DNA from: Sorghum bicolor
Lineage: Eukaryota; Streptophyta; Magnoliopsida; Poales; Poaceae
Assembly: GCF_000003195.3 (NCBI RefSeq)
Contig: NC_012876.2
Span: 45,751,276-45,815,275 of the forward strand
Reading direction: 5' to 3'
DNA length: 64,000 nt
Positions within the stretch are counted from its first letter, which is position 1; each line of letters begins with the position of its first letter. Both the position numbers and the translations under genes were made by a program. This document shows positions 1 through 64,000 of the stretch, one piece after another. Below the pieces are notes generated by a model. That model was given only the letters and a program-made list of their open reading frames with translations, was not told where the DNA came from and did no database searches.

Positions 1-2906
1 CCAAAAATTGTGAAACAAATTTTGTGTTGTTTCTTGAGATGGCTACTATTGAATAAAAATATAAAATGAGTCATGTTTTCTGAGAAATTATTTATTAAGG
101 ATTTAATCTTATTATTCTTGGATAAATGCATATCTCTTGTTATACTGCTTAGTTTGCTTTGAAAATTTTATGGTGGTCTCTGCATGGCATTGGAGTGCTC
201 TGATAATTATTTCATGAGTTTTTGGAGCACTGTTGTTGTGATATGTAATTTGTGTTTGAAATATGGCTTGTTTCTTTAATTAAATCACATAAAATAATTG
301 GTGTTTATGCTGGTGCTCTATTTTGGTGGTAAACTTGTTTATGGTATTCCTAAGATGTAAATAATCCGAAATCTGTTGTTTGACACTATATAAGTCATGT
401 TTATGAATTTATGAAATAAATGCCTTGATACTTGTTAAATGCATATCTTTAATTTGGCATGTGCATTGGTCCTGGAATTTTTATGGTGGTGATATGATGT
501 TATACTTGTGCCTCTGTAATTTTTGTAGATTTTTCTGAGCACTTTAACTAATATCTTGTAAATATGCCTTATCTAAAGTTAATTAATAAATGCCTTGTTA
601 AGTAATTGTTTTGGGGTTTTCAACTGATGATCTGGTGACCTTGTAATATGTTTGTGCTCACGAGTCATATGGCATGGTTTGTGTTTTGATCATGTCATTA
701 AATAATTAACAATAGGGTTAAATGCTGTTCTGGACAGCAAGTGAGCAATTTAACTTTGCTTAATGATAACTTGACTTTCTGTGAAACTTGTGTAAATCAA
801 AGTTGTTCTAAACTTATAGAGCCAGCTGTGGTTTAAATTTGAAGTCATTTGGCCAAGTAGTTTAAAAGTTATAGATGTTCCAAGTTGGATTCCAGAAATA
901 GGTGTTCTCTGTTTTTCTGGGACAGAACTTGGAACTTTGTTTAAATGACCAGTTTCATGTATGAATCTTGCTGTCATGTTTAAAGATTAATTGTAGACAA
1001 TTTCATAAGCTTTCCAGAATGTCCTTACTCATGTTTGTTGGACTTGTCTATCTATAATTATGATTTATTTACTGAGCATACTTGTTTTGTGTCGTTTGCT
1101 GCTTTAGTGTCATGATAGGTTTTGGGTTATGTTAACTTGTTTATTCATGTGAGTTAGTATAACTCTTGCTCCGTAAATGAGTGTCCAGTGAGTTGCTTGT
1201 GTTATTAAGCATTCATCTGTAGCATGTGCACCTTCTCATTCATCGAGCATGCAATAGGTGCACCGGACGTGGCAGTTTCCTTCGAGCTCCAAGCGAATCC
1301 CGAAGGTCAGGAGGGCAGCCAGGAGGTGGAGGTCCAGCAAGCCGGACTCGAGGAGCCCGAAGAAGAAGTTGAGTGCCCGAATCACGAGCCGGCATCGTTC
1401 GTGAAAGGCAAGCCCCGGAGCATTCTAAGTCTTCCCTTAATTCCGAAAAGTTTACTTAATACGTTATATCTATTGATGCATTACGTATAGGAGTTGTGAT
1501 GAAACTGTTGCTGCATTCTACTCTATCCTTGTCCAGATAACTCACCCTCCCTGGTTGTAGAGTTAGGTTCGAGTAGCAGCTTAGCTATGCTTTAATCGGT
1601 AGAAGTCGGGTGATATTCTGTCATCCGCGCGATATAGGGTTGTGTCGGGTCACGATGGTCTATATGTGCTATCGTGGATGGAACCTGGTTAAATTGACTT
1701 AAGCCGGGCGGAGTTTTGCAAGTGTGTAGTAACTCCGTCTGTGGCAGCTAAGGACCGTTCGTTGTACGTCCTCTTGTCATGTTGAACGCATGTCTGACAC
1801 TTAGTTGGCCGGATAACTCGTTCCGACCGCGAAGCCGAGTAGTATGACTCAGGCCGGAAGACCGGCAAGTATAAAGTGCGCACTACCAGAGGAAGTGCGG
1901 TGTGCGGGGGACCATTGGCGTAAGTCCAAAGGCAGGTGAGTTAAAATTCCTGACCTCCCTGGCAGAGTGGTAGCCCTGGGAGTGCGGCGCTGATCGGAGC
2001 CGCGATTCCTGAGTCATACCAAAGGTGACCCTTTGGCTCTCCGGCAGGGGATGCCTGGGTGCGTGCTAGGAATAACCCTCCAGCTGGATAGGAATTCGAT
2101 TCGAATCGCCGTCTCTCCCGGTTAGTGAGAACTTGACAGAGCAGCGGCAAACGTAGCATTCACTAATGAACTTGGTTCGTGATAATGATGATAGCAAGAA
2201 GAACATATGATGAATTTGATATGGTTAATATTGTTTGTAATAATCAAGTGATGTGTTGTAGTACAGGTGCTAATCTAGTGGTAGGCTGATGATAAATAAA
2301 TATGATGCCCTTAAAATAACTTAGTTGTAAGTTAAGCTTTTGGCAAAAGGTGAGTCAACCAGCTCCACTTAAGATTTAGCCTTGCATGATCCTTGGTGTC
2401 TTTTGTGTTTTACTAGACGGGTAAGTCTAGCTGAGTACATCCTCGTACTCAGGGTTTATTCCCACCTGTTGCAGATGATATCTTCTATGACGGTTTCTGC
2501 AAGACCTGTCTCCATCCCGCTGGGGATGAGGACTAACCGTTGGGCATGGTTCTCTACTCTTCTCGTCTATGATGCTTTTGGAAGGATGACCTAGACTCTG
2601 GCAGTAACAAACTTGTGAACTGAACTTTGAACAGATGTGTGTAACTATTTTGCTTCCGCTACTTCAAACTTGGGTTGTAATAACTTAATGACTCCGATGT
2701 GGTGCCGCTTCGTCGGCAATGAATGACTATGTAACAATTGTTGTGTTTATGCTGAACTATTACGATCTTGGTTTGTTGCGAGTTGGTTTGAAGTCCTTCG
2801 TGATTTCGATTGACTACCGGGATTATATGGGCTCAAGTTTAGAAACTTGATTGTTTGACGATCGTTTCTGCACTTGAACTCTTATAATTTGGTCGGTTCT
2901 GTGACA
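1..2906 (+). repeat. Tekay-like LTR, 3' part (left end outside window)
   Basis: This is the right-hand part of a long LTR on the plus strand, ending tgtgaca at 2906. It is a diverged relative of the Tekay-1 LTR: both share the gacgggtaagtctagctgag block (2418 here), the aaaggcaagccccggagcat block (1404 here), and the ttggtcggttctg end. The next bases, from 2907, match the end of the Tekay-2 LTR, so this LTR sits inside the Tekay-2 5' LTR. The left side is AT-rich, like the AT-rich middle of the Tekay-1 LTR. Whether it is a solo LTR or the 3' LTR of a full element cannot be told, because the window starts inside it. Confidence 0.85.
1224..1490 (+). other. Small acidic ORF inside Tekay-like LTR
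   Basis: An 88-codon frame whose second half is acidic and glutamine-rich (EEPEEEVE) and then reads KGKPRSILSLPL. The same ending, KGKPRSILSLP, is encoded by the LTRs of Tekay-1 at 32062-32286 and 42663-42887, although the surrounding DNA differs much more. In all cases the acidic part follows a CAG that could be a 3' splice site (here near 1309). No known domain is recognised. It may be a real LTR-encoded peptide or exon, or the conservation may reflect DNA signals rather than protein. Confidence 0.35.
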
Positions 2907-3014
2907 AATTGTCTATTGATATTACCCTTATTTGTGGCTATATGTGAGATTTGACTTCCTGGGCTCACATATGGTGTGTATCTGATTTTGTTCTTAAAAC
3001 CGGGTGCTACAAAG

Positions 3015-3026
3015 TGGTATCAGAGC
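3015..3026 (+). other. Primer binding site of Tekay-2 (initiator tRNA-Met)
   Basis: TGGTATCAGAGC begins 3 bp after the LTR end at 3011. It is the complement of the 3' end of plant initiator tRNA-Met, the usual primer of Tekay-type elements. Confidence 0.85.
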
Positions 3027-3168
3027 AATGCTGACTGTAGGACGCAAGCCTAGTTAGTACTGGTCGTTTTAGTCATCTTTGCTTCGCTACATTCATGCTT
3101 ACTATCTCACCCTTGCTATTTGCTAAAATTCTTATGCTCCTACCATCTAATTCTATTGTAAAATTATT

Positions 3169-3173
3169 GCTTC
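3169..3173 (+). repeat. Target site duplication of Tat-1, left copy (gcttc)
   Basis: gcttc immediately left of the Tat-1 5' LTR; the same five bases follow the 3' LTR at 14813-14817. This proves a single intact insertion into the Tekay-2 leader. Confidence 0.95.
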
Positions 3174-3892
3174 TGTTGACACCGTTTTTGGGCACGTGTC
3201 ATATTTGGTAGAGTACAGGTCGGCAGGATAGGACGACGGTGTTTTGTCTACATGATGAATTGCCGATGAGGGTGGTTGCCGATGAAGGAGGGATTGAACG
3301 TGACTAAGTCTGTAGATGGTGATGTGTCTATGCCGATGGCTACGACAAGAAAGTCTGCCGATGATTATGACAAGGGAGTCTGTTGATGATACGGAGGGAG
3401 AGCCCGGGAGTTGCCGATCGGTTTGTGGAGATGTTCCAGCTTGTCACGAGGGGATAGCTTTATGTTTTCCTTAGTTATTTAAATCGTTTTGTATACGGAT
3501 TCTATGTAATTTGGAATTCGAATTCTAGTCGTGTCTGGTTGTAGTTCTTTGAACAGGGTATAAATATAGACCCTAGGGCCTTGTAATATGAATCTATCAA
3601 TCAATCAAACACACGTTTTTACTCAAATTTCAGCATCTACTTTTTCGGCGACTTCGTCATACTTTTTCTTTTTTATTACGAGTTCTTAGGAATTCGTCGA
3701 CTTAAGCTCGGCGCGTTCTCAAGTTCCGCGTGAGTACCTCTTAGCCGTGACATCCGGGCGCATCGCTGTTATCAGGACTAAAGTATTCGAGTTATCACCT
3801 TTGCCGGTAGCAAGGTCAAATCGGCTGGCACGCCTTAACGTTTGAATCGGGTATTAGCCCTTTGTGTTTGCAGACCAGCTTTTGCACCAACA
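3174..3892 (+). repeat. Tat-1 5' LTR
   Basis: 719 bp, TG to CA. A TATA box (TATAAATA, 3559-3566) lies about 330 bp before the end, so transcription should start near 3590. An ABA-response-like CACGTGTC lies at 3193-3200. There are eight CCGAT or ATCGG pentamers by hand count. Confidence 0.95.
3559..3566 (+). promoter_or_regulatory. TATA box of Tat-1 LTR
   Basis: TATAAATA followed by tagaccctagggcc. The same box is in the 3' LTR at 14479-14486. It is the likely core promoter of the sense transcript. Confidence 0.75.
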
Positions 3893-3899
3893 CATCTTT

Positions 3900-3917
3900 T
3901 GGCACGCCCGATGGGAC
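3900..3917 (+). other. Probable primer binding site of Tat-1
   Basis: TGGCACGCCCGATGGGAC lies 8 bp after the LTR end. It starts with TGG, pairing to a tRNA CCA end, and resembles the Tat-2 site (TGGCGCGCCAGG). I cannot name the tRNA with certainty. Confidence 0.6.
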
Positions 3918-3938
3918 AGATTCAAGATCAAGATCAAC

Positions 3939-6900
3939 ATGTCGACTTCTGAGTTTGATCAAGAGAACGTCATTCCCGTGACGGAAGCCAATCTCAAGGA
4001 TGAGCAGAAGCAAGCTATTGCCAAAGCCATGGAGGATTACAAGCAGCAATGCCTGAGGTCCTTCAGCATGAATAGGAGCGGTGAGGTGATTCAGAAGGAT
4101 GCACTTCCGGCTCCTAAGCAGGTTACTTTTGAATCCAATCTTGGCAAGCTTCAAGAGATGGTTGACAGCGCAATCAACCGCGCTTTGATCAATCAAGCTG
4201 GTGTACTGTCTAATACGATTTTCAATGCCGTGGCGAGGACTTTCAAGGAGGGACAACTGCCACCAGATTATGTGGGCCCCACTTATCACCAGCCAAAGTC
4301 ACCAGCGGTTACAGCTCCATCGGCTGCTACGGCCGCTGCGGGTATGGAGATTCCTGTTCCACCAAGCACATTAGGAGTCACCAATGGATAGTCTATACCG
4401 ATGACAACTAATCCATAGACTTCGGATGGGCAGATTAAACTTGCCACAGATATGTTAGCATCGGCAATGACAGGGTGAACCCCTCCTCCCAACTGGTGGG
4501 GTTATGGCATGCCTCCAGAGTTAACGCCGGGTACATCACAGACGACTGATATGAGAGGCAAGACTCCCATGGCATCGGCACCTCCCAATATGCCGATGAA
4601 CCAGAGTCCCCAGTATACTACAACTAGTACTGCAAGACCTCACACTGGGAATTCTCAAGCTCCAATGTTCCAGATGCCTAACGCATCGGCAGACTCAATG
4701 CTGATGCAACAGAGGTCTATGGCTCAGTCAGGGTATGTCAATTCAATGATGATGCCCAATTACCAGTCATCGGCAGGGCCTATGCCGATGAACACTAATA
4801 ATGGATGGCTTGGGCAGCAAGTCTTTCCGCAAACGCCCCAACAGAGTCACCAAGCTATGGGGTTCCAGCAAGGACAGATCTATCCGGGGTTCCAGAACCA
4901 GTGGATCCCTAACCAGCCAATGAATCTCGGGCAGCAGGTCAGCGGACAGTAGATTGGCGGGCAACAAATTGGTGGTCCGCAGGTTGGGGGCCAGATGATC
5001 AACCCAATGTTTCGTGCAGACCGTGCACCGAACAGACACGTGGAGGCTTACCAGCAGGCACCTGATCCGCAACCACCCCATCGGCAAGATGCTGATGCAT
5101 ACTGGGCCGATAAGATTGCTGAAGTGATGAGGGACCAATTCGGGATAAAACCCAAAGTCAATACTTACTCTTATCGGACACCGTATCCTCTTGCATACGA
5201 CTTGATCCCGCTTCCACATCGGTACAAGGTACCGGATTTCACTAAGTTTTCTAGGCAGGATGATATGTCAACCATGGAGCACGTCAACAGATTCATTATT
5301 CAGTGCGGTGAAGCTGCTAACAGGGATGAATTGAGGGTTCGTTTATTTTCGTCATCATTGTTTGGGTCGGCTTTTACCTGGTTTATATCACTACCTCCCA
5401 ACTCAGTGATTACTTGGGCCGATCTGGAAAAACAATTCCACAAATACTTCTTTTCTGGGGTTCATGAGAAGAAGATCACCGATTTGGTCAAATTAAGGCA
5501 GCGTAATGACGAATCGGTTGAGGGTTTTGTACAGAGGATACGGGAAGTCAAGAACAAGTGCTATAGTCTGGTTCTGGACGATCGGCAGCTAGCCGATTTG
5601 GCTTTCCAGGGTTTGTTGCCACACATCAGGGACAAATATGCATCTCAGGAGTTTGAAAGCTTAAGTCATCTGGTGCAAAGGATCTCTGATCAAGACATCA
5701 AGCCGTTTGAACCCAAGAGAGCATGGAACAAAAAGGTGCCGTTCGTTGATGAAGCAACAAGCTCGGATTCTGATGAGGATCTAGTCATCGGCTTGGCAGA
5801 GTGGGTGAAAAACAAAAAGCTGATGTCTTGTGCTTTTGGACATAAAGAACCAGAGAAATTTGCGTTTGACACCGCTAAAGCCGATAGGATATTCGACTTT
5901 CTGCTCCAGGAAGGTCAGATCAAACTGTCACCTAATCACGTGATCCCATCGGCTGAAGAATTGAAAAGGATGAAATATTGCAAACGGCACAATGCAACTT
6001 CTCATGACACTAATGAGTGCAAGGTGTTCAGACAACAACTGCAATCGGCTATAGAATCTGGGAGAATCAAATTTGATAACTCCAAGACCCAGAAGCCGAT
6101 GAAGATTGACCAGCATCCTTTCCCAACGAACATGTTGGATGCCAAGGGAAAAGCCAAGGTCTTAACTTCAGAAGCAGCCGAAAGAAGTGCATCGGTGGAT
6201 CCTCAGCATCAAGTCACTACTGCCGATGCGAAGGGAAGGGGCTTGGTCCAGGAAGGAAACAGCTCAGGAAGGCCTCCCCGATCTGGAATTGTAATAACTC
6301 ACAGAAGACCTCGGGAAACTTGGCAGCAACAAGAAGATCGGTACCGGCGCCAGCAAGAAGATTATCGTCGGGAAGAGGAAAGACGCCGACATGAGTGGAA
6401 TCGGCATAGGGATCACTGGAATTGCCCGTACTTCATCCATTGTTGGGAGGAGAATATCAAGCTTCCTACTGTCAGAGATTGCCCTGAATGCAACGGTTAC
6501 TATCGGTACGACAGGTCCAATCGGAACTATCGTGATAATGATCGGCGCTTTGATGGGCCGATTAGAGGGAGAGCATCCGTCCATGATCGGCTGGGGGGCA
6601 AACTCAGTGTACACGACAGGCTTGGTGATCGTGTCCAGGATACCAATACGCATCGGATGGAGTCAAGGGAGAGTCGACGCCCAGCAGCAAGGAAAAAGCC
6701 ACTTCCTCCATGGTGTCCGGAAGGGTTGACCAAGACACTGAAGAGGAGATTGCAGCGTGAAAGGCAAGAGGGGCTAAGCAAGGGCGAGAGCTCTGGAAAA
6801 CCTGAGGATCGGCAACAACCAGATCCTAAGGAGGAAGGTCCATCGGCAGGTGTCAACATGGTCTTTATGTTGCCGATGGAATTCCTTGCTCCATCCAGTG

Positions 6901-7520
6901 ATGATGAGGTGGCGTTTTCCGATCAAATAGCTCAGTTGGCTCTAGATCCGATGACGGCTATCTTCCAGAAGCCTGTCGATGATGAAAGACAGCATCTCAA
7001 GGCTCTGTTTGTCAAAGGAAGGGTTGATGGGCAGCCGATGACTAAGATTTTAATTGATGGAGGAGCTGCTATCAATATCATGCCATATGCGGTGTATCGG
7101 AAGCTTGGAAAAGGAGATCAAGATTTAACCAAGACCGATATGATGCTCAAAGACTTTGAAGGGAATGTGTCTCCGGTCAAGGGGGCAATATGTGTAGAGT
7201 TGACCATTGGCAGCAAAACCTTGCCGACAACCTTCTTTGTGATCAGTGGAAAGGGTGCTTACAACTTGTTATTGGGAAGAGATTGGATTCCTGCCAATTG
7301 TTGCATCCCATCTACAATGCACCAATGTTTGGTTCAGTGGGTAGGTGACAAAATTGAGATTGTCCCGGGAGATTCTTCTTATGTCATTGCGTCGGCAGAG
7401 GCGGATACCTATGAGAGGACCAGGTGCATTTCAGGAGAAGTTTGGGAGAAAGATTTTCTCAAGGTTGCCGATTACGAGATTCCACCGATCCAAGCAGTCG
7501 GTTCTGACGACGGTTTTTAA
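3939..7520 (+). pseudogene. gag-pro: Tat-1 gag-protease, four in-frame stops
   Basis: One reading frame runs from the ATG at 3939 to the TAA at 7518-7520, broken by TAG at 4389, TAG at 4416, TGA at 4476 and TAG at 4950. Gag should form the virus-like particle: the retrotransposon gag domain lies at about 5100-5720 (FTWFISLPP, VEGFVQRIREVKNKC). A zinc-binding C-H-H-C stretch lies near 5970-6020, and a charged Arg/Glu-rich region with CPYFIHC and CPEC near 6300-6520. The aspartic protease active site is DGGAA at 7056 (DGG instead of DSG or DTG) and the flap-side motif LLLGRDWIP is near 7270. All four stops lie in the low-complexity first third. The long intact part starts after 4952. The frame ends with TAATG, overlapping the ATG of pol. 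Confidence 0.9.
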
Positions 7521-10500
7521 TGGATAGGTTCGCCGATGATGGAAAGTTAGGCCAGGGATTCACATCGGCCGATGATTTGGTAGAAGTAGATATCGGTAGT
7601 GATGATAAGCCTAGACCTACTTTTATTAGTGCTAAGTTAAATCCTGAATGTAAGCAACAATTAACCAATTTGTTAAAGGAATATAAAGATTGCTTTGCTT
7701 GGGATTATACCGAGATGCCTGGTTTAGACCGATCAATTGTTGAACATCGGTTGCCTATCAAGTCTGGATTTCGGCCACATCAGCAGCCAGCTCGCCGATG
7801 TAATCCTAATATTCTTCCTGACATCAAAGCCGAAATAACCAAACTTATTGAAGCTAAATTTATTCGGCAGTGTCGGTATGCCGAATGGATTTCCAATGTT
7901 GTTCCGGTCTACAAGAAGAACGGGAAACTTCGGGTCTGCATTGATTTCAGGAACCTTAACAAAGCTACGCCGATGGATGGATACCCAATGCCAGTTGCCG
8001 ATCTGCTGGTTGACGCTGCAGCTGGGCATCGGATTATTAGCTTTATGGATGGTAATGCAGGGTACAATCAAATATTCATGGCTGAAGAAGATATTCCAAA
8101 GACTGCGTTCAGATGCCCTGGTCATGTTGGATTGTTCGAGTGGATAGTTATGACTTTTGGCCTTAAGCATGCTGGTGCTACCTATCAAAGGGCCATGAAT
8201 TTTATATTTCATGAGTTCATCAGCAAGCTGGTAGAAATTTATATTGATGATGTGGTGGTCAAGTCCGGGGACTTCGCAAAGCATCTTGCCGATCTACGAA
8301 AGGTATTGGAGTGCACAAGGAAGCATGGATTGAAGATGAATCCCAATAAGTGTGCATTTGGTGTATCGGTAGGGCAGTTTCTTGGTTTCATGGTTCATCA
8401 AAGGGGGATTGAAATTAGTCGAAGATCTATTGATGCCATTAATAAAATAGTAGCCCCTACCAACAAGACTGAGCTCTAGTCCTTGATCGGCAAGGTAAAC
8501 TTTATCAGGAGATTTATATCTAATTTGTCTGGTAAAATTCGTGCTTTCAGTCCTCTTCTTAAGCTAAAAGCCGATCAAGAATTTATTTGGGGCAAAGAAC
8601 AGCAGTTGGCTCTGGATGAAATCAAGAAATATCTAGTGAATCCTCCAGTTCTAACTCCACCTCAGCAGGGAAAGCCCTTCAGATTGTATTTGTCTACCGA
8701 TGGAATGGTTATCGGTTCAGCCTTGATTCAAGAATTTGAAGGAAAAGAGCATGTAATTTATTACTTAAGCAGGAGGTTGATTGATGCTGAGACTAGGTAT
8801 TCAGCCATTGAAAAACTATGCCTATGCTTATATTTTTCGTGTATCAAGTTAAGGCACTACTTGTTATCGGCCGAATGCACTGTTGTTTGTAAAGATGATG
8901 TGATCCGGTACATGCTATCTATGCCGATTATGAGTGGCAGGATCGGTAAATGGATTTTGGCGCTGTCGGAATTCGATCTGCGTTATGAATCGGCTAAGGC
9001 AGTTAAAGGGCAGATTATGGCCGATTTTGTGACTCAACATTGCGGTGCAGTGGAGGCTTTGGAAATTGTGCCCTGGACGCTTTTCTTTGATGGATCTACA
9101 TGTGACCGGGGGGCAGGGATCGGCATAGTATTAGTTTCCCCTAAAGGTAGGAAGTATGAATTTTCCTTGCCGATTGTTGCTACATCGACAAATAATCAGG
9201 CTGAGTATCAGGCTTTGATAAAAGGATTGGAGTTGTTAAGGGAAATTCGTGCTGACGCCGTCGAAGTCTTCGAGGATTCTATGTTGGTTATAAATCAATT
9301 GGCCGGGAGCTATGAATGCTGAAGTGAAGTTCTCATGACTTATTACAAGAAGAGTATGCAACTGTTAAAGGAATTCAAAGATTTCCGTTTAGAGCATGTT
9401 CCCCGATTTCATAATGAAGAGGCCAATCGGTTAGCTCAGCATGCCTCAGGGTATCAGCCTATGATTAATACAGTATCGGCAATCGATGCCGATGATTGGA
9501 GGAAAGAAATTATTGATTATTTGAAAGATCCATCTAAGAAAGTTGAAAGACGAGTTTGATTTCAAGCGACCAAGTATGTGCTCCTCGAAGATGAATTATA
9601 CTATCGAACTGTTGATGGAATTCTTCTCCGATGCTTAGGTGATGATGAAGCTAGGAGTTTGATGGGAGAAATTCATGAAGGGGTGTGTGGAGCACATCAG
9701 TCAGCTTTTAAGATGAAGTGGATGATTAGGAGGAATGGATATTATTGGCCGACTATACTTGAGGATTGCTTTAAGTATTTCAAAGTGTGTCAAGGGTGTC
9801 AGAAGTTTGGTAACATTCAAAGGGCACCTGCATCGGCTATGAATCCTATCATAAACCCGTGGCCGTTCCGAGGATGGGCTATTGATCTGATCGGCCAGAT
9901 TTATCCACCATCTAGCAAAGGGCATAAGTTTATTCTAGTTGCCACTGATTATTTCACTAAGTGGGTCGAGGCTATTCCTTTGAAGAAAGTCACAGCGGCC
10001 AATATGATTGATTTTGTGAAGGAGCATATCATTTACCGATTTGGGATTCCTCAAACAATTACTACCGATCAGGGCACTATGTTTACATCGGGGGAGTTCG
10101 ATGAATTTGCAATCGGTATGGGGATTAAAGTGTTGAATTCTTCTCCTTACTATGCTCAAGCCAATGGGCAGGCCGAGGCGTCTAACAAAGGAATTATCAA
10201 GCTTATCAAACGAAAGATTGAAGAAAATCCTAAGCGGTGGCATACATTATTAAACGAAGCGTTGTGGTCCTATCGGATGGCTTGTCATGGATCGACCAAG
10301 GTGTCACCCTATCAATTGGTGTATGGACATGATGCAGTGTTACCTTGGGAGATTAAGGCTGGATCTAGGCGATTATCTTTTCAAGATCAATTAGCTGCCG
10401 ATGATTATGCCACTTTGATGTCCGATGAGTTAGATGATCTAGCGGGACATCGGTTGAAGGCTTTAATGAGTATAGAAGAAAATAAGAAGAGAGTTGCTAG

Positions 10501-10753
10501 ATGGTATGACAAGAAAGTAAAGGCTAAGGGGTTTGCCGATGGGGACTTGGTATGGAAATTAATTTTACCAATCGGGACTAAAAGTTCGAAGTTTGGAAAG
10601 TGGTCTCCTAATTGGGAAGGTCCTTATCGGATAAGTCGATCGGCTCCTGGAAATGCCTATATTCTAGAAACTCTCGAAGGAGTTGAATTTCCCAGAGCAT
10701 TAAATGGCAAATATTTAAAGAAGTACTACCCCAGCATATGGGTCGATGCATAA
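7520..10753 (+). pseudogene. pol: Tat-1 pol: RT, RNase H, archaeal RNase H, integrase; three stops
   Basis: The frame opens at an ATG overlapping the gag-protease stop and runs to a TAA at 10751, with stops at 8477 (TAG), 9320 (TGA) and 9557 (TGA). RT: KKNGKLRVCIDFRNLN near 7915 and the catalytic YIDD at 8240-8251. The usual RNase H follows (8480-9030), with the connection YLSRRLIDAETRYS. A second, archaeal-type RNase H lies at 9070-9480 (FFDGS, NNQAEYQAL), the hallmark of the Tat lineage. Integrase: zinc HHCC near 9690-9815, then D (AIDLIG, 9880), D (TTDQGTMF, 10066), E (GQAEASN, 10170). The C-terminus after 10540 holds the GDLVWK motif. There is no chromodomain. The stops would end RT and both RNase H domains early, so the copy cannot make a full Pol. 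Confidence 0.93.
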
Positions 10754-10901
10754 AAGTTTAAGTGCCGATAACACTCCTATCGGCTGGATTTAAATGTTTG
10801 GGGGCAGGACTTAATGTTTCAAAAGATGCCGATAACAGTCCTATCGACTAGACTAAAAGCTGAAAGAGCAGGAAAACATAGATGTGTCGCCGATGAGAGC
10901 T

Positions 10902-13437
10902 TCATGTGTTCATCAGCGCCTGGATCGCTGATATGGCGCGTAGCCGGATTTGGTTGGCTGCTTCTATCTCCTTGATATCGTCATCAGCAGAACCTTCTAT
11001 CGGCTTCAGCTTCTTCTTCAATAGTAGTGCCTTGCGACCGTGGACGTTTCGCTCATGCTCAAGAAGCTTGATGGTCTCTGGCAGTTGGCTCTCTTCCTGT
11101 TGGGCTTGGGATAAGGCGTCCTCCACTTGCTTGAGTTCTGCCAACAGGGATTCCCTTTTTGCCGATAGGTCAGATATCTTCTGCTTCAGTGTGTCTCCTG
11201 AAGATCTCAAGATGCCGATGTTCTTGTGCTTCTCATCGGTCAGGAGCTTCTCATTCCTCATTTCTTCAGAGAGCTGAGTCTGAGCAGCTCTATTGGCAAG
11301 GCGCCGAGAAGCCCTCTGGTACTGCAGCTGACGACTCTCCAAATGTGCGGCTTGGAAGAGGATTTCTTCGACATCGGCTGGGATCTGGCCTCTGAGAGTT
11401 CTGAACAGAACCATGGCTGGGTCGGAGTCATCGACCAATTGTGCTGTGTCCAGGTGAAGGAGGGCCGACAGTTCTTCCAGCTTGGCCCTGATCTTTGCCG
11501 ATGTGATGCCAACTGTCTGGGAAGAGCTTGCTTCTTCACCTTCTTCTTCAGAGATGTCGATGGCGAAGGAGAATAGGCTATCAGGAAAATCTTGTTCCTA
11601 GGAAGGAGAACAAAGTAAGTTAGTTCATACTCGGAGAATCAGCAAATAATGCTGATGAAGATTGGGTGACTTACTTGCTTCAAGGCTATTTCTTGCCTTT
11701 GACTGGAAGATGCCGGTGGAGCCGTAGGTTGATCGGCCAGGGTTGCCGATGGGACGACATCGACTGAAAGGAGATAGAAAGAGTTATGAGACTGAATGAG
11801 AATAAGTTCATCGGTGGCAATATTATAAAATATGTTACCCTGAGGAGGAACGATGCTTGTCTGAATTGGGGGAACTGCCGATGACGTGATTGAACCTGCT
11901 GGGCCGGTTGTTTGCTCACCTACGTCAGTCGATGTACCTTCTGCTTGTTCTTCTTGCTGGGGTTCGTCTGCTTCTGGTGCTTCCTGTGGATGAGGGGGAG
12001 ATGGTGCTTGCTGGATCTCTACATCTGGAGGGGAAGGAGAAGATTCCACCGGAATAGGAGATGCCGGAGGAGGAGAAGGAGTTGCCGCTTTCTGGCGCTT
12101 TGTTCCGGCCCTGGTACCCTTGGCGCCCTTCCTCTTTGGCTGGCTGGACTAGGGGGCATCGGCACCTTAGTTTGCGGATGAGGGGGAGATGGTGCTCTGG
12201 GAGTCACTATTGCTATCATTACTTCATTGTCCCGGTCAAGAGCTTCGTCAAATGGGTTGAAAACCAGGGGAAGCATACTGTCTGGATCATCATAGGCTAA
12301 CCATGCTCGCTCATCTCTGGCCAAGCCCTCATACAGAGTTTGGAAGAACCGGCTGACCTGATCTGGATTACCCCCTGAACCAGGCAAAACTATGACAGCT
12401 TCACCGAAGTTTAAGGGAGCGCGTGTTGCCGATTCCTCTTCACCCAACACATAATTTTCAGCTATGTCTCTTGGGAAACGCTGTGTAAACAGGTTAAATT
12501 CAAGGCGCTTGTGCAGATGCAGATTGAGCCACATATTGATAAACCACCAGGGGCCTCCCAAGTTGCCGATAGACTGGCCAAGCAAGAGCTTCTTAGTCAC
12601 TTGGTGGAGGAGGTGATAGGTCGCTCCAAGCAGATATCGGCCGAGGGGAAATCGGCCACCATTGGCCAGATTTTCTGCTGCTGCTAGATGAACAGAAGTT
12701 GGTCCTGCCGATCGACCGCAAAACACGAATTTATCTAACCACATGTTCGGAAAACAGGACTGCTCCTTCATGTCAACAGGGCCTGTTTTGCGGTATTTTT
12801 GGATATACCCTGACCAGCCGCCGATGGAGCGAGTTTCTACCTTAGCACTGGGTTTGGTATCAAAGAAGTGGGTGCTATCGGCAGAAGAAATATCTAACCC
12901 GGTGAGCATAGCCACATCGGCAAGAGTGGGGGAAACAAGGCCATGGCCAAAGACAAAGGCATTGAGCGTGTCTGACCAGAAGTATGATGCAGCTATCAGC
13001 AGTGACTCGTTCCTATGCATATCGGCAATAGACAACCTAATGCATTGGGCTAGATTTCTTTCACCCCATTGGACTTCATTTGAGTTCCTGACTCTCAGAA
13101 ACCAATCTGTCCACCCCACGGTAGGGCTGGGCCAGGAACGAAAAGTGTCCTTCCATAGATCCAAGGAAAAGTTCTCTGCCCTGAAAGGGATCCTGTTGGT
13201 TTCTGCGTTTATGAGATCGATTGGATCTGGATCCCCTAACGGGCCAAGGCATTGGAGATGTGGTCGATCAGTGGGGATGACAATTTTGTTAGCCGATTCC
13301 TAATGGTTTTGGAGATATAAAAAAGAAAAAGGGAAAAAAATATTGAGTACGGCGGATTGCAGGTGAACGAGGGTGCGAGAAAAGTACAAGAGATGGTGCG
13401 AAGGACTGACCTTGGGGATGATGAAGTTGATGGCCAT
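10902..13437 (-). CDS. Tat-1 antisense gene: plant mobile domain protein with C-terminal coiled coil (spliced)
   Basis: A gene on the opposite strand, converging on pol. Proposed exons: 13437-13411 (ATG plus 8 codons, donor AAG|GTCAGT), 13299-11675 (acceptor TTAG, donor CAA|GTAAGT) and 11597-10902 (acceptor CTAG, 232 codons including stop). Exon junctions keep phase. Exon 2 encodes a plant mobile domain (PMD, the MAIN/aminotransferase-like domain) with the typical DLWKDTF, WGERNLAQCIRLS, FGHGLVSPTLADVAMLTGL and NLGGPWWFINMW stretches. A Pro/Ser-rich linker follows, then a coiled coil in exon 3. The frame changes between about 12150 and 12190, and the linker frame there has TAA and TAG, so this copy is probably broken or has another small intron. 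Antisense PMD genes are known in Tat-lineage elements; their role is not established. Confidence 0.75.
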
Positions 13438-13591
13438 TTTGCCACAGAGGAGAAGATTGAGAGTTTTGGAGTTGGTGAGGAAGGAGCCTCGTCGGAGATC
13501 TTGGAGCTTTTTGGAACAGTGCCGCCGCCGGAAAGGTGAGGTTGGAGTTGTAGAATGATGTGATGGAGAAGGAGTACCCGAGAAGGAACTA

Positions 13592-13599
13592 CTTATAAG
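13592..13599 (-). promoter_or_regulatory. Candidate TATA box of the Tat-1 antisense gene
   Basis: CTTATAAG on the minus strand, about 155 bp upstream of the antisense ATG at 13437. Spacing and context suit a core promoter inside the element rather than in the LTR. The octamer is palindromic, so direction rests on the gene position alone. Confidence 0.4.
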
Positions 13600-14093
13600 A
13601 CAAAACGGGCAGGGGTAAATCTGACTTATCTCTTTGCCGCATCCGAGAAATCAGAGGGTGCTCAGGTAGATATGGTAACTGTTTGCACGGTAATCAAGGG
13701 ATTGTGCAGGTGATTTGACAGGAAACGGTCATTATTCAGAGATATTTCACTGTGCGAGATCTCCTGATCGGTCCATCGACGGTGCCCTGTAACGGTCATA
13801 TTGCCGATGGGCAAATAAAATGGAGATAACCGTTTGGGGAGATAAGGTACGAGTATCCTGGTCAGTTTATCGGCAAATCTTTGCAACGGTAATATTGCCG
13901 ATGTGCGACCGAAAAGGAAATGTCCGTTTGGGAAGTTGAGGATTTTAAGGGATTTACAAGAGAACAGGGCCAGGGTTGTTCAGATTGAGGTTGTCGGTTA
14001 CCAGGTTAGGAGCATTAATTGCGGGAAAAGGCATCATTACTGCAGAGAATTTTGGAGCATTAACGATTTCATACTCCGAAATTGGGGGGCATG
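13600..14093. other. Tat-1 3' internal non-coding region and polypurine tract
   Basis: No gene seen. CCGAT motifs recur (tgccgatg at 13802 and 13894). The end, attggggggcatg (14081-14093), abuts the 3' LTR and is the likely plus-strand primer (PPT). Confidence 0.65.
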
Positions 14094-14812
14094 TGTTGAC
14101 ACCGTTTTTGGGCACGTGTCATATTTGGTAGAGTACAGGTCGGCAGGATAGGACGACGTTGTTTTGTCTATAGGATGAATTGCCGATGAGGGTGGTTGCC
14201 GATGAAGGAGGGATTGAACGTGACTAAGTCTGTAGATGGTGATGTGTCTGTGCCAATGGCTACGACAAGGAAGTCTGCCGATGATTATGACAAGGGAGTC
14301 TGTTGATGATACGGAGGGAGAGCCCAGGAGTTGCCGATCGGTTTGTGGAGATGTTCCAGCTTGTCACGAGGGGATAGCTTTATGTTTTCCTTAGTTTTTT
14401 AAATTGTTTTGTATACGGATTCTATGTAATTTGGAATTCGAATTCTAGTCGTGTCTGGTTGTAGTTCTTTGAACAGGGTATAAATATAGACCCTAGGGCC
14501 TTGTAATATGAATCTATTAATCAATCAAACACACGTTTTTACTCAAATTCCAGCATCTACTTTTTCGGCGACTTCGTCATACTTTTTCTTTTTTATTACG
14601 AGTTCTTAGGAATTCGTCGACTTAAGCTCGGCGCGTTCTCAAGTTCCGCGTGAGTACCTCTTAGCCGTGACATCCGGGCGCATCGCTGTTGTCAGGACTA
14701 AAGTATTCGAGTTATCAACTTTGCCGATAGCAAGGTCAAATCGGCTGGCACGCCTTAACGTTTGAATCGGGTATTAGCCCTTTGTGTTTGCAGACCAGCT
14801 TTTGCACCAACA
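14094..14812 (+). repeat. Tat-1 3' LTR
   Basis: 719 bp, the same length as the 5' LTR and about 98% identical by eye. TATA box at 14479-14486. Followed by the gcttc duplication at 14813-14817. Confidence 0.95.
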
Positions 14813-14849
14813 GCTTCTAATCTAAATTCCTCTCGTTCTAATTCCATAG

Positions 14850-15492
14850 ATGGTTCGTAACGAGAAGATTGCTCGCAGCAACTCTGGAAGACCATGCTTA
14901 ACTCGAGGTATCTATGGATTAACGGAACCAGAGTATGAAGAAGCTCGCCCTGTCCCATCAAGACATACTTGTTGGCGGAAGGAGTACTTTACCACATCAT
15001 TTAGTGGCGAAGATTTTTTTCACCCTCGGCTTGTGCGTATACTACAAGACCACTATCCTGAACAGCAAGCCAAGGTGGAATATAATGTGCACTAAGTGGA
15101 CTCATCCTAAGTATGAGAGCCACTGGAGCACAGAAGCACACATCACCAGGTGGAATGAGTTTACTGGTTCACATGTGGTGGAATTCATTCATTCGTCTCT
15201 CAGTGACCATTTCAGTAAGCATGCTAGCATATCTGATGCTGCCCATCAAGCTCTTCTGGCATATCACGGAAAGCACTACGAAGAGAGGAAGAATAGCAAA
15301 CAAAAGTATCTTCCTTGTCGTCCACCAGGCACTTCGCAATGTGTGATGGCTGACCCCTACTTGGAGAAGAATGAACAACTAAAGGAGATGGCTTTGACTA
15401 TCCAAGTCATGCATCAAAAGCTAGAAGATAGTCAACTAGAATTGGCAGAAGTAAGGCAACACTATGAGGAGAAGTCGTGGTGGGTTACCTAA
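14850..15492 (+). pseudogene. Tekay-2 orf0 remnant (frameshifted, coiled-coil end)
   Basis: An ATG at 14850, directly preceded by a pyrimidine-rich tract and AG, opens a frame to 15095. The protein then continues in the next frame to 15492, so there is a one-base shift near 15090. The N-terminus reads MVRNEKIARSNSGRP, a worn version of the histone-H3-like start of the Tekay-1 orf0 (shared M-x-R, A-R, S-x-S-G pattern). Then comes a globular region with many Trp, Tyr and His and a helical heptad-like C-terminus (EKNEQLKEMALTIQVMHQKL). The order, H3-like tail, globular part, coiled coil, matches orf0 at 34527-35570. Its position between PBS and the missing gag also fits. Confidence 0.6.
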
Positions 15493-17950
15493 GATCAATG
15501 AGGTGGAGGACATACCTCGCTTAACTCCATGCAAGAGATGCTACCCTGGATGCCGCTGCAGTCACACCGTGTTTCAGAAGTAGGAAGTCCCCCTTTGTAA
15601 TAAACGTTAGTAGCAAAAGTTGAGTTTAGTCATATATGTGTGCTTTGTGAACCTTTAATGTTTGGTTGGTTTGTCTTGGTGCTTATGTTTGAGTTGGATT
15701 TTTGTAATGAGTGCAATGATCTTATGGGTTTCTCCACAATTTCATTTAGTTTACAGGCCTAAGGTATAAGGATTAATGAAATAAATAGTTGGGTTTTAGT
15801 TTCTCTTGTTTCTTTGTCCTTGTCTTTTGGGAGCAACTTATCTTCTTCAGTTCAAATCCCTAATCTCGGAGGACCATAAAATCTTGTGAAAATTCTGGGT
15901 AATAGTAGACTTCAAGATCCTTCTCTGACCACAAGAATCACCCCTGTAACTGTTGTAGTTTGGGAATTACGAAAATCACAAGTTGGCACCATTGAGCTGT
16001 CAAAAATCTGGACCAGTTTAGTTGCCTACTGTTTTGGACAAATGTAACTCTGGAATTTGGGAAAAGGTTCTATAAGAAAGTTTTAGGTCTTTTGATAAGC
16101 TTTCCAATGATGTAAGCTGCAACTTTATCGGATTAATAGAACTGCAGTTATGACATCTACAATTTGCTGTTGCTGCACAGTTCAAAATCTGGACAGTTCT
16201 AGTTAGTTCCTATTTTCAGCCAAATTAACCTCAGAATCTGGAAAAGTGAGGTGTACAGAAGTTGCGGAGGACTTCATAAGCTTTTCAATCATGTAAGGCT
16301 TGTCCACATATGATCTAAGTAACTCGAGATATGACTTCTGCAAGTTGCTGCACCGATGCTGAGACATTGTCGGGATAGATATCATGTATGGCTGTTTTAC
16401 CTAGGTTTAATGACAGAAACTAAGGAAGCCTTCTATATAAAAGTTGTAGGGAATTTGATAAGGTTTGTAATGGTATAAGCTATGATCTTATTGGATTGAC
16501 AGAAAAGGAGTTATGCCTATTTTGCTGCGCTGGTGTCCTCGTATCATGAGGAATTTCAGAGTTCTTGTACATATCAGTGCACATGACTCTCTCTTCGGTA
16601 TTAGAAAATCTTATGATAAGAAGCTCACTTGAAAAATGGACTAAACTACCCATTTAAGCCCTAGTTTACCTTTTCTAAGGGGGGTAGTCTTATCAAAGGA
16701 GTTACAAGGAGAAGTGTTGGTTAATGTTGGATCATCGATAAGGACCTCAAGTGTTTGGTAAATTTGGTTTTTGATGCAAGAAATAGTTCCATTGAAGTGT
16801 GCTAATATGGATGGAGATATAGGTCATCGCTGGTACTCATAGCTTAAGTGGTGCTTATGAGAATCAGGTGACACCAGAGTCTACAAAGTTATACATGGGA
16901 TGTGAGAGCAAAGCAATTCAACTCTGTTAGAGGTACCAATAGTTGGAACGTAGTGAAGAAACCAACTCTAGATCATGAGACTTGGTACAGTGATTTTAAA
17001 AGACCATATGATGTGAATCATCTAGACAGTATATGAAGAGCTAGTCCATACTGTCCCCCTACCTATCTCCTTTTAAGGGGGGTAGTACCTTGACATTATT
17101 GGTTAAGGCCCTTTCAATTTATCATGAAGTGAGAAGTTGTCTCTGGAGATATCCCATGAATATAATCATCTATCCTAGCTCAAGTTAGTGAAATTGGTCA
17201 CTTGAGAACTTAGGAAGTGGATATGCTACATGTACTGTTGACTCTACGGAGACTCCAAAGACTTCACTGCTTAAGAGAGCATGACCAGTATGTTCTAGTT
17301 GATGGAAGTTCTCATCTAGGAGAAGTCGTCTTTAATGATGGACTTAAGAAAGTTCCTTTTACAAGAATTCAGAAACCATCAAAGGGAAGGTGATGAGAAC
17401 TAGAGTTTTTAAATATACCAGGAGGCTTTCTTAGGTTTGCTGGGGCCAATGTGATCTTGACATAAGAGTAAATAACAGATTGACTTGGAATGATAAGATT
17501 CTATCAGTGGTTCATGGAAAGTGTTATAAAGATTGACAAATAGAGTTATTTTATCCCAACAAGACTTTAGATGTGCTCTACACAAGAAAAGTAATGGCTT
17601 GTGCGTAAGTCAACTAAGTGGGTTGGATTAACTGACATGTAATGTGGAGGTATCCATAGTGGATCATGGAGATACTATACTCTTGAATGTAGGAGTGATA
17701 TCTGCGTAGAATGTAAGTATCTAAAGGCCATCTTTAGGAAAATGGATTTGAGCTGGTCACATCATTGATGGATTTGAGTGAATCAAGAGTTATGACTGGG
17801 AAAAAAATGCTATCACTTGAAGGAGAAAAAACCCTTGCGAATGCTCAGAGCATAAAGAGTGTGCGAGAGGAGTTCAAATGACACTGAAATTTGAAGGGTT
17901 GAGTACTGCCAAATGAGCTCTACTAATACTCATTTTGGGAACCACAAGAT
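15493..17950. other. Tekay-2 internal region with no recognisable gene
   Basis: AT-rich. Where gag, protease and RT are expected I find no gag zinc knuckle, no protease DSG and no RT YxDD. Several purine-rich ggggggtagt stretches (16679, 17082) look like copies of the PPT region. Degenerate tandem repeats lie at about 15960-16535. Confidence 0.5.
15960..16535 (+). repeat. Three degenerate tandem repeats of about 180 bp
   Basis: Three diverged copies share the sequence order gataagctttccaatgatgtaag, then a gatt/gatc-rich part, an agttatgac-like part and a tttgctg-like part. The repeat landmarks start near 16091, 16273 and 16455, a spacing of 182 bp. The copies are too diverged to be a young satellite. 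Confidence 0.5.
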
Positions 17951-18059
17951 TTGAAAAGATTACTTAGGAGATATGTTGTGAGCTTGTGTATTACAGTATG
18001 GTACAAAGATGTCATCGTATGTGAAGTTTTCTTAGAACAACAGTTGGTAGAAGAGCCTT

Positions 18060-18690
18060 CGGTGGGAGCCTTTTGAAAGCATGTATGGATGTAAGTGTAG
18101 AACCCTGTTGATTTGGAATCAAACGGGAGAACACAAGTGTTTGGGCTAGAAGTTCTAAGAGATGCTGAATAACAAGTGAGAGTGATCAAAGATAACTTAA
18201 GGGTGGCACAGACTCGACATAAGAGTTATGTTGACATCTGAGAAGAGAATTAGATCTGAAGTAGGAGACTACGTGTATTTGGAGGTGTCACCTAAGAGAA
18301 GTGGGTGGAGGTTCAATAAGAAAGGAAAAGTTAGCACTAAGATATGTTGGGCCTTTCAAGATGTAGGAGATATGGAACAAAGTGGCTTACCAAATAGAGC
18401 TACCTGAAATTTTAGAAGGAGTGTATGATGTCTTCCATGTGCCTCAACTTAAGAAGTACTTGTGTGTGTCATAAGAGCAGATATCGTTATAAGAACTGAC
18501 TGTTAAATCGGATCTCACATACCAAGAGTACCTGGTAAGAATGTTGGAAACAACAGAAAGGGTTACCGGAAGTTGGATTGTCAGGATGTACAAAGTCCAG
18601 TGGAATAGATATACCGAGGAAGAGGCTACCTGGGAAAGACAAGAAGATTTAAGAAAATCATATCCTCAGTTGTTTGAGTAAGCACCAACC
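18060..18690 (+). pseudogene. pol: Tekay-2 integrase C-terminus and chromodomain remnant
   Basis: Interrupted frames still show the end of a Tekay-type Pol. From about 18075 a degraded version of the integrase block before the C-terminal domain is visible, then QTRHKSYVD, a GDYVYLEVSP motif near 18270, and a DVFHVPQLKKYL-like block near 18430. A chromodomain-like block (KVQWNRYTEEEATWE) follows near 18595-18640, and the frame ends about 18680. Stops are present throughout. The order matches Tekay-1 pol at 39720-40367, so both are chromoviruses. Confidence 0.75.
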
Positions 18691-18715
18691 GAATCTCGAG
18701 GACGAAATTCATTTT

Positions 18716-18729
18716 AAGGAGGGTAGAAT
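18716..18729 (+). other. Polypurine tract of Tekay-2
   Basis: aaggagggtagaat directly before the 3' LTR TGTAACACC; plus-strand primer by position and composition. Confidence 0.75.
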
Positions 18730-21601
18730 TGTAACACCCTAAAAATTTCACTTTTCCAAATGGGCAAATGGATTAAATTTTTTTTGGGGGCCCGGGGAAA
18801 ATAGAAAGAAAATATTTTTTTTGAAAAAAAAATCCCCTAAAAGGTCTAGACACAGGTAGGGCCATTCAGGTTGCGGCAAATTTTTTGTGGGGGGGGGTTT
18901 TTCAAATTAAAATGGGTTTTAAAAATTTTTTTCAAAAGGTTGGGGAAAAGGCGGGAAAAATAAAAGGGAAAAAGTTTTCCTTTCCCCCTTTTTGTTTGGG
19001 GTTGGGCCAATTTTTTTCCCCCCCCCCCCCCCCCGTGGCCTGCTTCCCCTTCTCCCCCTTCTTCCCTGCGCGGTCCACTTCGTGGCCCAGACGGGGCAGC
19101 GCCGCACTCCCCTCCCCTTCGCCGCTGCGGATGACAGGGCGGGCCCGCGTTTCAGCGTCACTGCCAGGTGGGGCCCGGCAGTCAGACCCGTCTCCCACCT
19201 CGAGTCCGGCCAGGACACGAGTCCGAGCTAAACCCCCGCGCGTGTTTCGCGCAAGCAGTCCCTTCCCCGTTGTCCTCGTCCCCTTTAAATACTCGCCCTG
19301 CTGCCCGCAATCCCCCAACNNNNNNNNNNNNNNNNNNNNNNNNNNNNNNNNNNNNNNNNNNNNNNNNNNNNNNNNNNNNNNNNNNNNNNNNNNNNNNNNN
19401 NNNNNNNNNNNNNNNNNNNATCCGCCATTGCAGCGCGTCCCAGTCTCGTGAGGAGCTTGCCGAGCTTCGGCTCTGTCGTGCGAAGTCGCCGAGGACTTCT
19501 TTTCACGCTCTACTACTCTGTGCGCTCGCCTAACGCTCGCCGAACCTCTTTTCAGACCCGACGTCCACCCCTTGCCACCGCAAGCTCGAAACGGACTTCC
19601 TCGGTTCCAATCTCGGCCCTAGGTGAGTTCGCACCGAGTTTCTAAGCATCCTGGTGCTTTTGGTTCGCGCTCTACCGCGTTCTATTGCTGGATTGGCGAG
19701 CTCCGGCCGAGCTTAGCCATGGCGCCGCCGCGCCCTGTTCAACTCCGGCCGGCCGGCTTCTTTCCCCCTCTGCGATCTAATCTGGACCGTCGATTTGAAA
19801 TCCAACGACCGTCAGCGAAGGATACCCCTTCGGCTCGCTGTTTTGCAGAAACACCCCCAGAGTTTTTAATGTATAGACCCGCGGTCCTTTACGCTTTCTC
19901 AGTTTACACATTCCAAGTCTGAAAACGTATTTTGAACCGCGCAGTTCAAAAACAGCTTTCTCAGATTTACAGTTTTGCCATTGAATCTATTTTGCTCATA
20001 AAAACTTCGTTTTAACTCCGATTTGATCCGTTCAAGTTGCGTTAGATTCGTTTTCACGTAATATATAGACTAATGCTATTGTATTACAAGTTTTCAACTT
20101 TTAAAATCTGAGTTTAGATTTAATCTATTATTTTATTAAAGGCAATCTTATTTAGATCATAACTTCTTCGTTTTAGGTCCGAATTTTGTGAACTTTACGT
20201 CTGTGTGATCGTAGAGTGATGTAGATTCGTTTTATAAACTTTTTATCTTTATTTGTTACTGCTGGTGTACTGTTCTAATAATAGGCTTGTTTGCTTTGTA
20301 TGATTGTCCTTGGATGATTGCTGTTGATGTGGTGGTTGCCTATAGACGATGAGTAGTTCGTGGGTGATCCAGAGTACTACTACGAGCAGGATCAGCAGGA
20401 CCAGTGTGATCAAGGCAAGTATAGCATGGGATCATCCTTGTTTCCTAATAACTTTAATCACTTAATTCATATTGCATGTGTCTCCTTGATAAGGATTTCC
20501 TATTATTGATCTCAAACCTTGTCACCCATGGTTTTGCATTGGGTAGCTTATGCTAGTGCTCCACTAAACCATGATTTTGTAACTTGATTAATGGAATATG
20601 CAATAAACATTAAAAGATGACTTTTTAGCAATTTTGGTAAAGAGGGCTGGAGCATTGGGCTATCCTATGGTGCTCTAGTTTCTCTCCATAAGGACTTATC
20701 TATATATGACCATCCAGGACATACAGTACAACTGTGAGGGCTACATGGCTCTGGCTTTAGCTCAGTATGAGGACCTTTTCTAGCTTGTTAGTGGTTACCC
20801 TTGTGGCGCAAGTGGGGGATAGCAGACTGTGGATTCCTGCGTGTGAGTCACACGGACTGACTAACGAAACCTAGCGGCCCTAACTTGTTAGACGAACCTT
20901 TGAAAGGCTTCATAGTGAACCCTGCCGGTCTTCCTTGGGAGTGGGCTAAGGGGCTGATTACCTCGGGCGAAAGGGTAAATCACGACTCACAGTGGAAGTG
21001 TACAACCTCTGCAGAGTGTAAAACTGATATATCAGCCGTGCTCACGTTCTCGAGCGGCCTTGGACCAATACAGAATAAATGAACACTAATGGCAAATCAT
21101 TAAATGTTGTTATTGTTAATATGTTGTTTATGCTATTCTTTATTCACTTTACCTGATCATGAGTTTACTTCGGGACTTGACAACTTGATGCTACTCATAT
21201 GCTAAAATTGTGACAACTAAAAGCTACATGCAGTTGAACCAGTGTCTAGCCTTTGAGCCTCATGAACCCTATGCTATTCTTGCTGAGTACGAGATGTACT
21301 TACGCTTGTCTTTAAATTTTATTTGGATAAAAATCCTAGATGGGTACCAGATTGCAAGTTTGGAAAAGAGTTTAGGCTTGTGCTCGACCAGTCAGTTGTC
21401 CCTGTAGATTTGGAGCTTTCGCTTGAAGAACGGAGAGTCTTTCCGCTATTTGCTATCTAAGGTTATATCTTTTATACTAAGTTCATTATATATAAGCATT
21501 GTCTATTGATATTACCCTTATTTGCGGCTATATGTGAGATTTGACTTCCTGGGCTCACATATGGTGTGTATCTAGTTTTGTTCTTAAAACCGGGTGCTAC
21601 A
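18730..21601 (+). repeat. Tekay-2 3' LTR (contains assembly gap)
   Basis: It begins TGTAACACCC and ends ggtgctaca. After a poor, homopolymer-rich start (18780-19035) it has a GC-rich block (19040-19740), an AT-rich block, then a short acidic frame (about 20346-20440: DPEYYYEQDQQDQCDQGKYS), then a second AT-rich part. This order repeats the layout of the Tekay-1 LTR. The last 105 bp match 2907-3011. Confidence 0.88.
19320..19419. other. Assembly gap, exactly 100 N
   Basis: 100 unknown bases inside the Tekay-2 3' LTR. The round number suggests a placeholder, so the true size is unknown. Confidence 1.
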
Positions 21602-22813
21602 TCTAGCATTTTATCATTAGATGCTAATTCTTAGATAGGTTATCCATTAGCTTTCGTTGATTAGACACTAACTCTCTGAGAGGTGGAAAATTATTATTAT
21701 TGTTGTAAGAATTGTTACCTTGATAATTACCTGAGTAGTTAGGCCTCTGTTGATTCCAACCTTGATTTTGTTGAGGACGGTTGTAGTAGTTGTTGTTGTT
21801 ATTGTTGATGTAGTTCACATCCTCAAGCATCTCCGGGCAGTGATTGCCTAAGTGTCCAGTATCTCCACATTCCTCACAAGTCATGTGAGAGTCGTAGATG
21901 TGCATAACTTCTTTCTTATCTCCAGCTCTATCTTTGAGCTTCTTCATGAGTAGGTCTAGCTTTGCAGACAGCATGTCTACCTCCTTGAGCTGATGCATAC
22001 CTCCACCTCTCTTGCGTGTCTAGATCCTCTCTTCATTCCAGCCTTGGTTGGACGCCATCTTCTCTACAAGAACTATACTTGTGATATGGTAAGTGATAGG
22101 AATGCTCCTCCAGCTGCAACATCCATGGTCTCTCGGGCACTATTGCTGAGCCCATGATAAAATGTCTGCATCAGTAGCTAACTCTCCATTCCATGATGGG
22201 GACATTCTAGGATGTAGTCTTGGAAGCGCTCCCATGCTTCTAGAACAGATTCATCATTTTGTTGCTGAAAACTTGTAATCTTCCCACGGAGAGCATTGGT
22301 CTTGCCCATGGGAAAGAACTTAGCCAGGAAGTTTGTTGAGCAGAGTGCCCACGTAGTATTCTTCTCCTTTGTAGCGTAGAACCACTGCTTCGCTCTTCCT
22401 AACAGTGAGAATGGGAAGAGACGAAGTCGTATAGCATCTCTGGAAACTCCTAATATGGTGAACGTGTTGCAACTCTCCAGGAAGTGTTGGAGATGAGCAC
22501 TAGCATCTTCGTGTGCCTTCCCACAGAACTAGTTGGATTGCACCATGTTGATAAGTCCAGGCTTGATCTCAAAGTTGCCATCGATCTTTGCAGCAGGTCC
22601 AGTGCGGATGTTGTCCATAGTGGGAGCTGAGAACTCACGGATCGATTTGTTCGCCATGGCTTCGAACTCTGAAGACATGTTCCGGTGATCTTCTTGATTG
22701 GATGAAGCTTCTTGCTGTAGTGTTGATGATCTCTTCTTGAGCTTGGCTCTTGTTTTTCTGAATAACGCTTCGGGATTGTCAACAAAATTTCTTGGAAGAT
22801 GTCTTCTATTCAT
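21602..22813 (-). pseudogene. gag: Athila-2 gag remnant
   Basis: It starts at the ATG at 22813 (MNRRHLPRNFVDNPEALF). The gag capsid region (REFSAP...NIRTGP, then the LGRAKQWF-like part at about 22370-22400) can be followed through several stops and frame changes to a zinc knuckle CEECGDTGHLGNHCPE (CX2CX4HX4C, about 21828-21880) that binds RNA. An Asn/Gln-rich stretch follows. Gag forms the particle. The end is removed by the Tekay-2 insertion. The same family is seen at 61291-61771. Confidence 0.8.
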
Positions 22814-22946
22814 ACATTCCCCTGCATAAGATAAAAATAGAAAATATCGGGGTCAAACTGTATGAGAGAATTGATAAGCTCAATCATATTAGTGATGCGA
22901 ATGATAACTCAAAATCCTTTATTCATTCCTGATTAGTAATCAACCT

Positions 22947-22964
22947 TCCCCGGCAACGGCGCCA
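22947..22964 (-). other. Primer binding site of Athila-2 (tRNA-Asp type)
   Basis: On the minus strand TGGCGCCGTTGCCGGGGA, complementary to the 3' end of plant tRNA-Asp, 8 bp from the LTR. Confidence 0.85.
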
Positions 22965-22972
22965 AAAATGCT

Positions 22973-24633
22973 TGTTGGGTATTCTTAACATCATTACCAA
23001 AAGTAGACAATTTTCTATTTCTAGTAACGGTGCCAAAAATGCCAAACCTATCCCTCATACCACTTAAGCCAAGTTGTCATCTCCAGCATGACATGAGAGA
23101 CGCGGTATTGAAATATGAAATTGCTCTTCTAAATAAATAATGATTGGGATCTGCAAGCGCACAGATTAATATCGATGTAGCATTTTAACCGGGAAGTATT
23201 CCAGGTATCGTTATTTATATTTTTACCACTGGGAAGGGACTAACAATCATCAATATTGATTACAAAATAGAATATGAGATTGAGTATCTATCATTGCATA
23301 TATAATTGAGAACATTTATCTAACTCTTTCATACAGGGATAAGTGTCACATAAAAGATATATGAAGTAATGAATAGTGACAAAGATAATTAATCTGATCA
23401 GCATAACTTAGCCACATATAAATATGATAAGCACCTCAATTAGATAGTCTAGAAAGTCATTAGCATGGAATTAGAACGAACTACAAGAATATTTCCTAAG
23501 TTATTCTCAACTATATAGTCTAGCATTATCATAGTTAGTGCAAGCATACTTAGCAATCATTGCGAGACAAGACTACGCCCATGCATAGTGATATTAGCAA
23601 GGTAAATGAGAAACATAGCAATCGCTCCCCTGTAATAATATTGCTCTGCCAGCCCAATACTCGAGAGGGGGACTATATAAGAATCAATGAAGCTGTCACT
23701 ATCACGAACTACTCCACGATCTGGCATATTGGGTACAATCGCAGATAAATACGGTATAAGCACCACGCCTACACAATATCTATCATTTACCCATGGATCC
23801 GATGGATAAACGCTATACGATCCTAAACATGTATATAGATCCAATCGAACTAAGCCAAGTACATAACTATGATAAACTAAGAACAATATAATCTTGAATA
23901 TAAACAAGTAGAGCAAAGTCATAAGCAATATATTGAAGTAGAACAAAGTCATATTCATAATATTGAAGAACAAAGATGATTAGAAGAACAATTAGAAGCA
24001 CAAATAGAGACTTACTAAGAATCCTCTTGACAGATCCAGAAACCAATCGAAGATTAACTCCTTCTAGTTCTAATCCTATGTAGCTATGCTAATCTATATG
24101 TCTAATTGATGTGGTGGCTCTAATCTTGATCAGAGGCTTCTTCTCCCTCGAGAATATTGAATTAGGGTTGAGAGGCTCTCTCCTCCAGGGGCCAAGGGGT
24201 TTGGTTTTATAGTCCCTTCAAGTGAATATGGGTTGTTGGATCAAACCGACATTGATTGAACTGTTATCCTTGATCCTTTAGGTCGGTGGAGATCTTTCCC
24301 GAAAGAGAGTCCTGATTGGACTCAGAAGGGGGGCGGGCGCCCTGGTTACCTGTGCGGGTGCCCAGGGCTTGGCCCCATTCGGCCTCCGCTTTCTTCCCGT
24401 GGCTTCTGGAGTCTTCTAGATGTAAGATAATTGCACGACACGTTGATATCTCTCTGTAATCCCGACATGTGGGCTTTTCTTCTGTATTTTCTGATAACCC
24501 CCTGCAGAAATAGACAAACACCAAAACTCATGGAATTCTATCAGATAAAACCATAAGTCTAGATGTTGATTTAATTTGGATCCTTTTCTTTGTTTATTTG
24601 ATAATTAAATTTGATACTTAAGGACCGTCAACA
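22973..24633 (-). repeat. Athila-2 5' LTR
   Basis: 1,661 bp. On the plus strand it starts TGTTGGGTATT and ends GACCGTCAACA. The end from about 24250 is clearly related to the Athila-1 LTR (54000 and 61150 regions), including the gggggcgggcgcc block and the ccccctgcagaaatagac block. The rest is more diverged. Confidence 0.85.
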
Positions 24634-25211
24634 GTAGGCTAACCAAATAAGTATGGCATTTGAAAAATGCAAGGGCCTTTTGGCCAAGTTAAAACTTCTA
24701 TATCATAGCTGTTATTTATTTGAAGATTGTCAACTTAATATGAAGGAGACAGGAGCATAGACTTGCATCAGAAAACATAGCTGAACTTGCATAGACTTGG
24801 ATCAAATAAACAGTTTGCAAAACAGCCCAATAACTATAGAATACTACCGATGGCTATTTTTCAAAAGGCCAGATACAATTTTTAAGCAAGAAGTAGAGTA
24901 AACAAGGAGAGGCACAGAGATCAGGCAGTGAACCTTGACATTGAGACTGAGGGCATGGTGGCTTGGGTACCAATCTAGCCTATCTAGAAAGAACAGCTGC
25001 TGCCGCTTTAGTGCTGAAACAAGTCAAATGAAAGTCACATCTTGTTAAATAACAGTTAGCATTTGGTGTCAAATGAAGCTAAGTTCATATTCATCATAGG
25101 AATAGTAGATTCGATGTTACTAGGAAACAAATTCAGTTTTCTACCATGATAGAATGTTCACAAAAATACATGTAAGAATGTTCACGGTTCCAAGAAAATG
25201 GAGATATGTAC

Positions 25212-25244
25212 CTGTAGCTTGCCACAATAAGAGCTTGTCATGAT
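25212..25244 (-). other. Candidate 33-nt exon in CACTA-captured gene fragment
   Basis: Minus strand: acceptor tttaaatgtgcag, 33 nt encoding MTSSYCGKLQ, then donor CAG|GTACAT. It lies between the GC-rich exon (25423-26101) and a further acceptor tgtttcag at 25014. Confidence 0.4.
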
Positions 25245-25422
25245 CTGCACATTTAAATGAAATTCAGAAAGCACAATTTTCTGCCTTTAGGAGACAATAT
25301 GGAGTCAGCACTGACATTGAAATTAAGTGTTTGCATCAAGTATTCAGTCTAGGTCAGATTATGATGTGGAAACGATTTGGTAGTACAAGTCAATAGCTTG
25401 AAACAATAAGCAGGGCGGTCAC

Positions 25423-26101
25423 CTCGTGGTGGTGGGAGGGGGGTAGGGGATCAGATTTTTCTCCACGGGGAAAAGCAAGGCGGGATCGAGAGCGATCGAT
25501 TGATGGGGATAGTCCGCCTCAAATTGGGCACAAGCAGCGAACTGGATCTTGTGATCCGGAGAGGAGTAGCAGCAAGCGCGATTGGAGCGCGATGCAAGAA
25601 CAATCGCGAGATTTTGATTTCTCGCAGCAGCTCAGCAGATGGCCGGAGGAACTGCGGCACCGCTACGGTGGGAGCCGAAACCGACGACACCCCATGCGGG
25701 GGCGGGGACAGGATCTGGGTCGAGATCCACGAACGACAGGCCAGGAGGACCCGGGGGGCGGGCGGGACGACAGCGAGGAACAGCGTGGCAGCCGGAGCAG
25801 GAAACCCGACGCGGGGCCGGGAATGGCGGATCTGGGACAGAGCACGCGCGACCGACCTCCCTCGCGCAAAGGAGGCAGGCGGAGGCGGGCGGCCGTGGCG
25901 GGGGATTGGAGGAGACTTTGCGGAGATCCCTAGCGCCCACGGCGGGGGTGGACGCGGCGGCGGCAGGCGGCAAGAAGAGAGAAGTAGGGCGCTCACCTCG
26001 TCGTCGATCCGGCCACGGGAGAAGAAGCGCGGCCACCCCGTCGTCGATCTGCCCGGGGGAGAAGAAGTCCACCCGCCATCTTGCTCTGTGATATTGAGCA
26101 C
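25423..26101 (-). other. GC-rich gene-like exon block inside CACTA (possible captured gene 5' end)
   Basis: A sharply bounded GC-rich block in AT-rich DNA. The minus strand has an open frame of 216 codons (26101-25451), rich in Pro, Ser and Arg and without a recognised domain. It ends in a good donor, ACGAG|GTGACC (25423/25422). Inside is a duplicated segment, acgggagaagaagcgcggcc and cgggggagaagaagtccacc (near 26014 and 26050). GC-rich first exons followed by AT-rich introns are typical of grass genes, so this may be a gene fragment carried by the transposon (Pack-CACTA). The frame on its own is weak evidence for a protein. Confidence 0.4.
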
Positions 26102-26397
26102 GAGGTGAGAGGTGAGGGTATCGGGGAGAAGTGGATCAGAGAGAGGTATCGGTGTGCATATGGTCGAAGGGGGTGTCCGGCTTGGGGAGGAGAGAGGTGT
26201 TTTTTTTTATTTTTTTAAGAAGATGGATGCTAGGCTGATTTTCTATTTTATTTTTTATATTTTTTAAAGAAACAACCAGAAGAACATGCGTGCATCTATT
26301 TGTTTTTTTACTTGTTGGGAAGCACCACATTCGAAATAATTAGAACCCTATTTAAGTAGGAGCCAGATATCTATTTTAAATATTTCTAAAAATATTT

Positions 26398-26610
26398 TTT
26401 GACACCCAACCTATGTCAATTTTTTTGACATTTATAAATTAGGCCTCATGACATAGTGAATATTGTCATAGTATAGAATTAGAATAGTTCTATGACATTT
26501 ATTATGACATCCAGCTTTTTTATGTCACTAGGTCAAAATGACTATTACAGAATGTCATAATCTGGGTGATATAATGACACCACGCTCTATTGTCATACTA
26601 AATATGTCAA
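26398..26610. repeat. Subterminal repeats of the CACTA element
   Basis: About a dozen TGACAT, TATGTCA or TGTCATA motifs in both orientations (for example near 26413, 26450, 26465, 26492, 26504, 26521, 26553, 26592 and 26604). In known CACTA elements such arrays bind transposase. Confidence 0.75.
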
Positions 26611-26640
26611 AAAATCATGCATTTCTTGTAGTGTAATGAG

Positions 26641-26645
26641 AACGG
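26641..26645 (+). repeat. Target site duplication of Athila-1, left copy (aacgg)
   Basis: aacgg precedes TGTTGGG at 26646; the same bases follow the far LTR at 61291-61295. This links 26646 and 61290 as the two ends of one element although 34.6 kb lie between. Confidence 0.93.
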
Positions 26646-26662
26646 TGTTGGGTATTTTAACG
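26646..26662 (-). repeat. Athila-1 3' LTR, 17-bp terminal piece
   Basis: TGTTGGGTATTTTAACG. It matches the start of the other LTR at 59940 (one A fewer) and is separated from the rest of its LTR (52800 on) by Tat-2. Confidence 0.85.
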
Positions 26663-27667
26663 TGTCGGTGTTTTCCCCACCGGGGGTCACACCAACGAGT
26701 AAATTTGTATGCGTGCTCCCTTTCCCAGATGGTGATGCAAGAAGACACTGAGATTTATCCTGGTTCGGGCAAGAGAAGGCCCTACGTCTAGCGGGGGGGA
26801 GAGAGTTGGTATTATCTTGCACCGAAGTGCTTGTATAGGGGTGAATACAAGCGTGGTATGGAGTGTGTCTTGATCTATTCCTGAGTCCCTCCTTTTATAG
26901 TTCCAAGGAGTGACTCAGGGTACATGTATAGATGTCAGAGTAGGGGTCGATAGCAGCATGGAGCGCTGACCTACTCGAGGCTTCCGTACCGGCATGGCCT
27001 CGAACCGTCCCATCTTGATAGCCTAGTGATGATTACGCGTGCCCCTGCATTCTGCTCTGCGCGCCGTCTTGGATTGGTCTGGCAGATGCACGCTTATATG
27101 GCTCGGCGGCAAATCCGGCGGAGCGGTTACGGTGTGGTCAGTCGACCCCCGACTCGTATCCAGGAAGGAGCCTGGTGAAGTCGAGGGTCGGACGCCGTAC
27201 AAGGTGTCGATATCTGGAGCGCTGACCTTGGGTGTCTCGAGGGGGTTCCGATTAGACGTTCCATCCTTGTTTCCCGCGTCCTGACACGCCCTGGGTCGTC
27301 CGGTGGGAAGGCTGCAAAAAGAACGATGGGACAGAAGCCTGTTCCCTATCGCGCCTCCCGTGACCCGTGTGTTAGGTGGGGAAGCGTCAGGTGCATTAAA
27401 TGCCCTGGCTCTCATGCGCGCGCCAGGCGGCGGACAGTGTCCTTGCGCTCCACGCCTCTCGGTTCGCTCGAGCCCGCTTCCGTATTCGACGACAGTTGTC
27501 GCTCGACCCCTGATCGATTCGCTCGATGCTATTTCCGTCTTCGAGGCTGCGGTCGTCGACGGCCGCGCGTGTGTGCGGACGGAGCGTCGAATCGAGGAGC
27601 TAGTTTTATGTACGGATGGTCTCGTTATACGCATTGGTGAGAGTACCCCTTGTTGATACCCTCGACA
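26663..27667 (-). repeat. Tat-2 3' LTR
   Basis: 1,005 bp, same length as the copy at 51795-52799. The minus-strand TATA-like CTATAAAAGG lies near 26891-26900. Confidence 0.93.
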
Positions 27668-27680
27668 GTAGCCCCCGAGT
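27668..27680 (-). other. Polypurine tract of Tat-2
   Basis: Minus strand ACTCGGGGGCTAC abuts the LTR. A second copy, CTCGGGGGCTAC, lies at 27776-27765, 97 bp upstream. Confidence 0.75.
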
Positions 27681-28455
27681 CTTCATTCGAGCGCTGGCGC
27701 TCGAGTGGAGACTTTCGCTTTTATGGTCGAGCTTCCGCGGGGGCGCGCGAGCGACCCCGTGGGGGTAGCCCCCGAGCCCTCGAGGGAGTATTTAACTCCT
27801 TCGAGGGTTATTTTGCCAAATTTGCAGAAACGCTGTCAACACCCATGGTGGAAGGTTCTGTTCGGCTTTGCCTTGCGTGGAGGTTTCGACGTACTCTCGA
27901 TAGAGCAAGCGTCTTCCACCCCAGATTGAGTTCCTAGTGGGTAGTCCAAGTGAGAACCTGTGCCCCTTTCGAGGGGGTCAGCTGTAGCCCGGAGGCGTCC
28001 TCATAAAGCAGGGTCGGCGTGGTCGGGGATACCGGTCTCATTCGATAGAGTCCAGCGGCTCGATGCCTCCCTTCGGGGGGATTCCTCTCGACTGTCTCGA
28101 CCCTACCTTGGACATCGCCAGCGAGTCCTCGAGGCGGGCCTCGATTTTCGACCGCTCGCTGGGGATCCCTGACTCTTGATGCTCGAGATCGGCTGTCGAA
28201 CCCTTTCGACGGGCCAGCCATCGACCTCTCGAGACTATCGTGGGCGCATACCTTGGCTTACGAAGTAAGGAAGCTGCCGTGCCGGTTCGTCTTTCTGCCC
28301 GTTGGGCGCACCTTTTGAGGTAAGTGACGTTGTGACACTGTATCGGCGGGGAATTCGGAGCGTCCGGCCTGTGAGGAGAGAAAGGACCGTTAGACGGCGC
28401 ATTTATGGGTGGAGTTACCTCATTTATCGGATCTATCCGTTGGTTGGCCGCTATC
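27681..28455. other. Tat-2 non-coding region between PPT and antisense gene
   Basis: No gene seen. CpG-rich with many ctcgag and tcgag blocks. It carries the second PPT copy and leads into the antisense-gene promoter. Confidence 0.6.
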
Positions 28456-28463
28456 TATAAATA
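28456..28463 (+). promoter_or_regulatory. TATA box of the Tat-2 antisense gene
   Basis: TATAAATA, followed about 30 bp later by a C/T-rich leader (tctctcctcttccgtcctctc) and the ATG at 28602. This is a typical plant core promoter and lies in the internal region, about 790 bp from the LTR, so the antisense gene appears to have its own promoter. Confidence 0.7.
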
Positions 28464-29773
28464 CGCCGTGGCGTTGCTCCATTGTTTCTCTCCTCTTCCG
28501 TCCTCTCGCCTTCGTCTTCTCGCTGCCTTTGCTCTCTTGCTTCCTCCACGCGCGCGTGCACCCCCTCGAGCGGTAGCGAATCCACCATCCTTCCAACCAA
28601 GATGCCTGTGAGGCTTGTTGCCGCCGACGACTGGCGTCCATCGTTGATGACGGACCGCCGTCTGCTAGAGCTCGAGAATGAAGGGCTCTTGCGCCGCCGC
28701 ACTTCGCAGTCTTCGCCAGAGTGGATCGCGCCGCTGGCGAGTCACAGGGAGCCCCAGCCACCTGAGGGTTATGTTGTGTCATTCGCCAAGTTCCACCGCC
28801 ATGGCTTGGGTGCTCCCCCGAGTCGCTTTATGCGGGCCCTCTGCTTCCACTATGGAGTGGAGCTCCAGCATTTTTCCCCGAACGCCATCACCGTCGCGGC
28901 GGTCTTCGCCGCGGTGTGTGAGGGCTATCTGGGGATGATGCCCCATTAGGATCTATGGCTCCACCTCTAAAGAGGCGAACTTTTCAACGCCCCCACCGGA
29001 ACCACCGGCGTGAGGAAACCCGTGCGGGCCGGATGCCTCAACCTGGTGTTGAAGACGAAGAAGACGGAAAGGCCGCGCGAGTACATCCCAGTGGGGCTGT
29101 CGTCGAACCATGCTGGGTGGGACTCCCAGTGGTTCTATCTGAGAAACGACGACGGTCTCTTCCCCGCCTACACGGGCCGTCTGATCTCAGAGCACCCGGA
29201 CAACTGGACGTATGGCGTCGTCCAGGAGCACCAGTCGTGGCTCGACCCCCTCCTCGACGCCATGAAGAAGCTGCGCCTGGAGGGCCTGTCCGCCGCCCTC
29301 GTCCTCTCGGCCGTCCATCGTCGGAGGGTCCTTCCCCTGATGTCTCAGCCGTTGAGGATGGACCAAATGGGACCGGGCGTCTCGTCCCGGGATCTCGAAG
29401 CTTGCCGGATGTCCAACGTGGCTCTGGCGGACGATGAAATCGCCGCCCAGGTCAGGGCGGCCATCGCCGGCGACTTCAAGTCGCAGCACGTCAACGGCTT
29501 CCCCATGAGGCCTGATGAAGGCTCGGTCGATCTGGTATGTTTTCTTCCTCGTGGGTAGCCTTGACTCTGGGTTCCTTTTCCACCCCCTTTTTCTAAGTCT
29601 ACTTTTTACGGTGGTAGGGGCGGATCGACGTTCGATCCTCGAGGCCCCCGGTGAGGGAGGACGAAGTCGACTGCGACGCGCGGCGCCGGTCCGCCGAGAA
29701 GTCGAAGTCCGTCAAGGACTCTAAGAAGAAGGGGGAGAAGAAGAAAAACCTCGACCGGCAAGCCATAGAGGCG

Positions 29774-29778
29774 CGCCG
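29774..29778 (+). repeat. Target site duplication of Tekay-1, left copy (cgccg)
   Basis: cgccg before TGTAACACC; repeated at 44309-44313 right after the 3' LTR. Removing the element and one copy restores the reading frame of the Tat-2 antisense gene. Confidence 0.97.
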
Positions 29779-32061
29779 TGTAACACCCTAGGTGTTAAGC
29801 ATGCACTTAGTCTCACCAAAGTCATGCATAAGCATTTCCATCAAGCATAAGCATCATGAGCATGACACTCCTTTCAAATTATGATTTTATGTGCTTCATT
29901 TTATGTGTTTTAAATATGTTAAAAATATGATACTTGCTTCTAAAATTGTGAAAAATTCAAATTAGGTTGATTTATGTGTGAGAAGAATTTAGAATATTTT
30001 TGTGAAATTTTTGGAGCTATGGAATTTGAGAAATGGAATTTATACAAAAATATCCAAAAAGAATTTAATTAAAACCTAGAACTGAGTTTTAACTTGTAAT
30101 TCAAATTCTGTTTGGAATTTGGTCTTGCTTGTTAAAGCAAAGTGGTAGAGTTTTTGTTTTGGAACAATTTTGTTTTTGGGAGCAAGAGGTGAAAATGATT
30201 TTTAATTGGTCCAAATGAATTTAGAAAGAATTTGGAGAAAAGAAATTTTCAAAAAAAAAAGAGAAAGGGGCAGGCGCTGCTGGGCCAACCCCGCTTCCCT
30301 TTCGGCCCAGCAAGCGACCCGGCCTGCCTCCCCTCTCCCTCTCCCTCCCGCGCGCGGACGCGCCTCGCTCCACCCGGCGCCGGCCACGTGGCGGCCGTAC
30401 GCCGGCGTTGGACGCGCCGCGGCCGGCCTCCAACCCCCCTGGTCGGGACGCCGGCGCTGGCTCCCAGACCACTCGCCCGTTCTGTCCCCCCCCCCGCGCC
30501 CTCCTTCTCCTTCCTCCTCCGCTCGAACCGCGCCGCAGCAGCCGCTCCTCCGCACGCCATTGCCGGAGAGAGCTCCGCCGCTCGTCGCCGGCCACACCAG
30601 AGCCTCAAGCTCGACTCCTAGAGCACCAGGGCACTCGCCGTCGCTAGGGTAAGCTCGTGCGAACGTTCTACCGAGGTGAGAGTCCGTCGAGCGCCGTGAA
30701 TCGCTCGCCGGAGTTACCCCGAGCTCGCCGGAGTACTCCGCCGCGGTGGATCTAGCGTTTCCCTGCGTCTTTTCGCTCGCTCTCTGTTGCGCTAGGTCGG
30801 TAGGAAGGTGAGGAAGCTCGGAGAGGCGTTTGCGCACGCTCTACCGCGCCGGAGCAGCCTGGCCACGGCGAGCAGCGCCGCTGTGCCGCCATGCATGCTC
30901 GCCGGAGGTGTTCCGGCCGTCCTCTGGTCGATCCAAGGGTACCGCTGGGTGCGTCTCGCTGCGGGGAGCACGTTGGTGCTCACCCCGTGGCCGGAGACCT
31001 CACCGCCGGCGAGATCCGCTCGTCGAAGGTGAGCTCCCTCTCGGTCTCACTGACTGGTGGGGTCGGGGACCCACTGTCAGTCGCAGGGGTACCGCAGTGG
31101 GTGTAGATCTGGGTGAGTGTAGCGTTTTTCGTTGGTTTTCTTGAAAAAGTGTTTTCCAGAAATTGATTTAAAGTTTGTAAAATCTATATCTTGAGTTCTA
31201 CAGCTCCAAATTGAATGAAATAAATTTTGGTGTGTTCTATATTTCCAGATCTACAGTTTGATGTAATTGCATGTCATGTTGGAGCAACTTTTCTGTGTAA
31301 ATATATTTTATCCATGATTTTGTTAAACTTGGAAAATGCATAGTAAATGGAATATGGCTCAGAAAAATGTGAAACTTGTTTTGCTGGCTCTGCATGTGTG
31401 TTTACTCACTGAGAAAATATTGTTACATATTATTTGGTGTATAAATGAATTTATGGCAATTTAAATGCTTGCATGGCAGTGCTTTATGATTTTTTAATAA
31501 TTAAATGGGTCATGCAATAAATCTGGAAAATTTTGTGGGTATTTCTTATGATGTTAGATAAATTGTAAAAATATGAAATCTGTTGTTTGACACTTATATC
31601 ACAGTAGGGTGATTATACTTGCCTTATCCACTAATCTTGTGATTTTTGTGGCTCAAAATAAGTAACCAAAAATTATGAAAAATTTACAGTAGACTTTATG
31701 ATTAACTAGTAGTCTCCTGTAATTTTTCTGGAATTTATGGATGAACAGAATTGCATGTGATTTTTTTATGGGCTTAGAAATGAATAAAGAAAATTTTGAA
31801 TGGTTGTGTATGTGGGTTGAATGGACTAAGTTGGGTTTGGTGTATCTTTGAAGCATCATGTAGGTTGCTGATGTCATTTGAAAAATAATTATAGAAGAGA
31901 ATGTAATAGATGTTTGATTCAATTGTTTATTCTTGGATGATGTTGACTACCTTGTAGTAAGCATGACCAAGTACATTACCTATGCATCATAACATGACTC
32001 CTTTGGTACTCTCTCATATAAGCATCCACTCGGGCATCCCGCACTCCACTCATGAGCATAT

Positions 32062-32286
32062 ATGCATCATACAGGCTCGCAGGAGAACGAGGTGGGAACC
32101 GAGGAACCCGAGGAGCTTCAGGAGCAGGAACCTCCGGAAGCACAAGAGCCCGGAGAGGAACTGCAAGAGTGTCCGGATCAACGACCCAGCACGTTTGAGA
32201 AAGGCAAGCCCCGGAGCATTCTAAGTCTCCCTATTCTCGCTAACTTATATAAAGTGCTATACTTATTCTACTATATTGCATATTAA
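32062..32286 (+). other. Small acidic ORF in Tekay-1 LTR
   Basis: 74 codons, strongly acidic in the first half (EEPEELQEQEPPEAQEPGEE), ending KGKPRSILSLP and a hydrophobic Tyr-rich tail. The acidic part starts at an AG that could be a 3' splice site. The KGKPRSILSLP block is kept in the diverged LTR at 1224-1490. The TATA box of the LTR overlaps the last codons, so a transcript starting there would not contain the ORF; read-in or an upstream start would be needed. A second copy lies at 42663-42887. Confidence 0.35.
32246..32253 (+). promoter_or_regulatory. TATA box of Tekay-1 LTR
   Basis: TATATAAA, about 1.45 kb before the LTR end; repeated in the 3' LTR at 42847-42854. Candidate core promoter. 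A second promoter near the GC-rich block cannot be excluded. Confidence 0.5.
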
Positions 32287-33709
32287 GTGATAGGAGTTGC
32301 CTGATACCGTTGCTGCATATGTACTCCTTGTTATCCCTACTCGTTACCTACCTTGTCCTATGTAGATAGGCGCGGAGTCTATGCTTAGCTTGCTTAGTCC
32401 GGTAGAAGTCGGGTGATGTCCTGTCACCTGCGAGATATAGGTGGATACCTGCTTGATTAAGCAGTGGTTGCTGGGGAAAGAAATAACCAAGTGTGGAAAG
32501 TAATTGGAGACCGGGCAGGGTCTTATAGTGGGTTGCCCATAGTGCCCCTGCCTGTGTCGATTAAGGACCGATCGTTGACGGCCCTCTTGTCATGTTGAAC
32601 GCATGCCCCACACTTAGCTGGAAGGATAAGTCGTTCCGACCGCGAAGCCTGAACACTATCCGGGCCGGGAATCGAGCCGCCATGCGCTGTATTGGTGGTG
32701 GTTGAGGAGAACGACGAGGGCGCGGCGCGCAACCTTGGTATACCTTGGATACCTCGGTCGCCGGAACGGTCCTCGGGTACTGGCGGTGCCTGCCGAACCC
32801 GCGAATTGGTCCTGGATAGTGTAATACGGTGATCTGTAGCTCACTTGATCAGTGAGTGTGGTTTGTGTGGGGAATACCTCGCTAGCTGGTTAGAAATCGA
32901 TTCGAATCGCCATCGCTCCTGGATAGTGAGCACTTGACATGAGCCCTGTCCTCGTAGTAAGGACTATGGAACACTTGGGTTTTAATGAAACGGGTTTATG
33001 ACTGCTGTGATGAGGTACTATCATAGTCTCATACTTGCTTGTAATAGCACAGGAGCAAACCTAGATAATAGATAATGATACTTTCAACTTGAGCAGATTA
33101 AAAGAAGAAAAGATTTATGTAGGTTCGGGTAATAAAACCTTGCGGTATTTGCAAAATGGTTGTCAGCTACCCCACTAAATAGCCTTCATGATCCTTGATG
33201 AGTCTTTATTTTAAGTTTATGACGGGTAAGTCTAGCTGAGTACCTTCTTGTACTCAGGGTGCTATTCCCATGTTGTTTTGCAGATGGTCAAATGTACTAT
33301 GGTTATTGCATCCTCTGTCTGTACCCAACTATGGGGGATGACTAGACCAAGGGCAATGGTCACTCCGTCTCTTCTTTTGCTTTTGTGGGAATGACCGAAC
33401 TATGGCACTGTATCAGACTTATCGTGTGTGTTGTAATTTCAAACTATGAAACTTCCGCTACTTGAAGAACTTGGTTTGTAATAACTTTAAGCACTCCGAT
33501 GTAATTTATGAATGTTGTAATCTGGATGTGCTTGTGGATGGCGACCGCTAAACTTATTACGATCTTGGCTGTATATGCGATGTGTGGTTTGAAATCCTGC
33601 GAGATTTCACGGACTACCGGGATTATATGGGCTTAAGCGTGATAGTTCGACTATGCAAATGGTCACTATTAGGCTTAATCTCTTATAATTTGGTCGGTTC
33701 TGTTACAGC

Positions 33710-33721
33710 TGGTATCGGAGC
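33710..33721 (+). other. Primer binding site of Tekay-1
   Basis: TGGTATCGGAGC, 2 bp after the LTR. It matches the initiator tRNA-Met complement with one change (A to G at position 8). Confidence 0.85.
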
Positions 33722-34526
33722 AAGGTTTAGCGAGTTACTGTTCATAAGTACATTCTAAACAAAAGTCTAAACCGGTTTAATGAAGGATTTTAGTAATTAA
33801 TAAAGATCAAGGTGTTAAACTAAGTTTTGGAAAACTATCTAGTGTGCCATGGTCATATCCTTTATGCCCAGTTAAGGACTCTAAGGTGGCTAGCTAAGTA
33901 CTGACTTGGGGGTTGATGCATCATATTTTTATTTCTCGCTCATACGGCGTGCAATAGTATGAGTGCCATTCAATTGAGTGGTAATGTATGGATCAATTCT
34001 TCCTCTACGCCATGGTAAGTGGGAGTTGTGAGAGCATGATCGGATACACTACCGGTCTAGGGAAGTGTTGTCAGGTGCTGTGTCATGCACACATGTTGGT
34101 GTGTCTTGGGAACAGTACCGCATGCTGGGAATTCCGTCCTGAGAGGCGATGCCGTCAATAGGGCGATGATGTGGGTAGTGGCACGTCACATGCATGGACG
34201 GGTGTCTGTGTATGTGAAGTGCATGGTTTTAAATTCTTGCTCTGCATGATCATATTGTGGGTGGGCTGAAATGAGTTTTCTGCAGGTACACTAACCACGT
34301 TCTCGCTTAGAACGCTAGTTACGTTATGAGAGAACGTTGTGTGCCACCGCATATACCGCTTAGTGTTAACCTTTGTTTCAAAGTTTGTGAGATCGTAAGT
34401 TCGTGCATGCATCATGTTCATTTCATATCATTGCTTACTTTCCCCCTTAATTTAATCTGTCCCAATTCTAAATAAAATAATTAAAGGTAATCCTCGCTCT
34501 TACCCACGGTATTCCAATTGCAGCAG
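33722..34526 (+). other. Tekay-1 leader with candidate splice sites
   Basis: No gene. A consensus donor ATG|GTAAGT lies at 34014/34015. Acceptor-like gcag sequences end directly or 3 nt before the ATG of orf0 (34523) and directly before the ATG of gag (35894). Alternative use of these would give separate mRNAs for orf0 and gag-pol. Confidence 0.4.
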
Positions 34527-35570
34527 ATGGCACGCACTAGGCTCACCGCTCGCAAGTCCACTGGTGGGCGGGCCCCTCGCCATCCGTTGGCAGCTAGGAG
34601 CTCGTGACATAAGAGCAAGTTCCTAGAGGAGTTTGGGATGCCCACTTTGCTTTGGAGGGTGCTCAGTTCGATGGGGTATCCCGAAGGAAGGGAGCCTCGC
34701 TACTATTGGGCTAAGGAGCCGCTTGGTGACGAGACCCTGGTGGGGATTGAGGCAGTTGTCCCTACCAGTGGAGGAGACCCTGCTTGGGGCGGCTGGGTGT
34801 ACGAGTCCCGAGGTGTCACGCCTTTCCACAGTACCAGCAGGGCAGCTTTCGCAGTTTTGAGGGACCTCATGGAGAGGTTTCCACAGGAGCTGGCCCACGC
34901 CTTCGCTGGGGTGTTTCCCCGGGGTGACCCTTACACTTCGGTGTGGGGTCAGTCCGAGGTGAATGCTCTAGAGAGGAGTGCGGATGAGGACCAGCACAGT
35001 GACAGTGCAGCTATGAGTGCCATGTACGCGTTGATGAAGACCTATGGAGGCCTGGAGCGTTGTTTGGGTCGCTTGTCCGGGTCTCTTCTCACCGTCCAGG
35101 ATGAGAAGCGTCAGTTGCAGCGTGAGTTTGACTCTGAGGTTGAGAGGCTACAGGCAGAGTTGGCTCGTGTGACCAGAGAGAGGGACCAGGCAGTCCAGAA
35201 GAACAGTGAGCTGAGTCAGGACCTGCTTGCAGTACGGGAGCAGAAGGACAGGGTGACTACTGCTCACAGGAACTGCGAGCGCATGCTAGTCCATGTGCTT
35301 GGACAGAGGAATGAAGCCTGGCACGAGGAGGACACTTTGAGGGCCCGACAGCTAGAGCTAGAGCAGCAGCTAGCTAATGCCGAGGAGTACAATGAGAACT
35401 TGCATGAGGAGATTCACCAGCTGCATAACCAGCTCCACCCTCACCACCTACCTGGAGCCGCGGAGCTAGACTCTGAGGACGAGATGGACGCGGATCCCGA
35501 GATAGGAGCAGCTGCTAGTGGTGACGAGGATGAGGATGGCTCTGGCATGGACAGTGACCACAGCGAGTAG
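34527..35570 (+). pseudogene. Tekay-1 orf0: histone-H3-tail-like N-terminus plus coiled coil (one nonsense codon)
   Basis: One frame of 348 codons from the ATG at 34527 to the TAG at 35568, broken only by a TGA at 34605 (codon 27). The protein starts [20 protein letters not shown]. Histone H3, after its initiator Met, starts [20 protein letters not shown]. Of those 20 H3 positions, 15 of the 19 that can be compared over residues 2-20 are matched or nearly so, including the unbroken ARKSTGG around K9 and S10; K4, K14 and K18 are Arg, Arg and His. Codons 38-150 form a Trp/Gly-rich region, codons 190-310 a coiled coil (QRELELEQQ-type heptads), and the C-terminus is very acidic. Extra ORFs upstream of gag are known from grass relatives (RIRE3/RIRE8 orf0); their function is not known. 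The element is otherwise young, so the stop looks recent. Confidence 0.8.
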
Positions 35571-35894
35571 ATGCTAGGGCTCTAGAGCTAGTCTTCCCTC
35601 TTTTGTGATGTATGTTGCGTGGCATGTCATGTACTTTTGGATCTGGGCTGTGTAAGACTTTATGAGTTGATACTGAAAGTCCAGTGTATGTATGCTGGCA
35701 AGTTGGATGTACGCGAACCTTGTTGCGTGAATGTTAAGTAATCTGTTAGTGATGTTGTGCGTGGATGATGAGTTGTTGTGCCTTTGTTTATTGTGTGAAT
35801 TTATTCCCTCAGTAAATTCAGTATGGCACAATTTTACACATTTTCTACCGGTTGATGGCAACTCCTAACGATTGCTTATCATTGGCATATGCAG
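35571..35894. other. Spacer between orf0 and gag in Tekay-1
   Basis: 324 bp, AT-rich, no gene. It ends in catatgcag directly before the gag ATG at 35895, which resembles a 3' splice site. Confidence 0.5.
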
Positions 35895-38800
35895 ATGGTG
35901 CAAACACGTGGCGGGGGTAGCAGCAATCCGGGCCTTGGAACAGGTACATCCGGAGGTGGGTCTCAACGGATTGAGGACAGAGCACCAACACCGCCACCAC
36001 CACCGCCTCCCCCGTACACTGCGGATGTGTTTTTCGCGCAGTTTCTAGGAAGCCAACGCAACATGGAACAGATGCAGCGCAACATGGAAGAAGCTTTGCG
36101 CAACATAGCTGACAACACCCGTCGTGGAGATAATCAGGGTGGTCGGGAGGTCAACCAGTACAGTTCGTTCAAGGACTTCATGGATACCAAGCCACCAATC
36201 TTTAAGGAGGCCTTGGAACCGCTCGAGGCAGATGAATGGATCAATACCATGGAGCAGAAGTTTCGTCTTCTCCGAATGACAGAAGAACTCAAGGCTGAAT
36301 ATGCGGCACATCAGTTGCAAGGACCCGCTGGGATTTGGTGGTCCCATCACCGTACCACCTACCCAGAGGGGACACCAATCACCTGGAACCGCTTCACCAC
36401 CGCTTTCCGGGGAAATTACATTCCTCCTGGTGTGTTTGAAATGAAGGTTGGGGAGTTCATGAGGCTGTCCTAGGGGACGAAATCTGTGAAAGAGTATCTA
36501 CATGCCTTCAATAATCTCGCTCGATATGCCCCTGAGTTTGTAAACACGGAGGCCAAGAAGATTGCCAGTTTCCAGAGAGGCTTGAATCCAAAGATGCTGA
36601 AGACCATGGGTACAGGGGCCAGGGCTACTTTCAATGCCTACATCAGTGACTGTCTGACCCAAGAGAACAATAACAACAACTACAGTGCATCCAAGTCACG
36701 TAAAAGGGCTTTTGAAGCTGGATCATCCCAGTCCAGGGCACCCGTGACAGGGCGACAGCAGTATCGTCCCCCTGCCCCAGGTGCTAGGTTCCGACCGCCG
36801 CAGAGAAGGAACACCGGACATCCAACACAGCAGAAGCCGTACAAGGTGGCGATAGCTCCTGCCAAGCCAAAGGCAATTCAAGCTGCAGCACCTGCCGCCA
36901 ACAATGCGCCCAAGGGTCCATGCTATAACTGCCACAAGATGGGGCACTTTGCTAAGGAATGTCCCTACCCCAAGAGGCAGCAGCCAACATATCCAGCTCG
37001 TGTGCATCATACCTCGATTGAGGAAATCCCGGAAGGAGAACCGGTAACAGCTGGTATGTTTTCTGTCAACCAACATCTTGCAGTTGTTTTGTTTGATTCT
37101 GGATCGTCGCATTCATTCATGAGCCAAGCATTTGCACAAAAGCATAATCAACCAGTTACAGATCTGGGCTATGGCTACCGCATCAGCTCAGCAGGGGCAG
37201 ATGTGTTGACCAATAGAGTGGTCCGAGGGGCAACCCTGGATGTAAGTGGCCGAGTTTTTCGGATAAATCTAGTGGTCATGCCTGGGTTAGTTTTGGATGT
37301 TATCATGGGCATGAACTGGATGAGAGAATGGGATGCGATCATAGATACTGGGAAGAGGATGTTATCCCTCAGAGAACCACAGGGCAGTGACTCTTTTCAA
37401 GTACCTCTGCCCCGTCGTCTTGACTTTGCTAACATCTCCTGTGCTACGCACGTGGTCCCTTTACCACAGATCCCAGTAGTCTGTGAGTTTCCCGATGTGT
37501 TTCCCGAGGAGTTACCAGGACTTCCCCCAGATAGGGAGGTAGAGTTTACAATCGAGTTGATACCAGGTACAGCACCAATATCTAGAAGGCCGTACCGGAT
37601 GCCACCAAACGAACTCGCAGAATTGAAGAAACAACTGAAGGAGTTACTAGAAAAAGGGTTCATCCGGCCCAGCTCGTCGGAATGGGGTTGTCCAGCGTTG
37701 TTTGTGAAAAAGAAGGATCAGTCGTTGCGCATGTGCGTGGACTATCGTCCACTCAATGCAGTGACAATCAAAAATAAGTATCCCTTGCCAAGGATTGATA
37801 TCCTGTTTGATCAGTTATCCAAGGCAAGAGTGTTCTCTAAGATAGATTTGAGATCCGGGTATCACCAAATCAAGATTCGTCCGCAAGATATCCCGAAGAC
37901 TGCTTTTTCCACCAAATATGGGTTGTACGAGTATCTTGTCATGTCCTTTGGGTTGACAAATGCTCCTGCATACTTTATGTATCTGATGAATTCAGTCTTT
38001 ATGCCAGAATTGGATAAGTTTGTTGTGGTGTTTATCGATGATATCCTGGTGTATTCAGAAAATGAGCAAGATCACGCCGAACATCTGAGAATCGTGCTGA
38101 CACGATTACGAGAGCATCAGTTATATGCCAAGTTCAGCAAGTGTGAGTTCTGGTTGAAGAAAGTTCCGTTCCTAGGGCACATTTTGTCTGAAGAAGGGAT
38201 TGCCGTGGATCCATCAAAAGTGCAGGAAGTCATGGACTGGAAGGCACCAACTTCGGTCTCGGAAGTTAGAAGTTTTCTTGGTCTGGCCGGGTATTATCGT
38301 CGTTTTATACCTGACTTCTCCAAGATTGCTAAGCCAATGACAAGTTTGCTACAAAAGGATCATAAGTTCGTCTGGACGGAGGGGTGTGAGTTAGCCTTCC
38401 GCACCTTGCGAAAGTTGCTAACCACTGCTCCCGTTCTGGCACAACCTAATATAGAGAAGCCTTTTGATGTGTTTTGTGACGCATCGAAGAGTGGCCTGGG
38501 GTGTGTGTTGATGCAAGATGGCAGGGTGATAGCTTATGCTTCCCGACAGTTGAGGAAACATGAAGTCAACTATCCAACGCACGACCTTGAGTTAGCAGCT
38601 GTGGTGCATGCTTTGAAGATCTGGAGACATTATCTGCTAGGAAATAAGTGTCACATTTACACCGATCACAAGAGTTTGAAGTACATCTTCACGCAGTCCG
38701 AGCTGAATATGAGGCAACGACGGTGGTTAGAGCTAATCAAGGACTATGACCTGGAGGTTCACTATCATCCAGGCAAAGCTAATGTGGTCGCAGATGCTTT

Positions 38801-40367
38801 GAGTCGCAAACCGCACTATCAAATGGTTCAACCGTTGTTTGAAGATGGGTTCAATCTTATGCATCCTGAGGTCCTATGTCATATACAACTCAGTTGTTCA
38901 CTCGAGAGTCAAGTCATTGAAGGTCAGAAAGCAGACAAGGGTATTTTCCACATCAAAGAGAAGATCAAAGATGACCCAAAGACTCAGTTTCGGGTTGATG
39001 AGAAGGGAGTATTGTGGTTTCAACAGCGGTTAGTGGTCCCGAAAGATCGGGAGTTGAAGAATCGCATCATGGATGAAGCCCATCTCTCTAAGCTTTCTAT
39101 TCATCCTGGCAGCAGCAAAATGTATCAAGATCTAAGGCCCCACTTTTGGTGGACCAAGATGAAGAAAGAAATAGCAGCTTATGTGGCCCGTTGTGACACG
39201 TGTTGCAGAGTTAAGGCCATCCATATGAAACCTGCAGGTCTGTTGCAACCGTTATCAGTTCCGGAGTGGAAATGGGAAGAGGTCAGTATGGACTTTATCA
39301 CGGGTTTACCAACCACAAGGAAGGGGAATGACTCGATTTGGGTAATCATAGATCGATTGACCAAATCGGCCCATTTCATCCCTGTGAAGACTCGTTACCG
39401 ACCTCCTGAGTACGCCGATATATATATGGCTGAGATCGTCAGATTGCATGGTATTCCCAAAACTATCATATCGGATAGAGGACCGCAGTTCACTGCTCAC
39501 TTCTGGGAGCGCATGCATAAGAGCTTGGGGACCAGTCTGATAAGAAGCACAGCGTATCATCCCCAGACTTCAGGACAAACCGAGAGGTTAAATCAAGTGT
39601 TAGAAGATATGCTGAGAGCCTGTGTGCTATCATCCAAGGGATCATGGGAATCGTGGTTACCTTTGGCTGAATTCTCCTACAATAATAGTTATCAAGAGAG
39701 CATCAAGATGGCCCCGTTTGAAGCTTTGTATGGTCGAAGATGTCGAACTCCGTTAAACTGGGTTGAACCTGGTGAAAGAAGATACTATGGTATCGACTTT
39801 GTGAATGATGCCAAGAAAAAGGTGCAGATTATACAGCAACATATGCAAGCAGCGCAATCACGACAGAAGAGTTATGCTGATAAGAGAAGAAGGCCACTTG
39901 AATTCAACATAGGTGACTATGTGTACCTCAAGGTTACGCCAATGAAGAAAGTTCAACGTTTCCGAGTTCGAAGCAAGCTTGCACCCAGATATGTGGGACC
40001 GTACCAAGTGCTAGAGAGGAAAGGCCCAGTGGCCTATAAGATTCAGTTACCTGAAGAGATGAGCTCGATCTTTCCGGTCTTCCATGTGTCGCAACTATGG
40101 AAATGTTTAAAAGTGCCTGAGCAAAGAGTTGAACCTCGAGGGATCAAGATAAAAGCAGACCTAGAGTATAAGGAGCAGCCAGTGGGGATTGTGGATACCA
40201 AGGAGAGAATAACCCGAAACAAAGTTGTCAGAACTTATAAAGTGGTGTGGAGTCATCATGACGATAGGGACGCCACCTGGGAAACAGAGGATTACTTAAA
40301 AACAGTTTATCCAAAATTTCACAAGAAATGGTTAGTAACCCAAAATCTCGGGACGAGATTTCCCTAA
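35895..40367 (+). pseudogene. gag-pol: Tekay-1 gag-pol polyprotein with chromodomain, one nonsense codon
   Basis: A single frame from ATG 35895 (or 35889, two codons earlier) to the TAA at 40365, interrupted once by TAG at 36471 in the middle of the gag capsid domain. Gag has the retrotransposon gag fold region (36170-36640) and zinc knuckle [14 protein letters not shown] (36921-36962). Protease: DSGSS at 37095. [19 protein letters not shown] near 37710 and FIDD at 38031-38042. RNase [10 protein letters not shown] near 38475, [10 protein letters not shown] near 38660. Integrase: HHCC near 39105-39215, catalytic D 39290, D 39467 (ISDRGPQF), E 39583 (SGQTERLN). The chromodomain lies at about 40150-40330 ([16 protein letters not shown]) and may steer integration to marked chromatin. 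I chose 35895 because an acceptor-like gcag abuts it. All catalytic motifs I looked for are present, so only the stop disables it. Confidence 0.95.
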
Positions 40368-40379
40368 GGGGGGAAGGGC
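40366..40379 (+). other. Polypurine tract of Tekay-1
   Basis: AAGGGGGGAAGGGC directly before the 3' LTR; plus-strand primer. Confidence 0.88.
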
Positions 40380-43300
40380 TGTAACACCCTAGGTGTTAAG
40401 CATGCACTTAGTCTCACCAAAGTCATGCATAAGCATTTCCATCAAGCATAAGCATCATGAGCATGACACTCCTTTCAAATTATGATTTTATGTGCTTCAT
40501 TTTATGTGTTTTAAATATGTTAAAAATATGATACTTGCTTCTAAAATTGTGAAAAATTCAAATTAGGTTGATTTATGTGTGAGAAGAATTTAGAATATTT
40601 TTGTGAAATTTTTGGAGCTATGGAATTTGAGAAATGGAATTTATACAAAAATATCCAAAAAGAATTTAATTAAAACCTAGAACTGAGTTTTAACTTGTAA
40701 TTCAAATTCTGTTTGGAATTTGGTCTTGCTTGTTAAAGCAAAGTGGTAGAGTTTTTGTTTTGGAACAATTTTGTTTTTGGGAGCAAGAGGTGAAAATGAT
40801 TTTTAATTGGTCCAAATGAATTTAGAAAGAATTTGGAGAAAAGAAATTTTCAAAAAAAAAAAGAGAAAGGGGCAGGCGCTGCTGGGCCAACCCCGCTTCC
40901 CTTTCGGCCCAGCAAGCGACCCGGCCTGCCTCCCCTCTCCCTCTCCCTGCCGCGCGCGGACGCGCCTCGCTCCACCCGGCGCCGGCCACGTGGCGGCCGT
41001 ACGCCGGCGTTGGACGCGCCGCGGCCGGCCTCCAACCCCCCTGGTCGGGACGCCGGCGCTGGCTCCCAGACCACTCGCCCGTTCTGTCCCCCCCCCCGTG
41101 CCCTCCTTCTCCTTCCTCCTCCGCTCGAACCGCGCCGCAGCAGCTGCTCCTCCGCACGCCATTGCCGGAGAGAGCTCCGCCGCTCGTCGCCGGCCACACC
41201 AGAGCCTCAAGCTCGACGCCGAGAGCACCAGGGCACTCGCCGTCGCTAGGGTAAGCTCGTGCGAACGTTCTACCGAGGTGAGAGTCCGTCGAGCGCCGTG
41301 AATCGCTCGTCGGAGTTACCCCGAGCTCGCCGGAGTACTCCGCCGCGGTGGATCTAGCGTTTCCCTGCGTCTTTTCGCTCGCTCTCTGTTGCGCTAGGTC
41401 GGTAGGAAGGTGAGGAAGCTCGGAGAGGCGTTTGCGCACGCTCTACCGCGCCGGAGCAGCCTGGCCACGGCGAGCAGCGCCGCCGTGCCGCCATGCATGC
41501 TCGCCGGAGGTGTTCCGGCCGTCCTCTGGTCGATCCAAGGGTACCGCTGGGTGCGTCTCGCTGCGGGGAGCACGTTGGTGCTCACCCCGTGGCCGGAGAC
41601 CTCACCGCCGGCGAGATCCGCTCGTCGGAGGTGAGCTCCCTCTCGGTCTCACTGACTGGTGGGGTCGGGGACCCACTGTCAGTCGCAGGGGTACCGCAGT
41701 GGGTGTAGATCTGGGTGAGCGTAGCGTTTTTCGTTGGTTTTCTTGAAAAAGTGTTTTCCAGAAATTGATTTAAAGTTTGTAAAATCTATATCTTGAATTC
41801 TACAGCTCCAAATTGAATGAAATAAATTTTGGTGTGTTCTATATTTCCAGATCTACAGTTTGATGTAATTGCATGTCATGTTGGAGCAACTTTTCTGTGT
41901 AAATATATTTTATCCATGATTTTGTTAAACTTGGAAAATGCATAGTAAATGGAATATGGCTCAGAAAAATGTGAAACTTGTTTTGCTGGCTCTGCATGTG
42001 TGTTTACTCACTGAGAAAATATTGTTACATATTATTTGGTGTATAAATGAATTTATGGCAATTTAAATGCTTGCATGGCAGTGCTTTATGATTTTTAATA
42101 ATTAAATGGGTCATGCAATAAATCTGGAAAATTTTGTGGGTATTTCTTATGATGTTAGATAAATTGTAAAAATATGAAATCTGTTGTTTGACACTTATAT
42201 CACAGTAGGGTGATTATACTTGCCTTATCCACTAATCTTGTGATTTTTGTGCCTCAAAATAAGTAACCAAAAATTATGAAAAATTTACAGTAGACTTTAT
42301 GATTAACTAGTAGTCTCCTATAATTTTTCTGGAATTTATTGATGAACAGAATTGCATGTGATTTTTTTATGGGCTTAGAAATGAATAAAGAAAATTTTGA
42401 ATGGTTGTGTATGTGGGTTGAATGGACTAAGTTGGGTTTGGTGTATCTTTGAAGCATCATGTAGGTTGCTGATGTCATTTGAAAAATAATTATAGAAGAG
42501 AATGTAATAGATGTTTGATTCAATTGTTTATTCTTGGATGATGTTGACTACCTTGTAGTAAGCATGACCAAGTACATTACCTATGCATCATAACATGACT
42601 CCTTTGGTACTCTCTCATATAAGCATCCACTCGGGCATCCCGCACTCCACTCATGAGCATATATGCATCATACAGGCTCGCAGGAGAACGAGGTGGGAAC
42701 CGAGGAACCCGAGGAGCTTCAGGAGCAGGAACCTCCGGAAGCACAAGAGCCCGGAGAGGAACTGCAAGAGTGTCCGGATCACCGACCCAGCACGTTTGAG
42801 AAAGGCAAGCCCCGGAGCATTCTAAGTCTCCCTATTCTCGCTAACTTATATAAAGTGCTATACTTATTCTACTATATTGCATATTAAGTGATAGGAGTTG
42901 CCTGATACCGTTGCTGCATATGTACTCCTTGTTATCCCTACTCGTTACCTACCTTGTCCTATGTAGATAGGCGCGGAGTCTATGCTTAGCTTGCTTAGTC
43001 CGGTAGAAGTCGGGTGATGTCCTGTCACCTGCGAGATATAGGTGGATACCTGCTTGATTAAGCAGTGGTTGCTGGGAAAAGAAATAACCAAGTGTGGAAA
43101 GTAATTGGAGACCGGGCAGGGTCTTATGGTGGGTTGCCCATAGTGCCCCTGCCTGTGTCGATTAAGGACCGATCGTTGACGGCCCTCTTGTCATGTTGAA
43201 CGCATGCCCCACACTTAGCTGGAAGGATAAGTCGTTCCGACCGCGAAGCCTGAACACTATCCGGGTCGGGAATCGAGCCGCCATGCGCTGTATTGGTGGT

Positions 43301-44308
43301 GGTTGAGGAGAACGACGAGGGCGCGGCGCGCAACCTTGGTATACCTTGGATACCTCGGTCGCCGGAACGGTCCTCGGGTACTGGCGGTGCCTGCCGAACC
43401 CGCGAATTGGTCCTGGATAGTGTAATATGGTGATCTGTAGCTCACTTGATCAGTGAGTGTGGTTTGTGTGGGGAATACCTCGCCAGCTGGTTAGAAATCG
43501 ATTCGAATCGCCATCGCTCCTGGATAGTGAGCACTTGACATGAGCCCTGTCCTCGTAGTAAGGACTATGGAACACTTGGGTTTTAATGAAACGGGTTTAT
43601 GACTGCTGTGATGAGGTACTATCATAGTCTCATACTTGCTTGTAATAGCACAGGAGCAAACCTAGATAATAGATAATGATACTTTCAACTTGAGCAGATT
43701 AAAAGAAGAAAAGATTTATGTAGGTTCGGGTAATAAAACCTTGCGGTCTTTGCAAAATGGTTGTCAGCTACCCCACTAAATAGCCTTCATGATCCTTGAT
43801 GAGTCTTTATTTTAAGTTTATGATGGGTAAGTCTAGCTGAGTACCTTCTTGTACTCAGGGTGCTATTCCCATGTTGTTTTGCAGATGGTCAAATGTACTA
43901 TGGTTATTGCATCCTCTGTCTGTACCCAGCTATGGGGGATGACTAGACCAAGGGCAATGGTCACTCCGTCTCTTCTTTTGCTTTTGTGGGAATGACCGAA
44001 CTATGGCACTGTATCAGACTTATCGTGTGTGTTGTAATTTCAAACTATGAAACTTCCGCTACTTGAAGAACTTGGTTTGTAATAACTTTAAGCACTCCGA
44101 TGTAATTTATGAATGTTGTAATCTGGATGTGCTTGTGGATGGCGACCGCTAAACTTATTACGATCTTGGCTGTATATGCGATGTGTGGTTTGAAATCCTG
44201 CGAGATTTCACGGACTACCGGGATTATATGGGCTTAAGCGTGATAGTTCGACTATGCAAATGGTCACTATTAGGCTTAATCTCTTATAATTTGGTCGGTT
44301 CTGTTACA
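40380..44308 (+). repeat. Tekay-1 3' LTR
   Basis: 3,929 bp, the same length as the 5' LTR and about 99.4% identical by eye. G-box at 40986-40993; second copy of the acidic ORF at 42663-42887. Confidence 0.97.
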
Positions 44309-45385
44309 CGCCGGTCCAAATCCAGGCAGAGGGGAGAGCCTGAGGAAGAGTCCCCCAGCGAGAAAGATGACGATGATGACGAGGACAGTGAGGACTCCGA
44401 GGGGATGGCGTCTCGTCTTGACCGGATCCTCGGGGGTCCATCTCAAGGCGACGTCGACGCTCCTCGGGCGGAAGCTCCGACGGGGGGGCCCAGGCGGATC
44501 CCACCGTCCTCGCGCCGATACCCCTCCCGCGCCCAAGGTCAGTCAAGTCGCGCCGCGCCCTCCCCCGGCGCTCAGGGAGAGTGGTCATGCCAGGCCCCAA
44601 GCGACGGGGCCACTGACCCGCGGTCGCGCAGCGGCCTCCGAGAAAGGAGAGGTCGGCCGCAGGAGTGCCAGTCCCGGCGTCCGCCAGGCGGGAACTGACG
44701 CACCTAGGCCAGCGCCTGCCCTCGAGGGGCCTGGAGCCCTGACGCGGGGAGGCTCGAGGCCCGCCGGTCGGGGCGGAGGGAGGCGAGCGGTTCTCCCTGT
44801 GGGGTAAGCCTTCTCGATGCTGTGGCTTTTGTCTTTCTACTCCCCTGCGTTTCCTCATATGTCGTTCTTTTCTCAGGCTAAAGCGGACCCTCGAGCAGGC
44901 CCAGCCGTCCATGGCGAAGAGGCTCAAAACGGGAGCCGTCTCCGAGGAACCAGGTTTGTAGTTTATTTCTGGGCCTTGCGATGTTCTTGTGTCGGTTATT
45001 ATAACGTCTGACCCTTATCCTTTGTTTTGTAGGCTCCTCCAGTTCCCAACCTCCAGCCGGCGTCGAGAGGGCTCCGTCTCGTCCCGCGCCTATTCCGTCG
45101 CCGCCGACTTGTGATGAGGCGCCCCGGACGCAAGCGTCAGAGGGAGCCCCCGAGTCCCCTCGATTGGGGGTCGAGGGGGAACCCATCACCATCAGCGATA
45201 CGTCGGATGGTAACGAAGCGTCTGCGGGTTTCCGCCCTATGGAGGGGGAAATGTCGACCCCTCACGTCGCAGGATCGACTCCCTGGCCCGCCAGCCTCCG
45301 TACCCTCGAGGAGCAGAAGAAGAAGAGGGAGGAGGATGAACAGCGGGAGCACGAGGCGGCGCGGCAGCCGCAGGAGCATGAGGCG

Positions 45386-45415
45386 CAACAACAGCAACAG
45401 CAGCAGCGACAGCAA

Positions 45416-45448
<33 letters not shown>

Positions 45449-45487
45449 GAGCAGCAGCAGCAGGAGCAACAGCAGCAGCAGCAGCAG
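45386..45487 (+). repeat. CAG/CAA repeat encoding polyglutamine
   Basis: 34 codons with 31 Gln, one Arg and two Glu, in frame in exon 4 of the Tat-2 antisense gene. Mixed CAG and CAA codons, with runs of pure CAG up to about six units. Confidence 0.95.
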
Positions 45488-45880
45488 GGGCGCCAAGGGG
45501 AGGGACTGCTCGAACCCCCGCCCCAAGGTCCGGCTCAGCCGGCGCCGCCGGAGCCGCAAGAGCCCGGTGAGCAAGAAGAGGATCTGCCGGTGTACGGCCC
45601 CCCGACCCCAGCATGGCTCCTCCTGGGGGCACCTGCCGCGATCCGGGCAGAGCCGGGGCGAGCGGATGGAGTGGTGGCGCTCGCCTGCATGATGCGCACC
45701 CCCACCGACCCTGAGTCCGAGATCAAGCGGACGATCTATGGCATGGACGGGATCGCCCTAGGGTTCCTCCGGGAGCGTCGGGCATGGGAGGACCGCTTTC
45801 CCTCCGAGGAGGATGAAATCGGGACGTCAGGGACCAAGGACGATACCTGGAAGACGGTGGACGACGACGGGCGGTTCCCA

Positions 45881-48800
45881 TGCCGTTGTCGGTGATGATG
45901 ACGTTCGGAATCCCAAACCGATGAATGATGTCGGTGAAGAAAAGGACGGCTTGCTCGGAGCGGATGTTGGTGATGGGTCGAGCCTCGATCCATTTGGAGA
46001 ACTTGTCAATGGCCACCAGCAAGTGGGTGTACCCTCCTTTCGCCTTTTGTAGAGGTCCTACTAAATCGAGCCCCCATACCGCAAACGGCCAGGTGATGGG
46101 GATCATCTGAAGAGCGTGGGCGGGCAGATGCGTCTGCTTGGCGTAGAACTGGCACCCGTGACACGAGCGTACGAGCTCGATGGCATCTGCCACGGCCGTC
46201 GGCCAGTAGAAACCTTGTCGAAAAGCGTTCCCTACGAGGGTCCGTGGAGTAGCATGGTGGCCGCAAGCCCCCGAGTGCAGGTCCTCGAGGAGTTTTCGGC
46301 CTTCTTCCACGGTGATGCAACGCTGTAAGACCCCCGTCGGGCTTCGTCGATATAGTTCATTGTATTTGCCATAGATCATGTATGACTTGGCTCGTCGAGC
46401 GATACGCCGGGCCTCTGACCGATCTTCCGGCAGTTCGCCGTTGATTAGGCAGTCGAGGAATGGTGTGCGCCAGTCGAACGGTCGACCGGATCGCTGTTCC
46501 ACCTCCATCACCTCTGCTGAGGTCAGCAGCGTGTCGACGTAGTCGGTTGGCTGGGCGGGAGTGGCGTCGACGCCAGCCCCCGAGCCCAAGTCGACGGATG
46601 GCTCGTGGAGATCTCTTGAGAGCGCGTCAGGTGGTACCGTGCCTCGGGTCGACGCGATTTTTGCGAGTTCGTCAGCTGCTTCGTTGTAGCGTCGGGCGAT
46701 GTGCACGAGCTCGAGGCCATGGAACTTGTCCTCGAGTCGACGGACTTCTTTACAGTACGCCTCCATTTTCGGGTCGTGGCAGCTCGAGGTTTTCATTACT
46801 TGGTCGATGACGAGTTGGGAGTCACCTCGGACGTCGAGGCGTCGGACTCCTAGCTCGATGGCAATCTTGAGACCGTTGATGAGGGCCTCGTATTCCGCAA
46901 CGTTGTTGGATGCGGCAAAGTGAATCCTGATGACATACCTCATATGGACGCCCAAGGGTGAGACGAACAACAGACCAGCCCTGGCCCCCGTTTTCATGAG
47001 TGACCCGTCGAAATACATCGTCTACAGTTCCGCCTGGACCTGGGTCGGGGGGAGCTGGGAGTCTGTCCATTCTGCGATGAAGTCCACCAGGGCTTGCAAT
47101 TTGATGGCCTTGCGAGGCGCGTAAGTGAGAGTCTCACTCATGAGTTCGACTGACCACTTAGCTATTCTTCCCGTGGCCTCCTTGCTCCGGATTATCTCGC
47201 CCAAAGGGAAAGACGAGACCACCGTGATGGGGTGGCCGAGAAAGTAATGCTGCAGCTTGCGACGGGCAAGGATTACGGCGTAGATCAGCTTCTGGATTTG
47301 GGGGTAACACGCCTTGGTCTCCGAAAGCACCTCGCTGACGAAATAGACTGGCCTTTGGACCGGCAGCGCATGACCCTCCTCCTATCTTTCAACCACCACC
47401 GCCGCACTGACGACCTGGGTCGTCGATGCGACGTAGAGGAGTAGCGGCTCTGCAGGTTGAGGTGAGACCAGGACTGGTGCCGAGGTCAGCGTCTTCTTCA
47501 GTCTTTCGAGCGCTTCCTCGGCCTCGGGGGTCCAAGAAAAGCGCTCGACCTTTTTCAGGAGTCGATACAATGGTAACGCCTTTTCTCCTAGTCTCGAGAT
47601 GAAACGGCTCAGAGCCGCCAGGCATCCCGTGACTCTATGCACACCCTTGATGTCTCGGATCGGCCCCATTCTTGTGATGGCCGAGACTTTCTCGGGGTTG
47701 GCCTCGATGCCGCGCTGCGAAACGATGTATCCTAGGAGCATGCCTCAAGGCACACCGAAAACGCATTTCTCGGGATTGAGCTTGATCTGGTTGGTGCGTA
47801 AGTAGCTAAAAGCGATCTCGAGGTCCTGGATCAGGTCCCCTCGCCGTTTTGACTTGACGACAATGTCGTCGACGTAGGCCTCGACCGTTGACCCTATGTG
47901 TTTGCCAAATACGTGGAGCATGCAACGTTGGTACGTGGCTCCCGCGTTTCGAAGCCCAAATGGCATGGTCACGTAGCAATACATCCCAAAAGGTGTGATG
48001 AAAGAGGTCGCGAGCTGGTCGGACTCCTTCATTTTTATTTGGTGGTAACCAGAATACGCATCAAGGAAAGAAAGGGTTTCACATCCCGCGGTAGAATCGA
48101 CAATCTGATCAATACGTGGCAATGGAAAGGGAACTTTTGGACATGCTTTATTTAGACTAGTATAATCGACACACATCCTCATTTTCCCATTCTTTTTCTT
48201 AACTAATACAGGGTTTGCTAACCAGTCGGGATGATGAACCTCCTTGATGAATCCGGCCGTCAAAAGCTTGTGGACTTCCTCGCCAATGATCTTGCGCTTC
48301 TCCTCGTCGAATCGGCGCAACCGCTGCTTCACTCGCTTGGAACCGGCTCGAATCTCCAAGGAATGCTCGGCGACTTCCCTCAGTATGCCTGGCATGTCCG
48401 AGGGACTCCATGCAAACATGTCGGCGTTTGCACGGAGAAAGTCAACGAGCACAGCTTCCTATTTGGGGTCGAGATCGGCGCTGATCGTCAGCACCTTGCC
48501 GTCGGAGTTGTTGGGGTCGAGTGGGATCTTCTTGGTTCCTTCTGCCGCCTCGAAGCTGCCCGCGTGGCGCTTGGGCTCTGGAGCCTCGGCGGCCAGGGCC
48601 TCGAGCTTCGCGACGAGCTCGGTGGAGTTTTCGACCGCCTCCCCATATTCGACGCACTCGACGTCGCACTCGTACGCATGCTCAAAAGAGGAGTTGACGG
48701 TGATGACGCCTTTGGGACCTGGCATCTTCAGCTTCAAGTAGGTGTAGTTGGGTATAGCCATGAACTTGGCGTAGCCCGAGCGTCCGATGATGGCGTGGTA

Positions 48801-50375
48801 CGTGCCTCGGAATCCAACTACTTCAAAGGTGAGGGTCTCCTTCCTGAAGTTGGCCGCTGTGCCAAAGCAGACCGGTAAGTCGATTCGACCTACTGGCAGC
48901 GCCTTTTTTCCTGGTACGACGCCATGAAAACCGCCGGCGCTTGGTTGGAGCTTTCCTCTATCTATGCCGAGGAGGTCGAGGGTCTCCAGGTAGATGATGT
49001 TGAGGCTGCTGCCACCGTCCATCAGCACCTTTGAGAGCCGGGTGTTGACGATGATAGGGTCGACGACGAGCGGGTAGACGCCTGGGGCGACTACCTTGTC
49101 GGGGTGGTCCTCTCGATCGAAAGTGATGGGGGTGCTCGACCAGCTAAGGTACTGGAGCACCGCCATTCTTGCCGTGAAGACCTCACGACATTCCCTTTTG
49201 CGCTGCCTCGTGGTTAACTGAGTCGAGGGCCCCCCATAGATCATGTAGCAGTCGTGGACGGCGGGGAAGCCGTCGTCGTTCTTGTCGCCCTCTTTGTCAC
49301 CGCCCTTGTCCTTCTTCGAGTCATCACGCTCATCCCTTTTGAGCTCTAGACTGTCGAAATGCCTTTTCAGCATTCGACATTCCTTGAGCTTGTGGTTGGC
49401 GCCTCCCTTATGGTAAGGGCACGGTTCTTCGAGCATCTTGTCGAAGATACCTCCATCTGGAGGGCCTCTAGGCTTCTTCCGCTCCATGGCGGCGACGAGA
49501 TCGTTGTCGAAGTTCTCCTGCTTGTACTGCCGCACTTTCAGCTTCTTCCTGTTCTTCTTGAGCCCTCGACTGGGGGTTCCATCTTCATCGACAGGCCGCT
49601 TGCCTTTCCACCCTTCACAGCTGAAGAAGGCGCCGACTGCCTCCTCTCCCGCCGCGTAGTTTGCTACTAAGTCCATCAGCTCATCGACGGTCTGAGGGCG
49701 ATTTCGGCCCAGTTCTCGCACTAAGTCTCGACTGGTGGTACCAGAGACAAAAGCCAGGATGACGTCATGGTCAGGGATGTGCGGAAGCTCAGTGCGCTGC
49801 TTCGAGAAGCGTCGAGCATACTCTCGAAGAGTTTCTCCTGACTTCTGCTTGCATTTGCTAAGGTCCCACGAGTTCCCGGGCTGTATGTAGGTCCCTTTGA
49901 AATTTCCCTCGAAGACTTTGACCAAATCGACCCAGTCGTGAATTTGATTTGCTGGAAGTTCCTCGAGCCATCGACGGGCAGTGTCGGAGAGGAAGAGCGG
50001 TAGTTGTCTGATGATGGCTCGATCATCCCCTCGAGCGCCACATAGCTGGCAGGCCAACCTAAAATCAGCCAACCATAATTCTGGTTTGGTCTCTCCATTA
50101 TATTTCGCGATGCTGGTCGGGGGTCGGAATGGACTGGGCAGGGGCGTGATGCGGATCGCCCTGCTGCTCGGGGGCCACCCGGTCCTCGTCGCTGTCGTAC
50201 CTCCCACCGCGATGCGCGCTGTAACCGCGCTCTTCCGCATCTCCGTGCCAGCGGCGTCGATTTTCTTCGATGTCATGCCGTGTGTCGTGTCGACGCTGAT
50301 TGTCGACGGGGAGAACAAGAGTGGCCTTTCTGCCTCGAGGTGGAGGCTGTTGATGGACTGATACCTCCTTTTCAT
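45881..50375 (-). pseudogene. gag-pol: Tat-2 gag-protease-pol, four in-frame stops, integrase truncated
   Basis: One frame from about 50375 to the deletion point near 45881, interrupted by TAG 48459, TGA 47745, TAG 47382 and TAG 47022. Gag capsid region 50100-49640 (WLADFRLACQLCGA, TARRWLEELP). A zinc-binding CPYHKGGANHKLKECRML lies near 49430-49375. Protease: VLMDGGSSLNII near 49030-48996. RT: VLVKKKNGKMRMCVDYTSLN near 48200 and YVDD near 47870. RNase H: 47640-47100. A second, archaeal-type RNase H at 47020-46640 (YFDGS, AEYEAL, GDSQLV, AADELA, all four acidic residues present). Integrase: HHCC 46330-46110, first D (GLDLVGP), second D (IITDNG), then it breaks off, so the catalytic Glu is missing. 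The N-terminal part of gag upstream of 50375 lies in other frames. Confidence 0.9.
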
Positions 50376-51774
50376 TTCGAGGCTGCTCGTCGTGCTTTTC
50401 AGTGGCAGCTCCTCGCCGTCGAGAAGCTGAGCTTTCGGCCTATTGAACTGCTGCCACCTGGAGCAGTGTCTGTACCTCGTCTCGAATGCGTCGAGCCTGG
50501 GAGTTCGACGGCTCTGGCATGTTGCGCAACAGCATCGTCGCCGCCACTACGTTTTGGCCTGCTCGAGGGAAGCGGCTAACGGGCTGCTCTGGCTCTGCAT
50601 CTCCGACGATCTGTCGATGTACCTCTCGAGCTCGTCTGCGAACGCTTCCGCCTGGCGGGTACGGCAAGTCTTGCTCAAGGATTTGCTCAAGCAGGACGAG
50701 GCGCTCTCGGTCTTCGTCGAGCTTCATTTTGAGCTCTCGCAGCTGCGCTAGCTGTGCAGCCTTGTCTTCTTGTGGAGGGGGGGTCGATCTGTCCATCGTT
50801 CCCTGGTGTTCTGGGGTCTTCTCGCGCCGCGGAGGCTCGACCGCCCGCAGCAGCATCCCGCGTCTCGTCGGTAGTTTCTACTGCCCCATCGATGTGATAG
50901 CACTCCCTCGTAGGGTTGTAGCTACCAGTCTCGGAGTCGGAGTCCGGCTCGGTGGCGTTGAAGCATCCACCTCCCTCCTCCAGCAGCCGTTGCCTAAGTG
51001 AGGTGATTGTGTATCGCCTAGGGCCTAGGCGGCGGAGGCCTCGCACCTGGGAGAAATCCGGCAGTTCGGACGTCGGTCGGAATGTCTCGGAGTCGCGTGG
51101 GAGGACCATTGGTCTCTCCACATTCGTCTGAGCATTTGGGCATATCGTTCTGGCGAGCGACGCCGCGGCGTTGTCTAATCCGAATGGCAGTGCCCTTCTT
51201 GGAGTGGACAACCCGCGTGGGATATTTGCTNNNNNNNNNNNNNNNNNNNNNNNNNNNNNNNNNNNNNNNNNNNNNNNNNNNNNNNNNNNNNNNNNNNNNN
51301 NNNNNNNNNNNNNNNNNNNNNNNNNNNNNNTTGGGGGGGAAGAACCCGTTGGGGAGATTTTATAAAAAGGGGGGGGGGAAGGACTCCAAAAAAACTCCCC
51401 CCCCCCCCCCCCCGCCGTCGTGTGATGTTGAGCCGTCGTGCCTGTGGTTCCGGCGCATGGTGTTGCCGGCTCGCGGCCCACCTCCCGCCTCACACGAGTT
51501 GCCAGTCGTGATGAGGCAGTGGGGCGGCGGTGATGTTGTCCGCGCCTCTTCTTGGTCGGGGAGGCATGGTGGCGAGGGCGTCTCGGGGCCCTCAACCGTG
51601 CTGGCGCAACACGGGCTCCTCCCGGTCCTTTGACTGAGAGCAAGATCATGTCGTAGCCGAAGCCCATAGACATGAACTCGAGACTCCCAAACCAAATCAC
51701 TGTGGAGCGCGGAATCGGCGAAGCAAGAGCTGCCATCTGGAAAGGAATGGGAAACTGACAAAAAACACGCAGGA
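50376..51774 (-). pseudogene. Tat-2 gag N-terminal region and leader, frameshifted, with assembly gap
   Basis: Open stretches in two frames (51130-50880 and 50856-50440) encode a Glu/Arg-rich protein with a short coiled coil (AQLRELKMKLDEDRERLVLLEQILE, near 50760-50680). It reads towards gag but in a different frame, so an indel or intron lies near 50400. The 100-N gap (51231-51330) and homopolymer runs next to it make the leader unreliable. Confidence 0.55.
51231..51330. other. Assembly gap, exactly 100 N
   Basis: 100 unknown bases in the Tat-2 leader, followed by runs of G and C (51369-51413) that look like low-quality consensus. Confidence 1.
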
Positions 51775-51792
51775 CCCCTACCTGGCGCGCCA
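51775..51792 (-). other. Primer binding site of Tat-2
   Basis: Minus strand TGGCGCGCCAGGTAGGGG, 2 bp from the LTR. This is a RIRE2-type primer site; the tRNA cannot be named with certainty from sequence alone. Confidence 0.75.
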
Positions 51793-51794
51793 AC

Positions 51795-52799
51795 TGTCGG
51801 TGTTTTCCCCACCGGTGGTCACACCAACGAGTAAATTTGTATGCGTGCTCCCTTTCCCAGATGGTGATGCAAGAAGACACTGAGATTTATCCTGGTTCGG
51901 GCAAGAGAAGGCCCTACGTCCAGCGGGGGGGAGAGAGTTGGTATTATCTTGCACCGAAGTGCTTGTACAGGGGTGAATACAAGCGTGGTATGGAGTGTGT
52001 CTTGATCTATTCCTGAGTCCATCCTTTTATAGTTCCAAGGAGTGACTCAGGGTACATGTATAGATGTCAGACTAGGGGTCGATAGCAGCATGGAGCGCTG
52101 ACCTACTCGAGGCTTCCGTACCGGCATGGCCTCGAACCGTCCCATCTTGATAGCCTAGTGATGATTACGCGTGCCCCTGCATTCTGCTCTGCGCGCCGTC
52201 TTGGATTGGTCTGGCAGATGCACGCTTATATGGCTCGGCGGCAAATCCGGCGGAGCGGTTACGGTGTGGTCAGTCGACCCCCGACTCGTCTCCAGGAAGG
52301 AGCCCGGTGAAGTCGAGGGTCGGACACCGTACGAGGTGTCGATATCTGGAGCGCTGACCGTGGGTGTCTCGAGGGGGTCCCGATTAGACGTTCCATCCTT
52401 GTTTCCCGCATCCTGACACGCCCTGGGTCGTCCGGTGGGAAGGCTGCAAAAAGAACGATGGAACATAAGCCTGTTCCCTATCGCGCCTCCCGTGACCCGT
52501 GTGTTAGGTGGGGAAGCGTCAGGTGCATTAAATGCCCTAGCTCTTGTGCGCGCGCCAGGCGGCGGACAGTGTCCTTGCGCTCGACGCCTCTCGGTTCGCT
52601 CGAGCCCGCTTCCGTATTCGACGGCAGTTGTCGCTCGACCCCTGATCGATTCGCTCGACGCTATTTCCGTCTTCGTGGCTGCGGCCGTCGACGGCCGCAC
52701 GTGTGTGCAGACGGAGTGTCGAATCGAGGAGCTAGTTTTATGTACGGATGGTCTCGTTATACGCATTGGTGAGGGTACCCCTTGTTGATACCCTCGACA
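51795..52799 (-). repeat. Tat-2 5' LTR
   Basis: 1,005 bp. The minus-strand TATA-like CTATAAAAGG (52032-52023) is the likely sense promoter. It ends inside the Athila-1 LTR, which resumes at 52800. Confidence 0.94.
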
Positions 52800-54137
52800 A
52801 AACGCAAACAGAAAAATCCGCAAGCGCACGGATACCGATGTAGCCTTCACCCGGGAGTATTCCAGAGTATCGATTTTCCACAGGGAACGTGAGTGTACTA
52901 ATTAAGATCCAAGATCGCCGAAGGATAACTATATAATTATTTTTGGTGGGAAGAGAGGAAGTTTCCTAAGAGTTCTCTAATTGATCTAAGAATCAAGAAT
53001 TACTTCAAGATTATCTATATCGGGACATCAGAGCACTAACCACAGAAATATACGAGAAGGGGGCTAGGAAGGTCTGACTTCGGTCCTACAAACACCAATC
53101 CGAACGAGGTGGAATACGTCGACCGTTAGGGTTGTCACTACCCTATGGCTACCACAACAATCCATAGGATTGGGTGCAATTCCAGGTAATTGCAAGACTA
53201 AACACCACGTCTAATCTATTAATTACTACTCTAATGTTCAAAAGATTAGAGCACTTGATGCAAGCGGGAATCCAATAAATAACTTGAATGTAAATAATAG
53301 TAATTAAAGAACTCAGGATTATGAATTGAAGAACCTGGAGAACGATGAAGAACGAACCAGTTGCTGCAAAAGTACAATGTTGAGGAAGATCCGACAGATC
53401 CAGCTCCTCCTCCGCTCTCCTCTTCTCTCTCCTTATTTTCTAGATTACAACTAGAACTAACTAGAACTAGAACTAGAGGAACTAGAACTAGAACTAGATG
53501 AACTAGAACTAGATCTAGATGAACTAGAGGTAGAACTAGAAGAACTAGAGGGATCCTCTCTACTTGGATGAAGAATTGAAACCCTAGCTTTGATTCTGTA
53601 GAAGAGGTATGCCTCCAGGGGCTGGTGGGGGTCTGCTTATATAGTCCAGGAAGAGTAGCCCCCAAGAAATCTAGGAAGAGTAGCTCCCAAGAAATCTAGG
53701 AAGAGTAGCTCCCAAGGAATTTCCACGTTATTCTCCACCATCCGATCAAACCGACCTTAATCGTGTGATTTTCCTCGATCCTTAGAGTCGGTGGAGCACG
53801 ATCCGCGAAGTTGACCCTGATTGGGTACTGTAGCAGGGCGGGCGCCCAGGAGAGTAGGGCGGGCGCCCTGCCTCCGAGCCCGATCGCCTTCCCGTTCGTT
53901 CCCGTGGCTTCTGGAGTCTTCTAGATGGTAGAAAATTACGCGGCACTTTAATATCTCTATGTAAACCCGACGTGTGGGCCTTTCTTCCGTATTTCCTGAT
54001 AACCCCCTGCAGAAATAGACAAACACAAAACTCGTGGAATTCTGTTAGATAAAACCCTAAATCTAGGTGTTGGTTGCATTTGGATCCTTTTCCATGATTA
54101 GTTGATGGTTAAATGTGAGCATTAAGGACCGTCAACA
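52800..54137 (-). repeat. Athila-1 3' LTR, main part
   Basis: It matches 59953-61290 throughout. It contains a (GAACTAG)n-like minisatellite (53451-53550) and three tandem 25-bp units (aggaagagtagctcccaag, 53648-53720). The remaining 17 bp of this LTR lie at 26646-26662. Confidence 0.94.
53451..53550. repeat. ctagaa-type minisatellite in Athila-1 LTR
   Basis: Imperfect 6-8 bp units of gaactag, with tg, ag or tc spacers, also present in the 5' LTR at about 60602-60702, so it predates the insertion. Confidence 0.8.
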
Positions 54138-55354
54138 AGCTCCCCCAAGCTTAACCTTTGCTCGTCCCTGAGCAAAGCTAAAATTAGCATGAAAACAGGG
54201 GATACTTTTATGCTTCTTACTACAGGGTTTTTTAAGGTCTTAAGTGATTGAAAAACAGAACGATTAAGTCAAGCACTATGTCTCAAGTTCTTCTATCTTA
54301 CCTTTGTTCTGGAGTTTTTTATAAGTCTGCAAAATAAAACTGAGGCATTTGCCTTCTTCTCGAAAGATATATAAGTAGAGCTTTAACAGTTTTAGCATTC
54401 TTACTTCGCATTTTGCTATGTCAACGCTCGGAGCAAGGGAGAGGAATGTCATACTCCTAGATCAAGACCTCTGACCTTTTTGAAAAGTTTGTCATCTCTT
54501 ACTGGCATATTGCTTATTAGAGGGACCATGGGCTACCATTTTTTTCTCTTTTTTTCAGTCTCTTTTTTTCAAGTGGGCAGCAAGTACCCCTAATTCTACT
54601 GTCGGACACATGTCTATTTTTTGCACTCAGGTGGGTATCTTTGTACCCCTAATTCTACTTCGGACACTTGTCCATTTTTACCTCTCGTCTCACTCTCTTT
54701 TTTTTCGAATCAAATTTTTGCATAGTCCCATGCCTCTAACGCACTAATACTTCGGAAGAGTGAATCTTTTATATTTTTAAAACAAAAAGATCTTGATCTT
54801 GGGAGCATGATAATTCTCTCAACCAAAACTATGAATTAACAATGGCTTGAACAAAGCAAGCGCCCACAGTTTTAATATTTATATCTTATAAGACTCTAGG
54901 TATTATGATCTCATATTTTTTTTTATGAATTAAAAGATAAAATCTCCAGAACTCTAGCAAAACTTGGAACAAGTTAAATAGTAGCTCAGACCTTCTCATA
55001 TCATGTTTGTCAATTACCAAGACTTGAATCAAACTTTCTTTTTATTTTATTTAAAACTTAGGATTACACAAACTATTGTATATTACTCAAAAGAAAAACT
55101 TTGTTTGGTTTCATGGTTATGCATTTTTTTATTTCCGAATACTAGTAAATAAAACTAAGAAAGAAAAGTAATACTTATCTAGATACACGTGGGGGTGCCT
55201 CCCCCAAGCTGGATGTTGACATAGTCGTTCACTCTTGTAGCCTGCATGTTTGGTCTCACTCTTCTTAAGCCTCAAAATCCTGCACAACCCAAATAGACAA
55301 CAAAACTTGTGGAGCATGTTAAGGGTTAAGTAATTGTCTAGAGCTTATGAGAGC
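54138..55354 (-). other. Athila-1 3' non-coding region and PPT
   Basis: 1.2 kb between the gag-pol stop and the 3' LTR. No env-like or other credible frame. Two copies of a stretch starting gtacccctaattctact lie at 54586 and 54643. The minus-strand purine tract aagcttgggggagct (54152-54138) is the probable PPT. Confidence 0.7.
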
Positions 55355-58300
55355 TTAATGTGAGAATTCTATGAACTCAATCACATCAAGTTCCTCTACC
55401 AGGTTGTTTTGTGGCTCGAGATAGATTTTCAAGCGTTGACCATTTACCTTAAAAGTGTTACCTAGGTCGTCTTGGATGGTAATGGCTCCATGAGTTGAAG
55501 TGTCAATAACCTTGTATGGTCCATCCCACTTACTTCGTAGCTTACCATGCCCAAAGAGCTTAACTCTTGAATTGAATAGTAGAACCTTATCTCCAGGCTT
55601 AAACTCCTTGTGCTTGATTCTCTTATCATGCCATCGTTTTGTTCTCTCTTTATAGATCCTTGAATTTTGGTAGGCTTTCTCTCTCCATTCTTCTAGCTCA
55701 GATAGTTGCATCAGACGATTCTCACTAGCGAGGTGGAGATCCATGTTCCATTTCTTGAGTGCCCAATGAGCCTTAAACTCTACTTCCACAGGCAAGTGAC
55801 AAGTTTTTCCATATACAAGTTGATAAGGTGACATGCCTATGGGTGTTTTGAATGCAGTTCTATATGCCCAAAGTGCATCAGGAAGTTTGTCCTTCCACCC
55901 CTTACCCATCTCATCTACGGTCTTTTGTAAAATATTTTTGATTTGATTGTTAGATGTTTCGGCTTGACCGCTAGTCTGAGGATGGTATGGTGTTGCGACG
56001 TTGTGTCGAACTCCATGATCGGCTAGGTACTTCCGGAAGATTTTGTCGATGAAGTGGGAAACTCCATCGCTTATAACTATCCGGGGTATACCAAAGCGAG
56101 GAAAGATTACTTCATGGAACATTCTCTTGGCATGTTTTGAATCAGCTGATCGACAAGGTAGGGCTTCTACCCATTTGGACACGTAGTCCACAGCTACTAA
56201 GATATACTCGCAATTCCCGGACATAGGGAATGGTCCCATGAAATCAATGCCCCATACATCGAAAAGTTCTACTTGAAGATTATTTGTGAGAGGCATTTCA
56301 TTTCGTGAGTTGATATTCCCATGTTTTTGACATCGGTGGCATCTCTTGACAAAGTCCTTTGTATCTTCATACATCGTTGGCCAGAAAAAGCCACTTTGCC
56401 AAATTTTAGCATGTGTTCGAAATGCTCCATAGTGTCCTCCATATGGCGAGGCATGGCATCTTTCCATAATTTGAGTAGCCTCAGCCATAGGAACACACCT
56501 TCTCAAGAGTCCATCAGCGCAGACTCGGAAAAGATATGGCTCATCCCAAAGGTGGAAACGACTATCGTGAAGCAACTTCCTTTTGTTTGCACCAGGTGGG
56601 ACATAGCCTTTTACTATAAAGTTTACGATGTCTGCGTACCATGGATCTGCATGTGTTATCTTAAGTAGGGTGTCATCCCTTAGGTAGTCATTTATGGGAA
56701 GCTCATCATGTGTTTCCTTATATTGAAGCCTAGATAAGTGGTCGGCTACGGAATTCTCTACTCCCTTCCTATCTCGGATTTCTATGTCAAAGTCTTGGAG
56801 TAGAAGAATCCATCGAATTAGACGAGGCTTAGCATCTTTCTTAGTGAGGAGGTACTTGAGAGCAGCATGATGTGAATAGATGATTATCTTTGCCCCCACT
56901 AAGTAAGATCTAAACTTGTCTATAGCAAAGACAACAGCCAAAAGCTCTTTTTCAGTTGTAGTGTAATTGAGCTGTGGTCCAGACAAGGTTTTGCTAGCGT
57001 AGGATATGGCATAATGCTTTTTATCCTTGGTTTGTCCTAAAACGGCACCAACCGCAAAATCGCTAGCATCACACATGATCTCAAAAGGAAGATTCCAATC
57101 AGGTGGTTGGATGATTGGGGCCGAGATGAGTGCTTTCTTAAGAGTTTGAAAAGATTCATGACACTCATCACTAAAGATGAAAGGTGCATCCTTAGCTAGG
57201 AGACTAGTTAGGGGTCTAGCAATTTGAGAGAAGTTCTTGATAAAGCGTCTATAGAACCCTGCATGTCCCAAAAAGCTACGGATTCCTTTCACATTCGTGG
57301 GAGGTGGAAGTTTTTCAATAACTTCAATCTTTGCTTTGTCCACCTCTATACCACGTTCGGATACTTTATGTCCTAGCACTATTCCTTCCTGAACCATAAA
57401 ATGGCATTTCTCCCAGTTCAGGATTAAGTGTTTTTCTTCACATTGCTGCAAGACTCTATCTAAATTCTCCAAACAATGATCAAAGGTTTTGCCATAGACG
57501 GTAAAATCATCCATGAAAACCTCCATGATCTTCTCAATCATGTCCGAGAAAATAGACATCATGCACCGTTGGAAAGAAGATGGAGCATTGCACAATCCGA
57601 ACGACATTCGTCGGTATGCATAAGTTCCATACGGGCATGTAAAGGTAGTCTTTTCTTGGTCATCTGGGTGGATTGGGATTTGGTGATATCCAGAATAACC
57701 ATCAAGGAAACAAAAGAAAGAGTGGTTTGCAAGCCGTTCCAACATTTCATCAATGAAGGGTAACGGAAAATGATCTTTCTTTGTAGCCTTATTGAGTTTT
57801 CGATAGTCAATACACATACGCCACCCAGTGACAATTCGTTGAGGGATGAGTTCATTCTTCTCATTCCTAACGACCGTCATTCCTCCTTTCTTTGGCACTA
57901 CTTGGACAGGGCTAACCCACTCACTATGTGGCACAGGATAAATAATCCCAGCACGATAGAGTTTGAGGACCTCTTTCTTAACAACCTCTCGCATAGCATT
58001 GTTAAGTCTCCGTTGTGGTTCAATTGAAGGTGTAGAATTGGGATCAATAGGGATACGATGAGTACAGAGAATGGGACTAATGCCCGTGAGATCTTCGAGA
58101 GAGTAGCCAAATGCTGATCTATGCCTTTCAAGAACAGTGATAAGTTGTTGTGTTTCATAATCGGAAAGCTTGTCACTGATAATTACTGGAGTTTTTGGGT
58201 TGTTGTGCAAAAAGACATATCTAAGGCCAGAAGGAAGAGGCTTTAGCTCTATTGAAGGAGGTGAAGGTTGTTCATTTTTGTCTAGCTCAACGGGTTCTAC

Positions 58301-59905
58301 CAACTCTTCTTCTTCTTGAACAAAGTGTTCAAGGTTAAAGAATGGTTGGGCCATCTCCTCTTGAGTCAGCATTAAGATCTCCTCAATAGGATCTGGTTCA
58401 AGTTTGGGTTCCACTATCGTGTTAATTGATCTAGCTAGAGGAACAACAATAGTGGAATTCCCAACTTTGAAGCCTAAATGACCTCGTTGTGGTTGTTCTT
58501 GTAGAAGTTTCATGATTGGTCTACCAATCAAGAGAGGAATCTCTGGTATGTCAAAAATGTGGAAATCTAGACATATTCCAGAGTCCTTGATTCTAACAGG
58601 AACTGACCTTAATACCCCATGGCTTTCTAGAATTAATCTAGATGGCCTTTGTAAAAGTTTTTGAGATGGGGTTATGGACTCGTTGGGATAAAGAGTGTCA
58701 GCTAACTCCGTGGAAATAACATTTATCCCAACATATGGATTGTAGTGGACCTTCCTAGCGGACCTTCTAATTTGGCATAGAAGAATGGTTGAAGGAGTGA
58801 TGATTCGAGCTACCTCAAGAGACAGCTCTGCTTCTGTTAGCCATTCATAACTCAGAATAGCAGAAAGGCTTTTGATGTGTTCTATGTCAACAAATTCTAC
58901 TCTTAGAATGGATTGAGTGGTCCTTGCTAGAGGTCGTGTTTGGATAAGAAAATTCGAGGTGTTTCCATAATCTTCAAAAAGATCTTCCTCGAATTCAAAG
59001 GGATGCTCTAAAGGTGGTGGTTCATCATCCCTTAGTTGGTTTTGCATTCCTTTATCAGGAGGTTTCTCTACAACCAAATTAATAGGTGGGTCAGGTGGAA
59101 TTTCTAACTCGGTTGCAAGTTCCTCATCTTTTGGTTTAGGATCAGGCTCGACTTCTTTTTCTTCTTCAGGAAACTCATCATAAATGCCTGTGTAAGGGGT
59201 ATTTTCAAGGATTCTTTCTAGGATGGCTCTCCCCTCATCTGTGAGTTTGTGTGTGAATGAGCCTCCTGAAGCAATGTCGAGGTGAAGAGCAGCCTCCTTG
59301 CTTAGACCACGATAAAAGTGGTAGTACAGTACATGGTTAGGCAGGGAAAGGTTTGGACCATAATTGGTAAGGCTTGTGAACCTAGCCCAAGCTGCTCCTA
59401 AAGTTTTCTTCTCTCTTTGTTTGAATGTAAGAATTTCAATGCTAAGGTCAGCAATTCGAAAAAGTGGGAAGAAAGCGAGACAAAAGTTGTCCCGAAGTTC
59501 ATCCCAACTTCCATTAACGCCTCCTACAGAATGAGCATACCACTTTTTTGCTCTTCCCAAAAGGGAGAACGGAAATAATTTCCATTTAAGGGTTTCTTGT
59601 GTCATGCCAGAAATAGATCGGCAAGAGCACAACTGCTCGAATTCTCTAAGGTGGGTGTATGGATCTTCATCTACTTGCCCAGAGAAGGGTTGCTTCTCAA
59701 TCATGGCTATTAGATCAGGGCCGAGGTCGTAGCCATCTGTAAGAATTGGATGTGATGATGGTGGTGGCTCTAATAACTTGCCCTTTGGAGCAAAGAAATT
59801 ATAGATAGGAGTGAAATCCATGTGGTATGGTGAAAATGGTAAGGTGAGTGTGGTAAAAAAGGAAAAGAAAAAGGATACACGGACGACTTGGTTCGAAACT
59901 AGCAC
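55355..59905 (-). CDS. gag-pol: Athila-1 gag-pol polyprotein, uninterrupted
   Basis: 1,516 codons without a stop. The first ATG (59905) is 10 nt from the PBS; the ATG at 59821 ([10 protein letters not shown]) may be the real start. Gag capsid region residues about 100-260 ([14 protein letters not shown]); no CX2CX4HX4C zinc knuckle is found, unlike Athila-2. An acidic linker follows. The protease-like region (about residues 400-500) keeps a LLIGRPIM motif but has NPYVG where D-S/T-G is expected. RT: FMDDF near 57510. RNase [10 protein letters not shown] near 57070; the later TDH motif reads SHH (56868-56876), losing an acidic residue. Integrase: zinc HHCC near 56470-56320, D (GIDFMGPF), D (ISDGVSHF), E (SGQAETSN), all present. 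No chromodomain. An intact frame with altered catalytic sites suggests either a divergent lineage or help in trans. Confidence 0.93.
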
Positions 59906-59914
59906 AGCTACCGT

Positions 59915-59932
59915 TCCCCGGCAACGGCGCCA
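59915..59932 (-). other. Primer binding site of Athila-1 (tRNA-Asp type)
   Basis: Minus strand TGGCGCCGTTGCCGGGGA, complement of the tRNA-Asp 3' end, 7 bp from the LTR. Confidence 0.9.
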
Positions 59933-59939
59933 GAAAGCT

Positions 59940-61290
59940 TGTTGGGTATTTTAAACGCAAACAGAAAAATCCGCAAGCGCACGGATACCGATGTAGCCTT
60001 CACCCGGGAGTATTCTAGAGTATCGATTTTCCACAGGGAATGTGAGTGTACTAATTAAGATCCAAGATCGCCCAAGGATAACTATATAATTATTTTTGGT
60101 GGGAAGAGAGGAAGTTTCCTGAGAGTTCTCTAATTGATCTAAGAATCAAGAATTACTTCAAGATTATCTATATCGGGACATCAGAGCACTAACCACAGAA
60201 AGAGATGAGAAGGGGGCTAGGAAGGTCTGACTACGGTCCTACAAACACCGATCCGAACGAGGTGGAATACGTCGACCGTTAGGGCTGTCACTACCCTAAT
60301 TCTACCACAACAATCTGCAGGATTGGGTGCAATTCCAGGTAATTGCAAGACTAAACACCACGTCTAATCTATTAATTACTACTCTAATGTTGCAAAGATT
60401 AGAGCACTTGATGCAAGCGGGAATCCAATAAATAACTTGAATGTAAATAATAGTAATTAAAGAACTCAGGATTATGAATTGAAGAACCTGGAGAACGATG
60501 AAGAACGAACCAGTTGCTGCAAAAGTACAATGTTGAGGAAGATCCGACAGATCCGGCTCCTCCTCCGCTCTCCTCTTCTCTCTCCTTATTTTCTAGATTA
60601 CAACTAGAACTAACTAGAACTAGAACTAGAGGAACTAGAACTAGAACTAGATGAACTAGAACTAGATCTAGATGAACTAGAGGTAGAACTTGAAGAACTA
60701 GAGGGATCCTCTCTACTTGGATGAAGAATTGAAACCCTAGCTTTGATTCTATAGAAGAGGTATGCCTCCAGGGGCTGGTGGGGGTCTACTTATATAGTCC
60801 AGGAAGAGTAGCCCCCAAGAAATCTAGGAAGAGTAGCTCCCAAGAAATCTAGGAAGAGTAGCTCCCAAGGAATTTCCACGTTATTCTCCACCATCCGATG
60901 AAACCGACCTTAATCGTGTGATTTTCCTCGATCCTTAGAGTCGGTGGAGCACGATCCGCGAAGTTGACCCTGATTGGGTACTGTAGCAGGGCGGGCGCCC
61001 AGGAGAGTAGGGCGGGCGCCCTGCCTCCGAGCCCGATCGCCTTCCCGTTCGTTCCCGTGGCTTCTGGAGTCTTGTAGATGGTAGAAAATTACGCGGCACG
61101 TTAATATCTCTATGTAAACCCGACGTGTGGGCCTTTCTTCTGTATTTCCTGATAACCCCCTGCAGAAATAGACAAACACAAAACTCGTGGAATTCTGTTA
61201 GATAAAACCCTAAATCTAGGTGTTGGTTGCATTTGGATCCTTTTCCATGATTAGTTGATGGTTAAATGTGAGCATTAAGGACCGTCAACA
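59940..61290 (-). repeat. Athila-1 5' LTR
   Basis: 1,351 bp, TGTTGGG to GTCAACA as read on plus. The minus-strand TATA box (CTATATAAG) lies near 60788-60797, just beside the three 25-bp units. Followed by the aacgg duplication. Confidence 0.95.
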
Positions 61291-61771
61291 AACGGGAAAA
61301 CATGGAGTAAAATAGTATCCTTTGGTACTCCTCTTATCATGAAGGTGCTGCAGATCTCTAAAAAATGTTGTAAATGTGCACTAGCATCTTCATAAGCTTT
61401 TCCATAGAATTGGCTAGCTTGAACCATGGTGATGAGAGCAGGCTTGAGCTCGAATCCATTCTCCCCAGTGTTAACTATTGGTCCAGTCCGGATGTTTGCT
61501 GTTGTTGGGGCAGAGAACTCTCGCAGTGTCTTCTCAGCCATGTCTTCAAACACGGGAGCTAGGTTTCCACCTAACTCTTCTGCTTGTTCTTCTATTTGTT
61601 CTTCAAATTCCTCTTCCAAAGTTGGAGCTGTCACCTCTAAAGAGCTGGCTTGAGCAGCTGAGGGTGTTCTTGATGGTGATTCGAATTATCCTTTGCTTCT
61701 ACAAACTTCTTCTTCCAAAGGAGTTTCTCTGGATCATCAATAAAGTTTCTTGGAAGAGCAAAACAATTCAT
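61291..61771 (-). pseudogene. gag: Athila-3 gag, N-terminal part, cut by Athila-1 and CACTA
   Basis: The start is the ATG at 61771 (MNCFALPRNFIDDPEKLL). A frameshift near 61690 follows, then 61634 onward a 115-codon open part with the gag block REFSAPTTANIRTGP and the beginning of the capsid domain (EDASAHLQHFLEICSTF). The frame reaches the Athila-1 TSD at 61291-61295 and resumes for a few codons left of 26645, up to the CACTA end at 26633. It is homologous to the Athila-2 gag. Confidence 0.8.
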
Positions 61772-61926
61772 TCATCACCCTGCATAAGATAAGAAAATGA
61801 TAACGACGAAGGGTGTACCTGATTGAGTAGAAATTGATTGGTAATATAACTTTATTCATACATAAATATGTTATCAATATATCCTCAGTTTATTATGCCT
61901 TCCACGACAACGACGCCAAAAATGCT
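61772..61926 (-). other. Athila-3 leader with worn primer binding site
   Basis: The region holds TGGCGTCGTTGTCGTGGA on minus (61918-61901), the Athila tRNA-Asp site with three changes. The two G-to-A changes on the plus strand fit deamination. Confidence 0.7.
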
Positions 61927-63579
61927 TATTGAGATTTACTACCGTCATCACTAAAAACAAAGATAAACCCTACTCCCAGTAACAACACTAGAAATGCATG
62001 GTATATAGTTAACTTGTCAATTAGCATCTAGCCACTTCTTTAATTATTAATATTCCTAAACATGAAGTAGGTTGTCGTCCCTAATTATATTGCTAGGAAT
62101 TTATAGATTCATATATACTATTGTGACTAGGAAGAAGGAAAAGACATGAATATAATTGTAAACTAAATGGGTTCTCCAAGCGGACAAATAATTTTACCGT
62201 TGTAGCATTTTACCTAGGGAAGTATCCGTTTGTCGATTTATATTTATACCACAGGGAAGGCTAAGGGTTAAACTATATCTTTTATATTGATAAGAATAAA
62301 TAAATGATATTACCTAAGTCCTATAATCTACTCATAACAGGCAGAGCTCACAAGATAAATATAGATAAATAATACTGATAGCATAATCTTCAAGTATCAT
62401 AAACAAGGATAATCATCAGAGCATCTACTAGTTATAATCATACTTAGCCAATGGATAAACTAGGGAGTTGAATCTAAGGTAATTCTATAACTATGCCAAT
62501 GAATAACTCTAATTTGTGCAATTACATCTAGAAATCATTGTTAACTGAACCCTATATCACAATTACATGTAAAGAGGCATCAACTAGTGAGGGTTCTAAG
62601 ACGTAACCGTCACCTCCTTCGTGACCGTGCCCATGCTAGCCCTACGTACGGAGGGTGGACTACAGAGGAACCAACACAACTGTCACCTACACGGACTACC
62701 ACACGACCCGGCACGTCAGGGGGCACTCATAGACAAACAAGATATCTAGACACCACGTCTACATACTGTCTATCATCTACCCAACGATCGATTAGGTAAA
62801 CGCTATATGCGCAATTACATGAATTCAATAAGATCAAACCAACTATCCTAGACATATAATCAAAGTAGACAATGACTAATGTAATTAAGAATATATGAAT
62901 CCATTGAGAATAAAGTCTCCAAAATATACAATGAAATACTATAAAGTAGAACTAGAACTATTACCAAACTCTTGCGCTCCAGACGAATGCGAGGGGCTTC
63001 AGATCCCGATGAAGAACTAGATCTCCTCTACTTCTAATCTAACTAACTAGAAATATGAACAAGAAGGCTCTTGATGAGCTTGAAGGCGCTTGAGGCTTGA
63101 TGGCTTGAGGCCTTGATGAATAATGATGTGTCTCTCTAGGGGAGATCTGCCCACGTATTTATAGTCCGGTGGGAGTCGCGCGCACCATTTGATCAAACTG
63201 ACTAAACCAAGGGCTGAGATGACTCCTCAAAGGCAGTGGAGGAAGCTTCCGGAAGGGGGCACCAAACCCTAGAGCAGGGGGCTGGCAGGCGCTAGAGTGG
63301 GGCCGACTAGCCCCACCTAGTGCCGGCTGGTCCTCCCCTCGCATCGTGTGCCTTCAAGAGTATTCCTAAACCCTCTTGCGTTGTTTCCCATGGTAGATAC
63401 GTTTCCATGTTGGATTTGCATTAAAGTCCCTATTTTGCAGCTTTCCTGAAATTCACCCTGAAAAAAAAAGATATACAAAACTCGTGGAAATTGTTAGTTT
63501 AAACCCTATACTAGTGTGTATCCATGATCGCCTTATGGTTTAACGTAATAATAAAAGTTGACGTTATCGACCATCAACA
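61927..63579 (-). repeat. Athila-3 5' LTR
   Basis: 1,653 bp, related to the Athila-2 LTR in length and layout. As read on plus it starts TATTGAGA (TG changed to TA) and ends GACCATCAACA. Older and more worn than the Athila-1 LTR. Confidence 0.75.
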
Positions 63580-63749
63580 GGGGGCTACTCCCGCGGGGGT
63601 CGCTCACGCCCTCCTCACGAAAATTCAACCATTAATAAACCCCTACACGATCACAAATGCTCGAGCAGGGGCTCGGGGGCTACTATAGAGGCTGTCAACA
63701 TGGGGTACCCACACAGACGTCACTGACAAAGGATAAAAAGCGAACCCGC
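63580..63749 (+). mobile_element. Tat-2-like remnant: double PPT and start of an LTR
   Basis: gggggctactcccgcgggggtcgctc (63580 on) and gctcgggggctac (63671) match the two PPT copies of Tat-2 in the same order. A TGTCAACATGG at 63693 could be the first bases of its 3' LTR. It is cut on the left by Athila-3 and on the right by another LTR. Confidence 0.5.
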
Positions 63750-64000
63750 TCTTGACGGTCCTTAATGCTCACATTTAACCATCAACTAATCATGGAAAAA
63801 GACTTATATGCAGCCAACACCTAGACTTAGGGTTTTATCTGACAGAATTCCACGAGTTTTGGTGTTTGTCTATTTCTGCAGGGGGTTATCAGGAAATATG
63901 AAAGAAAGGCCCACACGTCAGGTTTACATAGAGATATTAACGTGCCGCGCAATTTTCTACCATCTAGAAGACTCCAGAAGCCACGGGAACGAACGGGAGG
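63750..64000 (+). repeat. Athila-1-type LTR, start, plus orientation (runs off window)
   Basis: From ttgacggtccttaatgctca onward it follows the reverse complement of the Athila-1 LTR end (61290 leftwards) with few differences. The expected TGTTGA start reads TCTTGA. This is a separate copy in the opposite direction. Confidence 0.8.

Follow-up and report, generated by a model that had tools for sequence, protein, structure and literature searches.

What would a retrotransposon gain from a protein that begins like histone H3? The question is raised by orf0 (34527-35570), an open reading frame in the window, as we call the whole 64-kb stretch of Sorghum bicolor DNA analyzed here. Its translation opens with a near copy of the H3 tail in which 16 of 21 residues are identical to H3 1-21 (A1, R2, T3, T6, A7, R8, K9, S10, T11, G12, G13, A15, P16, R17, L20, and A21). 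Chance similarity was ruled out, as the next-best match to H3 1-21 in a six-frame scan of the window has 8 identities and the best scores of 300 shuffled H3 queries were 7 to 10. The window copy is interrupted by a premature stop at codon 27 (34605-34607, plus strand), so a copy with an open orf0 (L006) served as query. Residues 1-38 of this copy matched 132 PDB sequences at E<=10 with phmmer (best E 3e-6), and the best 60 of the 132 were H3 chains, H3 peptides, or H3-family proteins (Cse4 and a CENP-A chimera). Both the translation from 34527 given by an earlier sequence-only reading of this DNA and the H3-like start it described were therefore confirmed.

The tail belongs to a chromodomain Ty3/gypsy element that spans 29779-44308 of the window, with LTRs of 3929 bases each (Table 1). 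Domains follow the order PR-RT-RH-INT and then a chromodomain, as in chromoviruses; the name Tekay comes from the sequence-only reading, and the class used here rests on domain order and chromodomain type. The primer-binding site is presumably of the initiator-Met tRNA type. At a rate of 1.3e-8 substitutions per site and year, the LTR identity would place the insertion about 0.2 million years ago. Grass genomes contain Tekay-like elements in high copy number (PMC3350952).

Table 1 Features of the element that carries the H3-like tail, in window coordinates
Feature	Position	Strand	Basis or detail
Target-site duplication CGCCG, left	29774..29778	.	same 5 bases flank both LTRs
5' LTR	29779..33707	+	99.39% identical to 3' LTR over 3930 columns; ends TGTAAC...GTTACA
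Primer-binding site TGGTATCGGAGC	33710..33721	+	just 3' of LTR
Leader with 24 upstream ATGs and donor-like GTAAGT at 34015-34020	33708..34526	+	ATGs counted from 33709
Putative acceptor-like GCAGCAG abutting the orf0 ATG	34520..34526	+	copy comparison
orf0 start codon and H3-like tail (Met + residues 1-21)	34527..34592	+	translation, phmmer, H3 identity count, tally of copies and relatives
Predicted dsRBD-like domain (alpha-beta-beta-beta-alpha)	34647..34877	+	structure model
Long helix, predicted coiled coil	35007..35435	+	structure model
Acidic low-confidence C-terminus of orf0	35445..35567	+	ORF translation, structure model
gag start (ATG also at 35889) to in-frame stop in window copy	35895..36473	+	ORF list; stop at 36471-36473
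Remainder of gag-pol: zinc knuckle, protease, RT, RNase H, integrase	36594..40367	+	Pfam
Integrase chromodomain, incomplete methyl-lysine cage	40206..40328	+	PF00385 E 0.008, 16.5 bits; PDB match E 3e-5
Polypurine tract AAGGGGGGAAGGG	40366..40378	+	just 5' of 3' LTR
3' LTR	40380..44308	+	LTR alignment, ends
Target-site duplication CGCCG, right	44309..44313	.	same as left

Conservation of the tail was followed in 68 copies of the element (the window's own being L001), taken from the best 128 of 3282 candidate places in the genome, and in related proteins. The start was read in 27 of 28 cases; the exception, L021, lacked the exact start letters searched and was part of the later 68-copy projection. 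The search for relatives scored 7996 candidates, and the best 120 of 345 matches were used. From 126 related proteins, 21 were picked by at least 7 identities to H3 1-21 near the start. The lowest picked protein has 13 identities and the highest unpicked one 5, which means that the 21 were chosen by H3 similarity itself. The other 105 have 3-5 identities and by eye begin downstream, with P0042 beginning in other sequence; for the families P0005, P0009, P0019, and P0023 the database proteins start at an internal Met. Within these bounds the tail is present in all 21 relatives that extend to the N-terminus, and the relatives lacking an H3-like start that could have overturned the sequence-only reading did not appear among them. 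A region search based on residues 1-40 yielded 11 candidates with 1 protein among them and added nothing, and scans of viral contigs with the orf0 of L006 and with P0033 gave 5 and 20 pattern matches, respectively, and no confirmed relative.

K9 and S10 are each found in 89 of 89 tails (21 relatives and 68 copies), a count of related sequences rather than independent trials, with 18 of the 21 relatives belonging to one short type. The same holds for G13, P16, and L20 (89/89 each), followed by A7 (87/89) and R8 (85/89, missing in 4 of the 21 relatives). By eye the tails fall into about five lineages: the window family with P0101, P0080, the short form, P0040, and P0011, the last a 326-residue relative that keeps the tail and is 50% identical in the remainder of the protein. 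Lysine never occurs at K14, K18, or K23 (0/89), where R, H, Q, W, or C stands instead; Q5 is replaced in all 89 tails and T22 of H3 is not kept. In the window family 45 of the 68 copies have R at position 18 and the other 23 have H. Arginine occupies position 17 in 61 of the 68 copies and in only 13 of the 21 relatives, and part of its loss may be CpG decay. The sequence-only reading had taken both K4 and K14 to be lost. For K14 this stands, and K4 is R in 68 of 68 window-family copies, but 19 of 21 relatives keep K4, which rules out a general loss and limits it to the window family.

A tail conserved at this level could still be a decayed relic of the leader that is never translated. The 24 upstream ATGs make plain scanning to orf0 unlikely and, together with the stop at codon 27 of the window copy, speak for such a relic; that stop is, however, absent from 64 of the 68 copies (window copy counted), and a low-variation acceptor-like site ends at the orf0 ATG. 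Mean minor-allele frequency in the 68 copies is 0.009 at the donor-like and 0.004 at the acceptor-like site, against 0.026 over the 603 bases examined, the stretch before and at the orf0 ATG. Moreover, changes seen in at least 3 of the 68 copies of orf0 comprise 46 synonymous and 12 non-synonymous, compared with 74 and 71 for singletons (Fisher p 0.0002, with changes in exactly two copies excluded), and therefore the whole orf0 is under purifying selection. Together these observations leave an untranslated relic very improbable. They do not extend to ARKS itself, for which the sequence-only reading had proposed a test of purifying selection: K9 and S10 are invariant, but the shared changes within the tail number 2 synonymous and 3 non-synonymous, all three of the latter at positions 17-18, a count too small to show recent selection on the tail.

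How the tail comes to be translated can be modeled simply. TTGCAGCAG lies directly 5' of the orf0 ATG and ATGCAG directly 5' of the gag ATG at 35895, with an acceptor-like GCAG there as at orf0. These splice-like sites suggest that alternative splicing may lead onto either the orf0 or the gag ATG. An upstream start codon, named in the sequence-only reading as a possible refutation, is lacking in the window copy, which has no in-frame ATG between the stop at 34488 and 34527; in 10 of the 21 relatives, though, an in-frame Met lies 12 residues ahead of the tail Met. This would bury the tail in those proteins unless splicing or initiation avoids it. The residues at that Met, MILPL...LLQ, would fit a translated pyrimidine tract plus CAG, as read from the proteins alone. 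From the tail Met, K9 sits in an A-R-K-S context near the N-terminus; we infer that the Met is removed, which would free the N-terminus and leave A1-R2-T3 as in H3.

The tail of L006 was compared with H3 genes of the same genome (11 of 12 fetched loci that show an H3 start, drawn from 60 histone matches). The tail differs from the 11 genes with pS 0.57-0.79 and pN 0.17-0.21, and the window tail shares 3-8 codons with them at the 16 identical residues. These values make it unlikely that an H3 exon was captured recently. L078, the closest gene, whose match fell in separate exons, shares 8 codons and has a pS of only 0.41 over T6-R17, and a donor of this kind is possible. The H3 genes among themselves reach a pS of 0.95 (mean 0.42); because of this spread and the low value for L078, pS dates the capture poorly. 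A match of such extent right at the start codon is most simply read as descent from an H3 gene, with convergence under selection as a possible alternative. The wide difference at silent sites beside few amino-acid changes suggests a tail that is old and constrained.

Such constraint bears on a more modest account, in which the tail is a mere basic extension from an H3 exon that serves nuclear targeting or nucleic-acid binding, with no role for K9. The tail is rich in R and K and a dsRBD-like fold is predicted in the same protein, as this account would have it. It would not lead one to expect S10, G13, P16, and L20 to be kept in 89 of 89 tails while R, H, Q, W, or C replaces K14, K18, and K23, nor a pN of 0.17-0.21 beside a pS of 0.57-0.79. 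We consider this account improbable.

Beyond the tail no histone fold was found in orf0, as the sequence-only reading held: the 10 families in the Pfam listing (E<=1) include no histone family, and the structure model contains a dsRBD-like fold and a long helix. The same reading described the rest as a coiled coil with an acidic end. Both are predicted here as well, but a dsRBD-like domain between the tail and the coiled coil had been overlooked. The model of orf0 has the alpha-beta-beta-beta-alpha arrangement of a dsRBD fold, and the same Pfam listing of 10 families includes no dsRBD family. Eighteen of the 21 relatives (P0026-P0038, P0040, P0041, and P0075-P0077, the last three assigned from their first residues only) are a short form, 52-63% identical over the matched part, which keeps the tail and coiled coil and lacks the dsRBD-like domain, so that tail and coil may work without it. 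Overall, orf0 could plausibly, if short of probably, serve grass Tekay-type elements as an accessory protein built of modules: an H3 tail mimic, a dsRBD-like domain, a long coiled coil, and an acidic end.

One candidate reader of the tail is encoded by the element itself. The sequence-only reading proposed that the orf0 tail recruits its own integrase, whose chromodomain would read the methylated tail and link the two proteins. That one element encodes both was borne out; the claim is weakened by the incomplete cage of the chromodomain. The window chromodomain, which scores 16.5 bits for PF00385 and lies below the curated cut-off of 25.1, keeps the W, has H in the place of Y48 (PDB alignments), and has E at Y24 (hand alignment only). 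It thus resembles the group II chromodomains, which lack Y24 and Y48, the Y24 part of this assignment resting on the hand alignment only. Most plant retrotransposon chromodomains are reported to lack these two cage residues, and in Tekay-like ones the chromo box retains only V43 and W45, of which W45 is all that is left of the cage (PMC3350952). A 2025 review describes group II chromodomains as lacking the aromatic residues and acting through mechanisms not yet known (PMC12786077). Because cage residues are missing, the integrase chromodomain is a weak candidate, and that it reads the methylated tail is the least probable of the explanations weighed here.

The incomplete cage also counts in favor of a tether, in which host heterochromatin readers would carry orf0-bound RNA, a particle, or the integrase to H3K9me2 chromatin via the methylated tail. 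The tail might then replace the binding lost by the cage-less chromodomain, which we hold as unlikely as the tether itself. The conserved K9 context suits this explanation too. So does the distribution of the element: 125 of the best 128 places lie on the ten chromosomes and lean to the middle, where the two central tenths hold 24 and 20 of them, compared with 7 and 4 in the end tenths. Against this, the 128 places are only the best-scoring ones, and gypsy elements as a rule concentrate in pericentromeric regions. In sunflower, moreover, the Tekay group that carries an extra ORF at its 5' end inserts in the chromosome arms and the groups without the ORF prefer pericentromeres, although the sunflower ORF is reported to have no amino-acid similarity to the grass ones (PMC11728184). 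Tethering is unlikely in our judgment, and it comes next after the reading that we favor first.

That reading, which we put forward tentatively, is that the orf0 tail is an H3K9 mimic acting as a decoy, one that would engage the H3K9 methylation loop without activating it. It takes up the other proposal of the sequence-only reading, competition for silencing writers or readers, which we prefer to recruitment of the integrase. Host SUVH-type enzymes would methylate K9 of the tail and the coiled coil would multimerize it. The tail could then occupy the H3K9me-reading and -writing proteins of the silencing loop (SUVH4/KYP, CMT3/ZMET2, AGDP1, and SHH1) without being a nucleosome, and silencing of the element's own chromatin would be weakened while the element is transcribed. 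The dsRBD-like domain may act in parallel on the small-RNA arm. An extended version, a two-armed suppressor in which a methylatable tail lacking K14, K18, and K23 jams the H3K9me2-CMT3 loop through non-activating binding and the dsRBD removes dsRNA or DCL/DRB partners, is somewhat unlikely as a whole.

The decoy can be compared with known contacts of the H3 tail. Maize ZMET2 (CMT3) binds H3 1-10 via its BAH domain and 14-23 along a methyltransferase loop, where K18 is recognized and R17, L20, and T22 touch the loop; mutation of the K18-binding residues of CMT3 largely abolished stimulation (PMC9256654). Within this footprint, most of 1-10 apart from Q5 is retained in the orf0 tails, as are L20 and, in most of them, R17; K18 never is, and T22 is not. 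The decoy is favored because the first-contact residues are mostly kept, with Q5 changed, and K18 is lacking; a tail of this kind is what a non-activating competitor for ZMET2 would be expected to look like. AGDP1 contacts A1, R2, K4, A7, R8, and K9me2 and makes no specific contact with T3, Q5, T6, or S10 (PMC6208443). AGDP1 alone fails to explain the pattern, because T3, T6, and S10 are kept though uncontacted. Counted against a decoy are the loss of T22, the loss of R8 in 4 of 21 relatives, and the partial retention of R17. H3 is also very abundant, and a decoy would therefore need a high local concentration.

The NS1 protein of influenza A carries an RNA-binding domain, and its histone mimic is short. 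It offers a parallel in that one protein likewise has a short H3-like tail, which is described in a review as interfering with readers of histone marks (PMC12937675). Its mimic is C-terminal (PMC12937675), whereas that of orf0 is N-terminal, about 21 residues long, and on a plant retrotransposon; unlike NS1, orf0 keeps the K9 context and lacks K14, K18, and K23. The geminivirus protein TrAP, a plant-virus protein that weakens H3K9me2 silencing through SUVH4/KYP, binds the KYP catalytic domain (PMC4606454), where orf0 instead copies the H3 tail. As a precedent for a viral KYP inhibitor it was counted for the decoy. Human EHMT1/2 substrates carry ARKS-type motifs in non-histone proteins, which has been called histone mimicry (PMC10611923). 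These are short linear motifs in host proteins, in contrast to the transposon tail, which reproduces a longer part of the H3 N-terminus and includes the start codon.

Extra ORFs are known from grass elements of the Tekay type. ORF0s of Retrosat2, RIRE3, RIRE8, Sorsat2, and ZMsat2 occupy the same place, between the 5' LTR and gag of long-LTR elements (PMC3485330), as does orf0; the likeness drawn here to the ORF0 of Retrosat2, RIRE3, RIRE8, and Sorsat2 is one of position and description. Metabolic enzymes were proposed for ORF0 (Gao et al., PMC3485330), and for the maize and sorghum forms structural similarity to a DRBM-containing protein was reported in a 2024 sunflower paper (PMC11728184). 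Neither PMC3485330 nor PMC11728184 has the word "histone" in its main text (0 occurrences each). A look-up of terms in PMC11728184, PMC3485330, PMC12786077, and PMC13317346 brought up no plant retrotransposon protein with an H3 tail, and no earlier description was found in the open-access literature, which was covered mostly as titles and the starts of abstracts. Histone mimicry and extra ORFs are both already known; within this coverage, their combination in a plant retrotransposon protein appears to be new.

The conserved tail gives an extra protein without an agreed function a set of concrete partners to consider, namely H3K9 methyltransferases, CMT3, AGDP1, and SHH1. If the decoy reading is correct, orf0 would give a plant retrotransposon its own histone mimic, and the transposon would be imitating the chromatin mark used against it. 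The tails would also amount to a natural experiment on which H3 tail residues matter, with K9 and S10 kept and K14, K18, and K23 discarded.

Other repeats surround the element in the window. The pair 26659-27667/51792-52799 (97.3% identical), with coding sequence at 45723-50375 on the minus strand, probably represents the LTRs of a minus-strand gypsy element that hosts the H3-tail element. Another LTR element is probably marked by the pair 52800-54138/59953-61291 (98.1% identical), which lies around a 1488-aa minus-strand polyprotein ORF (55355-59821). A further pair, 3174-3892/14094-14812 (98.1% identical), lies around gag-pol-like ORFs at 4995-10753.
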